Below, one piece after another: positions 1-64,000 of a DNA stretch of 64,000 nt. The DNA comes from Streptomyces tateyamensis. Its GTDB lineage: Bacteria > Actinomycetota > Actinomycetes > Streptomycetales > Streptomycetaceae. The DNA lies in the NCBI RefSeq assembly GCF_003205575.1, contig NZ_PYBW01000039.1, positions 49,537 to 113,536 of the forward strand, given 5' to 3'. A program made the position numbers and the translations under genes. Within the stretch, counting starts at the first letter, position 1; each line of letters starts with the position of its first letter. The notes under the pieces are model-generated. The model had not been told where the DNA came from. It ran no database searches and saw only the letters and a list, made by a program, of their open reading frames with translations.

Positions 1-84
1 CCCGCCGTTCTGTTCGTCCGCGTGTCACCCGCCCGAGGGGTCCGGGCTGTTCCGGAGCTGGTCCGATTGGTTAGAGTCCCTGCC

Positions 85-282
85 ATGGCTGAGAACTATG
101 AAGACCCCGCCGGCAGCACCCAGATGTTCCGTGCCTTCGTGGAGACCCCGCAGGTGGAGACCCAGAGCAACGTGTCGGTGCACCGCGCCGGCAGCGGCGG
201 CGGCCGCAGCGGGATGATCGTCATCGGGGCGGTCGTCGCGCTGGCTGTCGTCGCCGTCGTCGTCTGGCTCGCCGTCAAGTAA
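85..282 (+). CDS. small single-pass membrane protein
   Basis: A 65-residue protein with a soluble, acidic N-terminal half and one strongly hydrophobic C-terminal segment of about 20 residues (MIVIGAVVALAVVAVVVWLA, roughly residues 44-63) that ends the protein almost immediately, as in a tail-anchored protein. A longer reading from position 22 is possible, but the ATG at 85 begins the part with normal composition. No clear Shine-Dalgarno precedes it. A TAGAGT hexamer seven bases upstream (72-77) has the geometry of a -10 box for a leaderless transcript. The partner and function are not recognisable. It converges on the leftward GH114 gene. Confidence 0.7.
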   Translation: MAENYEDPAGSTQMFRAFVETPQVETQSNVSVHRAGSGGGRSGMIVIGAVVALAVVAVVVWLAVK

Positions 283-318
283 CGGCGAGCCCCTCGCAGT
301 ACCGGGGCGGACGCGGCG

Positions 319-1287
319 TCAGCAGGGCTGGCGCCAGGCGTCCAGCTCCAGGTGCTTCTCCATCGAGCTGAGCTGCAACTGCTTCGACCGGCCGCAGTAC
401 TGACCGTTCGGCACGTTGTACTCGACGTGCAGCACCGCCTTGCCCTGCTGGATGAACGGGGTGAGCTTGTCGCACTCCGAGTACTCCGCGCACTGCTCGT
501 TGACCGCGAAGTCGAAGTCGTTCACCAGTGCCGGGATCTGGTCCAGGTCGTTCTTGAGCGCGACCCCCAGGCCCCGGTCATGGGCGAGCCCGGCCACCAT
601 CCGGTTGAACGCCAACTGCTGGTCCGCGGTGAGCGGGAAGCCGCTCTTGTTCACGTAGGCGTCCAGCAGGTCGGGCTCGACGGCGTCGAAGCCCTTCCCC
701 TTGCACATGTCGAACCGCTTGGCGAGCAGTGGGCGCAGCACGTCCAACTGCCTGATGTCGAGCCACTTCTCGCCCTTCCAGCCGTTGCCGGACCCCTCGA
801 CCGAGTTGGGGAAGGCGGCGGCGTCGGGGCGGAAGCTCTCCCAGGAACCGGCGTTGACGTAGCAGATCACCTTGCGGCCCTTGGCGTGCAGGGCGGCGAC
901 CACGTCGGCGCCGTTCTCAAAGCCGTCGATGTCGTACACCGGCACGTCCACCGACTGGTCGACCGAGCCGCCCAGTTGCCACTGCCAGGCGGTGCCGGGT
1001 GCGGGGTGCCAGATCGCCCCGGTGGTGCTGCCGGTACCCGGGGAGCTCGCCGGGCCGCTGGGGTGGCCCGGCGCGCTGCTGCCGGGGGAGGCCGAGGTCG
1101 CCGGTCCGGACGGGGAGCCCGAGGGCGAGCCGGGGGCCGAGGTGGCGTCGGAGAGCGAGGGGACCGGCTGCGGCGCCGGCGTGGCGTCCCCGTCGTCACC
1201 TCCGCCGTCGCTGCCGCAGGCACTGGCCAGCAGTGCGGTGGTCAAGGTCAGGGCCGCCCACAGGGCGGCGGCGGATCGACGGGTCAC
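319..1287 (-). CDS. GH114-type endo-alpha-1,4-polygalactosaminidase lipoprotein
   Basis: The 322-residue product opens with a lipoprotein signal peptide (lipobox LLASAC, so Cys is about residue 21), followed by a long Gly/Ser/Pro/Ala linker to about residue 105. The rest is a GH114 (PelA hydrolase/TM1410-like) domain that shows the family strand motifs VPVYDIDGFENG, VICYVNAGSWE and FDAVEPDLLDAY; the Asp and Glu of the last are the expected catalytic acids. GH114 enzymes cut alpha-1,4-linked galactosamine polymers. The GTG start at 1287 overlaps the stop of the spherulin-4 gene (GTGA), so translation is coupled. It is the last gene of the polysaccharide operon and would trim or release the polymer outside the membrane. 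Confidence 0.88.
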   Translation of the reverse strand: MTRRSAAALWAALTLTTALLASACGSDGGGDDGDATPAPQPVPSLSDATSAPGSPSGSPSGPATSASPGSSAPGHPSGPASSPGTGSTTGAIWHPAPGTAWQWQLGGSVDQSVDVPVYDIDGFENGADVVAALHAKGRKVICYVNAGSWESFRPDAAAFPNSVEGSGNGWKGEKWLDIRQLDVLRPLLAKRFDMCKGKGFDAVEPDLLDAYVNKSGFPLTADQQLAFNRMVAGLAHDRGLGVALKNDLDQIPALVNDFDFAVNEQCAEYSECDKLTPFIQQGKAVLHVEYNVPNGQYCGRSKQLQLSSMEKHLELDAWRQPC

Positions 1288-2087
1288 AGCGGGCACTCCG
1301 GGTCGGTCGGGGGCGAGGGCGATGGAGTGGCGGGTCGGCCCTTGGCGGAGGGGTGAGCTGAGAGGTGGGCAGTGGGGTGAGCTGAGGGTTGAGCGGTGGG
1401 GCCAGTGGTGGGGGACAGCCCGTACGGCAGGCGGTCCCAGGGGTTGGCCCCGCTGCCGGGCACCGCGCAACCGACGCCCGCTCGCCGGGAGGCGATCAGG
1501 GCGCCGGTGGCCTCGGCCCGGTCGGCGGGGACCTCGTAGACCAGGTGGCAGAACCGCTCGGCCGGGTGGTGTCCGGTCCACAGCGGCAGCACCAGGTCCT
1601 GGTAGCTCTTCCAGGTGCCCTCGAAGGTGACCAGAAGGTCGCTCAACTCGGGCTCGGCGTAGGCGGGTTCGGGGTGGTCACCGTGACCCAGCACGACCGT
1701 GGCGCAGCCTGCTGCCCGGGCTGCGACGGCGAGTCGGCGGTAGTGCGGGACGGCGTCCGGGTGGGTCGCCGCCTGGTCGAAGTAGACCCCGGTGGTGCCG
1801 TACCAGTCGCGGTGGTTGAGGATTTCGGCGACCACCTGGGCGTGCGGCCGGCTGCCGTAGCCGGTGTCGACGTACCCGAGCACCTCCACCCCGGCCTCGG
1901 CCAGTCGGGCCGAGGCCTCGGCGAAGGCCGGCTCCAGGGCCGGGCCCGGGCCGTCGGCCACGTTGAGTACCACGGCTCGTACCGTACCGGGTCCCGCGGC
2001 CGCCACCGCCTGCCAGGCCGCCGGGTCCACCGCGGGGTGGACGTACAGCGGCACCAGCAGGCGGGTGGCCGTGGCGGTGCCGGTCAT
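1284..2087 (-). CDS. spherulation-specific family 4 (GH135-like) protein
   Basis: A 267-residue protein resembling spherulin 4, the family that includes the Aspergillus galactosaminogalactan hydrolase Sph3 (GH135). Seen features are the N-terminal strand LLVPLYVHP, then VRAVVLNVADGPG, VLGYVDTGYGSR and YGTTGVYFDQAATHP, a TIM-like order with conserved Asp residues. The C-terminal 50 residues are a Pro/Ser/Thr-rich tail without repeats I can assign. No signal peptide or membrane segment is visible, so the protein should act in the cytoplasm unless exported otherwise. That is unusual beside a secreted GH114 enzyme. The ATG at 2087 overlaps the upstream stop as ATGA. Hydrolase activity is inferred from the family. 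Confidence 0.82.
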   Translation of the reverse strand: MTGTATATRLLVPLYVHPAVDPAAWQAVAAAGPGTVRAVVLNVADGPGPALEPAFAEASARLAEAGVEVLGYVDTGYGSRPHAQVVAEILNHRDWYGTTGVYFDQAATHPDAVPHYRRLAVAARAAGCATVVLGHGDHPEPAYAEPELSDLLVTFEGTWKSYQDLVLPLWTGHHPAERFCHLVYEVPADRAEATGALIASRRAGVGCAVPGSGANPWDRLPYGLSPTTGPTAQPSAHPTAHLSAHPSAKGRPATPSPSPPTDPECPL

Positions 2088-2989
2088 CGTGCTCCGGCGG
2101 TCGGTGCGGCCCCGCCGGCTGCCTGCCACAAGTCGCGCAGGCTGTCAGCGAGTTGGAAAGTCGGCTGCCAGCCCAGGGTGGCGCGGGCGGCCGAGATGTC
2201 GGCCTGCTGCCAGGAGACCGCGGCCGACCGCTCCGAGCCGGCCCCGGTCTCGGCCAGCTCACCGGTCCAGCCGGCCGCCGCGATCAGGCCCTCGGCCACC
2301 GCCCGGACCGGCCTGGCCAGGCCGCCGGCGATGTTGAGGATCCGCGGCAGCGGCCCGGTGGCGGTGACCGCGGCGGCCACCGCCGCGGCGACGTCCCGGG
2401 CGTCCACGAAGTCGCGGTGCGCGCTCAGGTCGCCCAGGGTGATCACCCCGGTCGGCCCGGCAGCCAGCTCGGCCGCCAGCCGGCCCGGCAGCGAGGCCGC
2501 CGGTGAGCCGGGGCCGAGCGGGTTGAACACCCGCAGCGACACCGCGTCCAGGGCGGACTCGGCGACCGCCAGGGTGCCGGCCAGCTTGGTGACCCCGTAG
2601 ATGCCCAGCGGGCTCGGCTGGCTGCGCTCGGTCAGCGAGCTGCCCGGCTCCGCGGGGCCGTACTCGCCGGCCGAACCCAGGTGCACCAACCGGGCCCCGG
2701 GCCGGGCCAACTGCAGCGCCTCGGCCAGCACCGCCGGGCCGCGGGCGTTGACCTCGGTCTGGTGGAGCGCCGAGCCGCTGACCGCACCGGCGCAGTTGAC
2801 CACCACGTCGGGTGCCTGCGCGGCGAGGTCGACGGCCAACTCCTTGACCTGACAGGTGGCCAGGTCGAGCCTGAGGTGGTGGTCCGGGCGCCGGCCGGCC
2901 GTGCGCAGCTGCACCGCGGGCAGGGCCCGCAGTGCAACTGCGACGTGCCGGCCGAGGAACCCGTCCCCACCCAGCAGCAGGATCCTCAC
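2084..2989 (-). CDS. NAD-dependent epimerase/dehydratase (extended SDR)
   Basis: A 301-residue extended short-chain dehydrogenase. The Rossmann dinucleotide motif GGDGFLGRH is at residues 7-15, the active-site YGVTK motif sits near the middle, and HRDFVDARDVA matches the sugar-nucleotide SDR C-terminal region. Such enzymes epimerise, dehydrate or reduce NDP-sugars. Its place between a nucleotidyltransferase and a 4,6-dehydratase makes it a likely 4-epimerase or 4-reductase that completes the activated sugar for the polymer. It begins with GTG at 2989 inside the stop of the preceding gene (GTGA overlap) and ends in an ATGA overlap with the spherulin-4 gene. Exact substrate unknown. Confidence 0.85.
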   Translation of the reverse strand: MRILLLGGDGFLGRHVAVALRALPAVQLRTAGRRPDHHLRLDLATCQVKELAVDLAAQAPDVVVNCAGAVSGSALHQTEVNARGPAVLAEALQLARPGARLVHLGSAGEYGPAEPGSSLTERSQPSPLGIYGVTKLAGTLAVAESALDAVSLRVFNPLGPGSPAASLPGRLAAELAAGPTGVITLGDLSAHRDFVDARDVAAAVAAAVTATGPLPRILNIAGGLARPVRAVAEGLIAAAGWTGELAETGAGSERSAAVSWQQADISAARATLGWQPTFQLADSLRDLWQAAGGAAPTAGAR

Positions 2990-3885
2990 GCGGCCCGCCC
3001 GTCGGCGACCGCCTCGGCGAGCTGCGGCACCTCGACCGGCCCACTGGCGGGCTGGGCCGGGATCAAGGTGGGCTCCGCCACGGCCACCTGTGCCACCTGC
3101 GCCACCTGCGCCGCGTGTACCGCCTGTGCCGCCGGTGCCACCGGCGCCACAGAGCCGGCCGGAGCCACCGGGTTCGCCGCGGGCAGCAGCAGATCGCGGC
3201 GCAGGGCGAACTCGGCGTTGGCCCGGTCGTAGTCGTCCGGGCGGCCGATGTCCAGCCAGTAGCCGTCGAACTCGTAGGCGGACGGCGGGGTCTGGGAGTC
3301 CAGCAGGTCGAGCACCAGCTCGTCGAAGCCGAGCGGCAGCCCGGGCTGGTACTTGGCCAGGGCGTTGCGGGACACGCCGTAGACGCCCATCGAGACCCGG
3401 TAGTCGTAGCTGGGCTTCTCGTGGAACCCGGTGATGGTGCCGCGCTCGGTGGTCAGCACCCCGAAATCGATCTTCACCTCGCGCGCGTAGGTCGCGATGG
3501 TGAGCGGCGCACCCGACTCCTCGTGCTGCTGGAGCACCCCGGCGAAGTCCAGGTCGGTGAGGATGTCGCCGTTCATCACCAGGAAGTTGTCGGGCAGCCG
3601 GTCGAGCATGGTGAGCAGCGGGCCCATGGTGCCCAGCGGCGTGTCCTCGACGGCGTAGCCGACCCGCAGCCCCCACTGCGAACCGTTGCCGACGTAGGCG
3701 CGGATGATGTGGCCGAGGTGGCCGATGGCGAGCGTGACCGTCTTGAAGCCCGCGGCGGCGAGCTGCCGCATCACGATCTCCAGGATGGCGTGCTGGTCAC
3801 CGATCGGGACCAGCGGCTTGGGCAGGGCGGTGGTGTACGGGCGCAGCCGAACACCCTTGCCGCCGGCCAGGATCACTGCGTGCAT
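2986..3885 (-). CDS. sugar nucleotidyltransferase (NTP_transferase family)
   Basis: A 299-residue enzyme of the glucose-1-phosphate thymidylyl/mannose-1-phosphate guanylyltransferase type. The activating loop LAGGKGVRLRPYT lies at residues 5-17, followed by LPKPLVPIGD, the metal-site VMNGDILTD, and ITGFHEKP and YWLDIGRPDDY further on. It would couple a sugar 1-phosphate to an NTP to supply the NDP-sugar used by the neighbouring SDR enzymes. The catalytic domain ends near residue 240. The tail is Ala/Val/Pro-rich and contains a short AQV repeat. The ATG at 3885 was chosen over an in-frame start 39 bases upstream because it has a GGGGGA ribosome site. Confidence 0.88.
   Translation of the reverse strand: MHAVILAGGKGVRLRPYTTALPKPLVPIGDQHAILEIVMRQLAAAGFKTVTLAIGHLGHIIRAYVGNGSQWGLRVGYAVEDTPLGTMGPLLTMLDRLPDNFLVMNGDILTDLDFAGVLQQHEESGAPLTIATYAREVKIDFGVLTTERGTITGFHEKPSYDYRVSMGVYGVSRNALAKYQPGLPLGFDELVLDLLDSQTPPSAYEFDGYWLDIGRPDDYDRANAEFALRRDLLLPAANPVAPAGSVAPVAPAAQAVHAAQVAQVAQVAVAEPTLIPAQPASGPVEVPQLAEAVADGRAA
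3083..3118. repeat. 9-bp tandem repeat in a coding tail
   Basis: Three near-identical 9-bp units (GCCACCTGY) and a fourth degenerate copy lie inside the 3' end of the nucleotidyltransferase gene. They encode an AQV/AAQ repeat in its C-terminal tail. This looks like slippage-generated low complexity, not a regulatory array. Confidence 0.8.
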
Positions 3886-3977
3886 GTGGTCTCCCCCACG
3901 AAGTCGACTGGACTGTGTCAACACAGAGCGTGCTCAGAACTGGACGCTGTTCAGCGCCGTGACGTGCTCGGACCGGG

Positions 3978-4970
3978 TCACACGTTGTACAGGTCGGTCT
4001 TGTAGCGGGCCAGGTTGGCGGGGTCCCGGAAGAAGGCGATGGTCTTCTCCAGGCCGGCCTCGAGCGAGTGGGCCGGGGCCCAGTCGGTGGCGGCGCGCAG
4101 CCGGCTGGCGTCGGCCACCAGGCGCATCACCTCGGAGTTGGCCGGGCGGATCCGCTGGGTGTCCTCGCGGACCGTCAGGTCGACCTCCATCAGCTTGCCG
4201 ACCAGGGTGACCAGGTCGCCGACCGAGATCTCGCCGCCGGTGCCGGCGTTGAAGGTGCGTCCCACCACGGTGTCGGCGGGCGCGGTGCCGACCGCGTGGA
4301 AGGCGGCGGCGGTGTCCTTGACGAACATGAAGTCGCGGGTGGGCCGCAGGTCGCCCAGGGTGATCTCGCGCTCCCCGGCGGCGATCTGCGCGATCACGGT
4401 GGGGATCACGGCGCGCATCGACTGGCGCGGCCCGAAGGTGTTGAACGGACGCAGCGTCACCACCGGGGTGTCGAAGCTCGCGTGGTAGCTGTCCGCCAGC
4501 CGGTCCCCGCCCGCCTTGGAGGCGGCGTACGGCGACTGGGTGTTGATCGGGTGGTCCTCGGTGATCGGCACGGTCTGCGCGGTGCCGTAGGTCTCACTGG
4601 TCGAGGTGTGCACCAGCCGCGGGATGTCCAGGTGGCGCACCGACTCCAGCACGTTCAGGGTGCCGGTCACGTTGGTCTCGATGTACGAGTGCGGCGCCTG
4701 GTACGAGTACGGGATCGCGATCAGCGCGGCCAGGTGGTAGACCGCCTCGGTCCCCTTGACCAGCCCGTTCACCGAGCCCGGGTCGCGCACGTCGCCGAGC
4801 ACGATCTCCACCGAGTCCAGGGTGTCCCGGTCCAGGGTCTCCAACCAGCCGAAGGAGGAGAAGGAGTTGTACTGGACCATGGCCCGCACCCGGTGCCCGT
4901 GGGCGACCAGGTGCTCGACCAGATGGGAACCGATGAATCCCTCGGCTCCGGTGACTGCGACAGTGGTCAT
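3978..4970 (-). CDS. NAD-dependent sugar-nucleotide 4,6-dehydratase (LegB/RmlB-like SDR)
   Basis: A 330-residue extended SDR. The NAD motif GAEGFIGSH is at residues 8-16, HTSTSETYGTAQ carries the catalytic Thr/Ser and Glu region, and SPYAASKAGGD is the YxxxK active site. RDFMFVKDTAAAF and NAGTGGEISVGDL are typical of UDP-GlcNAc or dTDP-glucose 4,6-dehydratases of the LegB group. It would make a 4-keto-6-deoxy NDP-sugar intermediate. It lies 92 bases upstream of the nucleotidyltransferase gene and 36 bases downstream of the membrane-protein gene in the leftward operon. Family assignment is firm; the nucleotide and the sugar are not. Confidence 0.87.
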   Translation of the reverse strand: MTTVAVTGAEGFIGSHLVEHLVAHGHRVRAMVQYNSFSSFGWLETLDRDTLDSVEIVLGDVRDPGSVNGLVKGTEAVYHLAALIAIPYSYQAPHSYIETNVTGTLNVLESVRHLDIPRLVHTSTSETYGTAQTVPITEDHPINTQSPYAASKAGGDRLADSYHASFDTPVVTLRPFNTFGPRQSMRAVIPTVIAQIAAGEREITLGDLRPTRDFMFVKDTAAAFHAVGTAPADTVVGRTFNAGTGGEISVGDLVTLVGKLMEVDLTVREDTQRIRPANSEVMRLVADASRLRAATDWAPAHSLEAGLEKTIAFFRDPANLARYKTDLYNV

Positions 4971-5006
4971 GTCGGTGAACTGCCTTCTGTTGTGTGGTGT
5001 GGGAAA

Positions 5007-6521
5007 TCAGCGGTGACGCGTGGTGCGGCCCAGCACCACGACGGCGACCGGGACCAGGACGGCGGCTGCTGCTCCACAGCCGTAGACCTGGGCCATCACG
5101 GGGTCGCCGCCGAGGAGCAGGGCGAGAATCTCGGAACCGGCCGCGAAGACGGCCAGTCCGGCGGTGCGCCAGGCCACCGAGAGCGCCTGCAGCAGCAGCG
5201 CGGTCCATAGCGCGGCGGCGAGCAGGAGCAGGGCGGCCAGTCTGGTGGGACTGATCAGGTGGGCCGAGGCCCACAGCGGGGTGACCGCGTAGTCCAGCGC
5301 GGCCACCGCGGCGACGTAGCCGCCCAGGCAGCCGGCCAGGGCCAGCGTGGTGCGGCGGCGGAAGTCGCCGGGACTGAGGCTGACCCGCAGCGCGGTGGTG
5401 GCCGCCGCCCGGTAGCGGTACAGCAGCCACTCGGCCAGGCCCAGACTCAGGGTCAGGGCGACCAGCGCGGGGCCGGCGGCGGCCGAGTCGGGTACCGCCG
5501 GGGCGTGCGGTCGCAGGCCGTGGTGCACGGCGGCACCCAGGCCCGCGACCATGGTCAGGGTGCCGACGCCCAGGCCGAACAGGCCGGCCGCCAGCGTGCT
5601 CGACCAGCTGGGGCCGGTGTGCACGGTGGCCGGCGCGCGCAGGCAGTCGGTCAGTTCCCAGCCGGCCAGGCCGAGCGCCGCGGCCAGGGTGCTCACCAGC
5701 ACCGCGGCCCGGGCCAGTCCGTTCAGGTCGACCAGGTGGACCAGCAGCGCGCCGACGGCCGAGGGGGCCAGCGCGACCAGCAGGTGCTTCTCCCGGCCCA
5801 GCACCAGCAGCACGGTGGCCGCGGCCAGGTAGCCGGACTGGCCGAGGAGGAAGACCAGGGCGGCCAGCGGCCCGCCGATCAGCCAGCCGCAGCCACCGGC
5901 CAGCACCGCCCCCAGCGGGGCGCCGATCGCCAGGGTCAGCCCGGCCGAGCGGCGGTCCAGCCGGCTCTGCCAGCCGTAGGCGCGGTGCGCCAGCGCCTGG
6001 TTCCAGGCCCAGCTGATCAGGGTGGCGGCCGCGGTGGCGGCCATCCCCGAGGGCAGGCCGTAGCGCAGCCGGTGCGGTGCGAACAGGTCGGCGCCCAGCA
6101 GGTAGGCCAGGCCCGGCAGGGCGAAGACCAGCCCGCGCAGCACGCAGCGCCAGGGGTCGATCCGCCACGGGTTCTCGGCGCTGCTCGGGCCCGGGTAGCG
6201 CCGGTCCACCTTGGCGAAGAGCTCCTCGGCCAGGGTGAAGGCGTCCGCGCGGCCGTAGAGCAGGGCGGCCTGCTCGTCGGTCAGGCCGTCGGACTCCAGG
6301 AAGGCGGCGATCTCGTAGGGGTGCACCGCGTCGGCGCACAGGTCGGCCAGCCGCTCGGCCAGGTCGTCCAGCGGGTCGGCGGAGACCGGCGGGTGCTTGG
6401 GGTCGGCGGGGTCCGGCGCCTGGGGGCGGCGGCGGCGCGGCGGCAGGGTGCGCAGCCGCATCGTCTCCTCGGCCCAGCCGGGGGTGCCCTCGTCCGGCAC
6501 CAGCCGCAGCGGGCCGCTCAC
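5007..6521 (-). CDS. polytopic membrane protein, possible Pel-type polysaccharide export partner
   Basis: A 504-residue protein with a charged cytosolic N-terminus (about 120 residues, with an Arg/Pro-rich stretch and the helical segment DPLDDLAERLADL), then 10-14 hydrophobic segments to the C-terminus. I do not recognise the family with certainty. Its gene overlaps that of the PelF-like glycosyltransferase (GTGA), the position that PelG, the inner-membrane transporter partner of PelF, takes in pel operons. I therefore infer a role in moving or assembling the polymer at the membrane. The GTG at 6521 is the coupled start. Alternatives are a PelE-like scaffold or a dedicated flippase. Confidence 0.65.
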   Translation of the reverse strand: MSGPLRLVPDEGTPGWAEETMRLRTLPPRRRRPQAPDPADPKHPPVSADPLDDLAERLADLCADAVHPYEIAAFLESDGLTDEQAALLYGRADAFTLAEELFAKVDRRYPGPSSAENPWRIDPWRCVLRGLVFALPGLAYLLGADLFAPHRLRYGLPSGMAATAAATLISWAWNQALAHRAYGWQSRLDRRSAGLTLAIGAPLGAVLAGGCGWLIGGPLAALVFLLGQSGYLAAATVLLVLGREKHLLVALAPSAVGALLVHLVDLNGLARAAVLVSTLAAALGLAGWELTDCLRAPATVHTGPSWSSTLAAGLFGLGVGTLTMVAGLGAAVHHGLRPHAPAVPDSAAAGPALVALTLSLGLAEWLLYRYRAAATTALRVSLSPGDFRRRTTLALAGCLGGYVAAVAALDYAVTPLWASAHLISPTRLAALLLLAAALWTALLLQALSVAWRTAGLAVFAAGSEILALLLGGDPVMAQVYGCGAAAAVLVPVAVVVLGRTTRHR

Positions 6522-7978
6522 GCGGCACCCTCCGCGTCGCGGGACTGGGAGTGGACCACCGTCAGGTTGGTCTGACCCGCCGTCAGCTCGGTGTAGATGG
6601 AGCGGAAGCCGTCGATGTTCTGGCGGAGCGTGAACTGCTCGATCACCCGCAGCCGCGCCTCGGCACCCATCCGGGCCCGCCGCTCGGGGTCGCGCAGCAG
6701 CTCCAGGGCCGCCTTGGCCATCGGCTCCGGCTCGCGCGGCGGCACCACCAGGCCGGTCTCGCCGACCGCCTCGCGCACCCCGCCGACATCGGTGGAGACC
6801 GTCGCCCGACCCGAGGACATCGCCTCGATCAGGGTGAACGGGAAGCCCTCGCTGATGCTGGAGAGCATCACGATGTTGCCGGCCGCGTAGGCGTCCTGGA
6901 TCAGCTCGACCCGGCCCTCGAAGACCACCGAGTCGCCCAGGCCCAGCTCCTGGGCCAGCTTCTCGCAGCCGTCCCGGTAGCCCTCGGCGCCGCGCGCGGT
7001 GCCGCCGAACAGGCGCAGCCGGGCGTCGGGTATCTCGGCCCGGACCAGCGCGAAGGCGCGGATCAGGGTCTCCAGGTCCTTGATCGGGTCGACCCGGCCG
7101 GCCCAGGAGAGGGTCGGCGTGGTCGGCTCGGGGCCGGCCGCCGGGAACAGCTCGGGGTCCACCCCGTTGTAGACGGTGCGGATGTTCTCGGTGGGGGTGC
7201 CGCCGCGCTCCTCCCAGCGTCGGTTGTACCGGTTGCCCGGGGTGACCAGCGCGGCCTGCGAGTAGCTCTCCTCGGCCAGCATCCGGTAGAAGCCGAGCAG
7301 CAGCGCCTTGACCGGCCACCGGTACGGCCCCGTGCGGTAGCCCAGGTAGCGCTCGCGCAGGTAGATGCCGTGCTCGGTGAGCAGGAACGGTACGGCGAAC
7401 TGCTGGGCGGCTATCAGGCCCGGCAGCGCGGCCAGGCCGCCGCTGACGGCGTGGGCGACCCCGTGCCGGGGCGGCTCCACACTGAGCGGGCGCAGCGCGT
7501 GCTCGAGCAGGTCGGTGGCGTGCAGGGCGTCGTGCAGGGAGGGGTCCGAGGCGGCCGTGGGCAGGTACGGCCGGGACCACACGCCCTGCAGGGTGCGCAG
7601 CGCGCCCTCGGTGCGCAGCGCGGGGCTGAGCAGGCCGCGGCGGGCCAGGTCGGCGAAGCTGTACAGCTCGGTGCCGAAGTGGGTGGCGTAGACGGGGTCC
7701 AGCAGCGAGTGCAGGAACCGCTCGTAGGAGTCCAGGAAACGGCGCAGCTCACGGCCGCGCGGCGGCTTGCCGGCGGCGGCCGGTCCCCACAGCGGTGCCA
7801 TGGTGACGGACCTGACCTGCGGCGGCAGCTCCCAGGCGAGCTCCTCGGCGCCGGTACCGGTCACCGCGATGATGTCGAACTCCACGTCGGGCATGCCCTG
7901 CACGAGCTGGTCGCACCAGACACTGACCCCGCCGTGAGCGTGCGGGTACGTCCCCTCGGTGAGCAAGGTGACGCGCAT
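6518..7978 (-). CDS. PelF-like GT4 glycosyltransferase (DUF3492 N-terminal domain)
   Basis: A 486-residue cytosolic glycosyltransferase. The N-terminal half starts LLTEGTYPHAHGGVSVWCDQ, the hallmark of the PelF DUF3492 region. The C-terminal GT4 domain shows LSWAGRVDPIKDLETLIRA and the EX7E motif in SEGFPFTLIEAM. PelF uses UDP-activated hexosamine to polymerise the Pel polysaccharide. Length agrees with PelF (about 500 residues). The ATG at 7978 has an upstream purine-rich GGAAGCAGG. The gene follows the deacetylase gene after 113 bases and is coupled to the membrane protein gene. I regard it as the polymerase of this operon. Confidence 0.88.
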   Translation of the reverse strand: MRVTLLTEGTYPHAHGGVSVWCDQLVQGMPDVEFDIIAVTGTGAEELAWELPPQVRSVTMAPLWGPAAAGKPPRGRELRRFLDSYERFLHSLLDPVYATHFGTELYSFADLARRGLLSPALRTEGALRTLQGVWSRPYLPTAASDPSLHDALHATDLLEHALRPLSVEPPRHGVAHAVSGGLAALPGLIAAQQFAVPFLLTEHGIYLRERYLGYRTGPYRWPVKALLLGFYRMLAEESYSQAALVTPGNRYNRRWEERGGTPTENIRTVYNGVDPELFPAAGPEPTTPTLSWAGRVDPIKDLETLIRAFALVRAEIPDARLRLFGGTARGAEGYRDGCEKLAQELGLGDSVVFEGRVELIQDAYAAGNIVMLSSISEGFPFTLIEAMSSGRATVSTDVGGVREAVGETGLVVPPREPEPMAKAALELLRDPERRARMGAEARLRVIEQFTLRQNIDGFRSIYTELTAGQTNLTVVHSQSRDAEGAA

Positions 7979-8091
7979 CCTGCTTCCTCTCCCCCCATCG
8001 GTGGCACCCGGTGGCGGCCGGGCGCCGCACCGGTGCGGTCTCGTCACGGTGGACGAGCCGCACCGATGGGTTCCGCTACTTGCTGCTGGTG

Positions 8092-10305
8092 TTACTTGCT
8101 GGTCGGGACCAGCGACTTGCCCTTGGTGCCCTTGGAGTCACCGGGGCCGGCCGAGACCGCCTTGCTGGTGCCCGTGGGCACCACCGCCTTGGGTGCGGTG
8201 CTGTTGGTCTTGACCGTGGTCGGTGCGACCTTGGCGGCGCTGACCGCGGCCGGGGCGGAGCCCGAGCTGAGGGTCAGCGTGACCGAGCTCTGGAAGACGC
8301 CCGGGGTGGCCCAGCCGGACAGCGTGCCCGCGTAGGCGCTGCCGAACGCGGTCGAGCCGAGCAGCTGGGTCTGCACGGTTCCGGTCGGCATGGTGGCCTC
8401 CACCTGGACGCCGGACGGCGCCTGGACGGTGACGGTGTTGCCGATCCGGTAGGCCGTCACCTTGCCGGCCGAGACCGCCTGGTTCCAGGCCGCCCGCTTC
8501 TGCATCTCCTGGCCGATCGCCGCCTCGCGCAGGTTCACGATCGGGGCCGTGCTGTTGTACAGCCCGTTGTAGCTGCTGATGATCGAGTTGAGCACCGGGT
8601 AGGCGATCCGGTCCTCGGCGAAGTTCGACTGGTGGATGAAGTGCGGCCGCGGGTCGTTGCTGGTCACGTGCCGCAGGTCGATCTGGGTCTCCAGCGGCAC
8701 GATGTACGAGGCGTACCCGGTGCCGGTGTTCAGCGGGGCCGACAGGCAGGTGGAGTTGCCCGCGGTCTCGCAGACCCCGCTGCCGCCGTTGGCCTTGCTG
8801 GTGTAGATCCAGTTGTACTCGTCGACCTCTTCGTTGGTGTGGCCGGCGTTGTAGAACACGTTCATCGGGTAGCGCGGGACGGTCAGCGCGGAGCCGATCT
8901 GCCGCTGGCCCGACTCGCGGGACGCGTCCGAACCCGTGAACTTGATGCCCTCGGCGGTGAACGCGGGCGCCAGGAACGGGTTGTCGGTCGGCTGCTGCGG
9001 CAGCGTGACCAGGCCGGAGTGCTCACCGGTGAGCAGCTCGGTCTGGTCGATGTTCAGCTTCTGCTGCTTGGCCCAGTCGATGTTCTTCTGGATCGCGCTC
9101 TGGATGTCCGCCTGGCTGACCCACTGGATGTTGCCGGCGGCGTCCGTCTGGCACTTCCACGGCACGACCGTGACGTTCTGCTGGCAGCCCAGGAACGGGT
9201 GGTCCCAGGTGTGGTTGATGAACCGCATGGAGTTCTGGTTCGCCAGCACCGAGGTCAGCAGACCGTCCGTGGTGGCGCCCGTGCGCTCCAGGTAGTCCTG
9301 GCTGCCGAACCCGTTGAACGGCCAGTCGATCGTGAAGTTGTTCGCCTTCTGCCACTGCAGCAGGTAGCTCACGTCGTCCGAGGTCATCCGGATCGGGCTG
9401 CCGTCGGCCGGGGTGCCCGGCTGGCAGGTCACGTCACCGGGGGTGCACTTGAGGTTGGTGTCCCAGCGGTCGTCGGACAGGAACAGGTCGTCCGCGTGGA
9501 GCGCGAAGTAGTTCCGGTCGTAGCCGAGGTGCACGCCCTGGGTCAGCCAGTCCACCATGCCGCGCGCCAGCAGCCGGTACTGCTGCTGGTACTGGTTGTA
9601 GACGAAGGTGACGACCAGTTCCTTGCGGCTGTCGTGGCTGTACTCGCCGACCAGCGAACCGCGCGAGGTGGTGCCCGGGATCGGCATGTCCACCAGCGGG
9701 GTGAACGAGGCGCCGGCGGGCAGCGTGGCCAGCGGGGTGGCCAGGTAGCCGTAGCTCTCGCTGACGCTCGGGTCGTTGTCCTCGAACGGGACGTTGCCCT
9801 GCAGGTAGCCGAACGGCCCGGCGGTGCCGGCGGCGGTGACCCCGCCCTGCATCCCGTCCAGGGTCCCGATGAAGCCCGGGTTCTGCGCCCAGTTCAGACC
9901 GACGTCCGGCCGGGCGTAGGTGTACGCGTCGACCTGCCGGATGCCGAACTGCGCCTCGTAGGCGGCCAGCGCGGTCATCTCGGCGGAGCCCGAGGCGAAC
10001 GGGTTGTCGTTCGGCAGCACCACGCCCTGGAACTTGGCGCGCGGCGAGCCGTTCACGGTGTCGCTCAGGAAGGCCGTGGTGATCTGCGGTCGGTTGGGGT
10101 CCGACAGCTTGACCACGGTGTAAGGCGTGCCCTCACTGGTGAGCTCCGCGGTGATCGCGGCGACGGCCGGGCCGCCGTCGTCGACCACGAGCACGGTGAG
10201 GTCAATTCTGTTCTGCGTTGCTGCGAACGCGGTCGTGGACTGCAGGCCCGCGGCCAACAGACCGGCTACCGCGCACGCGGCAGCCCGACGGGTCACTCGA
10301 CCCAT
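8092..10305 (-). CDS. secreted Agd3-like (CE18-type) polysaccharide deacetylase
   Basis: A 737-residue secreted protein with a Sec signal peptide (cleavage near residue 28, after AFA). It resembles the fungal galactosaminogalactan deacetylase Agd3. A metal-site segment HADDLFLS lies near residues 270-278 and NHTWDHPF near 359-366, matching the Asp and the HxxxH of NodB-like CE4/CE18 deacetylases. The last 80 residues are Ala/Thr/Ser/Lys-rich and may contact wall or polymer. Deacetylation would expose cationic galactosamine. GGGAGGA five bases before the ATG at 10305 fixes the start. It is the first gene of the operon. Family assignment is from motif and neighbourhood. Confidence 0.8.
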   Translation of the reverse strand: MGRVTRRAAACAVAGLLAAGLQSTTAFAATQNRIDLTVLVVDDGGPAVAAITAELTSEGTPYTVVKLSDPNRPQITTAFLSDTVNGSPRAKFQGVVLPNDNPFASGSAEMTALAAYEAQFGIRQVDAYTYARPDVGLNWAQNPGFIGTLDGMQGGVTAAGTAGPFGYLQGNVPFEDNDPSVSESYGYLATPLATLPAGASFTPLVDMPIPGTTSRGSLVGEYSHDSRKELVVTFVYNQYQQQYRLLARGMVDWLTQGVHLGYDRNYFALHADDLFLSDDRWDTNLKCTPGDVTCQPGTPADGSPIRMTSDDVSYLLQWQKANNFTIDWPFNGFGSQDYLERTGATTDGLLTSVLANQNSMRFINHTWDHPFLGCQQNVTVVPWKCQTDAAGNIQWVSQADIQSAIQKNIDWAKQQKLNIDQTELLTGEHSGLVTLPQQPTDNPFLAPAFTAEGIKFTGSDASRESGQRQIGSALTVPRYPMNVFYNAGHTNEEVDEYNWIYTSKANGGSGVCETAGNSTCLSAPLNTGTGYASYIVPLETQIDLRHVTSNDPRPHFIHQSNFAEDRIAYPVLNSIISSYNGLYNSTAPIVNLREAAIGQEMQKRAAWNQAVSAGKVTAYRIGNTVTVQAPSGVQVEATMPTGTVQTQLLGSTAFGSAYAGTLSGWATPGVFQSSVTLTLSSGSAPAAVSAAKVAPTTVKTNSTAPKAVVPTGTSKAVSAGPGDSKGTKGKSLVPTSK

Positions 10306-10703
10306 GTGGTTCCTCCCCTGAGAAGGTGGAGCGCCCCCGTGCATCCACCCGGCTGTACTTGTGTCCCCCGAGTCGCACGGTCAGCCGTGCTCGTCACTGC
10401 CGACCATGGTGGGCCAGAAATACCGGCTGCATGGGCTGAACGAGTGATAGTGCAGCCAATCTGTCATAGACGTTCACCTTGGTGCCACCTTGGGCACCGG
10501 AAAGTTGTTAAGCCGGACTTAATGTGCAGCTAAGCCGGGATGGGCCATGACAATTTCTGTTTGATGAACGCGTCTCACCAGGCGAAACATGTCGTATACG
10601 GGCGCGCAAGACCGCCTCGCGCGCTCCGAGTGACTTGTGTGCACGAGCGGGCGCACTTCGTAGTCTTGTCGGACCGCAGTTCGGCAGACCCCGAGGAGCA
10701 GTA
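10306..10703. promoter_or_regulatory. 398-bp divergent intergenic region
   Basis: No gene seen. It separates the leftward polysaccharide operon from the rightward phosphatase gene and must hold both promoters. It has AT-richer stretches (10441-10470, 10500-10565), two direct copies of TAAGCCGG 22 bp apart (10509-10516 and 10531-10538) and the inverted repeat GGTGCC/GGCACC around 10478-10500. The 22-bp period equals two helical turns and could be an operator. No hexamer pair is good enough to name a promoter. Confidence 0.45.
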
Positions 10704-11624
10704 GTGATCGACCAGCCCGCTCACCCCGATCAGGCCGTGGGCGAACTGGCCGCCCGCAGCCTCGGCTTGCCCGGCGCCGTCAACGCACGTGACCTCGGCG
10801 GTTACCGCACCGCCGACGGACGGCCGGTGCGCAGCGGGTTGGTGCTGCGCAGCGACGGGCTGAACCGGCTGACCGAAGCCGATCATGAGCCGTTCGCCGC
10901 GCTGGGCGTCCGACACGTGATCGATCTGCGCAGCCTGGCCGAGGTCCGGCAGGCCGGACCCGACCGGGTGCCCGGCCTGCCTGTGGCGGACATCACAGCG
11001 GTGGAGTACTCCGCCGAGCCGCTGAGCGTGCGCGCGCCCGGACCCGACGGCCTCACCCTCCACCACCTGCCGATCTTCGCCGCCGACTTCGACATCTACG
11101 TGGCGCTGCGCCGGGCGCTGGCCGACCGCGACCCGGTCAAGCAGCGCGAACTGCTCGGCGACGGGCGGGCCGCGGAGATCATGGTCGGCCTCTACCGCTG
11201 GTTCGTCACCGACCCGGTGGCCCGGCAGCGGTTCGCCACGGTGCTGCGGTTGCTGGCGGAGCCGGGGCAGGGGCCGGTGATCTTCCACTGCACGGCCGGC
11301 AAGGACCGCACCGGCTGGACCGCGGCCCTGCTGCTCACCGCCCTCGGGGTGGACCGGGACACGGTCTTCGAGGACTACCTGCTGACCAACGTGCGCTCCG
11401 CCGAACTGATCGACACCTTGGTCGACAGCTTCCACACCCGCGGCCTGATGCAGGAGCCGACCCTGCTGCTGCCGCTCTTCCTGGCCGACGCCGCCTACCT
11501 GGAGGCGGCCTTCGCCGAGGTGGCGGCCGGCTGGTCGGGCTTCGAGGAGTTCTGGCGGGCGGGCCTGGGCCTGGACGATCAGGTGCTGGCCGGGCTGCGG
11601 GCCAACCTGCTCGACGGCGCCTGA
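10704..11624 (+). CDS. tyrosine-protein phosphatase (DSP/PTP-like, Y_phosphatase3 type)
   Basis: A 306-residue cytosolic phosphatase with the P-loop signature HCTAGKDRTG, nucleophilic Cys at residue 196 and Arg six residues later. The N-terminal block NARDLGGYRTADGRPVRSG and the segment VLRSDGLNRLT are typical of the bacterial Y_phosphatase3 family (PtpA/IphP-like). Members remove phosphate from phosphotyrosine or act on phosphoinositides. GTG at 10704 was chosen because GAGGAG lies six bases upstream; the upstream in-frame codons are low quality. It converges with sigN. The physiological substrate cannot be read from the sequence. Confidence 0.88.
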   Translation: MIDQPAHPDQAVGELAARSLGLPGAVNARDLGGYRTADGRPVRSGLVLRSDGLNRLTEADHEPFAALGVRHVIDLRSLAEVRQAGPDRVPGLPVADITAVEYSAEPLSVRAPGPDGLTLHHLPIFAADFDIYVALRRALADRDPVKQRELLGDGRAAEIMVGLYRWFVTDPVARQRFATVLRLLAEPGQGPVIFHCTAGKDRTGWTAALLLTALGVDRDTVFEDYLLTNVRSAELIDTLVDSFHTRGLMQEPTLLLPLFLADAAYLEAAFAEVAAGWSGFEEFWRAGLGLDDQVLAGLRANLLDGA

Positions 11625-11675
11625 GCCCGGCCGCAGCCTTCGCCCCCGCGGCAGGGGCGGTCGGCCTTCGAGAGG

Positions 11676-12602
11676 TCAGCCCTCGCTGGTCAGCCCCTCG
11701 CGCAGCTGGGTCAGGGTCTTGGTGAGCAGCCGGGAGACGTGCATCTGCGAGATGCCGATCTCCTCGCCGATCTGGGACTGGGTCAGGTTGCCGAAGAAGC
11801 GCAGCATGATGATCCGGCGCTCCCGGGGCGGCAGCTTGGCCAGCAGCGGCTTGAGCGACTCGCGGTACTCCACGCCCTCCAGCGCGAGGTCCTCGTAGCC
11901 GAGCCGCTCGGCCAGCGGGCCGTCCCCGTCCTCCTCGCCGGGCGTCGAGTCCAGGGAGCTAGCGGTGTAGGCGTTGCCCACCGCCAGGCCCTCCACCACG
12001 TCCTCCTGGCTGACCCCGAGGCACACGGCCAGCTCGGCCACGGTGGGGGAGCGGTCCAGCCGCTGGGAGAGCTCCTCGCCGGCCTTGGTGAGCGCCAGCC
12101 GCAGCTCCTGCAGCCGCCGCGGCACCCGGACCGACCAGCTGGTGTCCCGGAAGAAGCGCTTGATCTCGCCCACCACGGTGGGCATCGCGAAGGTGGGGAA
12201 CTCCACCCCGCGGTCCGGGTCGAACCGGTCGATCGCCTTGATCAGGCCGATGGTGCCGACCTGGACGATGTCCTCCATCGGCTCGTTGCGGCTGCGGAAC
12301 CGGGCCGAGGCGTAGCGCACCAGCGGCAGGTTGAGCTCGATCAGGGTGTCGCGCACGTAGATGTGCTCGGCGCTGCCCGGCTCCACCGTGGCGAGCCGGC
12401 GGAAGAGCGAGCGGGAGAGGGTGCGGGTGTCCAGGTTCGCGGTGGCCTGCGGCGCGGCCGGCTGGGCGGGCACCGGCTGGGCGGGCGTCGACTGGGGGTC
12501 CGTCGGCTGCTGGTCCGTCAGCTGGTGGTCCGTCGCCCGGGGCTGCTGCTCGGCGACCGCCGTACCACCGTGGATCTTCGTGCTGACCGTTTCTGCGGAC
12601 AT
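11676..12602 (-). CDS. sigN: SigF/SigB-family RNA polymerase sigma factor, SigN-like
   Basis: A 308-residue group 3 sigma factor. After a Gln/Pro/Thr-rich N-terminal 65 residues come region 2 ([20 protein letters not shown], with [12 protein letters not shown] and EFPTFAMPTVVGEIKRFFRD), region 3 and region 4 ([20 protein letters not shown]). The segment [20 protein letters not shown] closely matches my memory of S. coelicolor SigN, whose gene lies next to sigF in the same order. Such factors direct development and stress genes, and anti-sigma proteins usually hold them. The ATG at 12602 has GAGGGGG upstream. Choosing SigN over other SigF paralogues is inference. Confidence 0.88.
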   Translation of the reverse strand: MSAETVSTKIHGGTAVAEQQPRATDHQLTDQQPTDPQSTPAQPVPAQPAAPQATANLDTRTLSRSLFRRLATVEPGSAEHIYVRDTLIELNLPLVRYASARFRSRNEPMEDIVQVGTIGLIKAIDRFDPDRGVEFPTFAMPTVVGEIKRFFRDTSWSVRVPRRLQELRLALTKAGEELSQRLDRSPTVAELAVCLGVSQEDVVEGLAVGNAYTASSLDSTPGEEDGDGPLAERLGYEDLALEGVEYRESLKPLLAKLPPRERRIIMLRFFGNLTQSQIGEEIGISQMHVSRLLTKTLTQLREGLTSEG

Positions 12603-12772
12603 GCACCCACCCCCTCGTGACTGGTCAACGGGAGCCCCCGCTCGGCGGTTCCCCGGTCTGCGCCGAGTGATCGGCGTGCCCCACCGCTTGCTTACCGGCC
12701 GGGCGCGGGTCGCAAACCCCGACGTCGCGAGATGTCACATGGCGGTAACGCGCAGCTATGGGTTGTTCCTGC

Positions 12773-13783
12773 TCATTCGTCCCAGGAGTTTCCGGTCCGC
12801 AGCCTGGTCAAGATTCTCGACAACAGCCGGGAGACGTGCATCTGCGACATGCCGAGCTCGCTGGAGATCTGGGACTGCGTCAGGTTGGCGAAGAACCGCA
12901 GCATCACGATCCGGCGCTCCCGTTCCGGCAGCTGGACCAGGAGGTGGCGGACCATGTCGCGGTGCTCGACGTCGGTCAGCGCGGAGTCCTCGTAGCCGAG
13001 GCGGTCCAGCAGGGCCAGCCCGCTCTCGTGCTCCTGGGCGGCCTCCAGCGAGGCGGCGTTGTAGGCCCGCCCGGCGTCCAGGCAGGCCCGTACGTCCTCC
13101 TCCGGGATCCGCAGGTTGGCCGCGATCTCGGGCACCTTGGGGGTGCGGCCGTGGGTGACCGTCAGTTCCTCCATCGCGCCGCTGACCTGGACCCAGAGCT
13201 CCTGGAGCCGGCGCGGGACGTGCATGGTGCGCACGTTGTCGCGGAAGTAACGTTTGATCTCCCCCAGGATGGTCGGCAGTGCGTAGGTGGGGAACTGCAC
13301 GCCGCGGTCCGGGTCGAACCGGTCGATCGCGTTGATCAGGCCGATGGTGCCGACCTGGACCACGTCCTCCATCGGCTCGTTGCGGCTGCGGAACCGGGTG
13401 GCGGCGTAGCGCACCAGCGGGATGTTGACCTCGATCAGGGCGGCCCGCACCTGCGCGCGCTCGGGTGCGTGCGGCGGCAGCTCGGCCAGCCGCTCGAAGA
13501 GCACCCGGGTCAGGGTGCGCACGTCGATCGGGCCGCCGCCCTCGGCGGGCGGCTCCGGTGGCTCCGGCGGCTCGGGCGGCTCGGCGTGCTCGACCGGCTC
13601 CGGCTGCTCCACCGGCTCGGTGGGGGACGCCGGCTCGGTGCGGGCCACGGGCTCGGTGCGGGTCGGTGCGTCCGTGCGGGCCGACGGCTCCGCGAGTGCC
13701 GCCACCTCGGTCCGTGCCGCCGGCGCCGTCCGCGCCGTGCCGGTGTCCGTGCCGGCCCGCGGCCGGTCGTCCTGGATCCGCAC
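12773..13783 (-). CDS. sigF: RNA polymerase sigma factor SigF
   Basis: A 336-residue group 3 sigma factor. Residues 1-85 are an unusual Glu/Pro/Thr-rich tract. Region 2 ([19 protein letters not shown]), region 3 and region 4 ([20 protein letters not shown]) follow. [20 protein letters not shown] distinguishes it from the neighbouring SigN-like factor and matches Streptomyces SigF, which is needed late in spore maturation. It starts at GTG 13783 after a GGAGGGGG site and lies 170 bases upstream of sigN on the same strand. The intervening bases hold no gene, so it may be transcribed separately. Confidence 0.88.
13545..13640. repeat. low-complexity GGCTCC/GGCTCG repeat in sigF
   Basis: Degenerate hexamers (GGCTCC, GGCGGC, GGCTCG) recur across this stretch. 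They encode the [10 protein letters not shown] and TEPV-type tract of the SigF N-terminus. The length of such tracts varies easily between strains; no regulatory meaning is inferred. Confidence 0.6.
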
Positions 13784-14028
13784 GGACGCGCCACCCCCTC
13801 CTCGTTGACCGCCCTGCCCTGACCGGCAAAATCGGTCATAGCATCACAAGCCGGGCGCGCTCCGTTCAAGCACCACTCGGAGGCGTGTTGACGGACCGTC
13901 GGGTGGCTGCGGCCGAATGCGCCACGGCCCCCCGATCGCCCGGATGCCGCGCGTGGCGGTACCGGGTGGCGGGGGGCCGTTGGGTGGTGCGTGTGCGACT
14001 GACTGGCAGACGGGGCCGCCAGGGCCGG

Positions 14029-14322
14029 TCAGACCTCGAAGTCGGCGACCACCAGGGTGGCGATCTCGCGCCACTGCTGGGCGACGGCCACGTGCGCCGG
14101 ATGGGTGGCGTAGGCGTTCAGGCCCGCCTCGTCGGCGAACAGGCTGTTCAGGGCGAAGTCGTAGGCGACGTCGCGCGGGCTGACGTTCCAGCCGGTCTGC
14201 CACTCGAGCAGCTCGGGGATCTGCTGGTCGAGCCCCTCGAAGCCCTTGGCGGCGGCGAGCGCGCGCTCGTCGTCCTTGGCGATGCCTTCGTTGAGCTTGA
14301 ACAGGACCAGGTGGCGGATCAC
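14029..14322 (-). CDS. Dabb family (stress-responsive alpha/beta barrel) protein
   Basis: A 97-residue protein that fits one ferredoxin-like Dabb domain: VIRHLVLFKLNEG at the N-terminus, a central helix, then YDFALNSLFADEAGLNAYATH and a C-terminal strand LVVADFEV. The conserved His after the start and the YATHPAH segment are family features. Dabb proteins form dimeric barrels. Some are cyclases or heme-binding enzymes, but most actinobacterial members have no known role. GTG at 14322 is preceded by GGAG at six bases. It sits alone between sigF and a small membrane-protein gene. Confidence 0.85.
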   Translation of the reverse strand: MIRHLVLFKLNEGIAKDDERALAAAKGFEGLDQQIPELLEWQTGWNVSPRDVAYDFALNSLFADEAGLNAYATHPAHVAVAQQWREIATLVVADFEV

Positions 14323-14399
14323 GGGAGACTCCAGCGGGGTGAGGGCGACAGACCTCGACACGGTAACCCGGGGCCCGCGGCGGGCGGCCGGAGTGCCCG

Positions 14400-14564
14400 C
14401 TATTTGACCAGCCCGGACATGAACTGCCCGAGCGAGTTGGCCGCGTCCGAGATGCCGACGAAACCCGACTGGACCAGTTCCGCCGCGCGGGCGGGCGAAT
14501 GGATGATCGTGTACACCACGAAGATCAGCAGCAGGTACATGCCTATCTTCCGTGCCTGAGCCAT
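14400..14564 (-). CDS. conserved 54-aa streptomycete membrane protein
   Basis: A short gene encoding 54 residues: MAQARKIGMYLLLIFVVYTI starts the protein and includes one transmembrane helix (residues 8-21), followed by an amphipathic region with conserved SPARAAELVQ and ending GLVK. I recall near-identical small proteins in many Streptomyces genomes. The ATG at 14564 is preceded by GGAGGG about ten bases away, a loose spacing. Codon third positions are strongly GC-biased along the whole gene. Function unknown. Confidence 0.8.
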   Translation of the reverse strand: MAQARKIGMYLLLIFVVYTIIHSPARAAELVQSGFVGISDAANSLGQFMSGLVK

Positions 14565-14972
14565 CCCGACCGCCACCCTCCGCCGTCTTCCCCACCCGGG
14601 TCAGAGCGCAGCTTATCCACCGTTCGGCGTAATCAGGTGAGGGGCGCGTTCACCCGGCGGGACGAAGGTCCCAGTGACTCGGGTCATTGTGCGGATGCCT
14701 CGGACCGAGCGCGACGGCAGGATGGTTGACGTACCGGGGACCTGGCAGGAATCCCCGGTGCGTTGGTCCGGAGTCTCCCCGCTGTGGGACCGGGTGCCGT
14801 GGCTTCCCCCCTGACACGGCACTGGGTTGGGGAACTCCGCCGGGGCAGCCGACTAGTCCCCCCGAGTCGGCTGCCCCCTCAGCGGAGCTGATGGGTCGTC
14901 GGCTCCGCTGTTCCCTCTCTTCCGGCCGATCTCAGGCCGACCCCCCGGCCGACCACCCCGTCCCGGCCGGCG
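14565..14972. other. 408-bp gene-free stretch
   Basis: No convincing gene on either strand. It holds the promoter region of the small leftward gene, one strong hairpin (14842-14877) and a weaker inverted repeat with 9-bp arms at 14880-14888 and 14902-14910. It marks the step from core genes to the accessory cluster on the right. Confidence 0.6.
14842..14877 (-). terminator. hairpin terminator of the leftward biosynthetic arm
   Basis: A perfect 13-bp stem (GGGGCAGCCGACT and its complement) with a 10-base loop, about 95 bases past the stop of the last leftward gene (14973). There is no U-run, as is usual for high-GC actinobacterial terminators. Confidence 0.65.
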
Positions 14973-15401
14973 CTACGACTGGGTGAAGCGCACCTCGGCC
15001 TCCGGGACCAGCCCCAGCTCCTCGCCGGTCACCGGCTCGCCCGTGCTGATCAGGATGTTGTAGTGGTTGGGGAAGTGGCAGGCGTCGAAGCCCAGCACGG
15101 TGCCCACCGGGCGGCCGCCGATCCAGACCGTGTCGCCCCGGTCGATCACCCCCGCCCGGGAGATCTCGGTGAAGCCCAGGAACCCGACCCGGTCCACCCG
15201 GGTGCCGGCCTGCGCCTCGGACAGGTCGGTGGTGACCAGCTCGTGCAGCTCGCCGGCCCGCACGCAGCGGCTGGCGTACGGCTCCACCGTCATGCCGCGG
15301 TCCTCCCGGCGGTGCACCAGCACCTTGACCAGCTCACCGGCCACCGCGCGCTTGGCGCCGTCCTCGCGCGGCCGGACCTGGTGGTGGGTCAGCTCGGTCA
15401 T
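14973..15401 (-). CDS. small conserved protein (DUF6917-like)
   Basis: A 142-residue soluble protein without signal peptide. It contains the conserved-looking blocks VLVHRREDRGMTVEPYASRC, RVDRVGFLGFTEISRAGVI and LGFDACHFPNHYNILIS. I believe this corresponds to DUF6917, but I am not sure of the family name. The Cys/His-rich DACHFPNHYN could be a metal or ligand site. Its ATG at 15401 has GAGGAGG five bases upstream and overlaps the stop of the preceding oxidoreductase gene (ATGA), so it belongs to the leftward biosynthetic arm as its last gene. No function known to me. Confidence 0.75.
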   Translation of the reverse strand: MTELTHHQVRPREDGAKRAVAGELVKVLVHRREDRGMTVEPYASRCVRAGELHELVTTDLSEAQAGTRVDRVGFLGFTEISRAGVIDRGDTVWIGGRPVGTVLGFDACHFPNHYNILISTGEPVTGEELGLVPEAEVRFTQS

Positions 15402-16360
15402 CGGACCTCCTCGGGAATGCGGATCGCGACGTGGGTGGCCTGTTCGCCGGCCAGCCGGTAGGCCGCGTGCACCAGGTCGAGCGCGGCCTGGCCGCCGTCG
15501 CGGTGCCCGCCGGGGCGGTCCAGCGCGGCGCCGAAGGCGGCCAGGATGCCGCGGTACTCGTGCCAGAGCGACTCCTTGAACCCCGGGCACCCGGCCAGCA
15601 GATCGGCCCGGTGCACGCTGCCGTCGGCCAGTGTGATGGACACGTCCTTGAGTTCGCCCGGGTAGCTCCAGTCCAGCTCCACCCGGGCCCGGCGCGGCGG
15701 TGCCTCGTCGGTGGCCAGCTCCACCACCGCCCGCCGGTCCAGCCCCGCCGCGTCGCGCTCCACCGTGGCGCGGACCACCGCCGGCTCGGCGCCGGCCAGC
15801 ACCAGGCGGACCAGGTCGAAGGCGTTCGGCCCGTTGTCCGCCACGCAGCCGCCGCCGCAGCGCGCCGGGTCCAGGTACCAGCGGTCCTGGCCGATGTGCT
15901 CCTCGATCTGCTCGAAGTAGCGCACCGTCAACTGCCGCACCGGCTGGTCCAGGCGGGCCAGCAGCTCGCGCAGCGGGTGGTTGTAGCGCCGGTGGAAGGC
16001 GGTGAACAGCACGGTGCCGCGCCCGGCGGCCAGCGCCGCCAGCCGCTGCGCGTCGGCCGGGTCGGTGGCCAGCGGCTTCTCCACGCAGACCGGCAGCCCG
16101 GCGGCCAGCAGGTCCCGGCAGAGCGGGTAGTGCGCGTCGTTGGGCGCGGTGACCACTGCGGCGGCCAGCTCGGGGTGGGCGGCCAGCAGCGCGCGGTGGT
16201 CCCGGTAGCCGGGCACCGGCGGGCCGTCGGCCAGCGCCGCCGCGCTCAGGTCGCAGACCGCGGCCAGCTCGAATCCGGGGTCGGCCTCGATCGCGGCCAG
16301 GTAGAACCGGGAGATCACCCCGAGGCCGATCACGGCGACCGGGCGCGGCGGGTGGTTCAC
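15398..16360 (-). CDS. Gfo/Idh/MocA family oxidoreductase (1)
   Basis: A 320-residue NAD(P)-dependent sugar or cyclitol dehydrogenase. Seen are the N-terminal Rossmann motif VIGLGVISRFYLAAI, the EKP signature in CVEKPLATDPADA, and the C-terminal alpha/beta segment beginning FHRRYNHPLRELL. These enzymes oxidise a ring hydroxyl of a sugar, sugar phosphate or inositol, commonly before an aminotransferase adds an amino group. GTG at 16360 overlaps the stop of the Ldh-type gene (GTGA). With the second Gfo/Idh/MocA gene at the head of the same arm it suggests two successive ring oxidations or an oxidation/reduction pair. Substrate unknown. Confidence 0.87.
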   Translation of the reverse strand: MNHPPRPVAVIGLGVISRFYLAAIEADPGFELAAVCDLSAAALADGPPVPGYRDHRALLAAHPELAAAVVTAPNDAHYPLCRDLLAAGLPVCVEKPLATDPADAQRLAALAAGRGTVLFTAFHRRYNHPLRELLARLDQPVRQLTVRYFEQIEEHIGQDRWYLDPARCGGGCVADNGPNAFDLVRLVLAGAEPAVVRATVERDAAGLDRRAVVELATDEAPPRRARVELDWSYPGELKDVSITLADGSVHRADLLAGCPGFKESLWHEYRGILAAFGAALDRPGGHRDGGQAALDLVHAAYRLAGEQATHVAIRIPEEVR

Positions 16361-17526
16361 GCGGCACCGCCGATCGGCCGCGGCGGGGTCAGGCCGGTGG
16401 CCGCGGCCAGCTCGGTCAGTTCCGCGAACCGGGCCGGCGACAGGTGCACCCCGCTGATCTGCTGACGGGCCGCCAGCTCGCCCTCGGGGTGGCCCGGGTA
16501 GCCGACCGGCGCGGTCGGGTCCACCGGCGGGCAGTCCAGCAGGGTGGCGAACAGCTCCGCCGCCTCCCGGGTGAAGTCGGCCCCGGAGCGCAGCGCGCCG
16601 GGGGCCACCGCCAGGGCCAGGTAGCCGATGTCGTCGTCGCGCCCGGTCGGCCCGCCGTCCCCGGCCAGCGCCTCCGGCGCCGGGCCCAGGCCCGCGCCGG
16701 ACAGCAGCGCGCCCAGCACCTCGACCACCAGGCCCAGCCCGTACCCCTTGTAGGCGCCGGTCTCCGGCCGGCTGCCCAGCCAGAGCAGGTGCGCCTCGCC
16801 GCGGTCGAAGGCGGCCGGGTCGGTCACCGGTGCGCCGTCCTCGTCGGCCAGCCAGCCCTCCGGGATCGGCTGCCCGGCCCGGGCCGCGGCCCGGATCCGG
16901 CCGGTCGGCACCGCGGTGGTGCTCATGTCCAGCACGAAGGGGTGCAGCCGCTCCCCGGCGGGGGCGGCCACGCTCAGCGGGTTGGTGCCCAGCAGCGCCG
17001 CCCGCCCGCCCGGCGGCCGGGCGATCCGCTGCCGGCCGCAGTTGGCGGCCAGCAGGCCGATCATGCCGCGGCGGGCGGCCCGCAGGGTGTGGAAGCCGGC
17101 GCACCCCAGGTGGGTGGCGCCGCGCACCGAGACCAGCCCGATGCCGTGCGCGGCGGCCCGCTCCACGGCCAGGTCCATCGCGGCCGGCGCCGCCCACAGG
17201 CCCAGTGCCCGGCGGTCGTCGCGCAGCACGGCCGCGCCCAGGTCGGCCAGGGTCTCGGGTTCGGCTGCCGGGTCGGTGCGGCCCTGGTCCAGCAGCGGCA
17301 GGTACAGCCGGGTCAGGTTGGCCAGGCCGTGCGAGGTCAGGCCGGTCAGGTCGCCGTAGCAGAGCGCCTCGGCGGCGGTGCGGGCCCGGGCGGCGGGCAG
17401 GCCGCGGGCGGCGAACACCTCCGCGGTGAAGCGCAGCAGCTCGGGGTAGCGGACCAGCAGGCCGGGGCGGGGGGCGGTGGTGCCCAGGCGGGCACCATCG
17501 CCTTCGAGGGTGGCGGTCAGGGGCAT
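16357..17526 (-). CDS. Ldh family (malate/L-lactate dehydrogenase type 2) oxidoreductase
   Basis: A 389-residue member of the LDH2/MDH2 family (Pfam Ldh_2). The hallmark TSHGLANLTRL, VRGATHLGCAGFHT and the nucleotide-binding region LLAANCGRQRIARPPGG are visible. The family reduces or oxidises 2-keto/2-hydroxy acids, ureidoglycolate, diketogulonate or imines with NAD(P)H, and members recur in biosynthesis of unusual amino acids. The first 25 residues, rich in charged and small residues, are not part of the fold, so a later start is possible. The gene overlaps the M20 gene by ten bases and Gfo/Idh 1 by four. Confidence 0.86.
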   Translation of the reverse strand: MPLTATLEGDGARLGTTAPRPGLLVRYPELLRFTAEVFAARGLPAARARTAAEALCYGDLTGLTSHGLANLTRLYLPLLDQGRTDPAAEPETLADLGAAVLRDDRRALGLWAAPAAMDLAVERAAAHGIGLVSVRGATHLGCAGFHTLRAARRGMIGLLAANCGRQRIARPPGGRAALLGTNPLSVAAPAGERLHPFVLDMSTTAVPTGRIRAAARAGQPIPEGWLADEDGAPVTDPAAFDRGEAHLLWLGSRPETGAYKGYGLGLVVEVLGALLSGAGLGPAPEALAGDGGPTGRDDDIGYLALAVAPGALRSGADFTREAAELFATLLDCPPVDPTAPVGYPGHPEGELAARQQISGVHLSPARFAELTELAAATGLTPPRPIGGAA

Positions 17527-18836
17527 ACGGGGTGCGGCTCCTGGGGGTGCGGGATGCTCGGAGAGGGCTTGGGCAGGGTGGGGTGCCGGTCGAAGGCGAG
17601 CAGCAGCCGGCTGATCGACTCGGCGAACGCGGTCAGCTCGGTGGTGCGGACGAACTCGCCCTCGGCATGGGCCTGGTTGCCGGCCAGCGTGCCCGGGCCG
17701 AGCACCACGGTGGCGGTGCCCGGGCGGTTGGCCAGCCAGATCGCGTCGCAGGTGAAGGCCGGGCGGTCGACCGGCCAGCGGGCCAGGCCGGCCGCGGCCA
17801 GCAGCTGCGGCAGCCAGGGCTCGCCGAGCGGCGGCTCCAGGGCGGGCAGGCCGCGCTTGAGCCAGTCCAGCCGGGTGATCCGGCGGGCGTCCACCGCGGT
17901 GCGGGCCAGCAGCGGGTTGGCGGCGAACCGGTCGGCGAAGGCGGTCAGGCCCTCGGCCACCGCGGTGGTGAGGGCGCGCTCCAGCCGCTGGGCGGTGGCC
18001 CGGTCCGGGTAGGCGAGGTTGAGCAGCAGCTCGCCCCGGCCGTAGACCCGGTTGTGCAGGTGGCCGGTGTGCAGGCCGGCCACGCACAGCCGTCCGTCGC
18101 CCGGGTGCACGGTGGCGGCCAGGTGCTGGGCCAGGAAGCCGAGCAGCACCGTGGCGTTGTGGCCGGCGGCCGGCTGGTCGTCCACCGCGTCCTGGCCGAC
18201 CACCCGCAGCCGGGCGGTCATCGCGGCGGTGCTGCTGGTCAGGGCGAGGTTGCCGGTGGGCTCGCAGAACACGTTGAGCCGGCCGTAGTGGCCCTGCTCG
18301 ACCAGCGGGCGGGTGCCCAGGGTGCCCAGCGCGCCGCCCTCCTCGGCGGCCACCGCCTGCAGCAGCACGGTGGTGTGCCCGGGCAGCTCGGGCCGGGCGG
18401 CCAGCGCGGCCCGCAGCCCCGCCAGCAGCGCCACCGCCGGGCCCTTGGCGTCCACCGCACCGCGCCCGTGGTAGGCCCCGTCGGTGCAGTGCGCCGGCCA
18501 GTGGCCCGCCACGGTGTCCAGGTGCACGTTGAACATCAGGGTGCGGGCCCGCTCGCGCGGCGGCCCCAGCCGCAGCAGCAGGCTGGGCTGCTCGGCCAGG
18601 AAGGCCGGGTCGGCTGCGGCGGCGGTGCGCACCGGAACCGGCACGTCCGGCAGTTGGGCCCAGCGCGGGGCGGGCGCCGCGTGCTGCACGGTGGCGAAGC
18701 CCAGTTCGGCGGCGGCCTCGGCGTAGCGCTGCTGGGCCTGCCACAGGGCTGCCGGGACCACCGGCTGCTCCAGCGGCCCGGCGGTCGGCAACTCCAGCAG
18801 ATCGAGCAGGAGTTGATGGTCGGCCGGGGTCAGCAC
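17517..18836 (-). CDS. M20 family metallohydrolase (ArgE/DapE/CPG2-like)
   Basis: A 439-residue zinc aminoacylase or peptidase. Metal ligands can be followed: HLD in LMFNVHLDTVAGHW, the bridging Asp in GAVDAKGPAV, the Glu pair in VAAEEGGALG, and His in GNQAHAEGEF near the C-terminus. A dimerisation-domain insert lies between. Such enzymes remove an acyl or aminoacyl group from an amide nitrogen. In a pathway with two aminotransferases, it could deprotect an amino intermediate. The GTG at 18836 overlaps the isomerase gene's stop by seven bases. It has no signal peptide and is probably cytosolic. Confidence 0.85.
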   Translation of the reverse strand: MLTPADHQLLLDLLELPTAGPLEQPVVPAALWQAQQRYAEAAAELGFATVQHAAPAPRWAQLPDVPVPVRTAAAADPAFLAEQPSLLLRLGPPRERARTLMFNVHLDTVAGHWPAHCTDGAYHGRGAVDAKGPAVALLAGLRAALAARPELPGHTTVLLQAVAAEEGGALGTLGTRPLVEQGHYGRLNVFCEPTGNLALTSSTAAMTARLRVVGQDAVDDQPAAGHNATVLLGFLAQHLAATVHPGDGRLCVAGLHTGHLHNRVYGRGELLLNLAYPDRATAQRLERALTTAVAEGLTAFADRFAANPLLARTAVDARRITRLDWLKRGLPALEPPLGEPWLPQLLAAAGLARWPVDRPAFTCDAIWLANRPGTATVVLGPGTLAGNQAHAEGEFVRTTELTAFAESISRLLLAFDRHPTLPKPSPSIPHPQEPHPVCP

Positions 18837-19774
18837 GCCAGGCCCTCGGGGCCGGTGCGCCAGCCCGGTTCGCCCGCCACCACGGCCTCGGCCAGCGAGC
18901 GCAGCGCCTGCCCGCACGCGGCGAACTCGGCCCGGCAGACGGCGGCCGGCGCCCGGAAGCCCTCGTGCGGGCGGTGCACCAGGTGCGGTTCGATCGACAG
19001 GTGGCCCTGGTAGCCGGTGTCCAGCAGCAGCCGCAGGCAGTCGGCCAGTTCGGCCGTGCCCTGACCCGGCACCCGGTACTCGACCTGGTCGCCGCGACGC
19101 ACCGCGTCCTTCACCTGGACGTGCCGCACGTACGGCGCCAGGGTGCGCAGCAGCTCCAGCGGCCGGTAGCCGTGGGCGGCGCCGTTGCCGGTGTCGAAGA
19201 GCAGGCCGAAGTGGTCGGTCCCGCCGGCCGCGTCCAGCAGCCGCAGCGCCCGCCCGCCGTCGCGGCCGGCCCAGCCGGAGCAGTTCTCGTGCAGCAGCAC
19301 CACGCCCAGCTCGGCGGCCCGGCGGGCCAGCACCCGGATCCGGCGCAGCACCTCGCGCTCCCACTCCTGCTCGGGCAGTGCGTCGTTGGGGTAGGACATG
19401 ATCCGCAGGTAGCGGGTGCCGAGCGCGGTGCACCGGTCGGCGAGCACGGTGAGCTCGACCAGCTCCTGGTCCAGGTCGCAGCTGATCGGGCGGGCCCAGC
19501 CGCCGATCCGGGAGGCGACCACCGGGACGGTCAGGCCGGCCTCGGCGATCCGGGCGGCGGCCCGGGCGAAGGCGGGGCGGCTGAGCAGGTCCAGCGGCTG
19601 GCCGTCGACGGTGCGCAACTCAATGGCCTGCCAGCCGAGTTCACGGGCGGCGGCGAGCTGTCCGGCGAGGTCGGCGGCGGCCTCGTCGGTGATCCCGCAG
19701 TAGCCGATCCGCCGTTCGGTGCGGCCCGGCGGCGAGTGGCTGGTGATCCGGCGGGGGGAGAGGTCAGTGGACAC
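18830..19774 (-). CDS. sugar phosphate isomerase/epimerase-like TIM barrel (AP-endonuclease 2 fold)
   Basis: A 314-residue TIM-barrel protein of the Xyl_isom-like/IolE-IolI superfamily. Strand-end motifs include IGYCGITDEAA, VVLLHENCSGWAG, HFGLLFDTGNGAAH, VRHVQVKDAVR and HLSIEPHLV, supplying the Glu, Asp, His and Glu that bind one metal in the family. Relatives isomerise ketoses, inososes or hydroxypyruvate, or dehydrate inosose. Start GTG 19774 has GGAG eight bases upstream and overlaps Gfo/Idh 2 by eleven bases. Together with the two Gfo/Idh/MocA enzymes it points to cyclitol-like or aldose/ketose chemistry. Confidence 0.85.
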   Translation of the reverse strand: MSTDLSPRRITSHSPPGRTERRIGYCGITDEAAADLAGQLAAARELGWQAIELRTVDGQPLDLLSRPAFARAAARIAEAGLTVPVVASRIGGWARPISCDLDQELVELTVLADRCTALGTRYLRIMSYPNDALPEQEWEREVLRRIRVLARRAAELGVVLLHENCSGWAGRDGGRALRLLDAAGGTDHFGLLFDTGNGAAHGYRPLELLRTLAPYVRHVQVKDAVRRGDQVEYRVPGQGTAELADCLRLLLDTGYQGHLSIEPHLVHRPHEGFRAPAAVCRAEFAACGQALRSLAEAVVAGEPGWRTGPEGLAC

Positions 19775-20810
19775 GGGTGAGCTCCGGTTCGCAGGGGGCG
19801 ACGGCGGTGAGGGCGGGAGCGGTGGCGGCAATGCCGCTCAGGGCCTTCGCGGCGCCGAGCAGCTGGACCGCGCGCAGTTGGGGGGCGAACTCCCGCTCCG
19901 GGGCCAGCGGGCCGGCCAGGAAGCGGGCGTAGGTGCGCTGCAGGTAGCTGCCGAGCGAGTCGTCGGGGAACACCTCGCGCAGCTGCAACCGCTGGGAGTC
20001 GACTCGCAGTTGGGCGTACTCGTCGTCGGCGCTGCCCGGGTAGTGGCCGGTCGCGGTGCCGTGCGCGAAGCGCAGCGTGATCCGCCGCTCGCGCACCGGG
20101 CTGGTCAGGTCGGACACCAACTCGCTGCGCACGCCGCCGTGGTGGGCCAGCAGCAGTCGGGCCCCGCCGAGCCCGGGGCGCAGCCGGCCGGCCGCCCGCA
20201 GGTCGTGGCAGGAGGCGGCGGCCACCTCGGCGTCGCCGGCCAGCCGCAGTACCACGCCCAGCGAGTGCGGCAGTTCGACGTCGAAGGCGGTGGGGTGGCC
20301 GTCGGTGGTCAGCGAGCGGCGGAACCGCGGCTTGTGCTGGCGCACCGCGATCCGGCGCAGCTCGCCGAGCGGACCGCCGCGCACCAGGGTGGTCAGCCGG
20401 TCGGTCAGCGCGCTGGCCAGCCAGGGGGCCACCACGGCGACCTGCAGCCGGTGGCGGTGCACCAGGGCGGCGAGCGCGGCCAGGTCCGCCGGGTCGGTGG
20501 CCAGCGGCTTCTCCAGGATCAGCCGCTCGAAGCCCAGTTCGGCGAGCTCGGCGACCAGGGCGGCGCGGGCCCGCGGCGGGGTGCAGACGTGCACCACGGT
20601 GCGGGCCGGGTCCAGCTCGGCGCGGGCGGCGGCCAGGGTGGGGAGCCGGCGCAGCTCGGCGGGCAGCTGGGCGGGCCGGGCGGCCGGGTCCACCGCGAGC
20701 ACCGGGGCCGGGGCGAACAGGCCGACCGCCGTGCGGCGCAGCCGCAGCAGCACGGGCAGGTGCAGTCCGGCGCCCGCGCGGCCGAGGCCGACGATGAGCG
20801 TGCGGAGCAT
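19764..20810 (-). CDS. Gfo/Idh/MocA family oxidoreductase (2)
   Basis: A 348-residue dehydrogenase of the Gfo/Idh/MocA family, with Rossmann motif VGLGRAGAGLHLPVL near residue 7 and the EKP signature in LILEKPLATDPADL. The substrate domain carries HPTAFDVELPHSLGVVLRLAG, where His and Asp may serve in catalysis. It differs clearly from the other family member in this arm, so the two probably have separate substrates. It is the first gene of the leftward arm. AAGGAAGG about eight bases before the ATG at 20810 is a good ribosome site. Its promoter lies in the 236-bp divergent region. Confidence 0.85.
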   Translation of the reverse strand: MLRTLIVGLGRAGAGLHLPVLLRLRRTAVGLFAPAPVLAVDPAARPAQLPAELRRLPTLAAARAELDPARTVVHVCTPPRARAALVAELAELGFERLILEKPLATDPADLAALAALVHRHRLQVAVVAPWLASALTDRLTTLVRGGPLGELRRIAVRQHKPRFRRSLTTDGHPTAFDVELPHSLGVVLRLAGDAEVAAASCHDLRAAGRLRPGLGGARLLLAHHGGVRSELVSDLTSPVRERRITLRFAHGTATGHYPGSADDEYAQLRVDSQRLQLREVFPDDSLGSYLQRTYARFLAGPLAPEREFAPQLRAVQLLGAAKALSGIAATAPALTAVAPCEPELTRVH

Positions 20811-20938
20811 CGCGGTGCCTTCCTTGCTCGGGCCCGTCGGCGGGCAGGCGGCGGTGGGGTCGGCGCGGGCAGGGGGTCCCGACCAGCCTGCCGATCTCGC
20901 TGACGACAAGTCAATTCACTTTGGGGTGTTTCTTCTCG

Positions 20939-20970
20939 AAAGAGTGGATTACTCGCTATCAACACTCTTT
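20939..20970. promoter_or_regulatory. candidate operator: 8-bp inverted repeat
   Basis: AAAGAGTG (20939-20946) and CACTCTTT (20963-20970) form a perfect inverted repeat 16 bp apart. Its right arm touches the -35 box of the rightward promoter. It lies in the AT-richest part of the divergent region. Binding by a repressor is inference; no regulator gene lies in the cluster. Confidence 0.5.
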
Positions 20971-20998
20971 TGACGGTATGCGGCCTTGGAGTTGACAT
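20970..20998 (+). promoter_or_regulatory. candidate promoter of the rightward arm
   Basis: TTGACG (20970-20975) and TGACAT (20993-20998), separated by 17 bp, fit a vegetative streptomycete promoter (HrdB type). It would start transcription about 40 bases before the GTG of the first aminotransferase gene, which has a GAGGGGGAG ribosome site. Confidence 0.5.
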
Positions 20999-21046
20999 AC
21001 CCTCGGTGCCCCCGAGACCAGCGCGAACACCCAGTGAGGGGGAGCC

Positions 21047-22222
21047 GTGCCGAGCCCCGCCGACACCGTTCCGCAGCAGAGCGAGCGGCCCGCAGTGCCC
21101 TTCTTCGACCAGGCCCGCACTTTCGCCGAGCTCTGGCCGCTGATCGAGCGCCACGCCCGCGAGGTGCTGGACGACGGAAAGTTCTCGCACGGCCGCCAGG
21201 TCGAGCGGCTGGAGCAGGAGCTGGCCCGGTACACCGGCGCCCGGTACGTGGTCGGGGTGAACAGCGGCACCGACGCGCTGGTGCTGCTGCTGCGCGCCGC
21301 GGGGCTGCGGCCCGGTGACGAGGTGGTGGTCCCCGCGTTCAGCTTCTTCGCGGGGGCCTCCTCGGTGGTGCTGGCCGGCGGCACCCCGGTCTTCGCCGAC
21401 ATCGAGCCGGTCGGCTACGGACTGGACCCGGCCGCGGTGGCCGCCGCCGTCACCGAGCGGACCAGGTTCCTTCTGCCGGCGCACCTCTTCCACCGGCTCG
21501 CCGACCTGCCGGGGCTGGCCGCCGTGGCCCAGCAGCACGGGCTGACCCTGCTGGAGGACAGCGCCGAGGCGATCGGGATGCGCCGGGGCGGGCGGCACGC
21601 CGGCCTGTTCGGCGCCGGCGGGGTGCTCTCCTTCTTCCCGACCAAGACGCTGGGCGCGATCGGCGACGCCGGGGCGGTGCTCACCGACGACGAGGAGCTC
21701 GCCCGCACCGTCGACGCGCTGCGCCACCACGGGCGGTTCGGCCGCACCATCGGCGACTTCCGGGCGATCAACACCGCCACCTCGCTGCCCGGCTTCAACA
21801 GCAAGATGGACGACCTGCAGGCCGCCGTGCTGCTGGCCAAGCTGACCAGGCTGGACGCGGACATCGCCCGCCGGGCCGAGCTGGCAGCCGCCTACGAGGA
21901 GCGGCTGGCCGGGCAGCGCGGGGTGCTGCGCCGCCCGGCGGTGGGCGGGGTCGAGGGCCAGGTCTTCTACGTCTACCTGATCGAGGCGGAGCGGCGCGAC
22001 GAGTTGGCCGCCCACCTGGCCCGGCACGGGGTGGAGACCGAGGTCTACTACCCCTCGCCGCTGCCGCTGCAGCCGTGCTTCACCGAACTGGGCCACCGCC
22101 CCGGTGACTTCCCGGTGGCCGAGGCGGCCTGCGCGCACACCCTGGCGCTGCCGCTGTACCCCGAGCTGACCCTGGACCAGCTGGACCGGGTCTGCGAGCT
22201 GATCAGGAGCTTCTACCGATGA
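21047..22222 (+). CDS. DegT/DnrJ/EryC1/StrS family aminotransferase (1)
   Basis: A 391-residue PLP enzyme. VVGVNSGTDALVLLLRAAG is the cofactor phosphate-binding region, LLEDSAEAIG holds the Asp that binds the pyridine nitrogen, and SFFPTKTLGAIGDAG contains the Schiff-base Lys (residue 200). Family members transfer an amino group to keto-sugars or keto-cyclitols, usually from glutamate or glutamine. GTG at 21047 follows a strong ribosome site; the first 18 residues are a variable tail. It overlaps the second aminotransferase gene (ATGA), so the two may act in sequence or as a pair on different ketones. Confidence 0.9.
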   Translation: MPSPADTVPQQSERPAVPFFDQARTFAELWPLIERHAREVLDDGKFSHGRQVERLEQELARYTGARYVVGVNSGTDALVLLLRAAGLRPGDEVVVPAFSFFAGASSVVLAGGTPVFADIEPVGYGLDPAAVAAAVTERTRFLLPAHLFHRLADLPGLAAVAQQHGLTLLEDSAEAIGMRRGGRHAGLFGAGGVLSFFPTKTLGAIGDAGAVLTDDEELARTVDALRHHGRFGRTIGDFRAINTATSLPGFNSKMDDLQAAVLLAKLTRLDADIARRAELAAAYEERLAGQRGVLRRPAVGGVEGQVFYVYLIEAERRDELAAHLARHGVETEVYYPSPLPLQPCFTELGHRPGDFPVAEAACAHTLALPLYPELTLDQLDRVCELIRSFYR

Positions 22223-23361
22223 CCACGACCGATCTGGCCATCCCGTTCTTCCCGCCGGACCTGTTCGAGGGCGACCGCGAGGTGCTGCTGCGGCTGCTGC
22301 GGGAGACCGGCACCGCGCCCGGTCAGCAATTCATCCTGGGCGAGCAGACCGCGCTGTTCGAGCGGGAGCTGGCCGAGCGGTTGGGCGCGGCGGACGTGGT
22401 GGCCTGCTCCAGCGGCACCTCCGCGCTCACCCTGGCGCTGGCCGCGATGGAGGTCGGCCCCGGCGACGAGGTGGTGGTGCCCGCCTTCGGCTGCGCCCCC
22501 CTGGCCTCCAGCGTGCTGGCGCTGGGTGCGGTGCCGGTCTTCGCCGATGTCGACCCGTGGACCATGGTGCTGGACCCGGGGGAGGCGGAACGGCGGATCA
22601 CCGGGCGGACCAAGGCGCTGATGCCGGCCCACATGTTCTCGGTGATGGCCGACCTGCCGACCTTCGCCGCGCTGGCCGGGCAGTACGGGCTGCGGCTGCT
22701 GGAGGACTCCGCGGTGGCCCAGGGCGGGGTGCTGGCCGGGCGGGCTGCCGGGCTCTGGGGGGAGGCGGGGGTGTACTCCTTCGTCCAGGTGAAGACCTTC
22801 GGGATGCCCGGCGAGGGCGGCGCGGTGGTCACCCGGGACGCCGGGATCGGCCGGGTGGTGCGGATGCTGCGCAACCACGGGCAGGACGGGCGGACCAGGT
22901 TCCGGCACCACCGGATCGGCTGGAACAGCCGGTTCGACGAGCTGCAGGCGGCCTTCCAGCGGTACCGGCTGCCGGGGCTGGCCGGGCGGCTGGCCCGGCG
23001 GGCCGAGATCGCCGCCTACTACACCGAGCGGTTCGCGCCGCTGGCCGGGCGCGGGATCCAGGCCCCGCCCGCCGCCGCGCCGGAGCGGGACGGGCGGTGC
23101 TTCTACGTCTACACGCTGCTCGCCGAGCGCCGGGACGAGCTGGCCGGGCACCTGGCCGCGCGCGGGGTGGCCTCGCACGCCTACTACCCGTTGGCGCTGC
23201 CCCGCCAGCCGGCCTTCGCCCCGCTCGCCCGCCCGGGTGACGACTGGCCGGCCGCCGACCGGGCGGCCGAACAGGCCCTCTCCATCCCGGTCTACCCGCA
23301 TCTGACGGATCCTCAGGTCGAGCTCGTCGCCGATGCGGTGTGTGAGTTCGCCACCAACTGA
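22219..23361 (+). CDS. DegT/DnrJ/EryC1/StrS family aminotransferase (2)
   Basis: A 380-residue paralogue of the preceding enzyme, with the same fold. VVACSSGTSALTLALAAME is the phosphate-binding block, LLEDSAVAQGG supplies the Asp, and SFVQVKTFGMPGEGGAVVT the PLP Lys (residue 192). NSRFDELQAAFQRYRLPGL is the conserved Asn/Arg region. The two proteins share under half of their residues by eye, so this is not a recent duplication. Translation is coupled through the ATGA overlap. A 313-bp gap follows, so the later rightward genes probably have their own promoter. Confidence 0.9.
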   Translation: MTTTDLAIPFFPPDLFEGDREVLLRLLRETGTAPGQQFILGEQTALFERELAERLGAADVVACSSGTSALTLALAAMEVGPGDEVVVPAFGCAPLASSVLALGAVPVFADVDPWTMVLDPGEAERRITGRTKALMPAHMFSVMADLPTFAALAGQYGLRLLEDSAVAQGGVLAGRAAGLWGEAGVYSFVQVKTFGMPGEGGAVVTRDAGIGRVVRMLRNHGQDGRTRFRHHRIGWNSRFDELQAAFQRYRLPGLAGRLARRAEIAAYYTERFAPLAGRGIQAPPAAAPERDGRCFYVYTLLAERRDELAGHLAARGVASHAYYPLALPRQPAFAPLARPGDDWPAADRAAEQALSIPVYPHLTDPQVELVADAVCEFATN

Positions 23362-23674
23362 CTTCTGTTTCCCGACTTTTGAAGCTGGCGTTCGTCCGAC
23401 TTGTCGGCTCCTGGGCCCGGTTGACCCCGAATGGCGGGTGTCGGCCGGGCCCGCCGTTCGGGTGAAGCAGCAGCCCCGTCCGAGTGAAGCACGCATCCGT
23501 CCGAACGGGCGACGCCGCGTGACCGGACCGACCAAGATCCCTTGGCGCGCATGGGCGACGGTCGGTCGCCCCCGATCGACCCGCCCAGGACACGGAGCGT
23601 GACGGTTTGCTGCCTGGTTGTGATCAACTGGCGCCGAGCTCGGGCAGTCCGCCCGATATGTCCTAGGAGGACCC
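23362..23674. promoter_or_regulatory. 313-bp intergenic region with 22-bp-period repeats
   Basis: No gene seen. TGAAGCA occurs at 23463-23469 and 23485-23491, within two related 22-bp units, and the inverted repeat CCGTTCGG/CCGAACGG (23454-23461, 23501-23508) encloses them. AGGAGG at 23664-23669 is the ribosome site of the next gene. The arrangement suggests a regulated promoter for the secreted-protein gene. Confidence 0.45.
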
Positions 23675-24178
23675 ATGCAACGAGTCGTCACGGTCAAGCG
23701 TTCCGTCGCCCTCGCGGTCGCTGGTCTGGTCGTGGGCACCGTCGGTGCGCTGAGCATCCCGTCGGCGCTGGCGACCAACCACACCGCGCACAAGGCCGCC
23801 GCGGTTCCGGCGCTGACCCTCGACTTCTCCGGCACCAACGACGAGGCCAACGTGCCGCAGACCGTCGGCGCGGCCTTCGGCGGCACCGCCCGGGTCAAGG
23901 ACACCAACGGCGCCGTCGTCGGCACCGCCTACGACCTGTGCGACAAGGACGCCGTCTCGGCCGCCGCCGACCAGGCCTTCTGCACCGGCCTGATCAAGTT
24001 CAACAGCGGCGACCAGATCTCCTTCAGCGCCGAGCTGCCGATCAGCAACACCGGTGCGTCGGGCGGCGACTCCTTCAACGGGGTGGTCAACGGCGGCACC
24101 GGGATCTACGAAGGCATCACCGGCCAGGCCAACTTCGTGCCCCGCGCCCAGGGCGTCTACGACCTGAACTTCAGCTGA
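23675..24178 (+). CDS. secreted protein, allene-oxide-cyclase/dirigent-like barrel
   Basis: A 167-residue exported protein with a clear Sec signal peptide (KRSVALAVAGLVVGTVGALS, cleavage near residue 30). The mature part reads like the AOC-barrel/dirigent superfamily: LTLDFSGTNDEANVPQTVG at the start, an internal short Cys-spaced segment (CDKDA to FCTGL), and GGTGIYEGITGQANF near the end, the sort of GxGxYxGxxG block found in these eight-stranded barrels. AGGAGG five bases from the ATG is a near-perfect ribosome site, so high expression is likely. Its relevance to the surrounding pathway is uncertain; some relatives steer cyclisation of small molecules. Confidence 0.7.
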   Translation: MQRVVTVKRSVALAVAGLVVGTVGALSIPSALATNHTAHKAAAVPALTLDFSGTNDEANVPQTVGAAFGGTARVKDTNGAVVGTAYDLCDKDAVSAAADQAFCTGLIKFNSGDQISFSAELPISNTGASGGDSFNGVVNGGTGIYEGITGQANFVPRAQGVYDLNFS

Positions 24179-24194
24179 TCCACGGTCAGTCCAA

Positions 24195-24224
24195 GGGGAG
24201 CCGTCGATTCTTCGGCGGCTCCCC
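24195..24224 (+). terminator. hairpin after the secreted-protein gene
   Basis: GGGGAGCCG (24195-24203) pairs with CGGCTCCCC (24216-24224), a 9-bp GC-rich stem with a 12-base loop, 17 bases past the stop codon. It is likely to end or attenuate the transcript before the methyltransferase gene. Confidence 0.6.
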
Positions 24225-24269
24225 GCCTGCTTCCCCGACGCCGTTCGTAATCGGAGTACCGGAGTACCG

Positions 24270-25106
24270 ATGACCGCAACCGCCGCCCCCGGCTACGCCT
24301 TCGCCGAGGCCGCCGACCTGTCCGAGGCCCAGATGCGGGCGCTGAGCGAGGCCTTCGACCCGTTCACCACCGAGCGGCTGGCCGGTACCGGGCTCGCCCC
24401 CGGCTGGCGCTGCCTGGAGATCGGCGCGGGCGGTGGCACCGTCGCCAACTGGCTGGCTCCGCGGGTGCTGCCCGGCGGTGAGGTGCTCGCCACCGATGTG
24501 GACACCAGGCGGATCCGCCCGGTCGCCGGAGTCCGGGTGCTGCGCCACGACATCGTCCACGACCCGCTGCCCGAGGGTGAGTTCGACCTGATCCACGCCC
24601 GCCTGGTGCTGCAGCACCTGCCGGAGCGCCTGGCGGTGCTGGACCGGCTGCTCGGCGCGCTGCGGCCCGGCGGGTGGCTGCAGCTCGACGAGTTCGACGT
24701 CAGCTACGGGCCGGTGCTGCTGGCGCCGTCCGCCGACGCGGCCGAGCTGTACGAGGAGTACCTCGCCGCCAAGGCGCGGGCGCTGGAGGTCAGCGGCGCC
24801 CGGGCGGTCTGGGGGCGCGAGTGCGCCGCCGACCTGCTGGCGGCCGGGTACGACCGGATCGACCCGCAGCCGCAGGTGGCCCTGTGGCGGTCCGGACACC
24901 CGGGCCTGGCCCTGCAGTTGAGCCACTTCGACATGCTGCGCGAGCGGCTGCTGGCCCAGGGGCTGACGGACGAGCAGCTGGAGCGGCTGCGGGCGCTGCT
25001 GCGCGATCCGCAGTTCGCGATCTGCTCGCCGGTCCTCTACTCGGTGCAGGCCCGGCGCCCGGGGCAGCCGGCCGCCCGGAACGGAGCAGCGGCGTGCGAC
25101 TGCTGA
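24270..25106 (+). CDS. class I SAM-dependent methyltransferase
   Basis: A 278-residue enzyme with motif I LEIGAGGGTVANWLAP near residue 50, the acidic motif II VLATDVDTRRI, motif post-I/IV LPEGEFDLIHARLVLQHLP and motif V LRPGGWLQLDEFD. The Asp before LIHAR and the layout are those of UbiE/small-molecule methyltransferases. It overlaps the adenylate-forming enzyme gene by 13 bases, so the two are coupled. Methyl acceptor unknown. A quinone, aromatic acid or amino group are all possible given the UbiA and adenylation neighbours. No SAM radical features. Confidence 0.87.
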   Translation: MTATAAPGYAFAEAADLSEAQMRALSEAFDPFTTERLAGTGLAPGWRCLEIGAGGGTVANWLAPRVLPGGEVLATDVDTRRIRPVAGVRVLRHDIVHDPLPEGEFDLIHARLVLQHLPERLAVLDRLLGALRPGGWLQLDEFDVSYGPVLLAPSADAAELYEEYLAAKARALEVSGARAVWGRECAADLLAAGYDRIDPQPQVALWRSGHPGLALQLSHFDMLRERLLAQGLTDEQLERLRALLRDPQFAICSPVLYSVQARRPGQPAARNGAAACDC

Positions 25107-26689
25107 CCCGCAGGCCGCTCGACCTCGGCCCGTTCTTCGAGACCCTGGCCGACCGCGGCACGACCACCGCGGTGCGGCTGAGCCGGCCGCTGGACGTCGC
25201 CCCGGAGGGCGGGGAGGAGTGGACGGTCCCGCAACTGGCTGAACTGGTAGCCGAGTTGTCGGCCGTACTGGCGGCTGCCGGGGTCGGCCCCGGCGACCGG
25301 GTGGCGGTCCACAAGCGCAACCACTGGGACTACGCGCTGCTGGCCGCCGCGGCCGCCCGGATCGGCGCGGTGGCCGCGCTGCTCTCCGACCACCTCGAGC
25401 CGGATGCGCTGGCCGCCCTGCTGGCCCGGCTCGCACCGGCGGTGCTGCTCTCGGACCGGTACACCCTGGCGCTCGGCGGCACTCCCGGCGGCGTGCGCAC
25501 CATCTGCCTGGACGGCCCCGCGCCCGGTGCGATCGACGCCGCCACGCTGCGCGGGGGCGCGGTGCCGCCCGTCCACCGCCGGTCCGACGACGAGCCGTTG
25601 GTGATCAACCACACCTCCGGCACCACCGGCCTGCCCAAGCTGGTGGTGCACACCACCGCCAGCCTGGTCCGCAAGATCACCGCGTTCGAGGCGCACCGCT
25701 GGCCGCTGGTCTCGGTGCGGCCCGAGGACACCGTGGCCTGCGCGAGCGCCTTCGCGCACGGCCGCTCCGTCTCCTGGACCATCTCCACCCTCTGGGCCCG
25801 CCCGCGCACCGTGCTGCTGCTCGCCGACTCCGAACCGGCGCGCGCCGCAGAGCTGTTGGGTGCCGACCCGCCCAGCCTGGTGGAGCTGTTGCCGACCAGC
25901 TACGTGCGCTGGCAGCCGCTCACCGCCGGCCCGCAGAACCCGTTCCGCGACACCCGGCTGTTCGTCAGCACCTTCGACGCCGTCCATCCGCCCACCGTGC
26001 GCGCCTACCTGGACGCCTCGGCGCGCCGGCTGCCGGTCTGGCTACAGGGCTGGGGGCAGACCGAGACGGGCCCGCTCACCTTCCGCTTCCTGACCCGGCG
26101 GGCGTTGGCCCGGCGCGAGGAGCGCCACCCCACCACCCGCGACCTGGGCCGCCCGGTGCCGGGGCGGACCGCCCTGCGGGTGGTCGACCCGGAGACCGGA
26201 CTGCCGGTGCGCCGGGGCAGCGCCGGGGTGGTGCTGACCCGCACCCGGGGGCTGTGCGCCGGCTACCTCGGCGAGCAGGACCGCTGGGCGGCCAAGCTGC
26301 AGGGACGCTGGTTCCACACCGGCGACCTCGGCATCCGGACCCGCTCCGGGCGGTTGCTGCTGCTGGACCGCGAGGTGGACCGGATCCCCGGCCTGAGCTG
26401 CGTCGAGCTGGAGGACGTGCTGCACGACCGGCTCCCCGAGGTCGAGGAGGCCGTGCTGCTGGACGCCGGTCCGCAGCGGCCGCCGCTGCCGGTGCTGGTC
26501 ACCCGCGACGGTGTGCTCGACCCGGGGCGGTGGGCGCACGCCGTGCGCGACCTGCCGGCGCTGGCCGAGCCGCTGCTGCTGGGCCGGGACGCGCTGCCGG
26601 TCACCGGCACCGGGAAGGTCCGCCGGTACGAGCTGCGGGAGCGCTACCTGAGTGGCACGGCGGCCTCGGGTACAGGGCGCTGGACCTGA
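25094..26689 (+). CDS. class I adenylate-forming enzyme (acyl-CoA synthetase/ligase)
   Basis: A 531-residue ANL-superfamily enzyme. Core motifs: A3 TSGTTGLPK (residues 174-182), A5 WLQGWGQTETG, A7 FHTGDLG and A10 GTGKVRRYEL with the adenylation Lys at residue 508. It adenylates a carboxylate with ATP and passes it to CoA, a carrier or an amine. The specificity pocket has no code I can read. No carrier protein lies beside it, so a stand-alone ligase or CoA ligase is likely. GTG 25094 overlaps the methyltransferase gene. With the UbiA and flavin genes it may form a prenyl/aryl acid branch of the pathway. Confidence 0.88.
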   Translation: MRLLTRRPLDLGPFFETLADRGTTTAVRLSRPLDVAPEGGEEWTVPQLAELVAELSAVLAAAGVGPGDRVAVHKRNHWDYALLAAAAARIGAVAALLSDHLEPDALAALLARLAPAVLLSDRYTLALGGTPGGVRTICLDGPAPGAIDAATLRGGAVPPVHRRSDDEPLVINHTSGTTGLPKLVVHTTASLVRKITAFEAHRWPLVSVRPEDTVACASAFAHGRSVSWTISTLWARPRTVLLLADSEPARAAELLGADPPSLVELLPTSYVRWQPLTAGPQNPFRDTRLFVSTFDAVHPPTVRAYLDASARRLPVWLQGWGQTETGPLTFRFLTRRALARREERHPTTRDLGRPVPGRTALRVVDPETGLPVRRGSAGVVLTRTRGLCAGYLGEQDRWAAKLQGRWFHTGDLGIRTRSGRLLLLDREVDRIPGLSCVELEDVLHDRLPEVEEAVLLDAGPQRPPLPVLVTRDGVLDPGRWAHAVRDLPALAEPLLLGRDALPVTGTGKVRRYELRERYLSGTAASGTGRWT

Positions 26690-26784
26690 GCGCCTTCCCG
26701 CGCTGACCCCGCGTCAGTCGCCCACCACACCCGACCCAGGAGTCCCCCTCGGGTCGGAGCAGACCGAGAGGACCGAGAACCGCC

Positions 26785-27780
26785 GTGGAGCCCGTCCCCA
26801 TCGTGAACACCCTCACCCCCTCGCAGGCCGCCGGCCTCGGCGCCGCCCGGGCGCCGATCCCCTGGCGGGCGTACGCCCGGCTGGCCAAGCTGGACATCTA
26901 CGACTACTACCTCAGCGTTCCGCTGCTCGCCGCCCTGGCCGGACCCACCGGTTGGGCCGCACCCGGGCGCACGTCGGTGGTGCTGCTGCTCGTCCTGCTC
27001 GGACAGGTGACGCTGACGGCGGCCCTGGTGACCTTCGACGACGTGACCGGCTACCGCGACGGCAGCGACGCGGCCAACTACGGCCCCGACGCCCCCGCGC
27101 GCCGACTCGCCCGCAAGCCGCTGGTGACCGGAGCGCTGACCGACGGGCAGGCCGTGCGCTTCGGCTGGCTGGCCCTGGCGGCCTGCGCGGTCAGCTGGGC
27201 GGGCGCGCTCGCGCTGGCGCCGCACCGCCCGGCCTGGGCGGTGCTCGGCGTCGTGCTCTGGTTCGCCCTCGGCTTCCAGTACTCCTGGTGGCTGAAGCTC
27301 AGCTACCACGGGCTGCAGGAGGTGTTCATCGCCGCGCTCGGCTGGTTCTTCGTGCTGCCGTTCCACGGGCTGCTGACCGGGCAGGCCGGCGGCCTGGCGA
27401 TCGTCCAGACCCTGCTGTTCGGCCTGGGGCCGCTGCTCTTCGGCGTCTACTCCAACATCAACGACATCCCCGGCGACCGCTCGGTGGGCCGGCCGACCGT
27501 GGCGGTGCTCACCTCGCCCCGCGGCAACGCGCTCTTCGTCGCCGCCGTCAGCGCGCTGGAGACCGTGCTGATCGCCGGTGCCGCGGTGTCCGGCCTCGCG
27601 CCCTGGTGGTTCCTGCCCGCCATGGCGCCGGTGATCGGGCTGCGGGTACGGCAGTTCGTGCTGGGCATCGGCCGCGGCGACATCCTGCGGGCCCGGCTGC
27701 TCGGCGTCCGGATCCACCGGCTCGCCGTCGCCCTGCTGGTCGCCGTCGACCTGCTGCTCGACCTGGGAGCCGCCGCATGA
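26785..27780 (+). CDS. UbiA-family prenyltransferase
   Basis: A 331-residue integral membrane protein with about eight or nine helices. The two Asp-rich Mg-diphosphate motifs of the family are present: FDDVTGYRDGSD (from residue 84) and NINDIPGDR (residues 224-232). UbiA enzymes attach a prenyl chain from a prenyl diphosphate to an aromatic ring, quinone precursor or sugar phosphate. LKSYHGLQ-type menaquinone signatures are not exact, so I do not call it MenA. GTG at 26785 is the start; the stop overlaps the flavoprotein gene (ATGA). This is the only membrane enzyme of the cluster and suggests a lipidated product. Confidence 0.87.
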   Translation: MEPVPIVNTLTPSQAAGLGAARAPIPWRAYARLAKLDIYDYYLSVPLLAALAGPTGWAAPGRTSVVLLLVLLGQVTLTAALVTFDDVTGYRDGSDAANYGPDAPARRLARKPLVTGALTDGQAVRFGWLALAACAVSWAGALALAPHRPAWAVLGVVLWFALGFQYSWWLKLSYHGLQEVFIAALGWFFVLPFHGLLTGQAGGLAIVQTLLFGLGPLLFGVYSNINDIPGDRSVGRPTVAVLTSPRGNALFVAAVSALETVLIAGAAVSGLAPWWFLPAMAPVIGLRVRQFVLGIGRGDILRARLLGVRIHRLAVALLVAVDLLLDLGAAA

Positions 27781-29141
27781 GCGCCCCCGATCCGCGCTTC
27801 GACTGCGATGTCGCGGTGGTCGGCGCCGGGATCGCCGGGCTCGCCACCGCCTTCCGGCTGCGGCAGGCCGGGCTGTGGGTCCGGGTCTTCGAGGCCCAGG
27901 ACCGGGTCGGCGGCCGGATGGCCAGCAGCCGGCGGCTGGGCTACCTGCTCGACGAGGGCGCCGAGACCATCGCCGGCCGGGGCTACGAGGCCACCTGGGA
28001 GCTGATCCGCGCCGTCGGCATCCGCCGCAGCGAGGTGGCGGTGGTCAACGGCGGCTTCGCGCTCTGGCGCCACGGCCGGGCGCACGCCCACCTGGGCCAC
28101 CCCACTGGCCTGCTGACCGGTGCCGGGATGTCCTGGCGCGGGCGGCTGGCCTGGCTGCGCAGCGCGGTGGAACTGCTCGGCCGAGGCGGCGAGTTCGACC
28201 CCGACCACCCCGAGCGCACGCCACTGGGCGAGCTGACGCTCAGTCAGTACGCGGCCGGGCGCCACCCCGAGCTGCTCGACGCGCTGCTCCAGCCGGTCGC
28301 GGGCCACTGCTTCGGCTGGCGGCCCGAGCGGTCGGCGATCGGGCCGATGCTGGCCAACTTCCTGGCGGTCGGCGGCGTCGGTGCCCGGTGGATGACCTAC
28401 CGCGCCGGGATGGACACCCTCGCACGGGCGCTGGCCGCCCGGGTCGACGTCGCGGTCGGCTGCCCGGTCCGCGCGGTGACGCCGGAGGCGGTGGGCGCCG
28501 CGGTGCACTTCGCCGACGGCGCGGTCCGCACCGCGCGGCACGTGGTGCTGGCGGTCCCCGCGCCGGTCGCGCTGGCCCTGCACCCCGAACTCCCCGCAGA
28601 CGAGCGGCCGTTCCTGGCGGCGAGCACCTTCAGCCCGATGCTCAAGGTGGCCTGCCTGCTGGACCGGGCGCTGCCCAGCCCCACCCGCAGCCCCAGCTAC
28701 ACGCTCTCCGTCCCCGCGACCGAGAACAGGGTCTTCGCGGGTGCCATCCTCGACCACCTCAAGGCGGACGGTCGCGCGCCCCAGGGCCGCGGGCTGGTCA
28801 GCCTGTTCGTCGCCCCCGGGGCCGGCCCCGAACTGTTGGACGAGCCCGACGAGCGGGTCGTCTCGGTCGCCCTGACGGAGGCCGAGCGCTACCTGCCCGG
28901 GCTGCGCGCGGCCACCACCGCCACCTTCGTGCACCGCTTCCGGCACGGCCTGCCCGAGGCCACCCCGCAGGCGCTGCGGCTGCGCCGGGCCTTCCTGGAG
29001 CGGCCACTGCGGTCGGTCGAGTACGCGGGGGACTGGGTGATGGCGCGCCCCAGCAGCGAGGGCGCCGTCCGCTCGGCGCGCTTGGCGGTCGAGCGGATCC
29101 TGCGGGGCGCCGGGGTGCCGGCGGCCGCGGCCTACGCCTAG
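27777..29141 (+). CDS. FAD-dependent oxidoreductase (amine/protoporphyrinogen oxidase-like)
   Basis: A 454-residue flavoprotein. The ADP-binding motif VVGAGIAGLATAFRLRQAG, then FEAQDRVGGRMAS, the GG doublet region LLDEGAETI and a C-terminal FAD-closing VEYAGDWVMARPSSEGAVRS are all present. This is the layout of protoporphyrinogen oxidase, phytoene desaturase and monoamine oxidase relatives. It probably oxidises or desaturates the prenylated product made by the adjacent UbiA enzyme. Its start overlaps UbiA (ATGA). It is the last gene of the arm and is followed by a hairpin. Confidence 0.87.
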   Translation: MSAPDPRFDCDVAVVGAGIAGLATAFRLRQAGLWVRVFEAQDRVGGRMASSRRLGYLLDEGAETIAGRGYEATWELIRAVGIRRSEVAVVNGGFALWRHGRAHAHLGHPTGLLTGAGMSWRGRLAWLRSAVELLGRGGEFDPDHPERTPLGELTLSQYAAGRHPELLDALLQPVAGHCFGWRPERSAIGPMLANFLAVGGVGARWMTYRAGMDTLARALAARVDVAVGCPVRAVTPEAVGAAVHFADGAVRTARHVVLAVPAPVALALHPELPADERPFLAASTFSPMLKVACLLDRALPSPTRSPSYTLSVPATENRVFAGAILDHLKADGRAPQGRGLVSLFVAPGAGPELLDEPDERVVSVALTEAERYLPGLRAATTATFVHRFRHGLPEATPQALRLRRAFLERPLRSVEYAGDWVMARPSSEGAVRSARLAVERILRGAGVPAAAAYA

Positions 29142-29457
29142 CGCCCTTCCCTTTCGGGGCTTCGCTCGCCCTTCGCCAGAAGCAACGCGGGAAGTCGGCG
29201 GAGTCGACTTCCCGCCACCCAATCCGCCTCAGGGCGCCGGGCGGTCGAGGCGAGTTCCGCGCAAGCCCGTAATTAATATCCATTCATCGGAATTGATCGG
29301 CACTCAGTTCGAAGAATCGGGGCACTCGCGCAGCAACGCGCCCACCCGTTTCGAGTACTGCCAGACAATCAGTTACGCTGTGCAGCGTCATGATTACGAG
29401 TTGACCCCGGCGGTGCGCCAACACCCCGGGGCCCGGCACCGGAGCACAGACACTCCA
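29142..29457. promoter_or_regulatory. 316-bp intergenic region
   Basis: No gene seen. It contains the terminator hairpin at 29187-29215, then an AT-rich stretch (29268-29300, GTAATTAATATCC) and the small palindrome ACGCTGTGCAGCGT near 29377-29390, which could serve the promoter of the HTH gene downstream. Confidence 0.5.
29187..29215 (+). terminator. hairpin ending the biosynthetic arm
   Basis: GCGGGAAGTCG (29187-29197) and CGACTTCCCGC (29205-29215) form a perfect 11-bp stem with a 7-base loop, 45 bases after the flavoprotein stop. It probably ends the rightward transcript. Confidence 0.7.
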
Positions 29458-30270
29458 ATGCACATTCATCGTAGCGCGCACGCGCGCTCGTTCACGGTTC
29501 TGCCCAACGCGACCCTCCAGGACCGCAGCCTGAGTTTCACCGCCCGCGGTCTCCTCGCCGATCTGCTCTCCCGCCCGGACGGCCACCGCGAGGACGGTCG
29601 CCAGATGGCCGACACCAGCCCGCAGGGCCGCGGCACCGTCCGCCGCGCCCTCAAGGAACTCACCGCAGCGGGCTACTACCGCGTTGACACCGTCCGCCTC
29701 CCCAACGGCACCCTCCGCTCCGAGGCCCACGTCTTCGACACCCCGCAGCTGGGTCCACCGACTGACACCCACCCGGAACCCGGTGAACCCGACCCCGGCC
29801 CGCCTGACACCCTTCCCAAAGAACCAGGGAACAAAGAACCCTCCCTCCCCGACCGCCTCCACATCGCGCTGCAGGTCCTGCGCCGCGTGCTGCGCTCCGA
29901 ACCCCGCCTGCGCCTCGGCGAGGCAGAGGCTCTGACCCTCGCTCCGCTCGTCGCCCGCTGGCTCGAACGCGGCAGCACCGTCGCGGACTTGGCCCGTGCC
30001 CTGCTCCCCGACCTGCCCGCCTTCCTGCGCTCGCCGGTCGGCATCCTGCGCAACCGCCTCGAACGAAAACTGCCCCCGCCGCCGTCGGCACCCCCGCCAC
30101 CGCGCCTCACCGAGTGCCCCGCCTGCCACGACCCGATCCCCGTCAACGGGCCCTGCCGCTCCTGCACCGGCCTCGCCCGACCCCGGGTAGCGGTCGGCCT
30201 GGGCGCGGCGGTCACCGCGGCGGGGGCCGCCCGCGCCCGCGCGGCCATGCTGGCTACGTGCGCACGCTGA
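29458..30270 (+). CDS. winged-helix DNA-binding protein (accessory, unknown target)
   Basis: A 270-residue protein. Residues 1-95 form a helix-turn-helix/winged-helix unit (FTVLPNATLQDRSLSFTARG, then GRGTVRRALKELTAAGYYRV), the type found in streptomycete plasmid-like and phage-like replication or regulatory proteins. A Pro-rich linker follows, then a helical domain and a CxxC/CxxC zinc ribbon (ECPACHDPIPVNGPCRSC). An upstream in-frame start at 29293 would lie in gene-free DNA, so I chose the ATG at 29458. It overlaps the convergent DUF89 gene by 17 bases. It may mark old mobile-element material at the edge of the island. Confidence 0.75.
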   Translation: MHIHRSAHARSFTVLPNATLQDRSLSFTARGLLADLLSRPDGHREDGRQMADTSPQGRGTVRRALKELTAAGYYRVDTVRLPNGTLRSEAHVFDTPQLGPPTDTHPEPGEPDPGPPDTLPKEPGNKEPSLPDRLHIALQVLRRVLRSEPRLRLGEAEALTLAPLVARWLERGSTVADLARALLPDLPAFLRSPVGILRNRLERKLPPPPSAPPPPRLTECPACHDPIPVNGPCRSCTGLARPRVAVGLGAAVTAAGAARARAAMLATCAR

Positions 30271-31408
30271 CCTGAACCACGGCATGGCGCCCGCTCGTTC
30301 GCCACGCTTCGTCCGACCCGTCCAACCTGCTGACCGTTGCTTCATCCATGCCCACGATCACGTCCGACTTCAAGGTCCGCAGCGCGGCGACCGACGACGG
30401 GAAGCAGCCCGCCACCTCGCCGAACGCCGTCGTCGGCGGCCACAGCTGATCACCCACCAGCCGACGGTAGTTGAGGTCGCCCTTCATCACCGTCATCACT
30501 GCCGCGCCGAACTCCGCCGCGAGGTCGGCGGGCATCTCCCGGTACGGCAGGGGCGCACAGAAGAACGCGTGCGTTCGGACGTCCAGCTCCCCACCCCGCA
30601 TCGCCTGCCACAACCGCCGCCCGACCTCCCGCGCGGCATCCGGCTGTGCGTTCCGCAGCCGCTCGACCGTCGCGAGCACATCGTCCATCGTGGCGTCCGA
30701 GACGAAGTACGGCTGCGGCTTCACGTACAGCACCACCCGCCCGGCCAGCCCTTGCCTCAGCAGGAAGTCGATCAGCACCAGGTCCGGCAGCAGCTCCCGG
30801 CCCGCATTGTCCGCCACCAGGCACACCAGTCCACCCGGCCGGTGCTTCAACTCGGCCCACAGCAGCGCCCCTTCATCCACCAGTAGCTCGGACGCGCCGG
30901 CCCCGGCCACCCCCGCAGTGATCTGAAAACTCAGGTCCGCCCGGTTGCCCCACAACGCGGATGCCACCAGCACCTCCGCCTGAAGCCCGTCCAAGTCCGC
31001 CAGCGCGGCCAACTCTTCGTCGACCGACGCCCCGCCCAACTCGGCAGCCTTGAACGGCGCGAACGGATCCACCCCGCGCCAGGCGCCGGCCCCGAAGTAC
31101 CCGGTGGCCTCCAGCAGCCTGCGGTAGAAGTAGCTCTCCGCCCACAGGAACGGCGCTTCACCCCAGGGCCGCCCCCACAGTCCTTCGCCCCACGCCAGCC
31201 ACTGCGCCCCGTCCTGGGCACTCTCGGGCAGCGGTTCGAGCACCCCCGAGGTGCTCTCGGCGAGCAACTGTTCCACCCGCGCCCGCTCGCCAGGCCCGTA
31301 CGGCAGCGCCCTGAGCACCCGCTGAACCAGCTCGGGGTGGCGCTCGTGGAACACACTCCAGGCGAACGACCCAGGGACATTGCTACGGATCACCGGCGCG
31401 GTTGGCAC
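30254..31408 (-). CDS. DUF89/ARMT1 damage-control phosphatase family protein
   Basis: A 384-residue cytosolic protein with the family signatures VADNAGRELLPDLVLIDFLL (metal-binding Asp and Asn) and VMKGDLNYRRLVGD (phosphate site). DUF89 enzymes hydrolyse harmful phosphorylated metabolites such as oxidised or glycated sugar phosphates and nucleotide side products. GTG at 31408 has GAGAGG about ten bases before it. It diverges from the ProRS gene across 213 bp. In this setting it might clear a phosphorylated by-product of the island's kinase, but that is inference. Confidence 0.87.
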   Translation of the reverse strand: MPTAPVIRSNVPGSFAWSVFHERHPELVQRVLRALPYGPGERARVEQLLAESTSGVLEPLPESAQDGAQWLAWGEGLWGRPWGEAPFLWAESYFYRRLLEATGYFGAGAWRGVDPFAPFKAAELGGASVDEELAALADLDGLQAEVLVASALWGNRADLSFQITAGVAGAGASELLVDEGALLWAELKHRPGGLVCLVADNAGRELLPDLVLIDFLLRQGLAGRVVLYVKPQPYFVSDATMDDVLATVERLRNAQPDAAREVGRRLWQAMRGGELDVRTHAFFCAPLPYREMPADLAAEFGAAVMTVMKGDLNYRRLVGDQLWPPTTAFGEVAGCFPSSVAALRTLKSDVIVGMDEATVSRLDGSDEAWRTSGRHAVVQVSVRT

Positions 31409-31621
31409 GTGGCACTCGACCTCTCTCGGCGTGAACAGGCGGCCCACCGGCAGGCAGGCGACCGAAGTCAGATTCTGCCCCTGGCATCCTCTCGACCTCG
31501 GCACCCCGCCGACAGCGCTTCTCCGTGGTGACCTGCGCAAAATGCGGCGATCCGCCCGGCGTTCCGTCACTAGACTGCGATCCCTGTTGCGTGGTCCATC
31601 CGCAGCTTCCTTGAGAGGACG

Positions 31622-33352
31622 GTGTCCAGACCCATGCGCTGGTCCCAGTTGTACGTGCCCACTCTCCGGGAGGACCCGGCGGACGCCGACGCGGTGAGCC
31701 ACCGCCTGCTGGTGAGGGGAGGGTTCGTCCGGCAGCTGATGGCCGGGCACTACTCCCTGCTGCCGCTGGCCGTGCGCGTCCGGTCCAAGATCGTGGAGAT
31801 CATCCGCGAGGAGATGACCGCGATCGGCGCGCAGGAGTTCGTCCTGCCGGCCATGCACCCGGCCGAGATCTGGCAGCGCAGCGGCCGCTGGGAGGTGATG
31901 GGCGAGGAGATGTTCCGGCTCAAGGACCGCAAGGGCGCGGACATGGCACTCGGCATGACCCACGAGGAGATCTTCACCGTCCTGGCCCAGGAGCTGCGCT
32001 CGTACCGGGACCTGCCGCAGATCTGGTACCAGTTCCAGACCAAGTTCCGCGACGAGGCGCGCCCCAAGAGCGGTCTGCTGCGGGTGCGCGAGTTCACGAT
32101 GAAGGACTCGTACAGCTTCGACCTGGCGCAGGAGGGCCTGGACCGCTCCTTCGACCTGCACAAGGCCGCCTACGAGCGGATCTTCGCCCGGCTCGGCCTG
32201 CCCGCGATCGCCGTGCAGGCGTCCAGCGGGAGCATGGGCGGCAGCGCGTCGGTGGAGTTCATGAGCCCCTCGGAGGCCGGCGAGGACCTGGTGGTCCGCT
32301 GCCCGAGCTGCCGGTACGCCGCGAACACCGAGAAGGCCACCTCCGCCCTGGCCGCGGTGGCGGACGGCCCCGGCCTCGACGCGCCCGAGCGGTTCGACAC
32401 TCCGGACGCCCGCACCATCGACGAGCTGACCCGCCTTCACGGGGTTCCGGCGGACCGCCAGATCAAGACTCTCGTCCTCGTGGTCGACAGCCGGCTCACC
32501 CTGGTCGTGCTGCGCGGCGACCACACCCTCGTCGAGCAGAAGCTGCTCGACGCCCTGGCCGCGACCGCCGTACGGCCGGCTACTGCGGAGGAGATCCAGG
32601 CCGCGCTCGGCGCCTCGCCCGGCAGCCTCGGCGCGGTCGGCGTCACCGGCCTGCCGATCCTGGCGGACGAGGCCCTGCGCGGCCGCACCGACATGACCAC
32701 TGGCGCCAACACCGACGGCGTCCACCTGCGCGGCCTGTCGGTCGAGCGGGACATCGCGGTGCAGCACTGGGCCGACCTGCGCGAGGTCGTCTCCGGCGAG
32801 CCCTGCCCCCAGTGCGGCACCGCACTGGAGGTCGTGGTCACCATCGAGGTGGGCCACATCTTCAAGCTCGGTCGCAAGTACACCGAGGCCCTCGGCGTCA
32901 CCGTGGCCGGCCCCGACGGCGACCGGGTGACTCCGATCATGGGCAGCTACGGCATCGGCGTGGAGCGCGCGCTGGCCACGATCGTGGAGACCCACCACGA
33001 CGAGAAGGGCATCGTCTGGCCGGCTGCGGTCGCCCCCTTCGAGGTGGCCGTCGTCATGCTGAGCACCACCGACGAGACCGTGACCGAGGCCGCCGAGAGC
33101 CTGTACCGGCAGTTGCGCGCCGAGCGGGTCGATGTGCTGCTGGACGACCGCGACGAGCGTCCCGGCGTGAAATTCCGCGACGTCGAGCTCATCGGTATCC
33201 CGTACCGGATCACGGTCGGCGCCCGCGGCCTAGCCGAAGGCACGGTGGAGCTCACCACCCGGGCCACCGGCGAGACGCAGCTGGTGCCGGTGGGTGAAGC
33301 GGTGGAGCACCTGCGGAAGCGGCGAGAAACTCGGATGAGCGCGGACGGGTAA
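31622..33352 (+). CDS. proS: proline--tRNA ligase (accessory type, with INS editing domain)
   Basis: A 576-residue bacterial-type class II ProRS. THEE loop at residues 113-116, motif 2 from [10 protein letters not shown] (142 onward), the YbaK-like INS editing domain roughly 225-390, motif 3 [11 protein letters not shown] near 441, then the anticodon domain. All active-site motifs look intact. The sequence differs strongly from the ProRS I remember from S. coelicolor (for example its start and the segment after motif 2), so this looks like a second, specialised copy. GTG at 31622 sits three bases after GAGAGG; an ATG at 31634 is an alternative. It is followed 19 bases later by valS. Confidence 0.92.
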
Positions 33353-33357
33353 CGCGC

Positions 33358-33371
33358 CTAGGCTTCCCGGC
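33358..33371 (+). promoter_or_regulatory. possible leaderless-promoter -10 box of valS
   Basis: TAGGCT (33358-33363) lies eight bases before the valS ATG, and no Shine-Dalgarno precedes that ATG. The spacing suits a leaderless transcript starting at or next to the A of the start codon. The -35 region is not recognisable. Confidence 0.35.
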
Positions 33372-36005
33372 ATGACCCCCAACGCTCCGCAGAGCCCCGC
33401 CGGCGAGACTACGCCTACCACCGAGCTGCCGACCCAGTACGCGCCGGCCGAGGTAGAGGGTGCGCTGTACGAGCGTTGGGTGGAGCGGGGGTACTTCGAG
33501 GCTGACGCCAGGAGCGAGAAGCCGCCGTACGCCATCGTCATCCCGCCGCCGAACGTCACCGGCTCCCTCCACCTGGGCCATGCCTTCGAGCACACGCTGA
33601 TCGACGCCCTCACCCGGCGCAAGCGCATGCAGGGCTACGAGACGCTGTGGCAGCCCGGCATGGACCACGCCGGCATCGCCACCCAGAACGTCGTCGAGCG
33701 TGAGCTCGCCAAGGAGGGCCGGTCCCGGCACGACCTGGGCCGCGAAGCCTTCGTCGAGCGCGTCTGGCAGTGGAAGGCCGAGTCGGGCGGGCAGATCGCC
33801 AGTCAGATGCGACGCCTGGGCGAGGGCCTGGCGTGGAGCCGGGACCGGTTCACCATGGACGAGGGCCTGTCCCGTGCCGTCCGGACCATCTTCAAGAAGC
33901 TCTACGAGGACGAGCTGATCTACCGCGCCGAGCGCATCACCAACTGGTGCCCGCGCTGTCTCACTGCCATCTCCGACATCGAGGTGGACTACCAGGACGA
34001 CGACGGCGAGCTCGTCTCCGTGCAGTACGGCGAGGGCGAGGACGCCGTCGTCGTCGCCACCACCCGCGCCGAGACGATGCTCGGTGACACCGCCGTCGCC
34101 GTCCACCCGGACGACGAGCGGTACCGGCACCTGGTCGGACGCACCATCAAGCTGCCGCTGACCGACCGGAGCATCCCGGTCGTCGCCGACCGGCACGTCG
34201 ACCCGGCGTTCGGCACCGGCGCCGTCAAGGTGACCCCGGCGCACGACCCGAACGACTTCGCCATCGGCCAACGCCACGACCTCGACCGCATCGAGGTCCT
34301 CGACGAACGGGGCATCATCACCGTCCACGGCCCCTTCCAGGGCCTGGACCGCTTCGAGGCGCGCTCCGCGATCGTCGCCGCCCTGCGCGCCGAGGGTCGG
34401 ATCGTCGCCGAGAAGCGCCCGTACGTCCACTCCGTGGGCCACTGCTCACGCTGCCGGACGACGCTGGAACCCCGTCTGTCGATGCAGTGGTGGGTCAAGG
34501 TCGAGACCCTCGCCAGGGCGGCCGGCGACGCGGTCCGCGACGGCCGGGTCACCGTCCACCCGGCCGACATGGCGCAGCGTTACTTCGACTGGGTCGACAA
34601 CCTCAACGACTGGTGCATCTCGCGCCAGCTGTGGTGGGGCCACCGCATCCCGATCTGGCACGGCCCGAACGGTGAACTGGTCTGCGTCGGCCCGGACGAG
34701 CAGCCGCCCTCGGGTGAGGGCTGGACGCAGGACACCGACGTCCTGGACACCTGGTTCTCGGCCGGCCTGTGGCCGTTCTCCACGCTGGGCTGGCCGGAAG
34801 AGACCCCGGAGCTGGCGAAGTTCTATCCGAACTCCGTCCTGGTCACGGGCTATGACCTGATGTTCTTCTGGGTCGCCAGGATGATGATGTTCGGCCTGTA
34901 CGCGATGGACGGCCGGCCGCCGTTCCACACGGTCGCGTTCCACGGCATGGTGCGCGACGAGTTCGGCAAGAAGATGTCGAAGTCTTTCGGGAACGCGGTC
35001 AACCCGCTGGACTGGATGGACAAGTACGGCTCCGACGCGCTGCGCTTCACCCTCGCCAAGGGTGCCAACCCGGGCGTCGACGTCCCGATCGGCGAGGACT
35101 GGGTCCAGGCCTCCCGAAACTTCGCCAACAAGCTCTGGAACGCGACCCGGTTCGCGATGATGAACGGCGCGACGGTCGAGGGCGAACTCCCGCCCGCTTC
35201 TGCGATGTCGGCGGCCGATCGCTGGATCCTGTCGCGCCTGAACCAGATCGTCGCCGCGGCCGACGTCTACTACGACGACTACCAGTTCGCCAAGCTCGCC
35301 GACGCCCTCTACCACTTCGCCTGGGACGAGGTCTTCGACTGGTACGTCGAGCTGTCCAAGACCACGTTCTTCGGCGGCGGTCAGCAGGCCGAGGTCTCGG
35401 CGCGCGTGCTCGGCGAGGTTCTCGACGTCACCTTGCGACTGCTCCACCCGATCGTCCCGTTCGTCACGGAGGCACTGTGGACCACGCTGACGGGCCGTGA
35501 GTCGGTGGTCATCGCCGACTGGCCGAAGGACTCGGGGTTCAGCGACGCCGCCGCGGAGCAGGAGATCGGGCTGGTCCAGCAACTCGTCACCCAGGTCCGC
35601 CGCTTCCGCTCCGACCAGGGCCTCCAGCCGGCCCAGAAGGTCCCGGCCCGCCTGGAGCTCGGGGACACCGCCCTGGCCGCGCACGAGGCCGCCATCCGCC
35701 AACTGCTCCGCCTCCAGCCGGAGGGCGAGGACTTCACCCCCACCGCCACCCTCCCCATCGCCGGCGCCGCAGTCTCCCTCGACCTGTCGGGCACCATCGA
35801 CCTGGCCGCCGAGCGCAACCGCCTCACGAAGGACCTGGCCGCGGCGGAGAAGGAGAAGGCCCAGTCCGAGGCCAAGCTCGGCAACGGTACCTTCCTGGCC
35901 AAGGCCCCGGACGAGGTGATCGCCAAGATCCGCACCCGCCTGGCGAAGGCGGCGGAGGACATTGACCGGATCAAGGGGCAGCTGGACAAGCTGCCGGTGG
36001 AATAG
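33372..36005 (+). CDS. valS: valine--tRNA ligase
   Basis: An 877-residue class I ValRS. HLGH (HIGH motif) starts at residue 67 and KMSKS is at 534-538. CP1 editing domain motifs ([19 protein letters not shown]) lie between, then the anticodon domain and a C-terminal coiled coil ([20 protein letters not shown]). The sequence closely resembles the streptomycete housekeeping enzyme as I remember it, but the usual folC neighbour is absent. It is therefore either a second copy or a relocated single copy. It could be a target duplicate giving resistance to a ValRS inhibitor, or supply valyl-tRNA to the island pathway. Confidence 0.95.
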
Positions 36006-36084
36006 AAGGCACGCTCGATGAGGGGGCTCAGATCACGGGATCTGATCCCCCATCGGGCCGTCCGCCCTCGAACCGGGCTACCCG

Positions 36085-36201
36085 TTACGACGAGGAGGGG
36101 ACCGTACGGCCGGTGACGGCATGTCCCTCAGCCGCCGAGCAGGCCTGCGTGAGACAGGCCTGGACCGGCACGTACAGGCAGTAGGGCACGTACTCGGCCA
36201 T
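36085..36201 (-). CDS. 38-aa peptide, possible precursor or scaffold peptide
   Basis: A short gene with AGGAG six bases before the ATG and nearly every third position G or C, which argues that it is really translated. The peptide begins MAEYVPYCLY, has three Cys residues in its middle and ends TGRTVPSSS. It lies 83 bases beyond the stop of the AlaRS-like gene on the same strand and is the last unit of the leftward operon. No signal peptide or known leader motif is visible. It could be a RiPP-like precursor, a scaffold extended by tRNA-dependent chemistry, or merely a small protein of unknown use. A longer in-frame reading upstream exists but has no ribosome site. Confidence 0.55.
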   Translation of the reverse strand: MAEYVPYCLYVPVQACLTQACSAAEGHAVTGRTVPSSS

Positions 36202-36284
36202 CGGCCGCTCCTGAAAACTGACGGTGTGGGGGATGCTGGTGTCTGCGTCAAGATTCAGCTGCGTCGACTGATACTCGACAGAGA

Positions 36285-37256
36285 TCAGGACCGGCGAGCC
36301 AACTCCCGCTCGATCGTCTGGGTCACCTCCGGCCAAGGCACCTGCATGGCTGACACACTGCTCCAGAAACCATGACTTTCCCTCACCAGCGCGCTCACCC
36401 CCAACGGCGCATCCATCGGCGACACCTCGGTCAGCAGTCGGCGAAGGACTCCGCCGGCGCCTCTCGACGCCGGATGAATCCCGCTGCCCACCATCAGGGT
36501 TGCGGTGCGGATGGCATCGAGAGTCTTACTCGGGCAGATGCTGGCGAATGATCCGAAGACCAGATGGGGCCATGACTGCCGGGTGCGGGCCCAGGCGAGC
36601 CGTTCGAGTCCGGACCCTAGGTCCACGGCCATGCAGCTCGGATCTATGGCATTCCACAGCAGGACGATGTCTCCGATGGGTAGGTCAATATGCCGAAAGT
36701 GCAAGGTGATGCCCTGGACCTCACGACGTGTCCACACGGTTGATCGACCATGAATGGCAAGGTGGCGTGCGTGGAGGCCGATCGAGGAGAGCAGGGAGAG
36801 CCAATGATCGAGGATCTCACCGAACTCATCCTGCCTGGCTACTGGTTCAACGCGCGATACGTTGACGAATGAGGTCAGGAATCCTTCTCGCAGGTTTCCG
36901 CTTGTGTCACGAGCACCAGTAAGTCTGACTACCGGCTGGGGAAGATATCCCCGGCGGAAGACATATGGCTGACGATCTTTCAGAAGGGGGTCCAGGGCTT
37001 GCACTGCGGATATCGTCAGCTCAGTATCGCGACCCCAGCGCAGCGGGAGGGGTCGCGCTCTCGCGACGCCGTAGGAGTGAAAGCTGGCCTCGATCCGGCA
37101 CAGAAGTACATTCCAGGGGGTTGGCCTGGTCGGCGGGTGGAACGGTGTACCTCGCTGACGGTGTTCGAGTCGGAACCGCCCATCCTTGTCGGCCGAGAGC
37201 TCCCACTGTGGGCCGAATGAGCCGAGCAAGTCGCTCACGAGGCCTGAGGGCATCAT
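36285..37256 (-). CDS. stand-alone alanyl-tRNA synthetase-like catalytic domain
   Basis: A 323-residue protein that I align by eye with the N-terminal catalytic core of AlaRS. QPVVRLTGARDTSG (107-120) and FLTSFVNVSRVEP (126-138) correspond to the motif 2 region, VDLGSGLERLAWA (211-223) to motif 3 (VDTGMGLERIAAV in E. coli), and AIRTATLMVGSGIHPASRGAGGVLRRLL to the helix bundle after it. The editing and C-Ala domains are absent and several catalytic residues differ, so it may activate another amino or carboxylic acid, or bind tRNA only. The ATG at 37256 overlaps the glycosyltransferase stop (ATGA). Confidence 0.7.
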   Translation of the reverse strand: MMPSGLVSDLLGSFGPQWELSADKDGRFRLEHRQRGTPFHPPTRPTPWNVLLCRIEASFHSYGVARARPLPLRWGRDTELTISAVQALDPLLKDRQPYVFRRGYLPQPVVRLTGARDTSGNLREGFLTSFVNVSRVEPVARQDEFGEILDHWLSLLSSIGLHARHLAIHGRSTVWTRREVQGITLHFRHIDLPIGDIVLLWNAIDPSCMAVDLGSGLERLAWARTRQSWPHLVFGSFASICPSKTLDAIRTATLMVGSGIHPASRGAGGVLRRLLTEVSPMDAPLGVSALVRESHGFWSSVSAMQVPWPEVTQTIERELARRS

Positions 37257-38272
37257 GAATCGGCGGCGAGTACGCGGAAGTGACGCTCGGGGTCGAACCG
37301 CTGCAAGCCGATCTCCTGCACGTCAGCCGCGTTGAGTGTGAGGCAGCGTTCGATCGCGCCAGCCAACTGTCTTGCCGCGACTTCGTCATCATCCTCAGGT
37401 GCTACTCGGGCAATGGCTCCGGTATTCGAGCACAGCGCAGCGTCCGCGCAGGTCCCGTCACGCCAGCCGATCGCGGCAACGGGTGTGCCGGTGCGCAGAG
37501 ATTCCCCGAATACGGCGGCGCCGGCTTCCACGTAGTCGCGCGCGCAGGTGTAGACGTACGTCGCCGCTCGGGAGAATGCGGAAGTCTTGGCCGAGCCGCC
37601 CAGCTCACCGGTCAAGGTGACGTGTTCTGCAGCGAAGAGCGCTGCGTGGCGTTGCAGGTAGCCACGGTCGAAGACGGGCCCCACGATGCTGATCCGTCGG
37701 CCGAGCAGCTGAGCGGCGCGGACGGCGAGGTGCGGCGCCTTCTGTTGGTCGATCCGGCCCAGCCAGACGAGGTCACGGCCGGGCACGGCTGGTGGCTCGA
37801 CCTCGCCAAGGCCGAGATGGACGGCAAGCTCCTGTGCTGGGCTGTGAGTTCGGTAGCGCGCGGTCATCTCAGGCGAGTAGCAGTACAGACGGGACCGGGT
37901 GCCGTCAAAGGCATCGGGCGTGTGTTGGAAGGTCGGCGAATGCTGGAACGTGGCGATATCGCAGTCGAGCACGTCCCAAGTCCGGCGCCACGCCGGAACG
38001 GACGGATACTCATGACCGACGACAACCAAGTCATATTTGCTGCCGACCAGTTCACGCGTCTGTCGGTCACCCGGCCGGAGGCCCTCGAAGCGAACGGGAC
38101 GGATGGTCCAGTTCTCTCCCAGGTCGCTCCTCCAGCCGGGGCCGAGGAGGTGTACGTCGGCGCCTGCGGCTCTGGCGCCTTCCGCTGCTGCCCAGAGCCA
38201 GCGTTCGATCCCGCCGTAACCGGCGGGCGGGAAGGTGTATTTGCTAGGGAAGTCGCAGACGCCGACTAACAC
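37253..38272 (-). CDS. GT4-type glycosyltransferase with a TTA second codon
   Basis: A 339-residue GT-B glycosyltransferase. The N-terminal glycine-rich acceptor loop FPPAGYGGIERWLWA (about residues 15-29) and the C-terminal donor domain entry LVWLGRIDQQKAPHLAVRAA are typical of GT4. FGESLRTGTPVAAIGW stands in for the EX7E region but lacks its second Glu. The start is GTG at 38272, directly adjoining the SerRS stop, with GGAGG five bases upstream. Codon 2 is the rare leucine codon TTA, so translation should need the bldA tRNA. It would glycosylate the product of this operon; donor and acceptor unknown. Confidence 0.85.
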   Translation of the reverse strand: MLVGVCDFPSKYTFPPAGYGGIERWLWAAAEGARAAGADVHLLGPGWRSDLGENWTIRPVRFEGLRPGDRQTRELVGSKYDLVVVGHEYPSVPAWRRTWDVLDCDIATFQHSPTFQHTPDAFDGTRSRLYCYSPEMTARYRTHSPAQELAVHLGLGEVEPPAVPGRDLVWLGRIDQQKAPHLAVRAAQLLGRRISIVGPVFDRGYLQRHAALFAAEHVTLTGELGGSAKTSAFSRAATYVYTCARDYVEAGAAVFGESLRTGTPVAAIGWRDGTCADAALCSNTGAIARVAPEDDDEVAARQLAGAIERCLTLNAADVQEIGLQRFDPERHFRVLAADS

Positions 38273-39565
38273 TTATGCCTCCGTTGTTCCGTCCGCCGCG
38301 ATTCGGCGGAATCCGAGGTAGGGCACCAGGGCCTCAGGCAGGACGACCGATCCGTCGTGCTGCTGCCCCTGCTCGAGCAGAGCCGCCAGGGTGCGGCCGA
38401 TGGGCAGACCGGAGCCGTTGAGGGTGGCGACCGGCTTGGTCTTGCCGTGCTCGTCACGGGTGCGGATCCCTGCTCGGCGGGCCTGGAAGACACCGGTGTC
38501 CGAGCAGGAGGAGATCTCGCGATAGGTCTGCTGGCTGGGCAGCCAGACCTCGATGTCATAGGTGATCTGGGCGGAGAAGCCCAGGTCGCCGGCGGCGAGC
38601 TGAACGACCCGGTAAGCCAGGCCAAGCTCCTTCAGACAGGCCTCGGCGTGCCCGAGCATCTTCTCCAGCTCGGCCTGCGAGTCCTTCGGGTCACAGATGC
38701 GGACCATCTCGACCTTGGAGAACTGGTGCTGGCGCAAGATTCCGCGGGTGTCACGGCCGTACGAGCCGGCTTCCGAGCGGAAGCAGGGGGTGTAGGCGGT
38801 GAGGGCCAGCGGCAGGTCGGCGGGCGGAATGATCTCGTCCGCGTAGAGGTTGGTGAGCGGGACCTCGGCGGTCGGGATCAGGAAGAGCTCGCGGTCGCCC
38901 ATGCTCGTCGCGAAGAGGTCCTCCTCGAACTTCGGCAGTTGGCCGGTGCCCGTCATGGTCTGACGGGTGACCAGGTAAGGCACCGAATGCTCGGTGTAGC
39001 CGTGCCGCTTCGTGTGCAGGTCCAGGAAGAGCGCGGCGAGAGCACGCTCGATGGCAGCGCCGGCGCCTCGAACTACACTGAATCGCGAGCCGGAGAGCTT
39101 GCTTGCCCGCCCGAAGTCCAGGATGCCGAGAGCCTCACCGAGGTCCACGTGGTCCTTGGGCTCGAAGGAGAAGGACTGCGGAGCGCCGACCCTGCGCAGC
39201 TCGACGGCGTGCTCGTCGGAGTCCCCCTCCGGGGTGCTGTCGAGCGGGAGGTTCGGGACGGTGAGCAGGAGGTTACGGAGCTCGGTCTGAGCCTGCTCCT
39301 GCTCGACCTCGGCCGAGCGGATCAGCTCCTTGATCTCGCGCGCCCGCTCCTTCAACGCCCCTGTGTCCTCGCCCTGGCGAGCAGCGTGTTGGACGTCCTG
39401 GGCTACGCGCTTGGTCTCGGCCCGCAGTTCGTCAACCCGGAGGATGAGTTGGGATCGACGGGACTGGAGGGACTCCAACGCAGAAAGATCCAGGGTGTAG
39501 CCGCGGCGGGCGAGGCGGCGGACCGCCTCCGGGCCCATCTCGATGAGGGCGCGGGGATCATGCAT
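38273..39565 (-). CDS. serS: serine--tRNA ligase (divergent accessory type)
   Basis: A 430-residue class II SerRS. The N-terminal antiparallel coiled-coil arm spans about residues 27-100. TAEVPL (232-237), motif 2 FRSEAGSYGRDTRG from 262 and motif 3 around 379-397 (TLNGSGLPIGRTLAALLE) are intact, so the enzyme should be active. It differs widely from the streptomycete housekeeping SerRS that I recall, even in the start (MHDPRALIEMG). SerRS paralogues are known in antibiotic clusters, as VlmL for valanimycin (seryl-tRNA as substrate) or as resistance enzymes (albomycin). It overlaps the histidine phosphatase gene by eight bases. Confidence 0.93.
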   Translation of the reverse strand: MHDPRALIEMGPEAVRRLARRGYTLDLSALESLQSRRSQLILRVDELRAETKRVAQDVQHAARQGEDTGALKERAREIKELIRSAEVEQEQAQTELRNLLLTVPNLPLDSTPEGDSDEHAVELRRVGAPQSFSFEPKDHVDLGEALGILDFGRASKLSGSRFSVVRGAGAAIERALAALFLDLHTKRHGYTEHSVPYLVTRQTMTGTGQLPKFEEDLFATSMGDRELFLIPTAEVPLTNLYADEIIPPADLPLALTAYTPCFRSEAGSYGRDTRGILRQHQFSKVEMVRICDPKDSQAELEKMLGHAEACLKELGLAYRVVQLAAGDLGFSAQITYDIEVWLPSQQTYREISSCSDTGVFQARRAGIRTRDEHGKTKPVATLNGSGLPIGRTLAALLEQGQQHDGSVVLPEALVPYLGFRRIAADGTTEA

Positions 39566-40265
39566 GGGAGTTCTTCTCCTCCTGCTGGACGGGTAGTCCA
39601 TCGAAGGTAGCAAGGACGCGCTCGTCCTCCAGCCGCATAATCCAGCGCCCCGCCGCCACAGTGTCCCTCTCCTCCGCTTCAAGGGCTTCGAAGAGGATCG
39701 ATGTCATAGCTTCGAGCTCGGCATCTGTGATCTTGATCAGGTAGAGGCAGGGCACTTCATCGAAGAAGAGCGGCAGAGCCGGGACGATCCCGTCGAGAGT
39801 GCGCCCCAGCCAGCGCAGTACGGAAGACAGCAGTCCGTGCGCGACCACCAACCTCGGTGAGGGCGACGCGGTGGTGCGCAGCAGCCCGACGAGCATCCGC
39901 CGGATCGCCTGACGCTGGGACTCGCGGGCACCGGGCGGGCATTCCCATGGGCCTTCCACCACCAGCCACCGCGCATACGCAGTGTAGGGGCCACCCTCGA
40001 ACTGTCCGTAGTCCAGTTCATCGAGGGCCGGCTCAACGTTGACGGACGTGTCTGCGCCGCCCATCAGGCGACGAGCAGTCTCGCTCGTCCGGGCGAACGA
40101 GGATACGACCCAGCCCTCCGGTTCGATGGCGCTGATGATGCCTGCACCAGTACGGCAGCTGACCTGCCCAGCCGTATCGAGCGGAAGCTCAACGGTCGGG
40201 TCACCGTTGACCCGGTGGTCGGCGCTGTACTGGGTGCTGGCATGACGTAGGAGATAGGTCGTCAT
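39558..40265 (-). CDS. histidine phosphatase (phosphoglycerate mutase-like) family protein
   Basis: A 235-residue branch-1 histidine phosphatase. The catalytic motif is YLLRHAST at residues 4-11 (RHA instead of the common RHG), the second Arg is in SSFARTSETARRL, the acid Glu in LDELDYGQFEG, and the second His in LVVAHGLLSSVL. It removes or moves phosphate on a small molecule. Its ATG overlaps the stop of the kinase gene (ATGA), so a phosphorylation/dephosphorylation pair, as in protected-intermediate or self-resistance schemes, is plausible. Confidence 0.86.
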   Translation of the reverse strand: MTTYLLRHASTQYSADHRVNGDPTVELPLDTAGQVSCRTGAGIISAIEPEGWVVSSFARTSETARRLMGGADTSVNVEPALDELDYGQFEGGPYTAYARWLVVEGPWECPPGARESQRQAIRRMLVGLLRTTASPSPRLVVAHGLLSSVLRWLGRTLDGIVPALPLFFDEVPCLYLIKITDAELEAMTSILFEALEAEERDTVAAGRWIMRLEDERVLATFDGLPVQQEEKNSHA

Positions 40266-41218
40266 GTCGTGCGCCACTCCTGGACGACGGTAAGACCGAG
40301 GTCCCCTGCCAACCCGGCGATCACATGCTCCATCACGGACACACGGTCGTCTTCCACTTCGCGGTAGTACAGGAGGCCGTCCACACACAGGGCAAGGCTC
40401 CAGCGGCGTAGCCGGCGTGGATCGAGGCCGGCGGTCCTGACGGCGATCTCGAAGCGGGCTCGGGTACCACGCCCGAGGTCGTAGTAGACGGTCCAGAAGG
40501 CCCAGTCGAAGATCTGGTCGCCGACCATCGGCAGGGGATCGGCGAGAACGGGGTTCCTCTCACGGTCGAACAGGACGTTCTCCCGGTAGATATCCGCATG
40601 GAGGACTACCGCTCCTACCGGGTCCTGGCGCAGCTGCTCGACCAGTCTCTGTCCGAGCGCCGCGCCGTCGAGGGGCGGCCGGGGGCCTTGTAGTTCCATG
40701 CGCCGCCGCACCCGGGGCAGCATCTCGTCCGCGAGGAAGTCCCCGAGGCGGGGCAGCGCGGGGTGGTGGGAGCCCGGCGCTTGGCCGAGGGCGTGCAGCC
40801 GAGCAAGGGCGTCGGCCACCACGGAGTACTCGTCCGCCCCCGGCGGCGCAGAGCCTCCAGGCTCGGTGCCGACCAGCTCCAACGCCGCGATACCTAGGTC
40901 ATCGGCCTGGTGGAGCACCCTCACGGCCGGTCCGCCGACCCAGAGCGCGAGGGCGATCACCTCGTTGCGGTACCGCTTGTCCTCCGGCCATGCCTTGAGC
41001 AGAATCGTGCGTCCGTTGCTCCGCTCATGCGTGACCATCAGCAGCGAGGCGTGGCCTGCATCGTGGTAGCGGTCCAGTATCAGCCCCCAGCGCTGCGCCG
41101 CTTTGACGAACAGCTCTGGGGCTCGGGCCAGCCAGCTGTACACTCCGGGACCATAGTGATCCCGGAGGCGGTGCCATGCACTGCGCGGGGGCACGAAGGG
41201 CTTTACCGTCGCCCGCAT
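40262..41218 (-). CDS. aminoglycoside phosphotransferase (APH)-family kinase
   Basis: A 318-residue small-molecule kinase. VLHADIYRENVLFDRER carries the catalytic HxDxxxxN motif and LADPLPMVGDQIFDWAFW the metal-binding Asp of the following loop. The layout is closest to APH(6)-type streptomycin kinases and to APH-like enzymes in biosynthesis. ATP lysine is probably in RTILLKAWPEDKR. TGATG overlap with the SAM synthetase gene couples the two. It could phosphorylate a pathway intermediate, or inactivate the product inside the producer. Length and motifs are complete. Confidence 0.86.
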   Translation of the reverse strand: MRATVKPFVPPRSAWHRLRDHYGPGVYSWLARAPELFVKAAQRWGLILDRYHDAGHASLLMVTHERSNGRTILLKAWPEDKRYRNEVIALALWVGGPAVRVLHQADDLGIAALELVGTEPGGSAPPGADEYSVVADALARLHALGQAPGSHHPALPRLGDFLADEMLPRVRRRMELQGPRPPLDGAALGQRLVEQLRQDPVGAVVLHADIYRENVLFDRERNPVLADPLPMVGDQIFDWAFWTVYYDLGRGTRARFEIAVRTAGLDPRRLRRWSLALCVDGLLYYREVEDDRVSVMEHVIAGLAGDLGLTVVQEWRTT

Positions 41219-42468
41219 CAGCTGAGCCGGACGCCGCGGTGGACCAGTTCGTCCGTCAGCTCCGGGAAGCTGCCGAGCGCCAATGCGACTTGTGCCTGCA
41301 CCTTTGCGATCTCCGGGGTCCCAGCCGCGAGCCGGACCAGCACCTTCCAGGGCTGGTCGAGACGCTGCCCGGTCGCGCTGACGAGATGGACCTCGGCGTA
41401 GCTGCCGGTCTCCTCGTACAGGCGCTGGGCCAGTCGGGTCGCGGCCAGATTGTACAGCTTCCCGACGTGGTAGACGGGGTTCTTGCCGCTTGCGCCTTCC
41501 AGGTTCATCGGGCGGAGCGGGGTGATCAGGCCGTTGACCCGGTTGCCGCGGCCGACGACCCCCTCGTCTCCCGACTCGATGGAGCTGCCGGTGTAGGTCA
41601 GATACAGCTCGTCCTTCTCCGGGACGTCACGGGCGTTGAGGAGGAAGGTGATGTCGACTCCGGGGAGGTGCTGCTCCGCGAACCTGGTGCACTCGGCCAT
41701 GACCTCCTTCGTGTTGGCGAGGTACGCGGTGCGGTCGGGTACGTGGTCGGACTTCTGCGGGACGCACAGGATTGCCTCGGCCCTGGCGCCGTCGAAATGA
41801 CCCATCAGCTTCACGTCCGAGCCGCACCACGGGTTGGCCCTGGTGAACTCGCTAATGCCGGAGAGGTGGTTGACCAGCGCATGGGAGAACGCCTCGAACG
41901 GGGCCATCGGCGCCCAGCCAGTGCCGAGCGAGGTGTCGTTGGCGAGCAGGACACGGCGCTCGCGCAGGTCATCCACCGAGCGGGGGGCGAACCAGCGAGA
42001 CCGGTCCGTGCCGCCCCCGTCGGTGACGACCGCGCCCGGACTGGGGTTGCTGGTGATGTTGAAGACTAGGTCGAGGTGGCCGGCGACCTCGGGCAGCCGC
42101 TCCTGGAAGAAGGCCAGGACGGCCTGCTCGGCCAGCTCTCGCACCGGGATGTCCTTGCCCCCGCAGGCGTAGGCCGCGCGGCCGTTGAGCAGGACCTTGA
42201 CCGGTGCAGTCATTCGGCCGGCCCCGTAGCGGACTTCACAGGAGCCACCGAGCAGCGCGAGCTTGTCGAAGTTGTGGTGAAGAACGGCGCCGAAGCGGTC
42301 GAGTGTGTAACGGCTGTAGGTGCGGGAGAGCTCCTCGGCCAGGTGATCGGCGAGGGTGTCCGGGTGACCGAGGCCCTTGCGCTCCAACAGGACGAGATCG
42401 GTAGGGCACGGGCGCCCGGTCTCGATGGTGATGCTGCTGTTCTGCACGGTGGTGCTGACGCGTTGCAT
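41218..42468 (-). CDS. archaeal-type methionine adenosyltransferase (S-adenosylmethionine synthetase)
   Basis: A 416-residue enzyme of the archaeal MAT family (Pfam AdoMet_Synthase), not the MetK family that bacteria normally use. [20 protein letters not shown] (GHPD at 34-37), [20 protein letters not shown] and [20 protein letters not shown] are the family signatures. It would make SAM, or an analogue, from methionine and ATP. GGAGG six bases before ATG 42468 is an excellent ribosome site. It is the first gene of the seven-gene leftward operon. A dedicated SAM supply suggests aminocarboxypropyl or methyl transfer in the pathway, yet no methyltransferase gene lies in the operon. Confidence 0.9.
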
Positions 42469-42760
42469 GGCGGTCCTCCAAGTCGAAGTAGTGCTGTCGG
42501 TTGAAGCCGGGGTCCATCCGCTTCATCTTGGTGTCGACGATCTTCAGTGCGGCGTCCTCGAACCGCTGTGTGATCCGGCTGGCTGGCCAGGCTGTGGCCC
42601 ACCGCATCGGGCTGAAGGAGGGCGAGCGCATGTTCCCGCTTGAACCTGGCTCTCGGTCTCTTGCTCACTTTGTGCTTGCTGATCGAGCAATCTGACGGTC
42701 CGTCGGATCCCTGACGCTGAGACTTCCCGTGCGAGTGAACCGGTTTTGGACCGCTCAAGA
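42469..42760 (-). other. 292-bp leader/intergenic region with a coding-like upstream reading frame
   Basis: Upstream of the MAT gene, a frame that opens at ATG 42631 runs with very high GC at third positions for about 50 codons (for example EDAALKIVDTKMKRMDPGF), then passes out of frame into the MAT gene to a stop at 42236. It has only a weak ribosome site. It may be a small leader protein or a remnant of a gene. The stretch 42640-42700 is AT-richer and holds TTGCTC/GAGCAA repeats, so it probably contains the operon promoter. Confidence 0.35.
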
Positions 42761-43234
42761 TCAGATAGCCAGGAGGCCCCAGACGACTTTCGCGGCGCCT
42801 CTGCGTTGCCAGCCCCAGGCTGACGTGAGGGCCTCCACGATGAGCAAGCCGCGGCCGCGCTCATCGCCTAGGCCGCTCTGGCGGCACCGGGGAGCACCTG
42901 CCGACTGGTCCACAACTTCGATCAGAAGGCTGCTACCGGCTTGCTCCACGGTGATCTCGACACGCTCTTCGGGACGGGAAGCCGCCAGGGCATTGGCAAC
43001 GAGCTCGCTCAGGACCAGTTCGAGGTCATCCAGCAGGTCGACGGAGATGCGCCCCGCGAAGTGGTCATGGACTCGTCGCCGAGTTGCGGCAACTGCGGAG
43101 GCATGGGGGCGGACGACGCAGGTGAGAGTGTCGAGGACAGCGCCAGGCTGGTCGATGTGGGCCAGCCTGAAGCAGCGTCCGGTGATGCTGCTGGTCGGTG
43201 CTGTCGTCGCCGCAGCGGGCTCACGACTGTCCAC
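42761..43234 (-). CDS. RsbW-type ATP-binding (anti-sigma-like) protein
   Basis: A 157-residue GHKL ATPase of the HATPase_c_2 type found in streptomycete anti-sigma and regulatory proteins. Motif N is LDDLELVLSELVANALAAS, with VEVVDQ-type G1 as LLIEVVDQSAGAP and G2 as GLGDERGRGLLIVEAL. Domain length is complete. Two GTG codons lie close together; the one at 43234 was chosen because GAGG is seven bases upstream. It is divergent from the S9 peptidase gene. Its partner sigma factor or antagonist is not in the immediate vicinity. Confidence 0.82.
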   Translation of the reverse strand: MDSREPAAATTAPTSSITGRCFRLAHIDQPGAVLDTLTCVVRPHASAVAATRRRVHDHFAGRISVDLLDDLELVLSELVANALAASRPEERVEITVEQAGSSLLIEVVDQSAGAPRCRQSGLGDERGRGLLIVEALTSAWGWQRRGAAKVVWGLLAI

Positions 43235-43419
43235 GGACACACCTCGCCCTATGTCGGATGGTGGTTGGCGGCCCTCATCGGCCGACACTTCAAGGCTGAC
43301 GGCTCGGCAGGTTGCAGGCGAGTACCCGGATGCGGACAGGACGGTTGTCCGCATCGCTGGTTACCTGGCCGGGGTACCGTCAGAGATCGGCAACAGTCCG
43401 TCAGAATCGCGAGGATCGA

Positions 43420-45186
43420 ATGGCTGACGAGGTCAGCGGACCGCTCGACGCGGCCTGGGTGGCGCGCAAGAAGACGAGCTACGACGAGCTCACCTTCGCT
43501 GAAGGAGCGTTGTGGTGGATCCAGTCTGATCCTGAGTCCGGGGGCGCCCGTCGGCTGGTTCGACTGGGTGACGACTTGGAACCGCGACCGCAGACGCCCG
43601 CTGACATTTCGGTCGGCGGCTGGCTGCACGCTTACGGAGGCGGGTCGTACGCCGTCGGACCTGAGAACCTATGGGTTGTCGGGGCGGAGGACAGCAAGGT
43701 CTACCGGATCGTTCCCGATGAAGTGCCACGAGCCGCTGTGCCCGATGCGGATGACTTCCGCTATGGCGATCTGCACTACTCCCAGGGCGTTCTGCTCGCC
43801 GTCCGCGGCAACGAGAGCGGCGACGAGATTGTGGAGGTTGCAGCAGATGGCAGCCAGGTCCGGGTGCTGGTCAGCTCGACGGGCTTCCTGGCAGCTCCGC
43901 GTCTGCACGGTGATGCGCTGGCCTATCTGGAGTGGGACGCAGACCGGATGCCGTGGGACTCCTCCAGGCTGCACGTTGTCCGGCGGCCTGGTAGGGGCAC
44001 GGTTGTCGCAGGCAGTGAGAATGAATCCGTGGTGCAGCCGCTCTGGGGGCCTGACGGAGCACTGTACTTCCTCTCCGATCGGACCGGCTGGTGGAATCTC
44101 TACAGCTGGGACGGCACCGTGCGGTCGGTCGCGCCGATAGAGGCGGACTGCGCACCGGCTCCCTGGGAGGCCGGCTATCAGTCGTTCGCCTTCCTGCCGG
44201 ATGGCGTGATCGTGTTGACGGTCCATGACGGCTTCCAGACCCGGCTGGTCATCCTCGGGCCTGATGGAAGTCAGGCCATGCCAGAAGCCGGCCTGACGTC
44301 CATCAAGCCATATATTGCCGCCTACGGAGGCCAGGTAGCCGTAATCGGCTCGACCCCCTTCAGCGCGCCCTCGTTGCGGTTGCTCGACCTCGCCGGAGCC
44401 GCGCAGGAGATCACCGCCGCATCAGCCGCCCACAATGCTGTCGTACGCCCGATGCTCCGTGGGGCGAAGCTGGATGATCGTGTGGTGCGCTACCTGTTCC
44501 ATCCGCCGACCGGTGGTAGCGATGACTCAGCCGCCCCACTGATTGTCAGGGCGCATCCTGGCCCGACTGATGATGTGCCGATGAGACTTGACTGGACGGT
44601 GCAGTACTTCACGAGCCGCGGCTTCGCGGTGGCTGAGGTCGCCTACCGGGGAAGCACCGGCCAGGGCCGCGCGTTCCGCCAGGCGCTTCACGGCCACTGG
44701 GGCGAGTATGACGTGGCAGACTGCGAAGCGGTCGCCGAACAACTCCTCGCCGATGGAGTCGCCCGGCCGGGAGCGGTCTTCATTACCGGTGCGAGCGCTG
44801 GCGGTTACACGGCCCTCCAAGCAGCCTGCAGAGTCGGTCCGTTCACGGCGGCTACTGCTACCTCGGCCATCGTCGACCCGGTACGTTGGACGACCACGGC
44901 CCCACGATTCCAGCGCCCGCATGCTAGGGCCCTCGCTGGTCCAGCTGGCCCCGTTCACGCGAACATGATCGCTCTGCCCGTCCTGTTGATCCATGGGACT
45001 GAGGACGGTATTGCCCCCGTAGCGGACGCGCAGCACCTCGCGGCCGGGTTGGCAGCCCGGAGGCACGACTGTGAGGCCGTGATCCTTGCTGGAGTTGGCC
45101 ACTATCTGTCCTCGTCAACCAGCTTGCAGGCGGCGCTGGAGGCGGAGTTGGGGTTCTACGAGCGCGTCATGAACGAGACAGCGTGA
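43420..45186 (+). CDS. S9 family prolyl oligopeptidase-like serine hydrolase
   Basis: A 588-residue protein. The first 370 residues form a WD/beta-propeller-like domain with repeating GxxLYF/W patterns (for example GPDGALYFLSDRTGWWNLYS). The alpha/beta hydrolase domain follows: nucleophile Ser459 in GASAGGYTA, Asp529 in HGTEDGIAP, His561 in GVGHYLS. S9C acyl-aminoacyl peptidases have this layout. It has no signal peptide and should act on small peptides or acylated compounds in the cytosol. GAGGA lies four bases before the ATG. It overlaps the convergent XRE gene by 20 bases. It might trim a peptide product of the island. Confidence 0.88.
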   Translation: MADEVSGPLDAAWVARKKTSYDELTFAEGALWWIQSDPESGGARRLVRLGDDLEPRPQTPADISVGGWLHAYGGGSYAVGPENLWVVGAEDSKVYRIVPDEVPRAAVPDADDFRYGDLHYSQGVLLAVRGNESGDEIVEVAADGSQVRVLVSSTGFLAAPRLHGDALAYLEWDADRMPWDSSRLHVVRRPGRGTVVAGSENESVVQPLWGPDGALYFLSDRTGWWNLYSWDGTVRSVAPIEADCAPAPWEAGYQSFAFLPDGVIVLTVHDGFQTRLVILGPDGSQAMPEAGLTSIKPYIAAYGGQVAVIGSTPFSAPSLRLLDLAGAAQEITAASAAHNAVVRPMLRGAKLDDRVVRYLFHPPTGGSDDSAAPLIVRAHPGPTDDVPMRLDWTVQYFTSRGFAVAEVAYRGSTGQGRAFRQALHGHWGEYDVADCEAVAEQLLADGVARPGAVFITGASAGGYTALQAACRVGPFTAATATSAIVDPVRWTTTAPRFQRPHARALAGPAGPVHANMIALPVLLIHGTEDGIAPVADAQHLAAGLAARRHDCEAVILAGVGHYLSSSTSLQAALEAELGFYERVMNETA

Positions 45187-46489
45187 TAGCGGCTGCCGGG
45201 AGGACTGCTCGCACGTACTCGTCGAGCTCGGAGACTGTCTGTCCAGCGTGGGGCTTGAGGTCAACCAGGAGCCGGGCGATGCGTTCGACGGACCGTCCGG
45301 ACGACGTACGGGCCGCGTAGCCGACTGCTGCTTTCCCGACGGCGCACGCCTGCTCGATGTCGCCCGATCGCAGCCAGGTCGAAGCGAGTAGCGCGGCATC
45401 GATCGCGAGCCGGCGAACCCGGTCGGGTCCAACTCCCTCCAGCGCATCGGCGACCTGGGTGCGAGCGGAGGGAGCCCGCCCGAGATCGTTGAGGCAATGG
45501 GCCATTTCGTCGGCTAGGTATGCCCTGGTGAAGTAGCTGATCCATGGGGGCTCTTCGCCGACTACCGAGGAGTTGAGCAGGGCTTCCGCTTGGAGCAGGA
45601 GTTCGGTGGTTTCCCTCTCGTTTCCCATGCGCGCATGCGACCTGGCACTGACAGCCGTGATTGCCGCGCGGGTCGCGGGACTCGCTGCCGTGTCGATTAC
45701 CTCGACTGCGGCTTGCGACCAACGAAGGGCTATGGAGGGATGGTTGCAGTGCAGGGCGAGGTGGCTCAGGTTCACGCCCACGAGGTATCCGCCGTAGGCG
45801 CGATCCCCTGTCCGGGCTGTCAGCTGCAGCGCCCGCCTGTAGTGAGACTGTGCCCATCCGGGGCGGCCGGAGTCCACGGCCTGGTAGCCGGCAAGCTCCA
45901 GGAAGCCGGTCGCGATCCTTGTTCGGTCGAGCTCCACCCCGGGGGCAGCGGCGGGTCGTGACAAAAGGCTGCTGAGCTCGGAATCGATGTAGCTGGAGAG
46001 ATGGGCGCCGAAGTGGCCGGGCCCGTGCGCGTGGTCTAACCGGCGAAACATGTCGAGAGTGGCCTCAGCGACCAGGACATCTTGATCAGTGACCCACAGT
46101 CCATCGCTCGATGGGAGCTCTGCGAGTACTGGTGAATCCGTCGCGACCCACCGCGTGATCAGCGACTCTGAAGCCTCTGGGACGAATCTCGCGGGCTGAA
46201 GCCGCTCTTTCCGAGGAGACGTGGCTCGCCGTCGCTCCTCCTCAGCGGCGACCCACAACTCCAACAAGCTCCCGTCTGCCTCCAACACCCGGTCGCACGC
46301 CTCAATGAGCTGACGGTTTGGGAACCTCTCCGTCGCCTCAACCCGACGGATTAGATCACCGCTGCAGTGGACCGCTGCACCCAACCGCGCCTGGCTGAGC
46401 CCCTTCCGGCTCCGCAACTCGCGAAGCGCAGCTCCAAGTCGCGCTTGCGCCGATCCCTCCGCCACGATCTCCCGGGCTTTCGCCGACAC
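45167..46489 (-). CDS. XRE-family regulator with TPR-like domain and a TTA codon
   Basis: A 440-residue protein. Residues 15-75 form a Cro/CI-type HTH (LGAALRELRSRKGLSQARLG, then CSGDLIRRVEATERFPN). The rest is helical and TPR-like (for example SHYRRALQLTARTGDRAYGG), as in streptomycete NsdA-type and quorum-peptide-like regulators. GTG at 46489 has GAGGGG five bases upstream. Codon 151 is TTA (46039-46037), so full-length synthesis should depend on the bldA tRNA. It is the only DNA-binding regulator inside the island besides the HTH protein and is a candidate switch for it. Confidence 0.85.
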   Translation of the reverse strand: MSAKAREIVAEGSAQARLGAALRELRSRKGLSQARLGAAVHCSGDLIRRVEATERFPNRQLIEACDRVLEADGSLLELWVAAEEERRRATSPRKERLQPARFVPEASESLITRWVATDSPVLAELPSSDGLWVTDQDVLVAEATLDMFRRLDHAHGPGHFGAHLSSYIDSELSSLLSRPAAAPGVELDRTRIATGFLELAGYQAVDSGRPGWAQSHYRRALQLTARTGDRAYGGYLVGVNLSHLALHCNHPSIALRWSQAAVEVIDTAASPATRAAITAVSARSHARMGNERETTELLLQAEALLNSSVVGEEPPWISYFTRAYLADEMAHCLNDLGRAPSARTQVADALEGVGPDRVRRLAIDAALLASTWLRSGDIEQACAVGKAAVGYAARTSSGRSVERIARLLVDLKPHAGQTVSELDEYVRAVLPAAAITLSRS

Positions 46490-46657
46490 ATTGCCCCCTC
46501 GCTGGCCGCGGCCCGCTACCGCGCCTCGCGGATGCGTGACTGTCACGATAACGGCCTTGTAGGCTCTGTGTATCCGGAACTACACGGATGGTGACGGCGT
46601 GAAGAGTGGACGAGCAGTGGTTCGGCTTGTCGTCCTAGGCGCTCAGAGCGGCTCTGC

Positions 46658-47947
46658 CTAACTGATCTTTGCCCGGTGTTGCGTGAACAGATCGTGCCGC
46701 TGGTGGCCGTCCTGGCCGATGAACGCCTTGAACTCACCCAGAAGATAGGCGATGGCGCCGTTGGAGCGTTCGGTCATGGTCATCTCGAAATCACGGTTGA
46801 GGTGGTTCAGGTGGCGCTCGACCTCGGGCTGCTCCATGACGGTGCCGGTCTTGGCCAGCTTGGCGATCATCTGGTCCACCGTGAGCGGGCGGGTGTTGCC
46901 GCGGAGCAGACGGTAGACGGGGTCCTGGACCGCGGCCGTTGCTTCAGGGAGAACGCGCGGTTCGCCGGTCTTGCCCAGAGCCTTCTTGATAGCTTCCCCG
47001 AGTGCCCTGGCTACCGGCGGGGGAAAGGCGTTGCCGATCTGGCGGTAGACCGTCGTCTTGCGGCCCTTGAATTCCCACTTGAAATCGTCGTCGTCCCAGC
47101 CCTGGATACGCGCGACCATTTCAGTGGTGAGCTTGGGGTGCCCATCGACCGGGAAGTCCGGACCCGGTGCCTCATTGGCTACGCCCATGGCGTCGACGCC
47201 GAGGTCCTTCCAGGCCCGCTTGGCGCGGGTCGGGCCGAGGTCGGCCCCGCCGTGCTTCTTGGAGCCGCCGACAATGGTCGGTGCAATGTCGTTGGCCGTG
47301 AGTACCCACTGCTCCGTGGGCCAGCCGTTCTGGCCCATGAGGTCCTTGAGGAGCTCGCCCACTGTGGGAGGCTTCGTCGCGTTCGGCTCCGGCCAGGAGA
47401 AGTAAGGGGCAAATTCGCGCTGGAGTGCAACGAGTACGAACCGGGGACGCAGCTGCGAGACACCAAAATCGTTGGCCTGCAGCAGCTTCCACTCGCCCAC
47501 GTAGCCGTACTCGTGCAGCTGGTCGAGGACGTGCTGACGATAGGCGGAGAAGCGATTGGCGCTGAGGCCGCGCACGTTCTCCAGTAGCAGTGCCTTCGGC
47601 TTGACGATGCCGCAGGTTTCTACCGCCCACGCGAAGAGGTCGCGTTCATCGTTCGCGCCGAGCTGCTTTCCTGCAATGCTGAACGGCGGACACGGAACAC
47701 CCCCTGCCAACAGGTCTACGCCCTTGTGGTCGGAAGGATTCCAGACGCTCAGGTCCGCGACATCACCGACTCGGACAACCTCGTCGCCGTTGGGAAGGTT
47801 GTGTCGCAGGGTGTTCGCCGCGTTGGCATCCAGCTCGACCGCCAGCCGGTGGTGGAAGCCCGCGCGTCCGAGCCCGAGCGACTGTCCGCCCGCGCCGGCA
47901 CAGATCTCGACGACCTCGAACCGCTCATCGGGCTCGGTTGTCGGCAT
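46658..47947 (-). CDS. NaeI-type DNA (cytosine-5) methyltransferase
   Basis: A 429-residue C5 methyltransferase. Motif I is VVEICAGAGGQSLGLGRAGF, motif IV GGVPCPPFS with nucleophile Cys86, motif VI ENVRG, motif VIII QLRPR, and motif X RQIGNAFPPPVA. Its sequence follows M.NaeI closely, to the C-terminal QRHDLF and HRAKIS, as I remember it, so the predicted site is GCCGGC. It protects host DNA from the adjacent NaeI-like nuclease. GAGGGAGA precedes the ATG at 47947. A separate palindrome upstream may control it. Confidence 0.93.
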   Translation of the reverse strand: MPTTEPDERFEVVEICAGAGGQSLGLGRAGFHHRLAVELDANAANTLRHNLPNGDEVVRVGDVADLSVWNPSDHKGVDLLAGGVPCPPFSIAGKQLGANDERDLFAWAVETCGIVKPKALLLENVRGLSANRFSAYRQHVLDQLHEYGYVGEWKLLQANDFGVSQLRPRFVLVALQREFAPYFSWPEPNATKPPTVGELLKDLMGQNGWPTEQWVLTANDIAPTIVGGSKKHGGADLGPTRAKRAWKDLGVDAMGVANEAPGPDFPVDGHPKLTTEMVARIQGWDDDDFKWEFKGRKTTVYRQIGNAFPPPVARALGEAIKKALGKTGEPRVLPEATAAVQDPVYRLLRGNTRPLTVDQMIAKLAKTGTVMEQPEVERHLNHLNRDFEMTMTERSNGAIAYLLGEFKAFIGQDGHQRHDLFTQHRAKIS

Positions 47948-48056
47948 GTGATCTCCCTCTAGCGGCGCCTGGCGAGCCAGCGCAAGGGGACAGGCGTTGC
48001 CGCCCGGCCCCACGAACTTAACGAGCATCCAACTACACCTGGCACTGGGGAAGCAC

Positions 48057-48072
48057 GATACCCGCGGGTATC
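48057..48072. promoter_or_regulatory. perfect 16-bp palindrome upstream of the methyltransferase gene
   Basis: GATACCCGCGGGTATC is a perfect palindrome about 110 bases upstream of the methyltransferase ATG, in the 256-bp gap before the Vsr gene's end. It could be an operator for methyltransferase expression, or part of a terminator for the leftward Vsr gene. No controller-protein gene is visible nearby. Confidence 0.45.
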
Positions 48073-48203
48073 TCAGAGCGATGCTGACCAGCGTGGCGAC
48101 CTGGATCCGACTGTGAAGTCTACGGGGCCCCGCTGACAGCGCCGGCCGCGCCTCGGCCCAGGCCCCGGTCGGCAAGGCTGCTGACCTGAACGGGGTTCGT
48201 CGG

Positions 48204-48752
48204 TTAGTCGCTGTCCGGGTGCGCAGGGCTGCTGGTCAGCGGCACTTTTGCGCGCCGCGCGCTGTTCGCGGCCTTGCCATCAGTCAGTGCCTTCCGGCGC
48301 TCGCTTACTGCGGTGACCGTCGCGACCGCGCACTCCTTCGGGTCCTGATGCTCCCAGAATCTCAGCACTAGCCACCCTTCCGCTGCCAGCCGGGCATCGG
48401 TGTCCCGGTCCCGCTGGATGTTCCCGCCGATCTTGGTCTCCCAGTAATCCGGGTTTGTCTTTGGTGGTACGAAGTGGTCCGGGCAGCCGTGCCAGAAACA
48501 CCCATCGATGAAGACCGCTACTCGCACAGGACGGAACACGAGGTCAGCAGTTCGGCGCATCTTCGGCAGTGGCTTGACCGCAACGCGGTAGCGCAGCCCG
48601 GCGGCATGGACGAGTGAGCGCAGCGCCAGCTCGGGGGAGGTGTCCCGGCTTCGATTGCCGAGCATGCTCTTCCGGTTTGCGGCTGAGGATGCCCACGACC
48701 CGTCTGGCGCTACCCAGGCGGGGTTGGTCTTTTGAGAGTCAGACATGCTCAT
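48204..48752 (-). CDS. vsr: very short patch repair (Vsr) endonuclease
   Basis: A 182-residue Vsr homologue. NRSRDTSPELALRSLVHAAG begins the domain, followed by ADLVFRPVRVAVFIDGCFWHGC (catalytic Asp and the zinc-linked Cys/His residues), CPDHFVPPKTNPDYWETKI and FWEHQDP. Vsr nicks the T:G mismatch that arises when methylated cytosine deaminates. That suits partnership with the C5 methyltransferase. ATG at 48752 overlaps the NaeI-type gene's stop (ATGA). The N-terminal 30 residues before the domain are polar and probably flexible. Confidence 0.92.
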   Translation of the reverse strand: MSMSDSQKTNPAWVAPDGSWASSAANRKSMLGNRSRDTSPELALRSLVHAAGLRYRVAVKPLPKMRRTADLVFRPVRVAVFIDGCFWHGCPDHFVPPKTNPDYWETKIGGNIQRDRDTDARLAAEGWLVLRFWEHQDPKECAVATVTAVSERRKALTDGKAANSARRAKVPLTSSPAHPDSD

Positions 48753-49702
48753 ATTCCCGGCAGATTCGGTGCGAGTTCCTCGGGATCTTCCGGCAACGCC
48801 AGTGTCCAGCGAACACCGTCGAGGTCGACCCACGGCACCTCTCCATGGTCTGCCCTCAAGCGGGTGAGGCGGGCGCTGAGGGACTCCCCAGCCTGAGGGA
48901 CGGCCAGACCGAGACGCTGTGCTACCTCCCCATGGCTTGAATAGTCGCCCAGGATGACAATGCCGCGTGGCCGAAGACGGGTGCGTGAACTGCCGCCTCC
49001 ACGGACTCGCCTCATGTAGTCCTCCTGCATGGCGACGGTGGCCACGACGCTACGGCTGACCAGTCGGCGCTGTGCTCGGAGGAACAGCTCGTCCAGACGA
49101 CGCTGCCCGCCCTTGTGGCTGAAGATCGCGGTGATGTCCTCGGGCGGCAGCCGCAGCAACACGTTGTCCTGCAGTGGCGCGTCCTTGAAAAGGCAGCGCA
49201 CCGAGTTCTTGCCAGCCGCATTGAGCGTGCGCTTCCCGTCGCGATTGCCACCAGGGTTCAACAGCTCCGGGCGGGCACGGACCAGCCCAGCACACCACTT
49301 CGCCTCGCTACCGCTCGCCCAGACTACGAGCAGCAGCTCGCCGTGCGCCTCCGGCGGGACCATCCAGGAGCCGCGCTTCTGCGAGACCTTGCAGTCCACG
49401 TCGACGCCAGCGATCTGGTAGTCCATTCGCTCTCCGTCGGCAAAGGCGAACTCCCGCTGGAGGTTGATCTCGATGAGGGTTCCGAGGTGGATCTTCTCTG
49501 TCTTGTACAGCTGGTCCCACCGGAATCGGCCGGTGTGCTGGCCGTCCAGGAGCATGTCGATACTCCGCCGGATGGTGCCTGCGAAGCGGCGTCCGGCAGG
49601 GTCCTCGTCCAAAATCTTCCTGGCCACCGCGTCCAGCTGTGAGTCGTGTTCCGTCCACGCGGCCCAGAGCTGCGACTGCTCAGCCTCGGCTCCGTGGTCC
49701 AC
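48749..49702 (-). CDS. NaeI-family type II restriction endonuclease
   Basis: A 317-residue protein, the same length as NaeI. The catalytic residues of NaeI (Glu70, Asp86, Asp95, Lys97) have counterparts at Glu78, Asp94, Asp103 and Lys105 in LIEIN, ERMDYQIAG and VDVDCK, all with a constant offset of eight. The DNA-binding half shows NELFLRAQ-type blocks (DELFLRAQRRLVSRSVVATV), then DYMRRVRG and RPRGIVILGD. NaeI needs two GCCGGC copies to cut. GTG at 49702 is the only standard start upstream that gives this length; acidic sequence before it is also in frame, so the start is uncertain. Confidence 0.9.
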   Translation of the reverse strand: MDHGAEAEQSQLWAAWTEHDSQLDAVARKILDEDPAGRRFAGTIRRSIDMLLDGQHTGRFRWDQLYKTEKIHLGTLIEINLQREFAFADGERMDYQIAGVDVDCKVSQKRGSWMVPPEAHGELLLVVWASGSEAKWCAGLVRARPELLNPGGNRDGKRTLNAAGKNSVRCLFKDAPLQDNVLLRLPPEDITAIFSHKGGQRRLDELFLRAQRRLVSRSVVATVAMQEDYMRRVRGGGSSRTRLRPRGIVILGDYSSHGEVAQRLGLAVPQAGESLSARLTRLRADHGEVPWVDLDGVRWTLALPEDPEELAPNLPGI

Positions 49703-49766
49703 GGAATCCAGGGTATCGGCGCTGCTGTCCGACCAGGAGACGTCGACTGTCTCCTGCGGGCCGGGG

Positions 49767-51605
49767 TCAGACGTGGGCAGCTCCTCGCCCGAGGTAGCCC
49801 AAAAGCGCCCGGATATCGGCCATGTCCATACCCCCGGCCACCGACGGCTCCTCGACCAGGTCAGCGAGCTGCTGGACGGAAGGATCGTCGAGGATGCGGC
49901 CCATGAACTCGAGCTTCTCCTCAAGGCGGAGGGCCACTACCTCGTCCACTGTGCCCGAGGCGGCCAGGACGGTGACCCTGGTCTCCGCGTCTGGGTCGAG
50001 GCCGAGACGGTGAATGCGGTCCAGGCTCTGCAGGAACCGCCCGGCCATGAAATCCCGGTCCACGTATACGGCGTCATGGCAGACATGGTGCAGGCTGATG
50101 CCCTCGCCGAGGGTGGCGGGGTTGGAGAGCAGCACCATGCAGTCAGGATCCTCGCGGAAGCGCCGCAGCTGCTCCTCCCGGTCCTTGCTCCCGCCGTGCA
50201 CCACTGCTGGCTGATAGCTAGTCAGAAGTCCTTCCAGGGTGGTCAGGCTGCGCACGAACGTGGTCCACACCAGGGTCTTCCTCCCCGCAGCCGCGTTCTC
50301 AGCCACGATGCTGAGCGTCTCCTGGTATTTCGGGGACAGCTCATAGCTGGGGAGGTTCTGCAGCAGCGAGAACAGCGAGTCGGTCGGCAGTGCCTCCAAC
50401 GGCGGGACCTGGTAGGCGAGCGGCTCGTACCGGCTGCTGCCCTCTACCAGCAGCGCGGGGCTGGTAGCCGCCATCAGCAGGCGTAGCAGTGCCTTTCCGA
50501 GCGAGTCGAAGTCCCCGCGTGAGCCCTCCGCCCGGGCGGAGTACCGGCCTACCAGGGCGTCGTAGATCTCCCGGTGGAGCGGGGGCATCTCGACGTAGCG
50601 AATCCGCGGTTCGAAGGGGGGAAGCCCGAGCTCGTGCTTGGTCGTGCGAGTGAACAGCGGCTTCAGCACCGCGCTCGCATAGGCCAGATCGCCGCCGGCC
50701 ACGGCGTCGTTGACTACTCGCCGCCCGCGCCCGGGCCATACGAACGAGAGCAGGCTCTCGAGGTCGCGAGCCCCGTTCGGGGCCGGCGTCCCGGTGAGGA
50801 TCAGGCGGCGCCGACTCAGCGGGCCAAGTGCCAGACAGGCCGAGCCGTAGGTACCGCGCGCACCGAGCTTCATCCTGTGCGCCTCGTCGAGAATGAGCAT
50901 GGAGGGGGAAGAGCGCAGCCAGTCAGCCAGGGCGGTCAGTGACCGGTCCAGCCGCTCGTAGTTGACGATCAATATCTCTGCACCTGGGTCCGGCGCGCCA
51001 TCCAGGACCTGGACGCGCAGCGGCTCCTCAAAGCACTCGGTGCTTTCGTGCTGCCACGACTCGTAGGCCGATTTGGGGCTCACAACCAGGGCTTTGCGGG
51101 CCTCGCCGCGCTTACGGGCGGCGGAGTAGACGGCCAGAGCCACCCGGGTTTTCCCGGCGCCGGGCACGCTGAAGTTAGCGCCGTGCCCGAGAGATAGCAG
51201 CCGGGCGATGTCGCGCCGTTGAAAGGAAGTCAGATCGGCGATCCAACCTGCATCGAGCAGCGATGCGACCTCGTCAGGGCTGACCTGTCCGGCCGCTGCA
51301 GCGCCCTCGCTGTCAGTCAGCTGGAGCTCCGCCGACTCGGCATCGTCGAGTACACCGTTGACGAGGTCGAGCAGAGTCTCCTCCCACTCGACGTCCTCAG
51401 GCGCCGGCCACTCGCCGAGTTCGTTGATGCCGACCAGGAAGTCGTCCAGGTCGACTTCAGCGGACAGCGGGCCCCGCGGGCTCCCGGCCGCGAATCGGGC
51501 TGCGAGCCTTGCCAGATCAGCCTGGAATGCCGAGGCCGCGCGAAGCACGACACGGGTCCGCGTCACATCGAAGGCAAGCCGAAGAGAGGGTTCAGCGGTG
51601 GTCAT
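49767..51605 (-). CDS. SNF2-like DEAD/DEAH-box helicase
   Basis: A 612-residue superfamily 2 ATPase. Walker A FSVPGAGKTRVAL, motif II ILDEAH, motif III LILTGTPAPNGARDLESLL and the C-terminal helicase half (VWTTFVRSLTTLEGLL, VVHGGSKDREEQL, LSNPATLGEGISLH, QSLDRIHRLG) are complete. The first 115 residues, acidic and helical, are specific to this protein. It probably moves along or remodels DNA, not as a canonical type I HsdR since the nuclease domain is missing. Its ATG overlaps the ParB-like gene's stop (TGATG), so both make one unit with the NaeI cassette downstream. Confidence 0.9.
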   Translation of the reverse strand: MTTAEPSLRLAFDVTRTRVVLRAASAFQADLARLAARFAAGSPRGPLSAEVDLDDFLVGINELGEWPAPEDVEWEETLLDLVNGVLDDAESAELQLTDSEGAAAAGQVSPDEVASLLDAGWIADLTSFQRRDIARLLSLGHGANFSVPGAGKTRVALAVYSAARKRGEARKALVVSPKSAYESWQHESTECFEEPLRVQVLDGAPDPGAEILIVNYERLDRSLTALADWLRSSPSMLILDEAHRMKLGARGTYGSACLALGPLSRRRLILTGTPAPNGARDLESLLSFVWPGRGRRVVNDAVAGGDLAYASAVLKPLFTRTTKHELGLPPFEPRIRYVEMPPLHREIYDALVGRYSARAEGSRGDFDSLGKALLRLLMAATSPALLVEGSSRYEPLAYQVPPLEALPTDSLFSLLQNLPSYELSPKYQETLSIVAENAAAGRKTLVWTTFVRSLTTLEGLLTSYQPAVVHGGSKDREEQLRRFREDPDCMVLLSNPATLGEGISLHHVCHDAVYVDRDFMAGRFLQSLDRIHRLGLDPDAETRVTVLAASGTVDEVVALRLEEKLEFMGRILDDPSVQQLADLVEEPSVAGGMDMADIRALLGYLGRGAAHV

Positions 51606-53020
51606 CAGGCCTTCTCTGCAGCAGCGTCAAGGAGCCACGAGACCCCGTCGCCGGGCACCTTGATGCTGCGCGCTGACTCAAGGGCGAGCTTGCCGAGCAT
51701 GGCGCGCAGGCTCTGGACGGCTTCGTCGTACGCCTCTTCGTCGAGGCTGTTCGACGCCCTGGCCATGACCAGGTCCGTGATGCACTGTTCGAGATCCTGA
51801 CAGGCATCCGTGATGCGGTCTGGGGCTGCCTGGCGGCGCTTGCGGACCCGGGCGTCCTTGCCGGCGAACTCGAGCGAGCTTGAGAAGGCGTCCCTGGCTT
51901 CGGCAATGGTCCGGGAGGCTTCAGCAAGCTGGGGGGCCGGCACCTTGTCGCCTGCGGTCTCCACTGCCAGAGCCTTGAGGACTGTGTCGGTAAGCGCCTT
52001 CGCCACAGCCACCCCGGCGCCAGCAGCCTTGACCGAGCGGTTCAACCCGGGGATCGCGACCGTCGCCGGGGCCGCAGTCGGCGCAGGCTTCAGCGAATCA
52101 GGCAGGAGGCGGTCAAGGTAGCGGGCGTGGAAGTCCGGCTCAATGAGCCGGACGTCCGTCTTCGAGTACCCCAGTGCGATGGCGGCGAGCCGGCTTTCCT
52201 TGAGCAGGTCGGCCTTCTCCTTACTGACTGCTGAATCCTTGAGGTACCGGCGGTGCAGCTCGCGGAGCTTCTCCTGAGCCTCCTCGAAGTCCAGCAGTCG
52301 GAGCTGAGCATCGCCCGTGCTGCTTCGTGCGATCAGGTCGCGCAGGCACGACAGGATCCAGACGTCCTGCTCGGCGGTCTCCTTCCGGACGTGGAACTCG
52401 CGTGCGATGTCGGGCAGAAGGCGGCCGGCCGACACCTGCTCATCGATGGCGATCAGACGGTTGATGTAGGAGTAATCGCGCCGGTGGTCCTTGCGCAGCT
52501 GCAGTGACAGCTCGACAGTACTGATATCCGCCCAGGTACACGACTCAGGCAGGACGCCCACCCGGATGCTGGGGACACCCAGATCCTTGAGGGCAGCACG
52601 CCTCGTGTTTCCGTTGACCAGGATTCCGTCACGGGTAATCAGGCCGGGGTCGGTCTGCTTGAATTCCCGCAGACTTTCCATGAGCGCGTCGAAATCTTTG
52701 TCGCGCAATGCAGGGTCCTTGGGGAGGGCCCGGAGCAGGAAATGCAGATAGTCCTGGCTATCGTCGCTCCAGGGGTCCTCATCGAGGGCCCGGTCGCGAG
52801 CTGGCTCATGGCTGCGCTGCGCGCGGATCCGGTGTGTTCCCGGATTGAAATAAAGGTCGTTGACCGGCATGTCGATGACCTCGACATGCAGCGGCTTGCC
52901 GCGCCACTCGATGGTCAGCGTCTCTTTGATGCCGGTGCCTTCGCGGACTTCTCTGAGCCGCTCCTCCACAAGTGCCCGGTTGCTCGCAGCAAGCGGTGGC
53001 GCACCGAAGTCCGTCCTCAT
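51605..53020 (-). CDS. ParB/Srx-like N-terminal domain protein
   Basis: A 471-residue protein. Residues 90-150 contain a ParB-like core (LREFKQTDPGLITRDGILVN, then GNTRRAALKDLGV), including the GNTRR nucleotide/DNA contact. A helix-turn-helix-like segment (DIAREFHVRKETAEQDVWIL) follows, then a long helical C-terminus with coiled coil. ParB-fold proteins bind DNA with CTP, or act as Srx-like nucleases or regulators in mobile defence modules. ATG at 53020 has GGAGGG four to five bases upstream, better than the TTG at 53032. It is coupled to the SNF2-like gene. Confidence 0.82.
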   Translation of the reverse strand: MRTDFGAPPLAASNRALVEERLREVREGTGIKETLTIEWRGKPLHVEVIDMPVNDLYFNPGTHRIRAQRSHEPARDRALDEDPWSDDSQDYLHFLLRALPKDPALRDKDFDALMESLREFKQTDPGLITRDGILVNGNTRRAALKDLGVPSIRVGVLPESCTWADISTVELSLQLRKDHRRDYSYINRLIAIDEQVSAGRLLPDIAREFHVRKETAEQDVWILSCLRDLIARSSTGDAQLRLLDFEEAQEKLRELHRRYLKDSAVSKEKADLLKESRLAAIALGYSKTDVRLIEPDFHARYLDRLLPDSLKPAPTAAPATVAIPGLNRSVKAAGAGVAVAKALTDTVLKALAVETAGDKVPAPQLAEASRTIAEARDAFSSSLEFAGKDARVRKRRQAAPDRITDACQDLEQCITDLVMARASNSLDEEAYDEAVQSLRAMLGKLALESARSIKVPGDGVSWLLDAAAEKA

Positions 53021-53127
53021 GGATCCCTCCAAAATCGTCAGTCCAGCTCTTGATCGGTGCGGTGGGGCGGCGGACCGCTCCTACAGCGGGCCGCCACCGT
53101 ACCGCGTGCATGTGCGAGAGCCTGGGC

Positions 53128-53802
53128 TTAACCCAGTGCGGCCTTGACCTGTTCCCGGGAGTCCGCCGGCAGCGAGCGGAATGCGGCCCACAGGTGTTCC
53201 AGCTCGCTGAAGTCCCGAGCGTCCTGCGCGACCCAGCCGGCCAGGATCCCGCGCTCGAAGCCCGAGAGCTGTTTGATCTGGCCGAGCACCCCTGCGAGAT
53301 CAGCAGTCAGGCCGCGCCCACCCACGCGGCAGCGGTTGCACTCGATGACCAGTTGCAGCTCGGTCGTCCCGTCAGGCAACTGGACGTCGCGCCGCGCGAT
53401 GTCCAGCTGAGCGGCTTCGAAGGTGCCGGCGTAGGTCTGGCCCGGCGTGATCCCGCACGAGCGGCACATGTGGCTGTCCCGTGCCAGCAACTCGCGCCGC
53501 TGGGTAGCTGTGACCACCGTGCCGGTCTTCTTGCTGGCCTTGCCGGGTTCCCACACGGGCTGACCCGCCTCCACGAACCGCTGTTCGTGCGCGCCGAGGC
53601 TCAGGTCCTCCCGGTTCGTGTCGATCCGCCAGCCGAAGTCGCGCAGGTCACGCATACGGCGGTCGATCTGCGCGACCTCCGGAAAGGCATCTCGGAGCTG
53701 AGCCTTCGTGAACAGGTTCCCCTCTCCGACGACCTGGACCAGCCACAGGGCAGCCCGCTTCATCGTGCCGTACTTCTCGTCTTCCCAGGACGGCTGCTCC
53801 AT
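53128..53802 (-). CDS. HNH-like endonuclease (putative)
   Basis: A 224-residue protein. The N-terminal 75 residues resemble a winged-helix DNA-binding unit (TKAQLRDAFPEVAQIDRRMR). Residues 108-165 hold a CxxC...CxxC pair (HMCRSCGITPG and VIECNRCRVGGRG) around an HNH/zinc-ribbon-like core, as in small HNH nucleases or in zinc-binding DNA proteins. The conserved central His is not obvious to me. It is the first gene of the leftward defence block, 107 bases upstream of the ParB-like gene. Nuclease activity is inference. Confidence 0.65.
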   Translation of the reverse strand: MEQPSWEDEKYGTMKRAALWLVQVVGEGNLFTKAQLRDAFPEVAQIDRRMRDLRDFGWRIDTNREDLSLGAHEQRFVEAGQPVWEPGKASKKTGTVVTATQRRELLARDSHMCRSCGITPGQTYAGTFEAAQLDIARRDVQLPDGTTELQLVIECNRCRVGGRGLTADLAGVLGQIKQLSGFERGILAGWVAQDARDFSELEHLWAAFRSLPADSREQVKAALG

Positions 53803-54026
53803 GTGCGCACCCCAATGCGTGTCGGTCTGTCAGAGAACTCAGCCTTGCCCGTGGAACCAGGCCGAGGCGACTGCGAGCAGGTCCATTTGACCTGGTCGGC
53901 GACGGCAATTGGAAGGGGATGCGGATCTTTCGCCTACCTTGTGAATACCGAGAGCTTCACGGGCGCTGTGCTTTGGATCAGACTCGACCTTGCAACCGTG
54001 TGTTCAGTGAAGACGAGGAGTCGCGC

Positions 54027-54824
54027 TTGCCAGCGCCAGGTCAGATCAGGGCAGGGATCGACCCCGATGCTTCACCGGCCCACCGAGAGTTCGCCCGAAG
54101 GCTGAGGCAGCTGTGCCAGCTGATCACCGAGGGCAGCTCGGGGCCGAGCAGTCAGAAGGCAATCTGCGAAGCCTTCGAGGCACGTGGAAAGATCGGTGGT
54201 GTCTCCCAATCGACGCTGACCAGCCAGCTGGGTGCTAGACGAAGGCCGGACCTGTACGTGGCGCGGGAGCTCCATGCACTTGCTTCCGAGGTGGTAGAGG
54301 CAGACCCGGGCAGCCCCGCTGTCCCTATCACGCTTGCAGAGCTGGAAGCCCTCCACGCCAGTGCAGTGATCAAGCACTGTGACTGCTGCGAATTCGGCGC
54401 CCACGTGCCGCCTGTCGGTGTGGCGCAACATGCGGCAAGGCCAGTGGCAACGGAGGCAGAGTCGCCGGCCCTGACTCGCTCTCAGGAGTTGCCGGTCCCC
54501 CCGCCAGAGGGGGACCGGCAACATATCGGGGCAACTGCCCGCGCATGGCCGCCGCAGAGTTACCTCGAGCAGCACCTTCGTGCCGGCCGGACCGAGGACG
54601 CTCGGGTGATCCTCCGTTACGCCGGCGCCGCGTCAGCTCTCGTTGATGTTGTGGACGCGATCGCAGCTTGTCGGGCGGGAGAACTCGATGACGCCGCTGA
54701 CACGATCTTGTATCACGCCGGCCGGCGTGATCCGAAGGATGTCCTCGGCATTGTGCGACTGTTCATCGAGCAGAGTCGACATGCCGACCTGGGCATTCTC
54801 CTGAGTGCGACTGAGCACGGGTAG
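54027..54824 (+). CDS. unknown protein with an N-terminal HTH-like segment
   Basis: A 265-residue protein, soluble, without signal peptide. Residues 20-75 could form an HTH (EFARRLRQLCQLITEGSSGP, then KAICEAFEARGKIGGVSQS). A linker and a helical C-terminal domain (ILRYAGAASALVDVVDAIAA and DPKDVLGIVRLFIEQS) follow. I chose TTG at 54027 because GAGGAG lies six bases before it; GTG at 54000 and ATG at 53919 are alternatives. It runs opposite to the defence block and ends against two terminator hairpins. I do not recognise the family. A regulator of the defence genes is a guess from position. Confidence 0.6.
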   Translation: MPAPGQIRAGIDPDASPAHREFARRLRQLCQLITEGSSGPSSQKAICEAFEARGKIGGVSQSTLTSQLGARRRPDLYVARELHALASEVVEADPGSPAVPITLAELEALHASAVIKHCDCCEFGAHVPPVGVAQHAARPVATEAESPALTRSQELPVPPPEGDRQHIGATARAWPPQSYLEQHLRAGRTEDARVILRYAGAASALVDVVDAIAACRAGELDDAADTILYHAGRRDPKDVLGIVRLFIEQSRHADLGILLSATEHG

Positions 54825-54828
54825 GCAA

Positions 54829-54862
54829 GCTGTTCCAGGCTGCGGCTGCAGCCTGGAACAGC
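54829..54862 (+). terminator. first of two tandem hairpins
   Basis: GCTGTTCCAGGCTGC pairs perfectly with its complement across a four-base loop (15-bp stem), beginning four bases after the stop codon of the upstream gene. Confidence 0.75.
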
Positions 54863-54867
54863 CAACG

Positions 54868-54902
54868 CGAAGGGCCCCGACCTTGACAGTCGGGGCCCTT
54901 CG
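54868..54902 (+). terminator. second tandem hairpin
   Basis: CGAAGGGCCCCGAC (54868-54881) and its perfect complement (54889-54902) enclose a seven-base loop. It ends 12 bases before the encoded 3' end of tRNA-Ser and so may terminate transcripts from both sides. Confidence 0.8.
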
Positions 54903-54914
54903 TCTATCTTGCTC

Positions 54915-55004
54915 TGGCGGTAGCGGTGGGATTCGAACCCACGGTGAAGTTGCCCCCACACACGCTTTCGAGGCGTGCTCCTTTGGCCGCTCGGACACGC
55001 TACC
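54915..55004 (-). tRNA. tRNA-Ser (CGA)
   Basis: A 90-base class II tRNA with encoded CCA. Acceptor GGTAGCG pairs with CGCTACC; the T-arm carries GGTTCGAATCC; the anticodon stem CACGC/GCGTG encloses CTCGAAA with anticodon CGA (54970-54968), reading UCG. The long variable arm is typical of tRNA-Ser. Its 3' end faces the accessory block on the left, the usual side for integration into a tRNA gene. No second copy of the 3' end was seen to the left. Confidence 0.95.
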
Positions 55005-55070
55005 GAGAGAGACTCTACCCGACCGGGTGGGCGGGGACGAAATCCGTTCTCGTTGTCGGGGCGGGCCTGG

Positions 55071-55586
55071 TCAGCGGTGGGGGGCGAAGAAGGTGAGCAG
55101 GGGGGCGGCGCACTCGTCGGGGAGCACAGAGGAGATGACCTCGGGACGGTGGTTCAGCCTTGGGTCGCGCAGGGCGTCGAAGAGGGAGCCGGCTGCGCCC
55201 GTCTTCGGCTCGTGGGCGCCGTAGACGACGCGGGCCAGGCGGGAGAGGACGATGGCGCCCGCGCACATGGTGCAGGGTTCGAGGGTGACGACCAGGGTGC
55301 AGTCGGCCAGGCGCCACTCGCCGATCGAAGAAGCCGCCTGGCGGATGGCGAGGACCTCGGCGTGGGCCGTCGGGTCGCCGGTGGCCTCGCGTTCGTTGTG
55401 GCCGCGGCCGATCACGGCGCCGTCGGGGGAGAGGACCAGGGCGCCGACCGGCACGTCGTGGGAGGCGAGGGCGAGGAGCCCCTCCGTGATGGCCTCGCGC
55501 ATCGCCGGCTCCCAACGGGTGCGGACCGGGTCCGGGCGGACCGGGGCCGGCAGGGGCGGGATGTCGACGGCGAGGTGGGGCTGCAT
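55071..55586 (-). CDS. tadA: tRNA-specific adenosine deaminase TadA
   Basis: A 171-residue zinc deaminase making inosine at position 34 of tRNA-Arg. The zinc and catalytic motifs HAEVLAIRQA (His, Glu) and TLEPCTMCAGAI (two Cys) are present, with RVVYGAHEPKTGAAGSL further on. The fold needs about 140 residues; the first 28, rich in Pro, are dispensable. ATG at 55502 has GGGAG six bases upstream and may be the true start. The gene adjoins tRNA-Ser and the acidic TadA-associated protein gene, as in other streptomycetes. Confidence 0.92.
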   Translation of the reverse strand: MQPHLAVDIPPLPAPVRPDPVRTRWEPAMREAITEGLLALASHDVPVGALVLSPDGAVIGRGHNEREATGDPTAHAEVLAIRQAASSIGEWRLADCTLVVTLEPCTMCAGAIVLSRLARVVYGAHEPKTGAAGSLFDALRDPRLNHRPEVISSVLPDECAAPLLTFFAPHR

Positions 55587-55624
55587 TCCCTCAGTGTGCG
55601 GGATGCAGCCCCTGCGGCGGACAG

Positions 55625-56188
55625 TCAGCGCACCGCCTCCAGCACCTCCGCGCAGCCGAGCGCGTCGGCGATCTCGGAGAGGGCGTCGCCGGGCGCGGCG
55701 GCCTCGTCGGCCAGTTCCAGCAGGGCGGGCGCCGCCACGCCGAACTCGGCAAGCAGTTCGGCGTCGCCCAGCGGGCCGACCGGGACGCCGCCCGGGCCGG
55801 TCAGCGGCGCGTCCTCGTCGTCGTCGGAGTCGGAGAGCTCGGCGTCCTCGCTCTCCTCCAGTTCGTCCACCAGGCTGTCGATGTCGTCGAACTCACTGTC
55901 GCCGGCCCGCCCGACCAGCTCCTCGGTGAGGACCACGTCCCCGTAGGAGCTGCGGGCCGCGGCCGCGGCGTCGGAGACGAAGATCCGTGGATCCTCCTCG
56001 CCGTCCACCCGGACGACGGCGAACCACGCGTCCTCCTGCTCGATGAACACCAGCACCGTGTCGTCGTCCTGTGCCGATTCGCGTGCCAGGTCGGCAAGAT
56101 CGGCAAGGGTCTCGACGCTGTCCAACTCGGTCTCGCTCACATCCCACCCGTCCTCGGTGCGAGCAAGCACTGCAGCGAAGTACGCCAC
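55625..56188 (-). CDS. tRNA adenosine deaminase-associated protein
   Basis: A 187-residue acidic protein (runs of Asp/Glu in the middle), conserved beside tadA in actinobacteria. It opens VAYFAAVLARTEDGWDVSET, contains LVFIEQEDAWFAVVRVDGEE and SDAAAAARSSYGDVVL, and ends with a helical SEIADALGCAEVLEAV. Function unproven; the pairing with TadA suggests a partner or stabilising role. The GTG at 56188 has GGGAGAG six bases upstream; a longer reading from 56293 lacks this. Confidence 0.85.
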   Translation of the reverse strand: MAYFAAVLARTEDGWDVSETELDSVETLADLADLARESAQDDDTVLVFIEQEDAWFAVVRVDGEEDPRIFVSDAAAAARSSYGDVVLTEELVGRAGDSEFDDIDSLVDELEESEDAELSDSDDDEDAPLTGPGGVPVGPLGDAELLAEFGVAAPALLELADEAAAPGDALSEIADALGCAEVLEAVR

Positions 56189-56416
56189 CAGGGACTCTCC
56201 CAAATGGTCTCGGCCGTAGGCGATCTCGGGCGAACGCGGTCTGGCCGCCCCCGCACCAGAGGCGGCCCGCTGTTCGGACCGTCCCACCGGCATCGTGACA
56301 GATAGCCAGCCCTTGCGGGGAGTCTTCTACGCCGCGTCTTCGCAGGTCGTGTCGGATTCGGCAGCTTGGTGGCCGGGATTGCACCGTTGGGTGACGCCGG
56401 AGGGGCTGGGTGGCGC

Positions 56417-56632
56417 TCAGATGCGGAAGGTGCGCATGCGGAGCGCCTCGCGCATGCGACGCTCCTTGGTCTTACGCGGCTGGACCCGGGCGCGCAGCTC
56501 GCGGGCCTCGGCGAGCTCGCGCAGGAAGACGGCCCGGCGACGGCGGCGCGCGGCCTCGGTCTCCCGGGCGGGCGCGTCGTCCTTCGGGGCGTCGGCCGAT
56601 TCGGCCGCAGGATCCTCCGGCGTCCTCTTCAT
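56417..56632 (-). CDS. small basic/acidic conserved protein
   Basis: A 71-residue hydrophilic protein. An acidic, Pro-rich N-terminal third is followed by a strongly basic helix (ARRRRRAVFLRELAEARELR) and RERRMREALRMRTFRI-like C-terminus. Similar short proteins lie between tadA and upp in streptomycetes, as I recall. It could bind nucleic acid. No domain known to me. ATG at 56632 is the only good start. Confidence 0.65.
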   Translation of the reverse strand: MKRTPEDPAAESADAPKDDAPARETEAARRRRRAVFLRELAEARELRARVQPRKTKERRMREALRMRTFRI

Positions 56633-56818
56633 ACCGTCCGACTTTCCCAGAACTCGTGAGTAGAAGCCACAGGAGGGAAACAGGAGAGAAAGGAGAGGAC
56701 TCGCGACACGCCGGTGAAGGCCGGGGAGGGGCCGGACGGGGCCCGGTCCGGAAAGAAGGGCAGCTGGACGGCGGCTGGACGGTCGAAGGCACTCCTGGAC
56801 GCGGTTAAGGTCGAAGGC

Positions 56819-57454
56819 ATGCGGATCCACGTCGTCGACCACCCCCTGGTGGCCCACAAGCTCTCCACGCTGCGCGATGAGCGCACCGACTCCCCGACCT
56901 TCCGTCGCCTGACCGACGAGCTGGTCACGCTGCTGGCGTACGAGGCCACCCGGGACGTGCGGACCGACGAGGTCGAGATCACCACCCCGGTCGCGGTCAC
57001 CACCGGCGTGCGGCTGAGCTACCCGCGCCCGCTGGTGGTGCCGATCCTGCGGGCCGGCCTGGGCATGCTGGACGGCATGACCCGGCTGCTGCCCACCGCC
57101 GAGGTCGGTTTCCTCGGCATGGTGCGCAACGAGCAGACGCTGGAGGCGTCCACCTACGCCACCCGGATGCCGGACGACCTGTCGGGCCGCCAGGTCTACG
57201 TGCTGGACCCGATGCTGGCCACCGGCGGCACCCTGGTCGCGGCGATCAAGCTGCTGATCGAGCGCGGCGCCACCGATGTGACCGCCGTGGTGCTGCTGGC
57301 CGCGCCGGAGGGCGTGGCGGTGATGGAGCAGGAGCTGGCCGGGCTGCCGGTGACCGTGGTGACGGCCGCACTGGACGAGCGGCTGAACGAGCACGGGTAC
57401 ATCGTCCCGGGCCTGGGTGACGCCGGCGACCGCCTGTACGGGACCGCTGGGTAA
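56819..57454 (+). CDS. upp: uracil phosphoribosyltransferase
   Basis: A 211-residue type I phosphoribosyltransferase. It makes UMP from uracil and PRPP in pyrimidine salvage. The PRPP loop [18 protein letters not shown], the N-terminal [20 protein letters not shown] and the uracil-binding [16 protein letters not shown] are diagnostic. An in-frame start at 56714 would add 35 low-quality residues; the internal ATG at 56819 matches family length. A hairpin follows 60 bases past the stop. Confidence 0.95.
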
Positions 57455-57514
57455 GAAGTCAGCCAGGAAGTCAGGCGGGTCAGGCAGGAAGCCGGGTAGG
57501 ACTTCGACAACGGA

Positions 57515-57545
57515 AAGGGGCCCTCGCGACTCGCGAGGGCCCCTT
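57515..57545 (+). terminator. terminator between upp and the convergent LytR_C gene
   Basis: AAGGGGCCCTCGCGA and its perfect complement are separated by one base, giving about a 14-bp GC-rich stem with a tight loop. It lies between convergent genes and may work on both strands. Confidence 0.8.
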
Positions 57546-57576
57546 CCTACGTGCGGTCCTACGTGTGGACGTGTGG

Positions 57577-58338
57577 TCAGCAACTGCCCGGCAGGGCCGA
57601 GGCGGCCGGCGAGGGCTTGAGGGCCTCGGTCAGGGCGGAGGCGGCGGCGGTCGGGTCGAGCAGCGCGGTGTAGCCGTCGCCGATCACGAAGTCGACGCTG
57701 GTGTCGGTGCGCTGGTCGGCCATGGTGCTGGCACCGGCCACCTGGGCGCCGACCAGGGCGGCCGCGCCCGCACCGGACTGCCCGGCCACCACGACCGCGC
57801 TGCCGGGCACCTTCTTCTGCAGCGCGGACGGCGCGTTGCCGACCTTGCCGACGGTGAAGCCGCGCTTCTTCAGCTCGTCCGCGGTGTGCGCGGCCAGGCC
57901 CGCCTTGTCAGTGGAGTTCAGCACGTTGACCGTGACGGTCTGCGGCGACGGCGCGGCGGTGACGCCGGGCAGCGGGCTGCCCAGCGCGCTCGGCGAGGCG
58001 GCGGCGGACCCCGAGGCGGACGCCGAAGCACCGGCGCCGGCCGAGCCGGAGGCGCCGGGGGACGGCGCAGCCAGCGGTTTGCCGCCGGCGCCGGCCGCGG
58101 CCGCGTGGCCGGACGGGTTGGCGGAAGCGCAGGCCTGCGCGGCACCGTGCTTGGCCTTGCCGGTGAAGATGTCCACCACTTGCACGCCACCCAGGGCGAT
58201 CAGTGCCAGGGCGAGCAGCGAACCCACCACCACCATCACCTTGCGGCCGCGTTTGGGCGGCGGACCGAGGCGAGGGTAGCTGGTGCCGGTGATCCGGAAC
58301 TGCTTCCCCTTCAAGCCTTGGGGAGTCAACATGCTCAC
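57577..58338 (-). CDS. LytR C-terminal domain protein, membrane anchored
   Basis: A 253-residue envelope protein. It starts VSMLTPQGLKGKQFRITGTS, a conserved streptomycete beginning, then has one transmembrane helix (VMVVVGSLLALALIALGGV, about residues 35-53), a long Ala/Ser/Pro/Gly linker and a LytR_C domain (VNVLNSTDKAGLAAHTADEL, through VDFVIGDGYTALLDP). Such domains sit outside the membrane and may bind wall polymers. GTG at 58338 has GGGGAGAC seven bases upstream. Confidence 0.88.
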   Translation of the reverse strand: MSMLTPQGLKGKQFRITGTSYPRLGPPPKRGRKVMVVVGSLLALALIALGGVQVVDIFTGKAKHGAAQACASANPSGHAAAAGAGGKPLAAPSPGASGSAGAGASASASGSAAASPSALGSPLPGVTAAPSPQTVTVNVLNSTDKAGLAAHTADELKKRGFTVGKVGNAPSALQKKVPGSAVVVAGQSGAGAAALVGAQVAGASTMADQRTDTSVDFVIGDGYTALLDPTAAASALTEALKPSPAASALPGSC

Positions 58339-58624
58339 AGTCTGTCTCCCCTTGCTCGAAGGACAGCCGTTGGCGGCGATGGTGGGCGCGTCGGGCATGG
58401 TCGTCGGGCGCGGGCACCGGAAGTGGAACCGGGGGCCGTGATGCGCTCAGACCGTGGTCAGCAGCCTAGTCCGGTTCCTGGGATGAAGGTAATAAATGAT
58501 CATCAATTGGCGCAGGCGAGCACTCGAAAGGGTGTACTGACGGTCAATCGACAGCCCCGTCCGAGTGATGGGTGGGGTACCGGGCGAAGAATCGGTGGCG
58601 CGGATGGCAGTGACTGACAGGAAA

Positions 58625-58921
58625 TCAGTCCATCTCGAGCACGCGGGCGTGCAGCACCTGACGCTGCTGCAGCGCGGCGCGCACCGCGCGGTGCAGGCCG
58701 TCCTCCAGGTAGAGGTCGCCGTGCCACTTGACCACGTGGGCGAAGAGGTCCCCGTAGAAGGTCGAGTCCTCGGCCAGCAAAGTCTCCAGGTCCAGTTGGC
58801 CCTTGGTGGTCACCAACTGGTCGAGTCGTACCGGACGAGGGGCGACGTCTGCCCACTGACGGGTGCTGGTCCGGCCGTGATCCGGGTACGGCCGCCCGTT
58901 GCCGATGCGCTTGAAGATCAC
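58625..58921 (-). CDS. conserved 98-aa actinobacterial protein
   Basis: A 98-residue soluble protein, strongly conserved in Streptomyces as I remember it. It begins MIFKRIGNGRPYPDHGR and contains WADVAPRPVRLDQLVTTKGQ, TFYGDLFAHVVKWHGDLYLE and DGLHRAVRAALQQRQVLHAR. The DGLHRAVRA block resembles ParB-like or antitoxin-like nucleotide-handling folds, and databases may name it a VapB-family antitoxin, but no toxin gene is adjacent. The ATG at 58921 opens the conserved sequence. Confidence 0.78.
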   Translation of the reverse strand: MIFKRIGNGRPYPDHGRTSTRQWADVAPRPVRLDQLVTTKGQLDLETLLAEDSTFYGDLFAHVVKWHGDLYLEDGLHRAVRAALQQRQVLHARVLEMD

Positions 58922-59019
58922 ACGGAAAGCCTACCGTTAGGGCGGCGGCCGGCGCAGCAGGCTGACGGTGCCACACCGCAGGAAAGGTGGCACACCGTCG
59001 AAATGCCGCCCGCTTGGCG

Positions 59020-60204
59020 TCACGAGCTGTCCACGCCCTGTCCGCGCAGCGCCGCGCCGATCCGGTCCATCGAGGAGAGCCGCATCAGGCCGTAGTTGTA
59101 GAACTCCACCTCGGGCACCCCGAGCCCGCGCAGCACCGCGATCTTCTCGGCCAGGTTGGCCGGCCCGTCGCAGTCCTGGGCCATCGGCCGCAGGATCACC
59201 GCCAGCTCGGCCGGCCGGACCCCGTGCAGGCCGAAGGCGGCGACCTTCTCCCGCACCGCCTCGGCCGTCCGCGCGTAGCCGAGGGTCTCGATCCCCACCC
59301 CGGCCTTGGTCAGTGCGGGCAGGTCGATCCCGGACAGCCAGCCGGTGCCGGGGCCGCCGGCGTCCATGAAGCTCAGCCGCATGCCGTGCCCGGCCGCCCG
59401 CTCGGCCAGTGCCGCGGCCAGCGAGGTGACGGTGGCACAGCTCGCGTCCAGGTAGACGGCCAGCTCGCCGTCGGCCAGCCGGTCCAGCTTGCCGGGCTCG
59501 GCGGCCGCGTCCTCCTCGGTCAGCCGGCGGCGCAGTTCGGCGGCCACCACCTGGCGCACCCGCTCGGCGGCCACGCCGCGGGCGGCGGCGGCCGCGGTGC
59601 AGTGCGGGCAGAAGCAGATGCCGAGCAGCGCCTCGGCGAACGGGCCGAGCTCCTCGAAGTAGCGCTCGTGGTGGTAGCCGTGCCGCAGGCCGTGGAAGTG
59701 CAGGGACTCGGCGCGGATCGCGTCCACGCCGTACCGGGCCAGCTCGTCCACCAGGGTCAGCGCGTACTGGCGCACCTCGGGGTTGGCGGGGCAGAGCTCG
59801 GTGAGCAGGCGGTCGCCGAAGGCGTTGGCGGGGGCGCAGTCCGGGTGCTCGAAGCCGAGCCGGTCGTTGTGACAGAAGACGGTCCAGGCGTGCAGCTTCA
59901 GGCCGCGCCGGCGGGTCTGCTCGGCGGCCTCGGCGAACGGGTCGCGCTCGCCGATGGCGCGGGCCGCCGGCGGGGCCAGGCGGCGGCCGGACCAGCGAGC
60001 CGGGTCCGGGCGGAAGTACGCCGCGCCCGGCTCCAGGTAGCGGACCACCCGGGTGGGGTGGTGCGGGAAGACGTCGCGGGCCTCGTGGTAGACCGAGGCC
60101 AGGGTCAGACCGCCGACGCCGGCCCGGTCGGTGAGGTTGCCGAAGAAGGCGTCCGCGCCCTCGTCGAGCAGGTCGGTGGCGAAGGCGAGGACGGACGACT
60201 GCAC
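59020..60204 (-). CDS. TIM-barrel-like protein of unknown function
   Basis: A 394-residue soluble protein without signal peptide. It reads like a glycoside-hydrolase-type TIM barrel: VGGLTLASVYHEARDVFPHH, GLKLHAWTVFCHNDRLG, YGVDAIRAESLHFHGLRHG and RLSFMDAGGPGTGWLSG at strand ends, with LCPANPEVRQYALTLVDEL resembling GH13/GH10-like sheets. A FCPHC pair (ICFCPHCTAAAAARG) may bind metal. GTG at 60204 has GGAG eight bases upstream. I cannot name the substrate. Confidence 0.65.
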   Translation of the reverse strand: MQSSVLAFATDLLDEGADAFFGNLTDRAGVGGLTLASVYHEARDVFPHHPTRVVRYLEPGAAYFRPDPARWSGRRLAPPAARAIGERDPFAEAAEQTRRRGLKLHAWTVFCHNDRLGFEHPDCAPANAFGDRLLTELCPANPEVRQYALTLVDELARYGVDAIRAESLHFHGLRHGYHHERYFEELGPFAEALLGICFCPHCTAAAAARGVAAERVRQVVAAELRRRLTEEDAAAEPGKLDRLADGELAVYLDASCATVTSLAAALAERAAGHGMRLSFMDAGGPGTGWLSGIDLPALTKAGVGIETLGYARTAEAVREKVAAFGLHGVRPAELAVILRPMAQDCDGPANLAEKIAVLRGLGVPEVEFYNYGLMRLSSMDRIGAALRGQGVDSS

Positions 60205-60257
60205 GGGGGCGCTCCGGAGCGAGGGGTCGGCAGGACGGCGGGGGACTGCGGACTGCA

Positions 60258-60309
60258 GGACGTCGGGATGGCGGGACGTCGGGACGTCGGGGATGGCGGG
60301 ACGGCGGGT
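60258..60309. repeat. degenerate GACGTCGGG/GATGGCGGG repeat
   Basis: GACGTCGGGATGGCGGG and near copies recur about three times upstream of the TIM-barrel-like gene, in otherwise gene-free DNA. Unit length drifts between 8 and 25 bases. It is probably slippage product; whether it bears on the promoter is not clear. Confidence 0.55.
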
Positions 60310-60405
60310 CAGCTCACGCTAGCCGCCGGCCCGGGAGTGGTCTAGACCTAAAAGAGGGCTGCCCGAGCCTTGGCCCCGGGGCGCCGGCCCCGGCCCCGAC
60401 CCCGG

Positions 60406-61119
60406 TCACAGGCCGAGGTCGTCGAGCTCCTTGAGCAGCGCCGAGCGCTCGGACCCGGCCTGCGGCGTCGAGTGGCCAGAGCCCTCGCGGGCCGCCGGCC
60501 CGGTCGGCGCGGTCGGCCCGCCCCCGCTCTGCCGGTCGCGCAGCAGCCATGCGCCCAGGCAGCCGCCGACCAGACCGCCCAGGTGGTCCAGCCAGCTCAC
60601 CCCGCCCGGCGCGCTCGGCAGTGCGCCGAACACCATGTACGCGAAGCTGGCTGCCATCACCAGGCCGATCAGGGTGTCGATCAGGTGCCGGTCGAAGATG
60701 CCGCGCAGCACCACGTAGGCGAAGTAGCCGAAGACCAGCCCGCTGGCCCCCACGGTGATGACCCGCGGGCTCTGGAAGATCCACACGGCCAGCCCGCAGG
60801 TCACCGCGAGCAGCACGGTCAGCAGCAGGAACCGGGCCACCCCGCGGTAGGCGGCCAGGAAGGCGAAGACGAACAGCGGGCCGGAGTTGGACTCCAGGTG
60901 GGCCCAGCCGAAGTGCAGCAGCGGGGCGCTGAAGAACATCGGCAGCGAGCCGAGGTCGTGCGGGCGGATGGCGTACTGCACGGCCAGCGCGTTGTCGTCC
61001 GACCAGTTGCCCAGCTGCACCGCCCAGACCACGGCGAGCAGGGCGAAGACCACGAAGAAGGCCATGCGCGCCTCCGCGATCATCGCGCTCTCGGCGCTGC
61101 GGACGTCGGTCTCGGCCAT
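60406..61119 (-). CDS. rhomboid-family intramembrane serine protease
   Basis: A 237-residue membrane protein with six or seven helices. The catalytic dyad is Ser126 in TVGASGLVFGYFAY and His179 in WLDHLGGLVGG; HLESNSG supplies the Asn of the oxyanion site. It cleaves transmembrane substrates in the membrane. The C-terminal 45 residues are hydrophilic. ATG at 61119 follows AGGGGA; an upstream in-frame reading lacks this. No neighbour suggests the substrate. Confidence 0.9.
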   Translation of the reverse strand: MAETDVRSAESAMIAEARMAFFVVFALLAVVWAVQLGNWSDDNALAVQYAIRPHDLGSLPMFFSAPLLHFGWAHLESNSGPLFVFAFLAAYRGVARFLLLTVLLAVTCGLAVWIFQSPRVITVGASGLVFGYFAYVVLRGIFDRHLIDTLIGLVMAASFAYMVFGALPSAPGGVSWLDHLGGLVGGCLGAWLLRDRQSGGGPTAPTGPAAREGSGHSTPQAGSERSALLKELDDLGL

Positions 61120-61318
61120 GTGCGGTCCCCTCCCGTTGTGTCGACCCCGTCGGCGTCGCCCGTTGCTGTGGACCCCGTCGGCGTCGCCCGCTGGTCCCGC
61201 CCGTAGGTGTCGTCGCCGATGGTAAGGGCTGGCGCCGTCCACCCCGGGATGGGCCGTCCGGGCGACTGACGGCCTGTCGCGCCCGGGGGTGGGTCTGCCC
61301 AGGTCAGACGATGACCAT

Positions 61319-64000
61319 ATGAGAGCCCGTCAGATCATCGCGCTGGGCGCCGCCGTGCTGCTCGGCCCGGTGGCCGCTGTCCCGGTGGCCGCCACCCCCG
61401 CCCTGGCGGTGCCGGGACCGGCCGCCGCCCGCGCGCACCGCACCGTCGTGGACGATCCCGCGCAGTACGTCAATCCGTTCACCGGCACCAAGCAGGGCGC
61501 GGTCGACTTCGGCAACGGCGGCGGCTCGGGGAACACCTTCCCCGGCGCCACCACGCCGTTCGGCATGCTCCAGTGGAGCCCGGACACCGTGACCTACCAG
61601 CACGGCGGCTACCAGTACGACGACCAGCGGATCCGCGGCTTCAGCCTGACCCACATCTCCGGCGCCGGCTGCGGCGACTACGGCACCACGCCGTTCCTGC
61701 CGCTGCTCGGGGATCGCCCGGTCGGCGCCGAGTCCTTCTCGCACGCCCACGAGAGCGCCGCCCCGGGCAGCTACGCGGTCACCTTCGACAACGGGCTGCG
61801 CACCGAGCTGGCCACCACCGCCCGCTCCGGCATCGCCCGGTTCAGCTACCCGGCCGGCCAGACCGCCTCGCTGCTGGTGGACGCGGGCCGCGCCTTCAAC
61901 CAGGCCAGCGGCTCGGTCACGATCGGCAGCGACACCATCACCGGCTACACCGACAGCGGCAACTTCTGCGGCACGGGCAACCGGTACCGGGTGTACTTCA
62001 GCGCGGTGTTCGACCACCCGTTCACCAAGGCCGGCATCGTGAACGACGGCCGGATGGACACCGGCCGGCACACCGCCGAGGGCGGCAGCCCCGGCATCGC
62101 CCCGCAGCCCGCCCGCACCGCGGAGGCGCAGGCCGCGCTGGCCGAGGGCCGGCGCGGCAGCCAGCAGCCGGTGCACCCCGAGGCACCTGCGGCGGGGTCG
62201 GGGGCCCAGGCGATGGTCTCCTTCGCGCCCGGCGCCACGGTGACCGCCCGGGTCGGCATCTCCTTCACCAGCGCGGCCGGCGCCCGGGCCAACCTGGCCG
62301 CCGAGCAGCCCGACCCGGCGCTGGGCCTGGACCAGGTCCGCGACGCCTCCCGGTCGGCCTGGAACGACATGCTGGGCCGGATCGCGGTGGCCGGCGGCAG
62401 CGACCAGGACCGTCGGCTGCTCTACACCGCGCTCTACCACGCACTGCTGCACCCGAGCGCGCTCAGCGACACCGACGGCAGCTACCCGGGGATGGACGGG
62501 CAGGTGCACCGCACGCCGGTCGGGAAGGTCCAGTACGCCGACTTCTCGGGCTGGGACGTCTACCGCTCGCAGATGCAGCTGGTCGCCCTGCTGGCGCCGG
62601 AGCGGGCCTCGGACATCGCCCAGTCGGTGCTCAACCAGGGCGTGCAGGCCGGCTACTTCGACCGCTGGACGCTCGCCAACGGCGGCACCGGGGTGATGAC
62701 CGGCGACCCGCTGCCGATGATCGCCGCCAGCATCCACGCCTTCGGCGCCACCGACTTCGACGCCGCCGAACTGCTGCGCCGGTCACTGGCCGGGCGCCGG
62801 GACGGACGCGAGCGGGCCGGCCACCAGGTCTACGACTCGATGGGCTTCGTGCCCACCGGTACCGGGGGCGAGTGGGGTCCGGCCGCCGACACCCTGGAGT
62901 ACAGCAGCGCCGACTTCGCGCTCTCCCAGCTGGCGGACCGGCTCGGCGACCACGGCGACCACGACGCGCTGCTGCGCACCTCGGCCAACTGGCGCAACCA
63001 GTTCAACGCGGACAGCCACTACATCCAGCCGCGCAACGCGGACCACGGCTGGCCCGCCTTCGACCCGTCCTCGCAGAGCAACTACACCGAGGGCAACGGC
63101 GCCCAGTACACCTGGATGGTCCCGTACAACCACCGCGGCCTGTTCGACGCGATGGGCGGCGACCAGGCGGTGGTCTCCCGGCTGGACTTCTTCTTCCAGC
63201 AGCTCAACGCCGGGCCGAACGCGCCGCACGCCTACCTGGGCAACGAGCCCTCCCTCAACACGCCGTGGGCCTACGACTACGCGGGCCGCCCGGACCGGGC
63301 CGCCGACGTCGTGCGCACCGCGCTGACCACGCTCTTCGGCACCGGTCCGGACGGCGAGGTGGGCAACGACGACCTGGGCGAGATGAGTTCCTGGGCGGTC
63401 TGGGCGGCACTGGGCCTGTACCCGCAGGTGCCCGGCCGGGCCGAACTGGTGCTGGCCAGCCCGCTCTTCCCGCAGACCACCATCACCCGGGGCAACGGCG
63501 TCAGCATCGACATCAGCGCCCCCGCGGCCTCCCGTGCGGCCCGCTTCGTGCACGGCCTGCGGGTCAACGGGCAGCCCAGCACCCGCCCGTGGGTGAACGC
63601 CGAGCTGGTCACCGAGGGCGGGACCCTGGACTACGACCTGGGCACCGACCCGGACCCGTCCTGGGGCCACGACCCGGCCGACGCGCCGCCCTCCTTCGAC
63701 GTGGGCCCGGCCCGCCCGGCCACCGGACCGATCACCGGCCTGGCCGCCAAGTGCGTGGACGTGGACCACTCCCGCGGTGCCGGCACCCCGGTCCAGCTGT
63801 GGGTCTGCGACGGCACCGGTGCGCAGAGCTGGACGACGGCGGGCGACGGCACCATCCGGGCATTGGGCCTGTGCCTGGACGCGCTGCACAGCGGTACGGC
63901 CAACGGCACCCAGGTCCAGGTCTGGTTCTGCAACGGCACCGGCGCCCAGCAGTGGTGGCCGCGCCCGGACGGCTCGATCTACAGCCCCGCCGCCGGCCGC
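61319..64000 (+). CDS. secreted GH92 alpha-mannosidase with ricin-type lectin tail (partial)
   Basis: The frame is open from the ATG at 61319 to the end of the window (894 codons, no stop). A Sec signal peptide (RQIIALGAAVLLGPVAAVPV, cleavage near residue 40) precedes GH92 modules: VNPFTGTKQGAVDFGNGGGS, FPGATTPFGMLQWSPDT, then FSLTHISGAGCGDYG, typical of Ca-dependent exo-alpha-mannosidases. From about residue 805 a ricin B-type domain starts (LAAKCVDVDHSRGAGTPVQL with QxW repeats). It would degrade mannose-containing glycans outside the cell. Truncated by the window edge. Confidence 0.9.
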   Translation, partial: MRARQIIALGAAVLLGPVAAVPVAATPALAVPGPAAARAHRTVVDDPAQYVNPFTGTKQGAVDFGNGGGSGNTFPGATTPFGMLQWSPDTVTYQHGGYQYDDQRIRGFSLTHISGAGCGDYGTTPFLPLLGDRPVGAESFSHAHESAAPGSYAVTFDNGLRTELATTARSGIARFSYPAGQTASLLVDAGRAFNQASGSVTIGSDTITGYTDSGNFCGTGNRYRVYFSAVFDHPFTKAGIVNDGRMDTGRHTAEGGSPGIAPQPARTAEAQAALAEGRRGSQQPVHPEAPAAGSGAQAMVSFAPGATVTARVGISFTSAAGARANLAAEQPDPALGLDQVRDASRSAWNDMLGRIAVAGGSDQDRRLLYTALYHALLHPSALSDTDGSYPGMDGQVHRTPVGKVQYADFSGWDVYRSQMQLVALLAPERASDIAQSVLNQGVQAGYFDRWTLANGGTGVMTGDPLPMIAASIHAFGATDFDAAELLRRSLAGRRDGRERAGHQVYDSMGFVPTGTGGEWGPAADTLEYSSADFALSQLADRLGDHGDHDALLRTSANWRNQFNADSHYIQPRNADHGWPAFDPSSQSNYTEGNGAQYTWMVPYNHRGLFDAMGGDQAVVSRLDFFFQQLNAGPNAPHAYLGNEPSLNTPWAYDYAGRPDRAADVVRTALTTLFGTGPDGEVGNDDLGEMSSWAVWAALGLYPQVPGRAELVLASPLFPQTTITRGNGVSIDISAPAASRAARFVHGLRVNGQPSTRPWVNAELVTEGGTLDYDLGTDPDPSWGHDPADAPPSFDVGPARPATGPITGLAAKCVDVDHSRGAGTPVQLWVCDGTGAQSWTTAGDGTIRALGLCLDALHSGTANGTQVQVWFCNGTGAQQWWPRPDGSIYSPAAGR

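What the first reader, a model, noticed from the sequence alone, without database searches (positions are those of the whole stretch)
46658..53802. NaeI-type restriction system extended by helicase, ParB-like and HNH-like proteins
A six-gene leftward block, largely coupled, links a NaeI nuclease and methyltransferase, a Vsr enzyme, an SNF2-like ATPase, a ParB-fold protein and an HNH-like protein. A simple type II system needs none of the last three. The SNF2/ParB/HNH genes might be an extra defence layer or help NaeI loop DNA to bring two GCCGGC sites together.
Basis: partly seen in the sequence, partly recalled or inferred. Interest (0 to 1): 0.6.

Follow-up and report, generated by a model that had tools for sequence, protein, structure and literature searches.

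The report
Portable ParB–SNF2 add-on to restriction systems
Next to a NaeI-type restriction system in an actinobacterium sits a three-gene set (a ParB-fold protein, an SNF2-type DNA motor and a dead HNH-like protein) that recurs as a unit beside restriction systems with many different cutting enzymes, so it looks like an undescribed plug-in to restriction rather than a helper of NaeI alone.

Summary
The block is real: C5 methyltransferase, Vsr, NaeI, SNF2 ATPase, ParB-fold and HNH-like proteins. It recurs far beyond this locus. In 56 distinct loci anchored on the ParB-like gene, HNH-like and SNF2 genes accompany it in 56, Vsr in 54, a C5 methyltransferase in 53. NaeI does not define it: 20 loci carry NaeI, 6 a distant NaeI, 5 NgoMIV (2 with NaeI), 13 a NOV_C/DUF3883 nuclease, 14 none recognised. 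NOV_C never coexists with the others, and nuclease class changes at least 13 times on the ParB+SNF2 tree. NaeI often lacks the triad (53 of 70 matches). The HNH-like protein lacks the catalytic His in all 63 rows examined: a pseudo-nuclease. Homologous ParB–SNF2 pairs lie beside C5-methyltransferase or type III systems on proteobacterial and Bacillota plasmids. PADLOC has no model for the ParB or HNH parts; my paper searches found no description. Most likely function, inferred: an ATP-driven restriction accessory with swappable nuclease, working like the ATPase subunit of CglI. The "looping helper of NaeI" idea is not supported. No function was tested.

The parts
46658..47947 (-). C5 cytosine DNA methyltransferase (about 429 aa; the ORF is open to 48175)
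   Evidence: PF00145 203 bits; PADLOC models PDLC00032 and PDLC03304 over 600 bits; start ATG with GAGGGAG upstream
48204..48752 (-). Vsr endonuclease (very short patch repair type)
   Evidence: PF03852, TIGR00632 over cut-off; ATGA overlap with the NaeI stop
48749..49702 (-). NaeI-family type II restriction endonuclease (ORF open to 49924)
   Evidence: PF09126 361 bits; 1ev7 E 4e-82 with active-site positions kept
49767..51605 (-). SNF2-type SF2 ATPase/DNA motor; motifs GAGKT, DEAH, LTGTP, QSLDRIHR present
   Evidence: PF00176; motif check; 12-member alignment A3
51605..53020 (-). ParB-fold protein: N-terminal ParB domain with invariant NGNTR box, helical middle, long helical C-terminus
   Evidence: alignment A2, model, Foldseek to Noc/KorB/Spo0J; stop/start overlap with SNF2
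53128..53802 (-). Pseudo-HNH protein: N-terminal helical region (winged helix inferred) plus four invariant Cys, catalytic His lost
   Evidence: alignment A1, 63 rows, model
53919..54824 (+). Divergent upstream ORF, homologue upstream of the triad in 46 of 56 loci; regulator role inferred
   Evidence: no Pfam hit; conserved position
54915..55004 (-). tRNA-Ser(CGA), at the edge of the low-GC segment
   Evidence: ARAGORN; GC profile

Best explanation
The locus is a type II restriction-modification system of NaeI type (C5 methyltransferase + Vsr + NaeI) joined to a separate, portable accessory module of three genes: pseudo-HNH, ParB-fold protein, SNF2 motor. Shown by comparison: the module is inherited as a unit, sits almost always beside a C5 methyltransferase and Vsr, and swaps its nuclease partner (NaeI, distant NaeI, NgoMIV, NOV_C, apparently none); its ParB+SNF2 core recurs with R-M genes in three phyla. 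Inferred: the SNF2 protein is an ATP-driven double-strand DNA motor loaded or held on DNA by the ParB-fold protein (which may bind a nucleotide), the pseudo-HNH protein is a DNA- or protein-binding adaptor, and the complex makes restriction of unmethylated incoming DNA depend on, or be amplified by, ATP-driven movement, recruiting whichever nuclease is encoded next to it. Host methylation marks self; Vsr repairs the T:G mismatches that 5-methylcytosine produces.
For: 56 of 56 ParB-anchored loci have SNF2 and pseudo-HNH, 54 Vsr, 53 C5 methyltransferase, while Vsr occurs in only 177 of 297 genomes. ParB-SNF2 distances correlate at r 0.90 and HNH with either at 0.72-0.74, against 0.13-0.37 for triad members with methyltransferase or Vsr. 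Nuclease class changes at least 13 times on the ParB+SNF2 tree; the nearest relative of the window (L002) has a different nuclease class. NOV_C: 13 loci, 0 with another recognised REase (Fisher p 1e-5, not corrected for relatedness), always abutting or overlapping SNF2. ParB-SNF2-DUF3883 on alphaproteobacterial plasmids, 3 of 4 opened with a C5 methyltransferase; ParB-SNF2 with C5 methyltransferase + MutH/Sau3AI nuclease or type III Mod-Res in Bacillota. Partner helicases of the two other phyla score 166-470 bits against the SNF2 profile, next-best SNF2 proteins of the own genome 27 bits. Precedent for an SF2 ATPase that a C5-methyltransferase system needs for cleavage: CglI/NgoAVII (PMC4267653, abstract and passages).
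Against: No activity, complex or phage phenotype was tested. 12 triad loci have methyltransferase and Vsr but no recognised restriction nuclease, and 2 have the triad alone. 4 of 10 opened Bacillota plasmid records show the pair without listed R-M genes. NaeI (recalled) cuts without ATP, and NaeI+methyltransferase+Vsr occur without the triad in 21 of 40 fetched loci, so NaeI cannot need the module. The recalled ParB CTPase motif ENxQR is not evident.
Confidence: 0.5

Rival explanations
1. Stand-alone defence or plasmid-maintenance unit: ParB+SNF2(+pseudo-HNH, +NOV_C) works by itself and only shares islands with R-M genes.
For: Triad without methyltransferase, Vsr or nuclease in L013 and L119; pairs without listed R-M genes in Enterococcus and Exiguobacterium plasmids and in Kozakia, with only DUF3883.
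Against: Vsr in 54 and C5 methyltransferase in 53 of 56 loci; NOV_C never together with NaeI/NgoMIV suggests the nucleases replace each other.
Confidence: 0.2
2. Housekeeping partner of C5 methylation: the triad with Vsr repairs or tolerates mismatches, nicks and breaks at 5-methylcytosine sites, or alleviates self-restriction.
For: Vsr and methyltransferase are the most constant partners, and 12 loci have triad+methyltransferase+Vsr with no recognised nuclease; MutL-like MORC ATPases accompany 13 of 56 loci.
Against: Triad phylogeny correlates poorly with Vsr (r 0.13-0.24); 21 fetched NaeI loci with methyltransferase and Vsr lack the triad; type III Mod-Res contexts in Bacillota.
Confidence: 0.17
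3. Regulatory module: the ParB-fold and pseudo-HNH proteins control expression of the R-M genes.
For: ParB fold nearest Noc/KorB; zinc-ligand Cys kept without catalytic His.
Against: Does not explain a motif-complete SNF2 ATPase or the NOV_C nuclease in the same slot.
Confidence: 0.08
4. One reading: the triad helps NaeI bring two GCCGGC sites together.
For: NaeI-family gene in 26 of 56 triad loci.
Against: 30 of 56 triad loci have no NaeI-family gene; 53 of 70 NaeI matches lack the triad; NaeI is recalled to bind two sites by itself.
Confidence: 0.05

Closest known systems
CglI / NgoAVII ATP-dependent restriction systems (PMC4267653: abstract and passages read; PMC5737866: start of the abstract in the search listing)
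   Same: C5 methyltransferase with a separate nuclease and a separate SF2 ATPase
   Different: CglI has a PLD/B3 nuclease and a Z1-domain ATPase; here NaeI, an SNF2 ATPase, a ParB-fold protein and a pseudo-HNH; no Z1 match among the window genes scanned, though Z1 is near 14 of 56 relatives
MORC/paraMORC restriction operons (PMC2292703, passages read)
   Same: Described groups include SWI2/SNF2 ATPases with HNH or EcoRII-like nucleases, C5 methylases and Vsr
   Different: Defined by a GHKL ATPase, none found among the window genes scanned; no ParB mention in that paper (0 occurrences)
NaeI type II restriction-modification
   Same: NaeI with kept active site, C5 methyltransferase
   Different: Three extra genes that NaeI loci often lack
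ParB/Noc/KorB DNA-clamp proteins
   Same: Fold of the N-terminal and middle part
   Different: No ParA in the block, Pfam ParB_N not matched, box reads NGNTR, recalled ENxQR not evident
DISARM, Zorya and Dpd SNF2 proteins (PADLOC)
   Same: SNF2 ATPase in defence
   Different: Only weak profile matches (best 59.5 bits, ZorD) and no other signature gene of those systems among the eight proteins scanned

Membership tests
Type II R-M, NaeI type | NaeI-family endonuclease with intact active site | tested here: met
   PF09126 361 bits, alignment to 1ev7
Type II R-M, NaeI type | C5 methyltransferase | tested here: met
   PF00145 203 bits
Type II R-M, NaeI type | GCCGGC methylated and cut | not testable with these tools
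   No methylome; GCCGGC is not depleted in the window (172 sites, against 42-174 for the eight all-GC six-base palindromes counted)
CglI-type ATP-dependent R-M | PLD/B3 nuclease | tested here: not met
   The window nuclease is NaeI
CglI-type ATP-dependent R-M | ATPase with Z1 domain | tested here: not met
   The window ATPase matches SNF2, not Z1
MORC/paraMORC R-M | GHKL (MORC-like) ATPase in the operon | tested here: not met
   None among the six block genes and two flanking genes; present in 13 of 56 relatives
ParB partition proteins | ParB fold | tested here: met
   Foldseek best E 2e-4 to Noc
ParB partition proteins | ParA partner and recognised ParB_N domain | tested here: not met
   No ParB_N in the protein, no ParA among the eight proteins scanned
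ParB CTPase clamp | CTP binding and hydrolysis motifs | tested here: inconclusive
   NGNTR box kept, ENxQR (recalled) not evident
HNH nuclease | Catalytic His | tested here: not met
   Arg or Lys at that column in all 63 triad rows; His kept in the 5 HNH2 paralogues
DISARM | DrmA/DrmB/DrmC genes | tested here: not met
   The eight proteins at the locus gave only generic helicase overlap with Drm models
Vsr | Passes the TIGR00632 cut-off | tested here: met
   122.3 against 97.85 bits

The most novel reading that the evidence does not exclude
The ParB-fold protein and SNF2 motor form an undescribed, cross-phylum plug-in that turns quite different restriction systems (type II C5 systems with NaeI, NgoMIV, MutH/Sau3AI or NOV_C nucleases, and type III Mod-Res) into ATP- and possibly NTP-clamp-driven restriction machines; in actinobacteria a pseudo-HNH protein serves as adaptor between motor and swappable nuclease.
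Probability: 0.35. Interest if true: 0.8.

Novelty: new variant of a known kind. Interest (0 to 1): 0.6.

Why it matters
Type II restriction is taught as needing only a methylase and a nuclease. A conserved ParB+SNF2 unit that travels between type II and type III systems in three phyla and keeps changing its nuclease would be a general accessory layer of restriction that PADLOC's models do not name. It gives a testable question: does ATP-driven movement, with a ParB-like clamp, control when these nucleases cut? NaeI, being well studied biochemically, is a convenient partner to test it with.

Tried and rejected
Considered and rejected: (1) a one-off cluster by chance: refuted by the survey. (2) An HNH nuclease as third cutter: the catalytic His column is lost in all 63 rows. 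Foldseek with the HNH model gave no significant match (best E 0.31, CBASS Cap5; pTM 0.45), so its fold stays unproven. (3) DISARM, Zorya, Dpd or BREX membership: only generic SNF2 overlap. (4) A restriction nuclease hidden in the 'none' class: ten ORFs near such loci scanned; one Uma2 nuclease-like ORF near Vsr in L108 and one weak EVE domain in L113, none recurrent; unresolved. (6) An integration-site repeat of the tRNA-Ser region: no repeat of 16 bp or more elsewhere in the window. (7) Profile-profile match of the ParB alignment to the genome's own chromosomal ParB: not significant (E 0.065); the ParB claim rests on structure. (8) Hits of the ParB profile to PDB sequences by HMMER: only spurious-looking matches to the helical C-terminal part.

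Selection and limits: all 56 loci were found through the ParB-like gene, so 56 of 56 says that SNF2 and pseudo-HNH follow ParB, not the reverse. Loci are related to each other; Fisher p and correlations are uncorrected. 8 of 64 rows were dropped as duplicates (identical ParB). Of 53 NaeI matches without the triad, 40 were fetched. Of 71 plasmid records hit by the L172 ParB, 10 Bacillota neighbourhoods were read, including L172 itself; of the 6 records hit by the window ParB, 5 were opened; one further Paracoccus record had no annotation. PLSDB gene tables are incomplete. A phylum-wide sample found the ParB family in only 3 of 396 genomes, all of the window's own family, so in Actinomycetota it is concentrated there, with Nocardia, Crossiella, Nonomuraea and Actinomadura examples. 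Literature: ten answered searches; opened by passages only: PMC2292703, PMC8011034, PMC3710099, PMC12839542, PMC10853773, PMC10952713, PMC12458937, PMC11090510, PMC3459991, PMC4267653, PMC3874151; most subscription papers are not in the library.
Full report
WHAT IS THERE. In transcription order: pseudo-HNH (53802-53128), ParB-like (53020-51605), SNF2 (51605-49767), NaeI (about 49702-48749), Vsr (about 48752-48204), C5 methyltransferase (47947-46658). ParB-like/SNF2 overlap at stop/start and NaeI/Vsr share an ATGA. Pfam and NCBIfam confirm the methyltransferase, Vsr, NaeI and SNF2. NaeI matches the solved enzyme over 300 residues, and positions known (from recall) as catalytic are kept. SNF2 keeps motifs GAGKT, DEAH, LTGTP and QSLDRIHR. 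The block sits in a lower-GC segment (about 64-68% between roughly 35 and 55 kb, against 70-79% for most of the rest of the window) that ends at a tRNA-Ser, as islands do; no attachment repeat of 16 bp or more was found in the window.

THE PARB-LIKE AND HNH-LIKE PROTEINS. The ParB-like protein has no Pfam match, but its AlphaFold model (24 sequences, pLDDT 86, pTM 0.74) matches ParB-family DNA clamps: Noc E 2e-4, also KorB and Spo0J. All 24 sequences keep an NGNTR box, and the alphaproteobacterial relatives keep NGN.R; the CTPase motif ENxQR known from recall is not evident, so nucleotide use is open. The HNH-like protein has four invariant cysteines. Sister loci L008 and L010-L012 carry beside the triad a 35-39% identical paralogue with an intact HNH motif (in L010 PF01844 17.9 bits, below cut-off). 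Aligned with these and one more (5 HNH2 rows), all 63 triad proteins have Arg or Lys where the paralogues have the catalytic His. It is therefore most likely a pseudo-nuclease; its own fold model is weak (pTM 0.45; no significant PDB match).

THE TRIAD IS A UNIT, AND NaeI IS NOT PART OF IT. One genome scan with the ParB-like protein gave 23 loci; a search of 297 genomes of the window's family gave the ParB family in 40 and NaeI in 64. All 40 further ParB loci were fetched. Removing 8 duplicates left 56 distinct loci including the window. HNH-like and SNF2 genes were found in 56 of 56, Vsr in 54, C5 methyltransferase in 53, the divergent upstream ORF in 46, Z1 helicase in 14, MORC ATPase in 13. 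Recognised nucleases: NaeI 20, distant NaeI 6, NgoMIV 5 (2 with NaeI), NOV_C/DUF3883 13, none 14. Vsr occurs in only 177 of 297 genomes, mostly one copy each, so I estimate the chance of one within a 20 kb stretch at a few per thousand. NOV_C never occurs with the other nucleases (0 of 13; Fisher p 1e-5, not corrected for relatedness) and always abuts or overlaps the SNF2 3' end, the slot NaeI has in the window. On a tree of ParB+SNF2 the nuclease class changes at least 13 times; the window's nearest relative L002 (80% identical) has a distant NaeI plus Z1 and MORC. Tree distances of ParB and SNF2 correlate at 0.90, HNH with either at 0.72-0.74, but triad members with methyltransferase or Vsr only at 0.13-0.37; triad with NaeI gave 0.65-0.70 over 190 pairs, so where NaeI is present it may have travelled with the triad for some time.

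THE REVERSE VIEW. Of 70 NaeI-family matches in the 297 genomes, 17 lie within 5 kb of the ParB family and 53 do not (one of the 53, in G123, is in a genome that has both 1.3 Mb apart). Of 40 of those 53 fetched, 21 have a strong methyltransferase and Vsr beside NaeI without any triad, 6 of them with Z1+MORC. NaeI thus does not need the triad, nor the triad NaeI.

BEYOND ACTINOBACTERIA. Homologous ParB-SNF2 pairs occur on plasmids of Azospirillum, Rhizobium, Kozakia and Mesorhizobium, all followed by a DUF3883 (NOV_C) gene, 3 of 4 with a C5 methyltransferase in the stretch read and two of these with Vsr too; in place of the pseudo-HNH stands another gene, in Rhizobium matching a PADLOC type II REase model (67 bits). 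In Bacillota: methyltransferase-ParB-SNF2-MutH/Sau3AI-Vsr in Lactiplantibacillus, methyltransferase-ParB-SNF2-MutH/Sau3AI in Priestia, type III Mod-Res-ParB-helicase with overlapping genes in Lactococcus and Enterococcus faecium, a methyltransferase gene in another Lactiplantibacillus, type I genes next door in E. lactis; no listed R-M genes in E. casseliflavus, E. faecalis and two Exiguobacterium records. All 14 partner helicases compared score 166-903 bits with the actinobacterial SNF2 profile, while the next SNF2 proteins of the window's own genome score 27. ParB matches in Bacillota are weaker (23-44 bits) but are backed by the adjacent helicase.

HOW IT MOST LIKELY WORKS. Shown: modular association, nuclease exchange, SNF2 motifs intact, ParB fold, dead HNH motif. 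Inferred: an ATP-driven DNA motor with a ParB-fold DNA holder and a pseudo-nuclease adaptor that feeds or triggers an adjacent, exchangeable nuclease on DNA lacking the host's methyl mark. The nearest precedent is CglI/NgoAVII, where a C5-methyltransferase system needs a separate SF2 ATPase for cleavage (PMC4267653, abstract and passages); Iyer et al. 2008 (PMC2292703, passages) already described SWI2/SNF2, HNH, Vsr and C5 methylase groupings around MORC ATPases. Membership in either fails on defining features, so the claim is 'works like', not 'is a'. PADLOC had no specific model for the ParB-like or pseudo-HNH proteins, and none of the passages read in the papers opened describes the combination.

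VERDICT. Observation confirmed; interpretation half right. The link with restriction is real and far wider than suspected; the link with NaeI in particular, and the looping idea, are not supported.

Noticed in passing
window 41218-42468 (-): AdoMet synthetase of the PF01941 family (298 bits), which I recall as the archaeal type, beside an APH_6_hur kinase-like gene (40262-41218) and a histidine phosphatase (39558-40313).
   Followed up: partly
window 38273-39682 (-), 33372-36005 (+), 31622-33352 (+): ORFs that look by eye like seryl-, valyl- and prolyl-tRNA synthetases near the low-GC segment, with a glycosyltransferase-like ORF at 37253-38272; possibly a small biosynthetic cluster with a resistance paralogue (no family search done).
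   Followed up: no
L008, L010, L011, L012: Next to the triad a second methyltransferase and a second HNH protein with intact motif; an intact copy and a degenerate copy side by side.
   Followed up: partly
L105, L107-L117: Twelve triad loci with C5 methyltransferase and Vsr but no recognised restriction nuclease; ten ORFs near such loci scanned without a recurrent nuclease.
   Followed up: partly
L175, L176 (Enterococcus plasmids): A roughly 860-aa protein annotated as sigma factor-like HTH stands directly before the ParB-helicase pair; 52 of 71 plasmid records hit by the L172 ParB are Enterococcus.
   Followed up: partly
L019, L024, L125, L129, L132, L133, L139: NaeI and NgoMIV family enzymes, recalled to cut the same GCCGGC site, are encoded in the same locus.
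   Followed up: no
window 45167-46546 (-): NsdA-family regulator (218 bits against cut-off 75) directly downstream of the methyltransferase.
   Followed up: no
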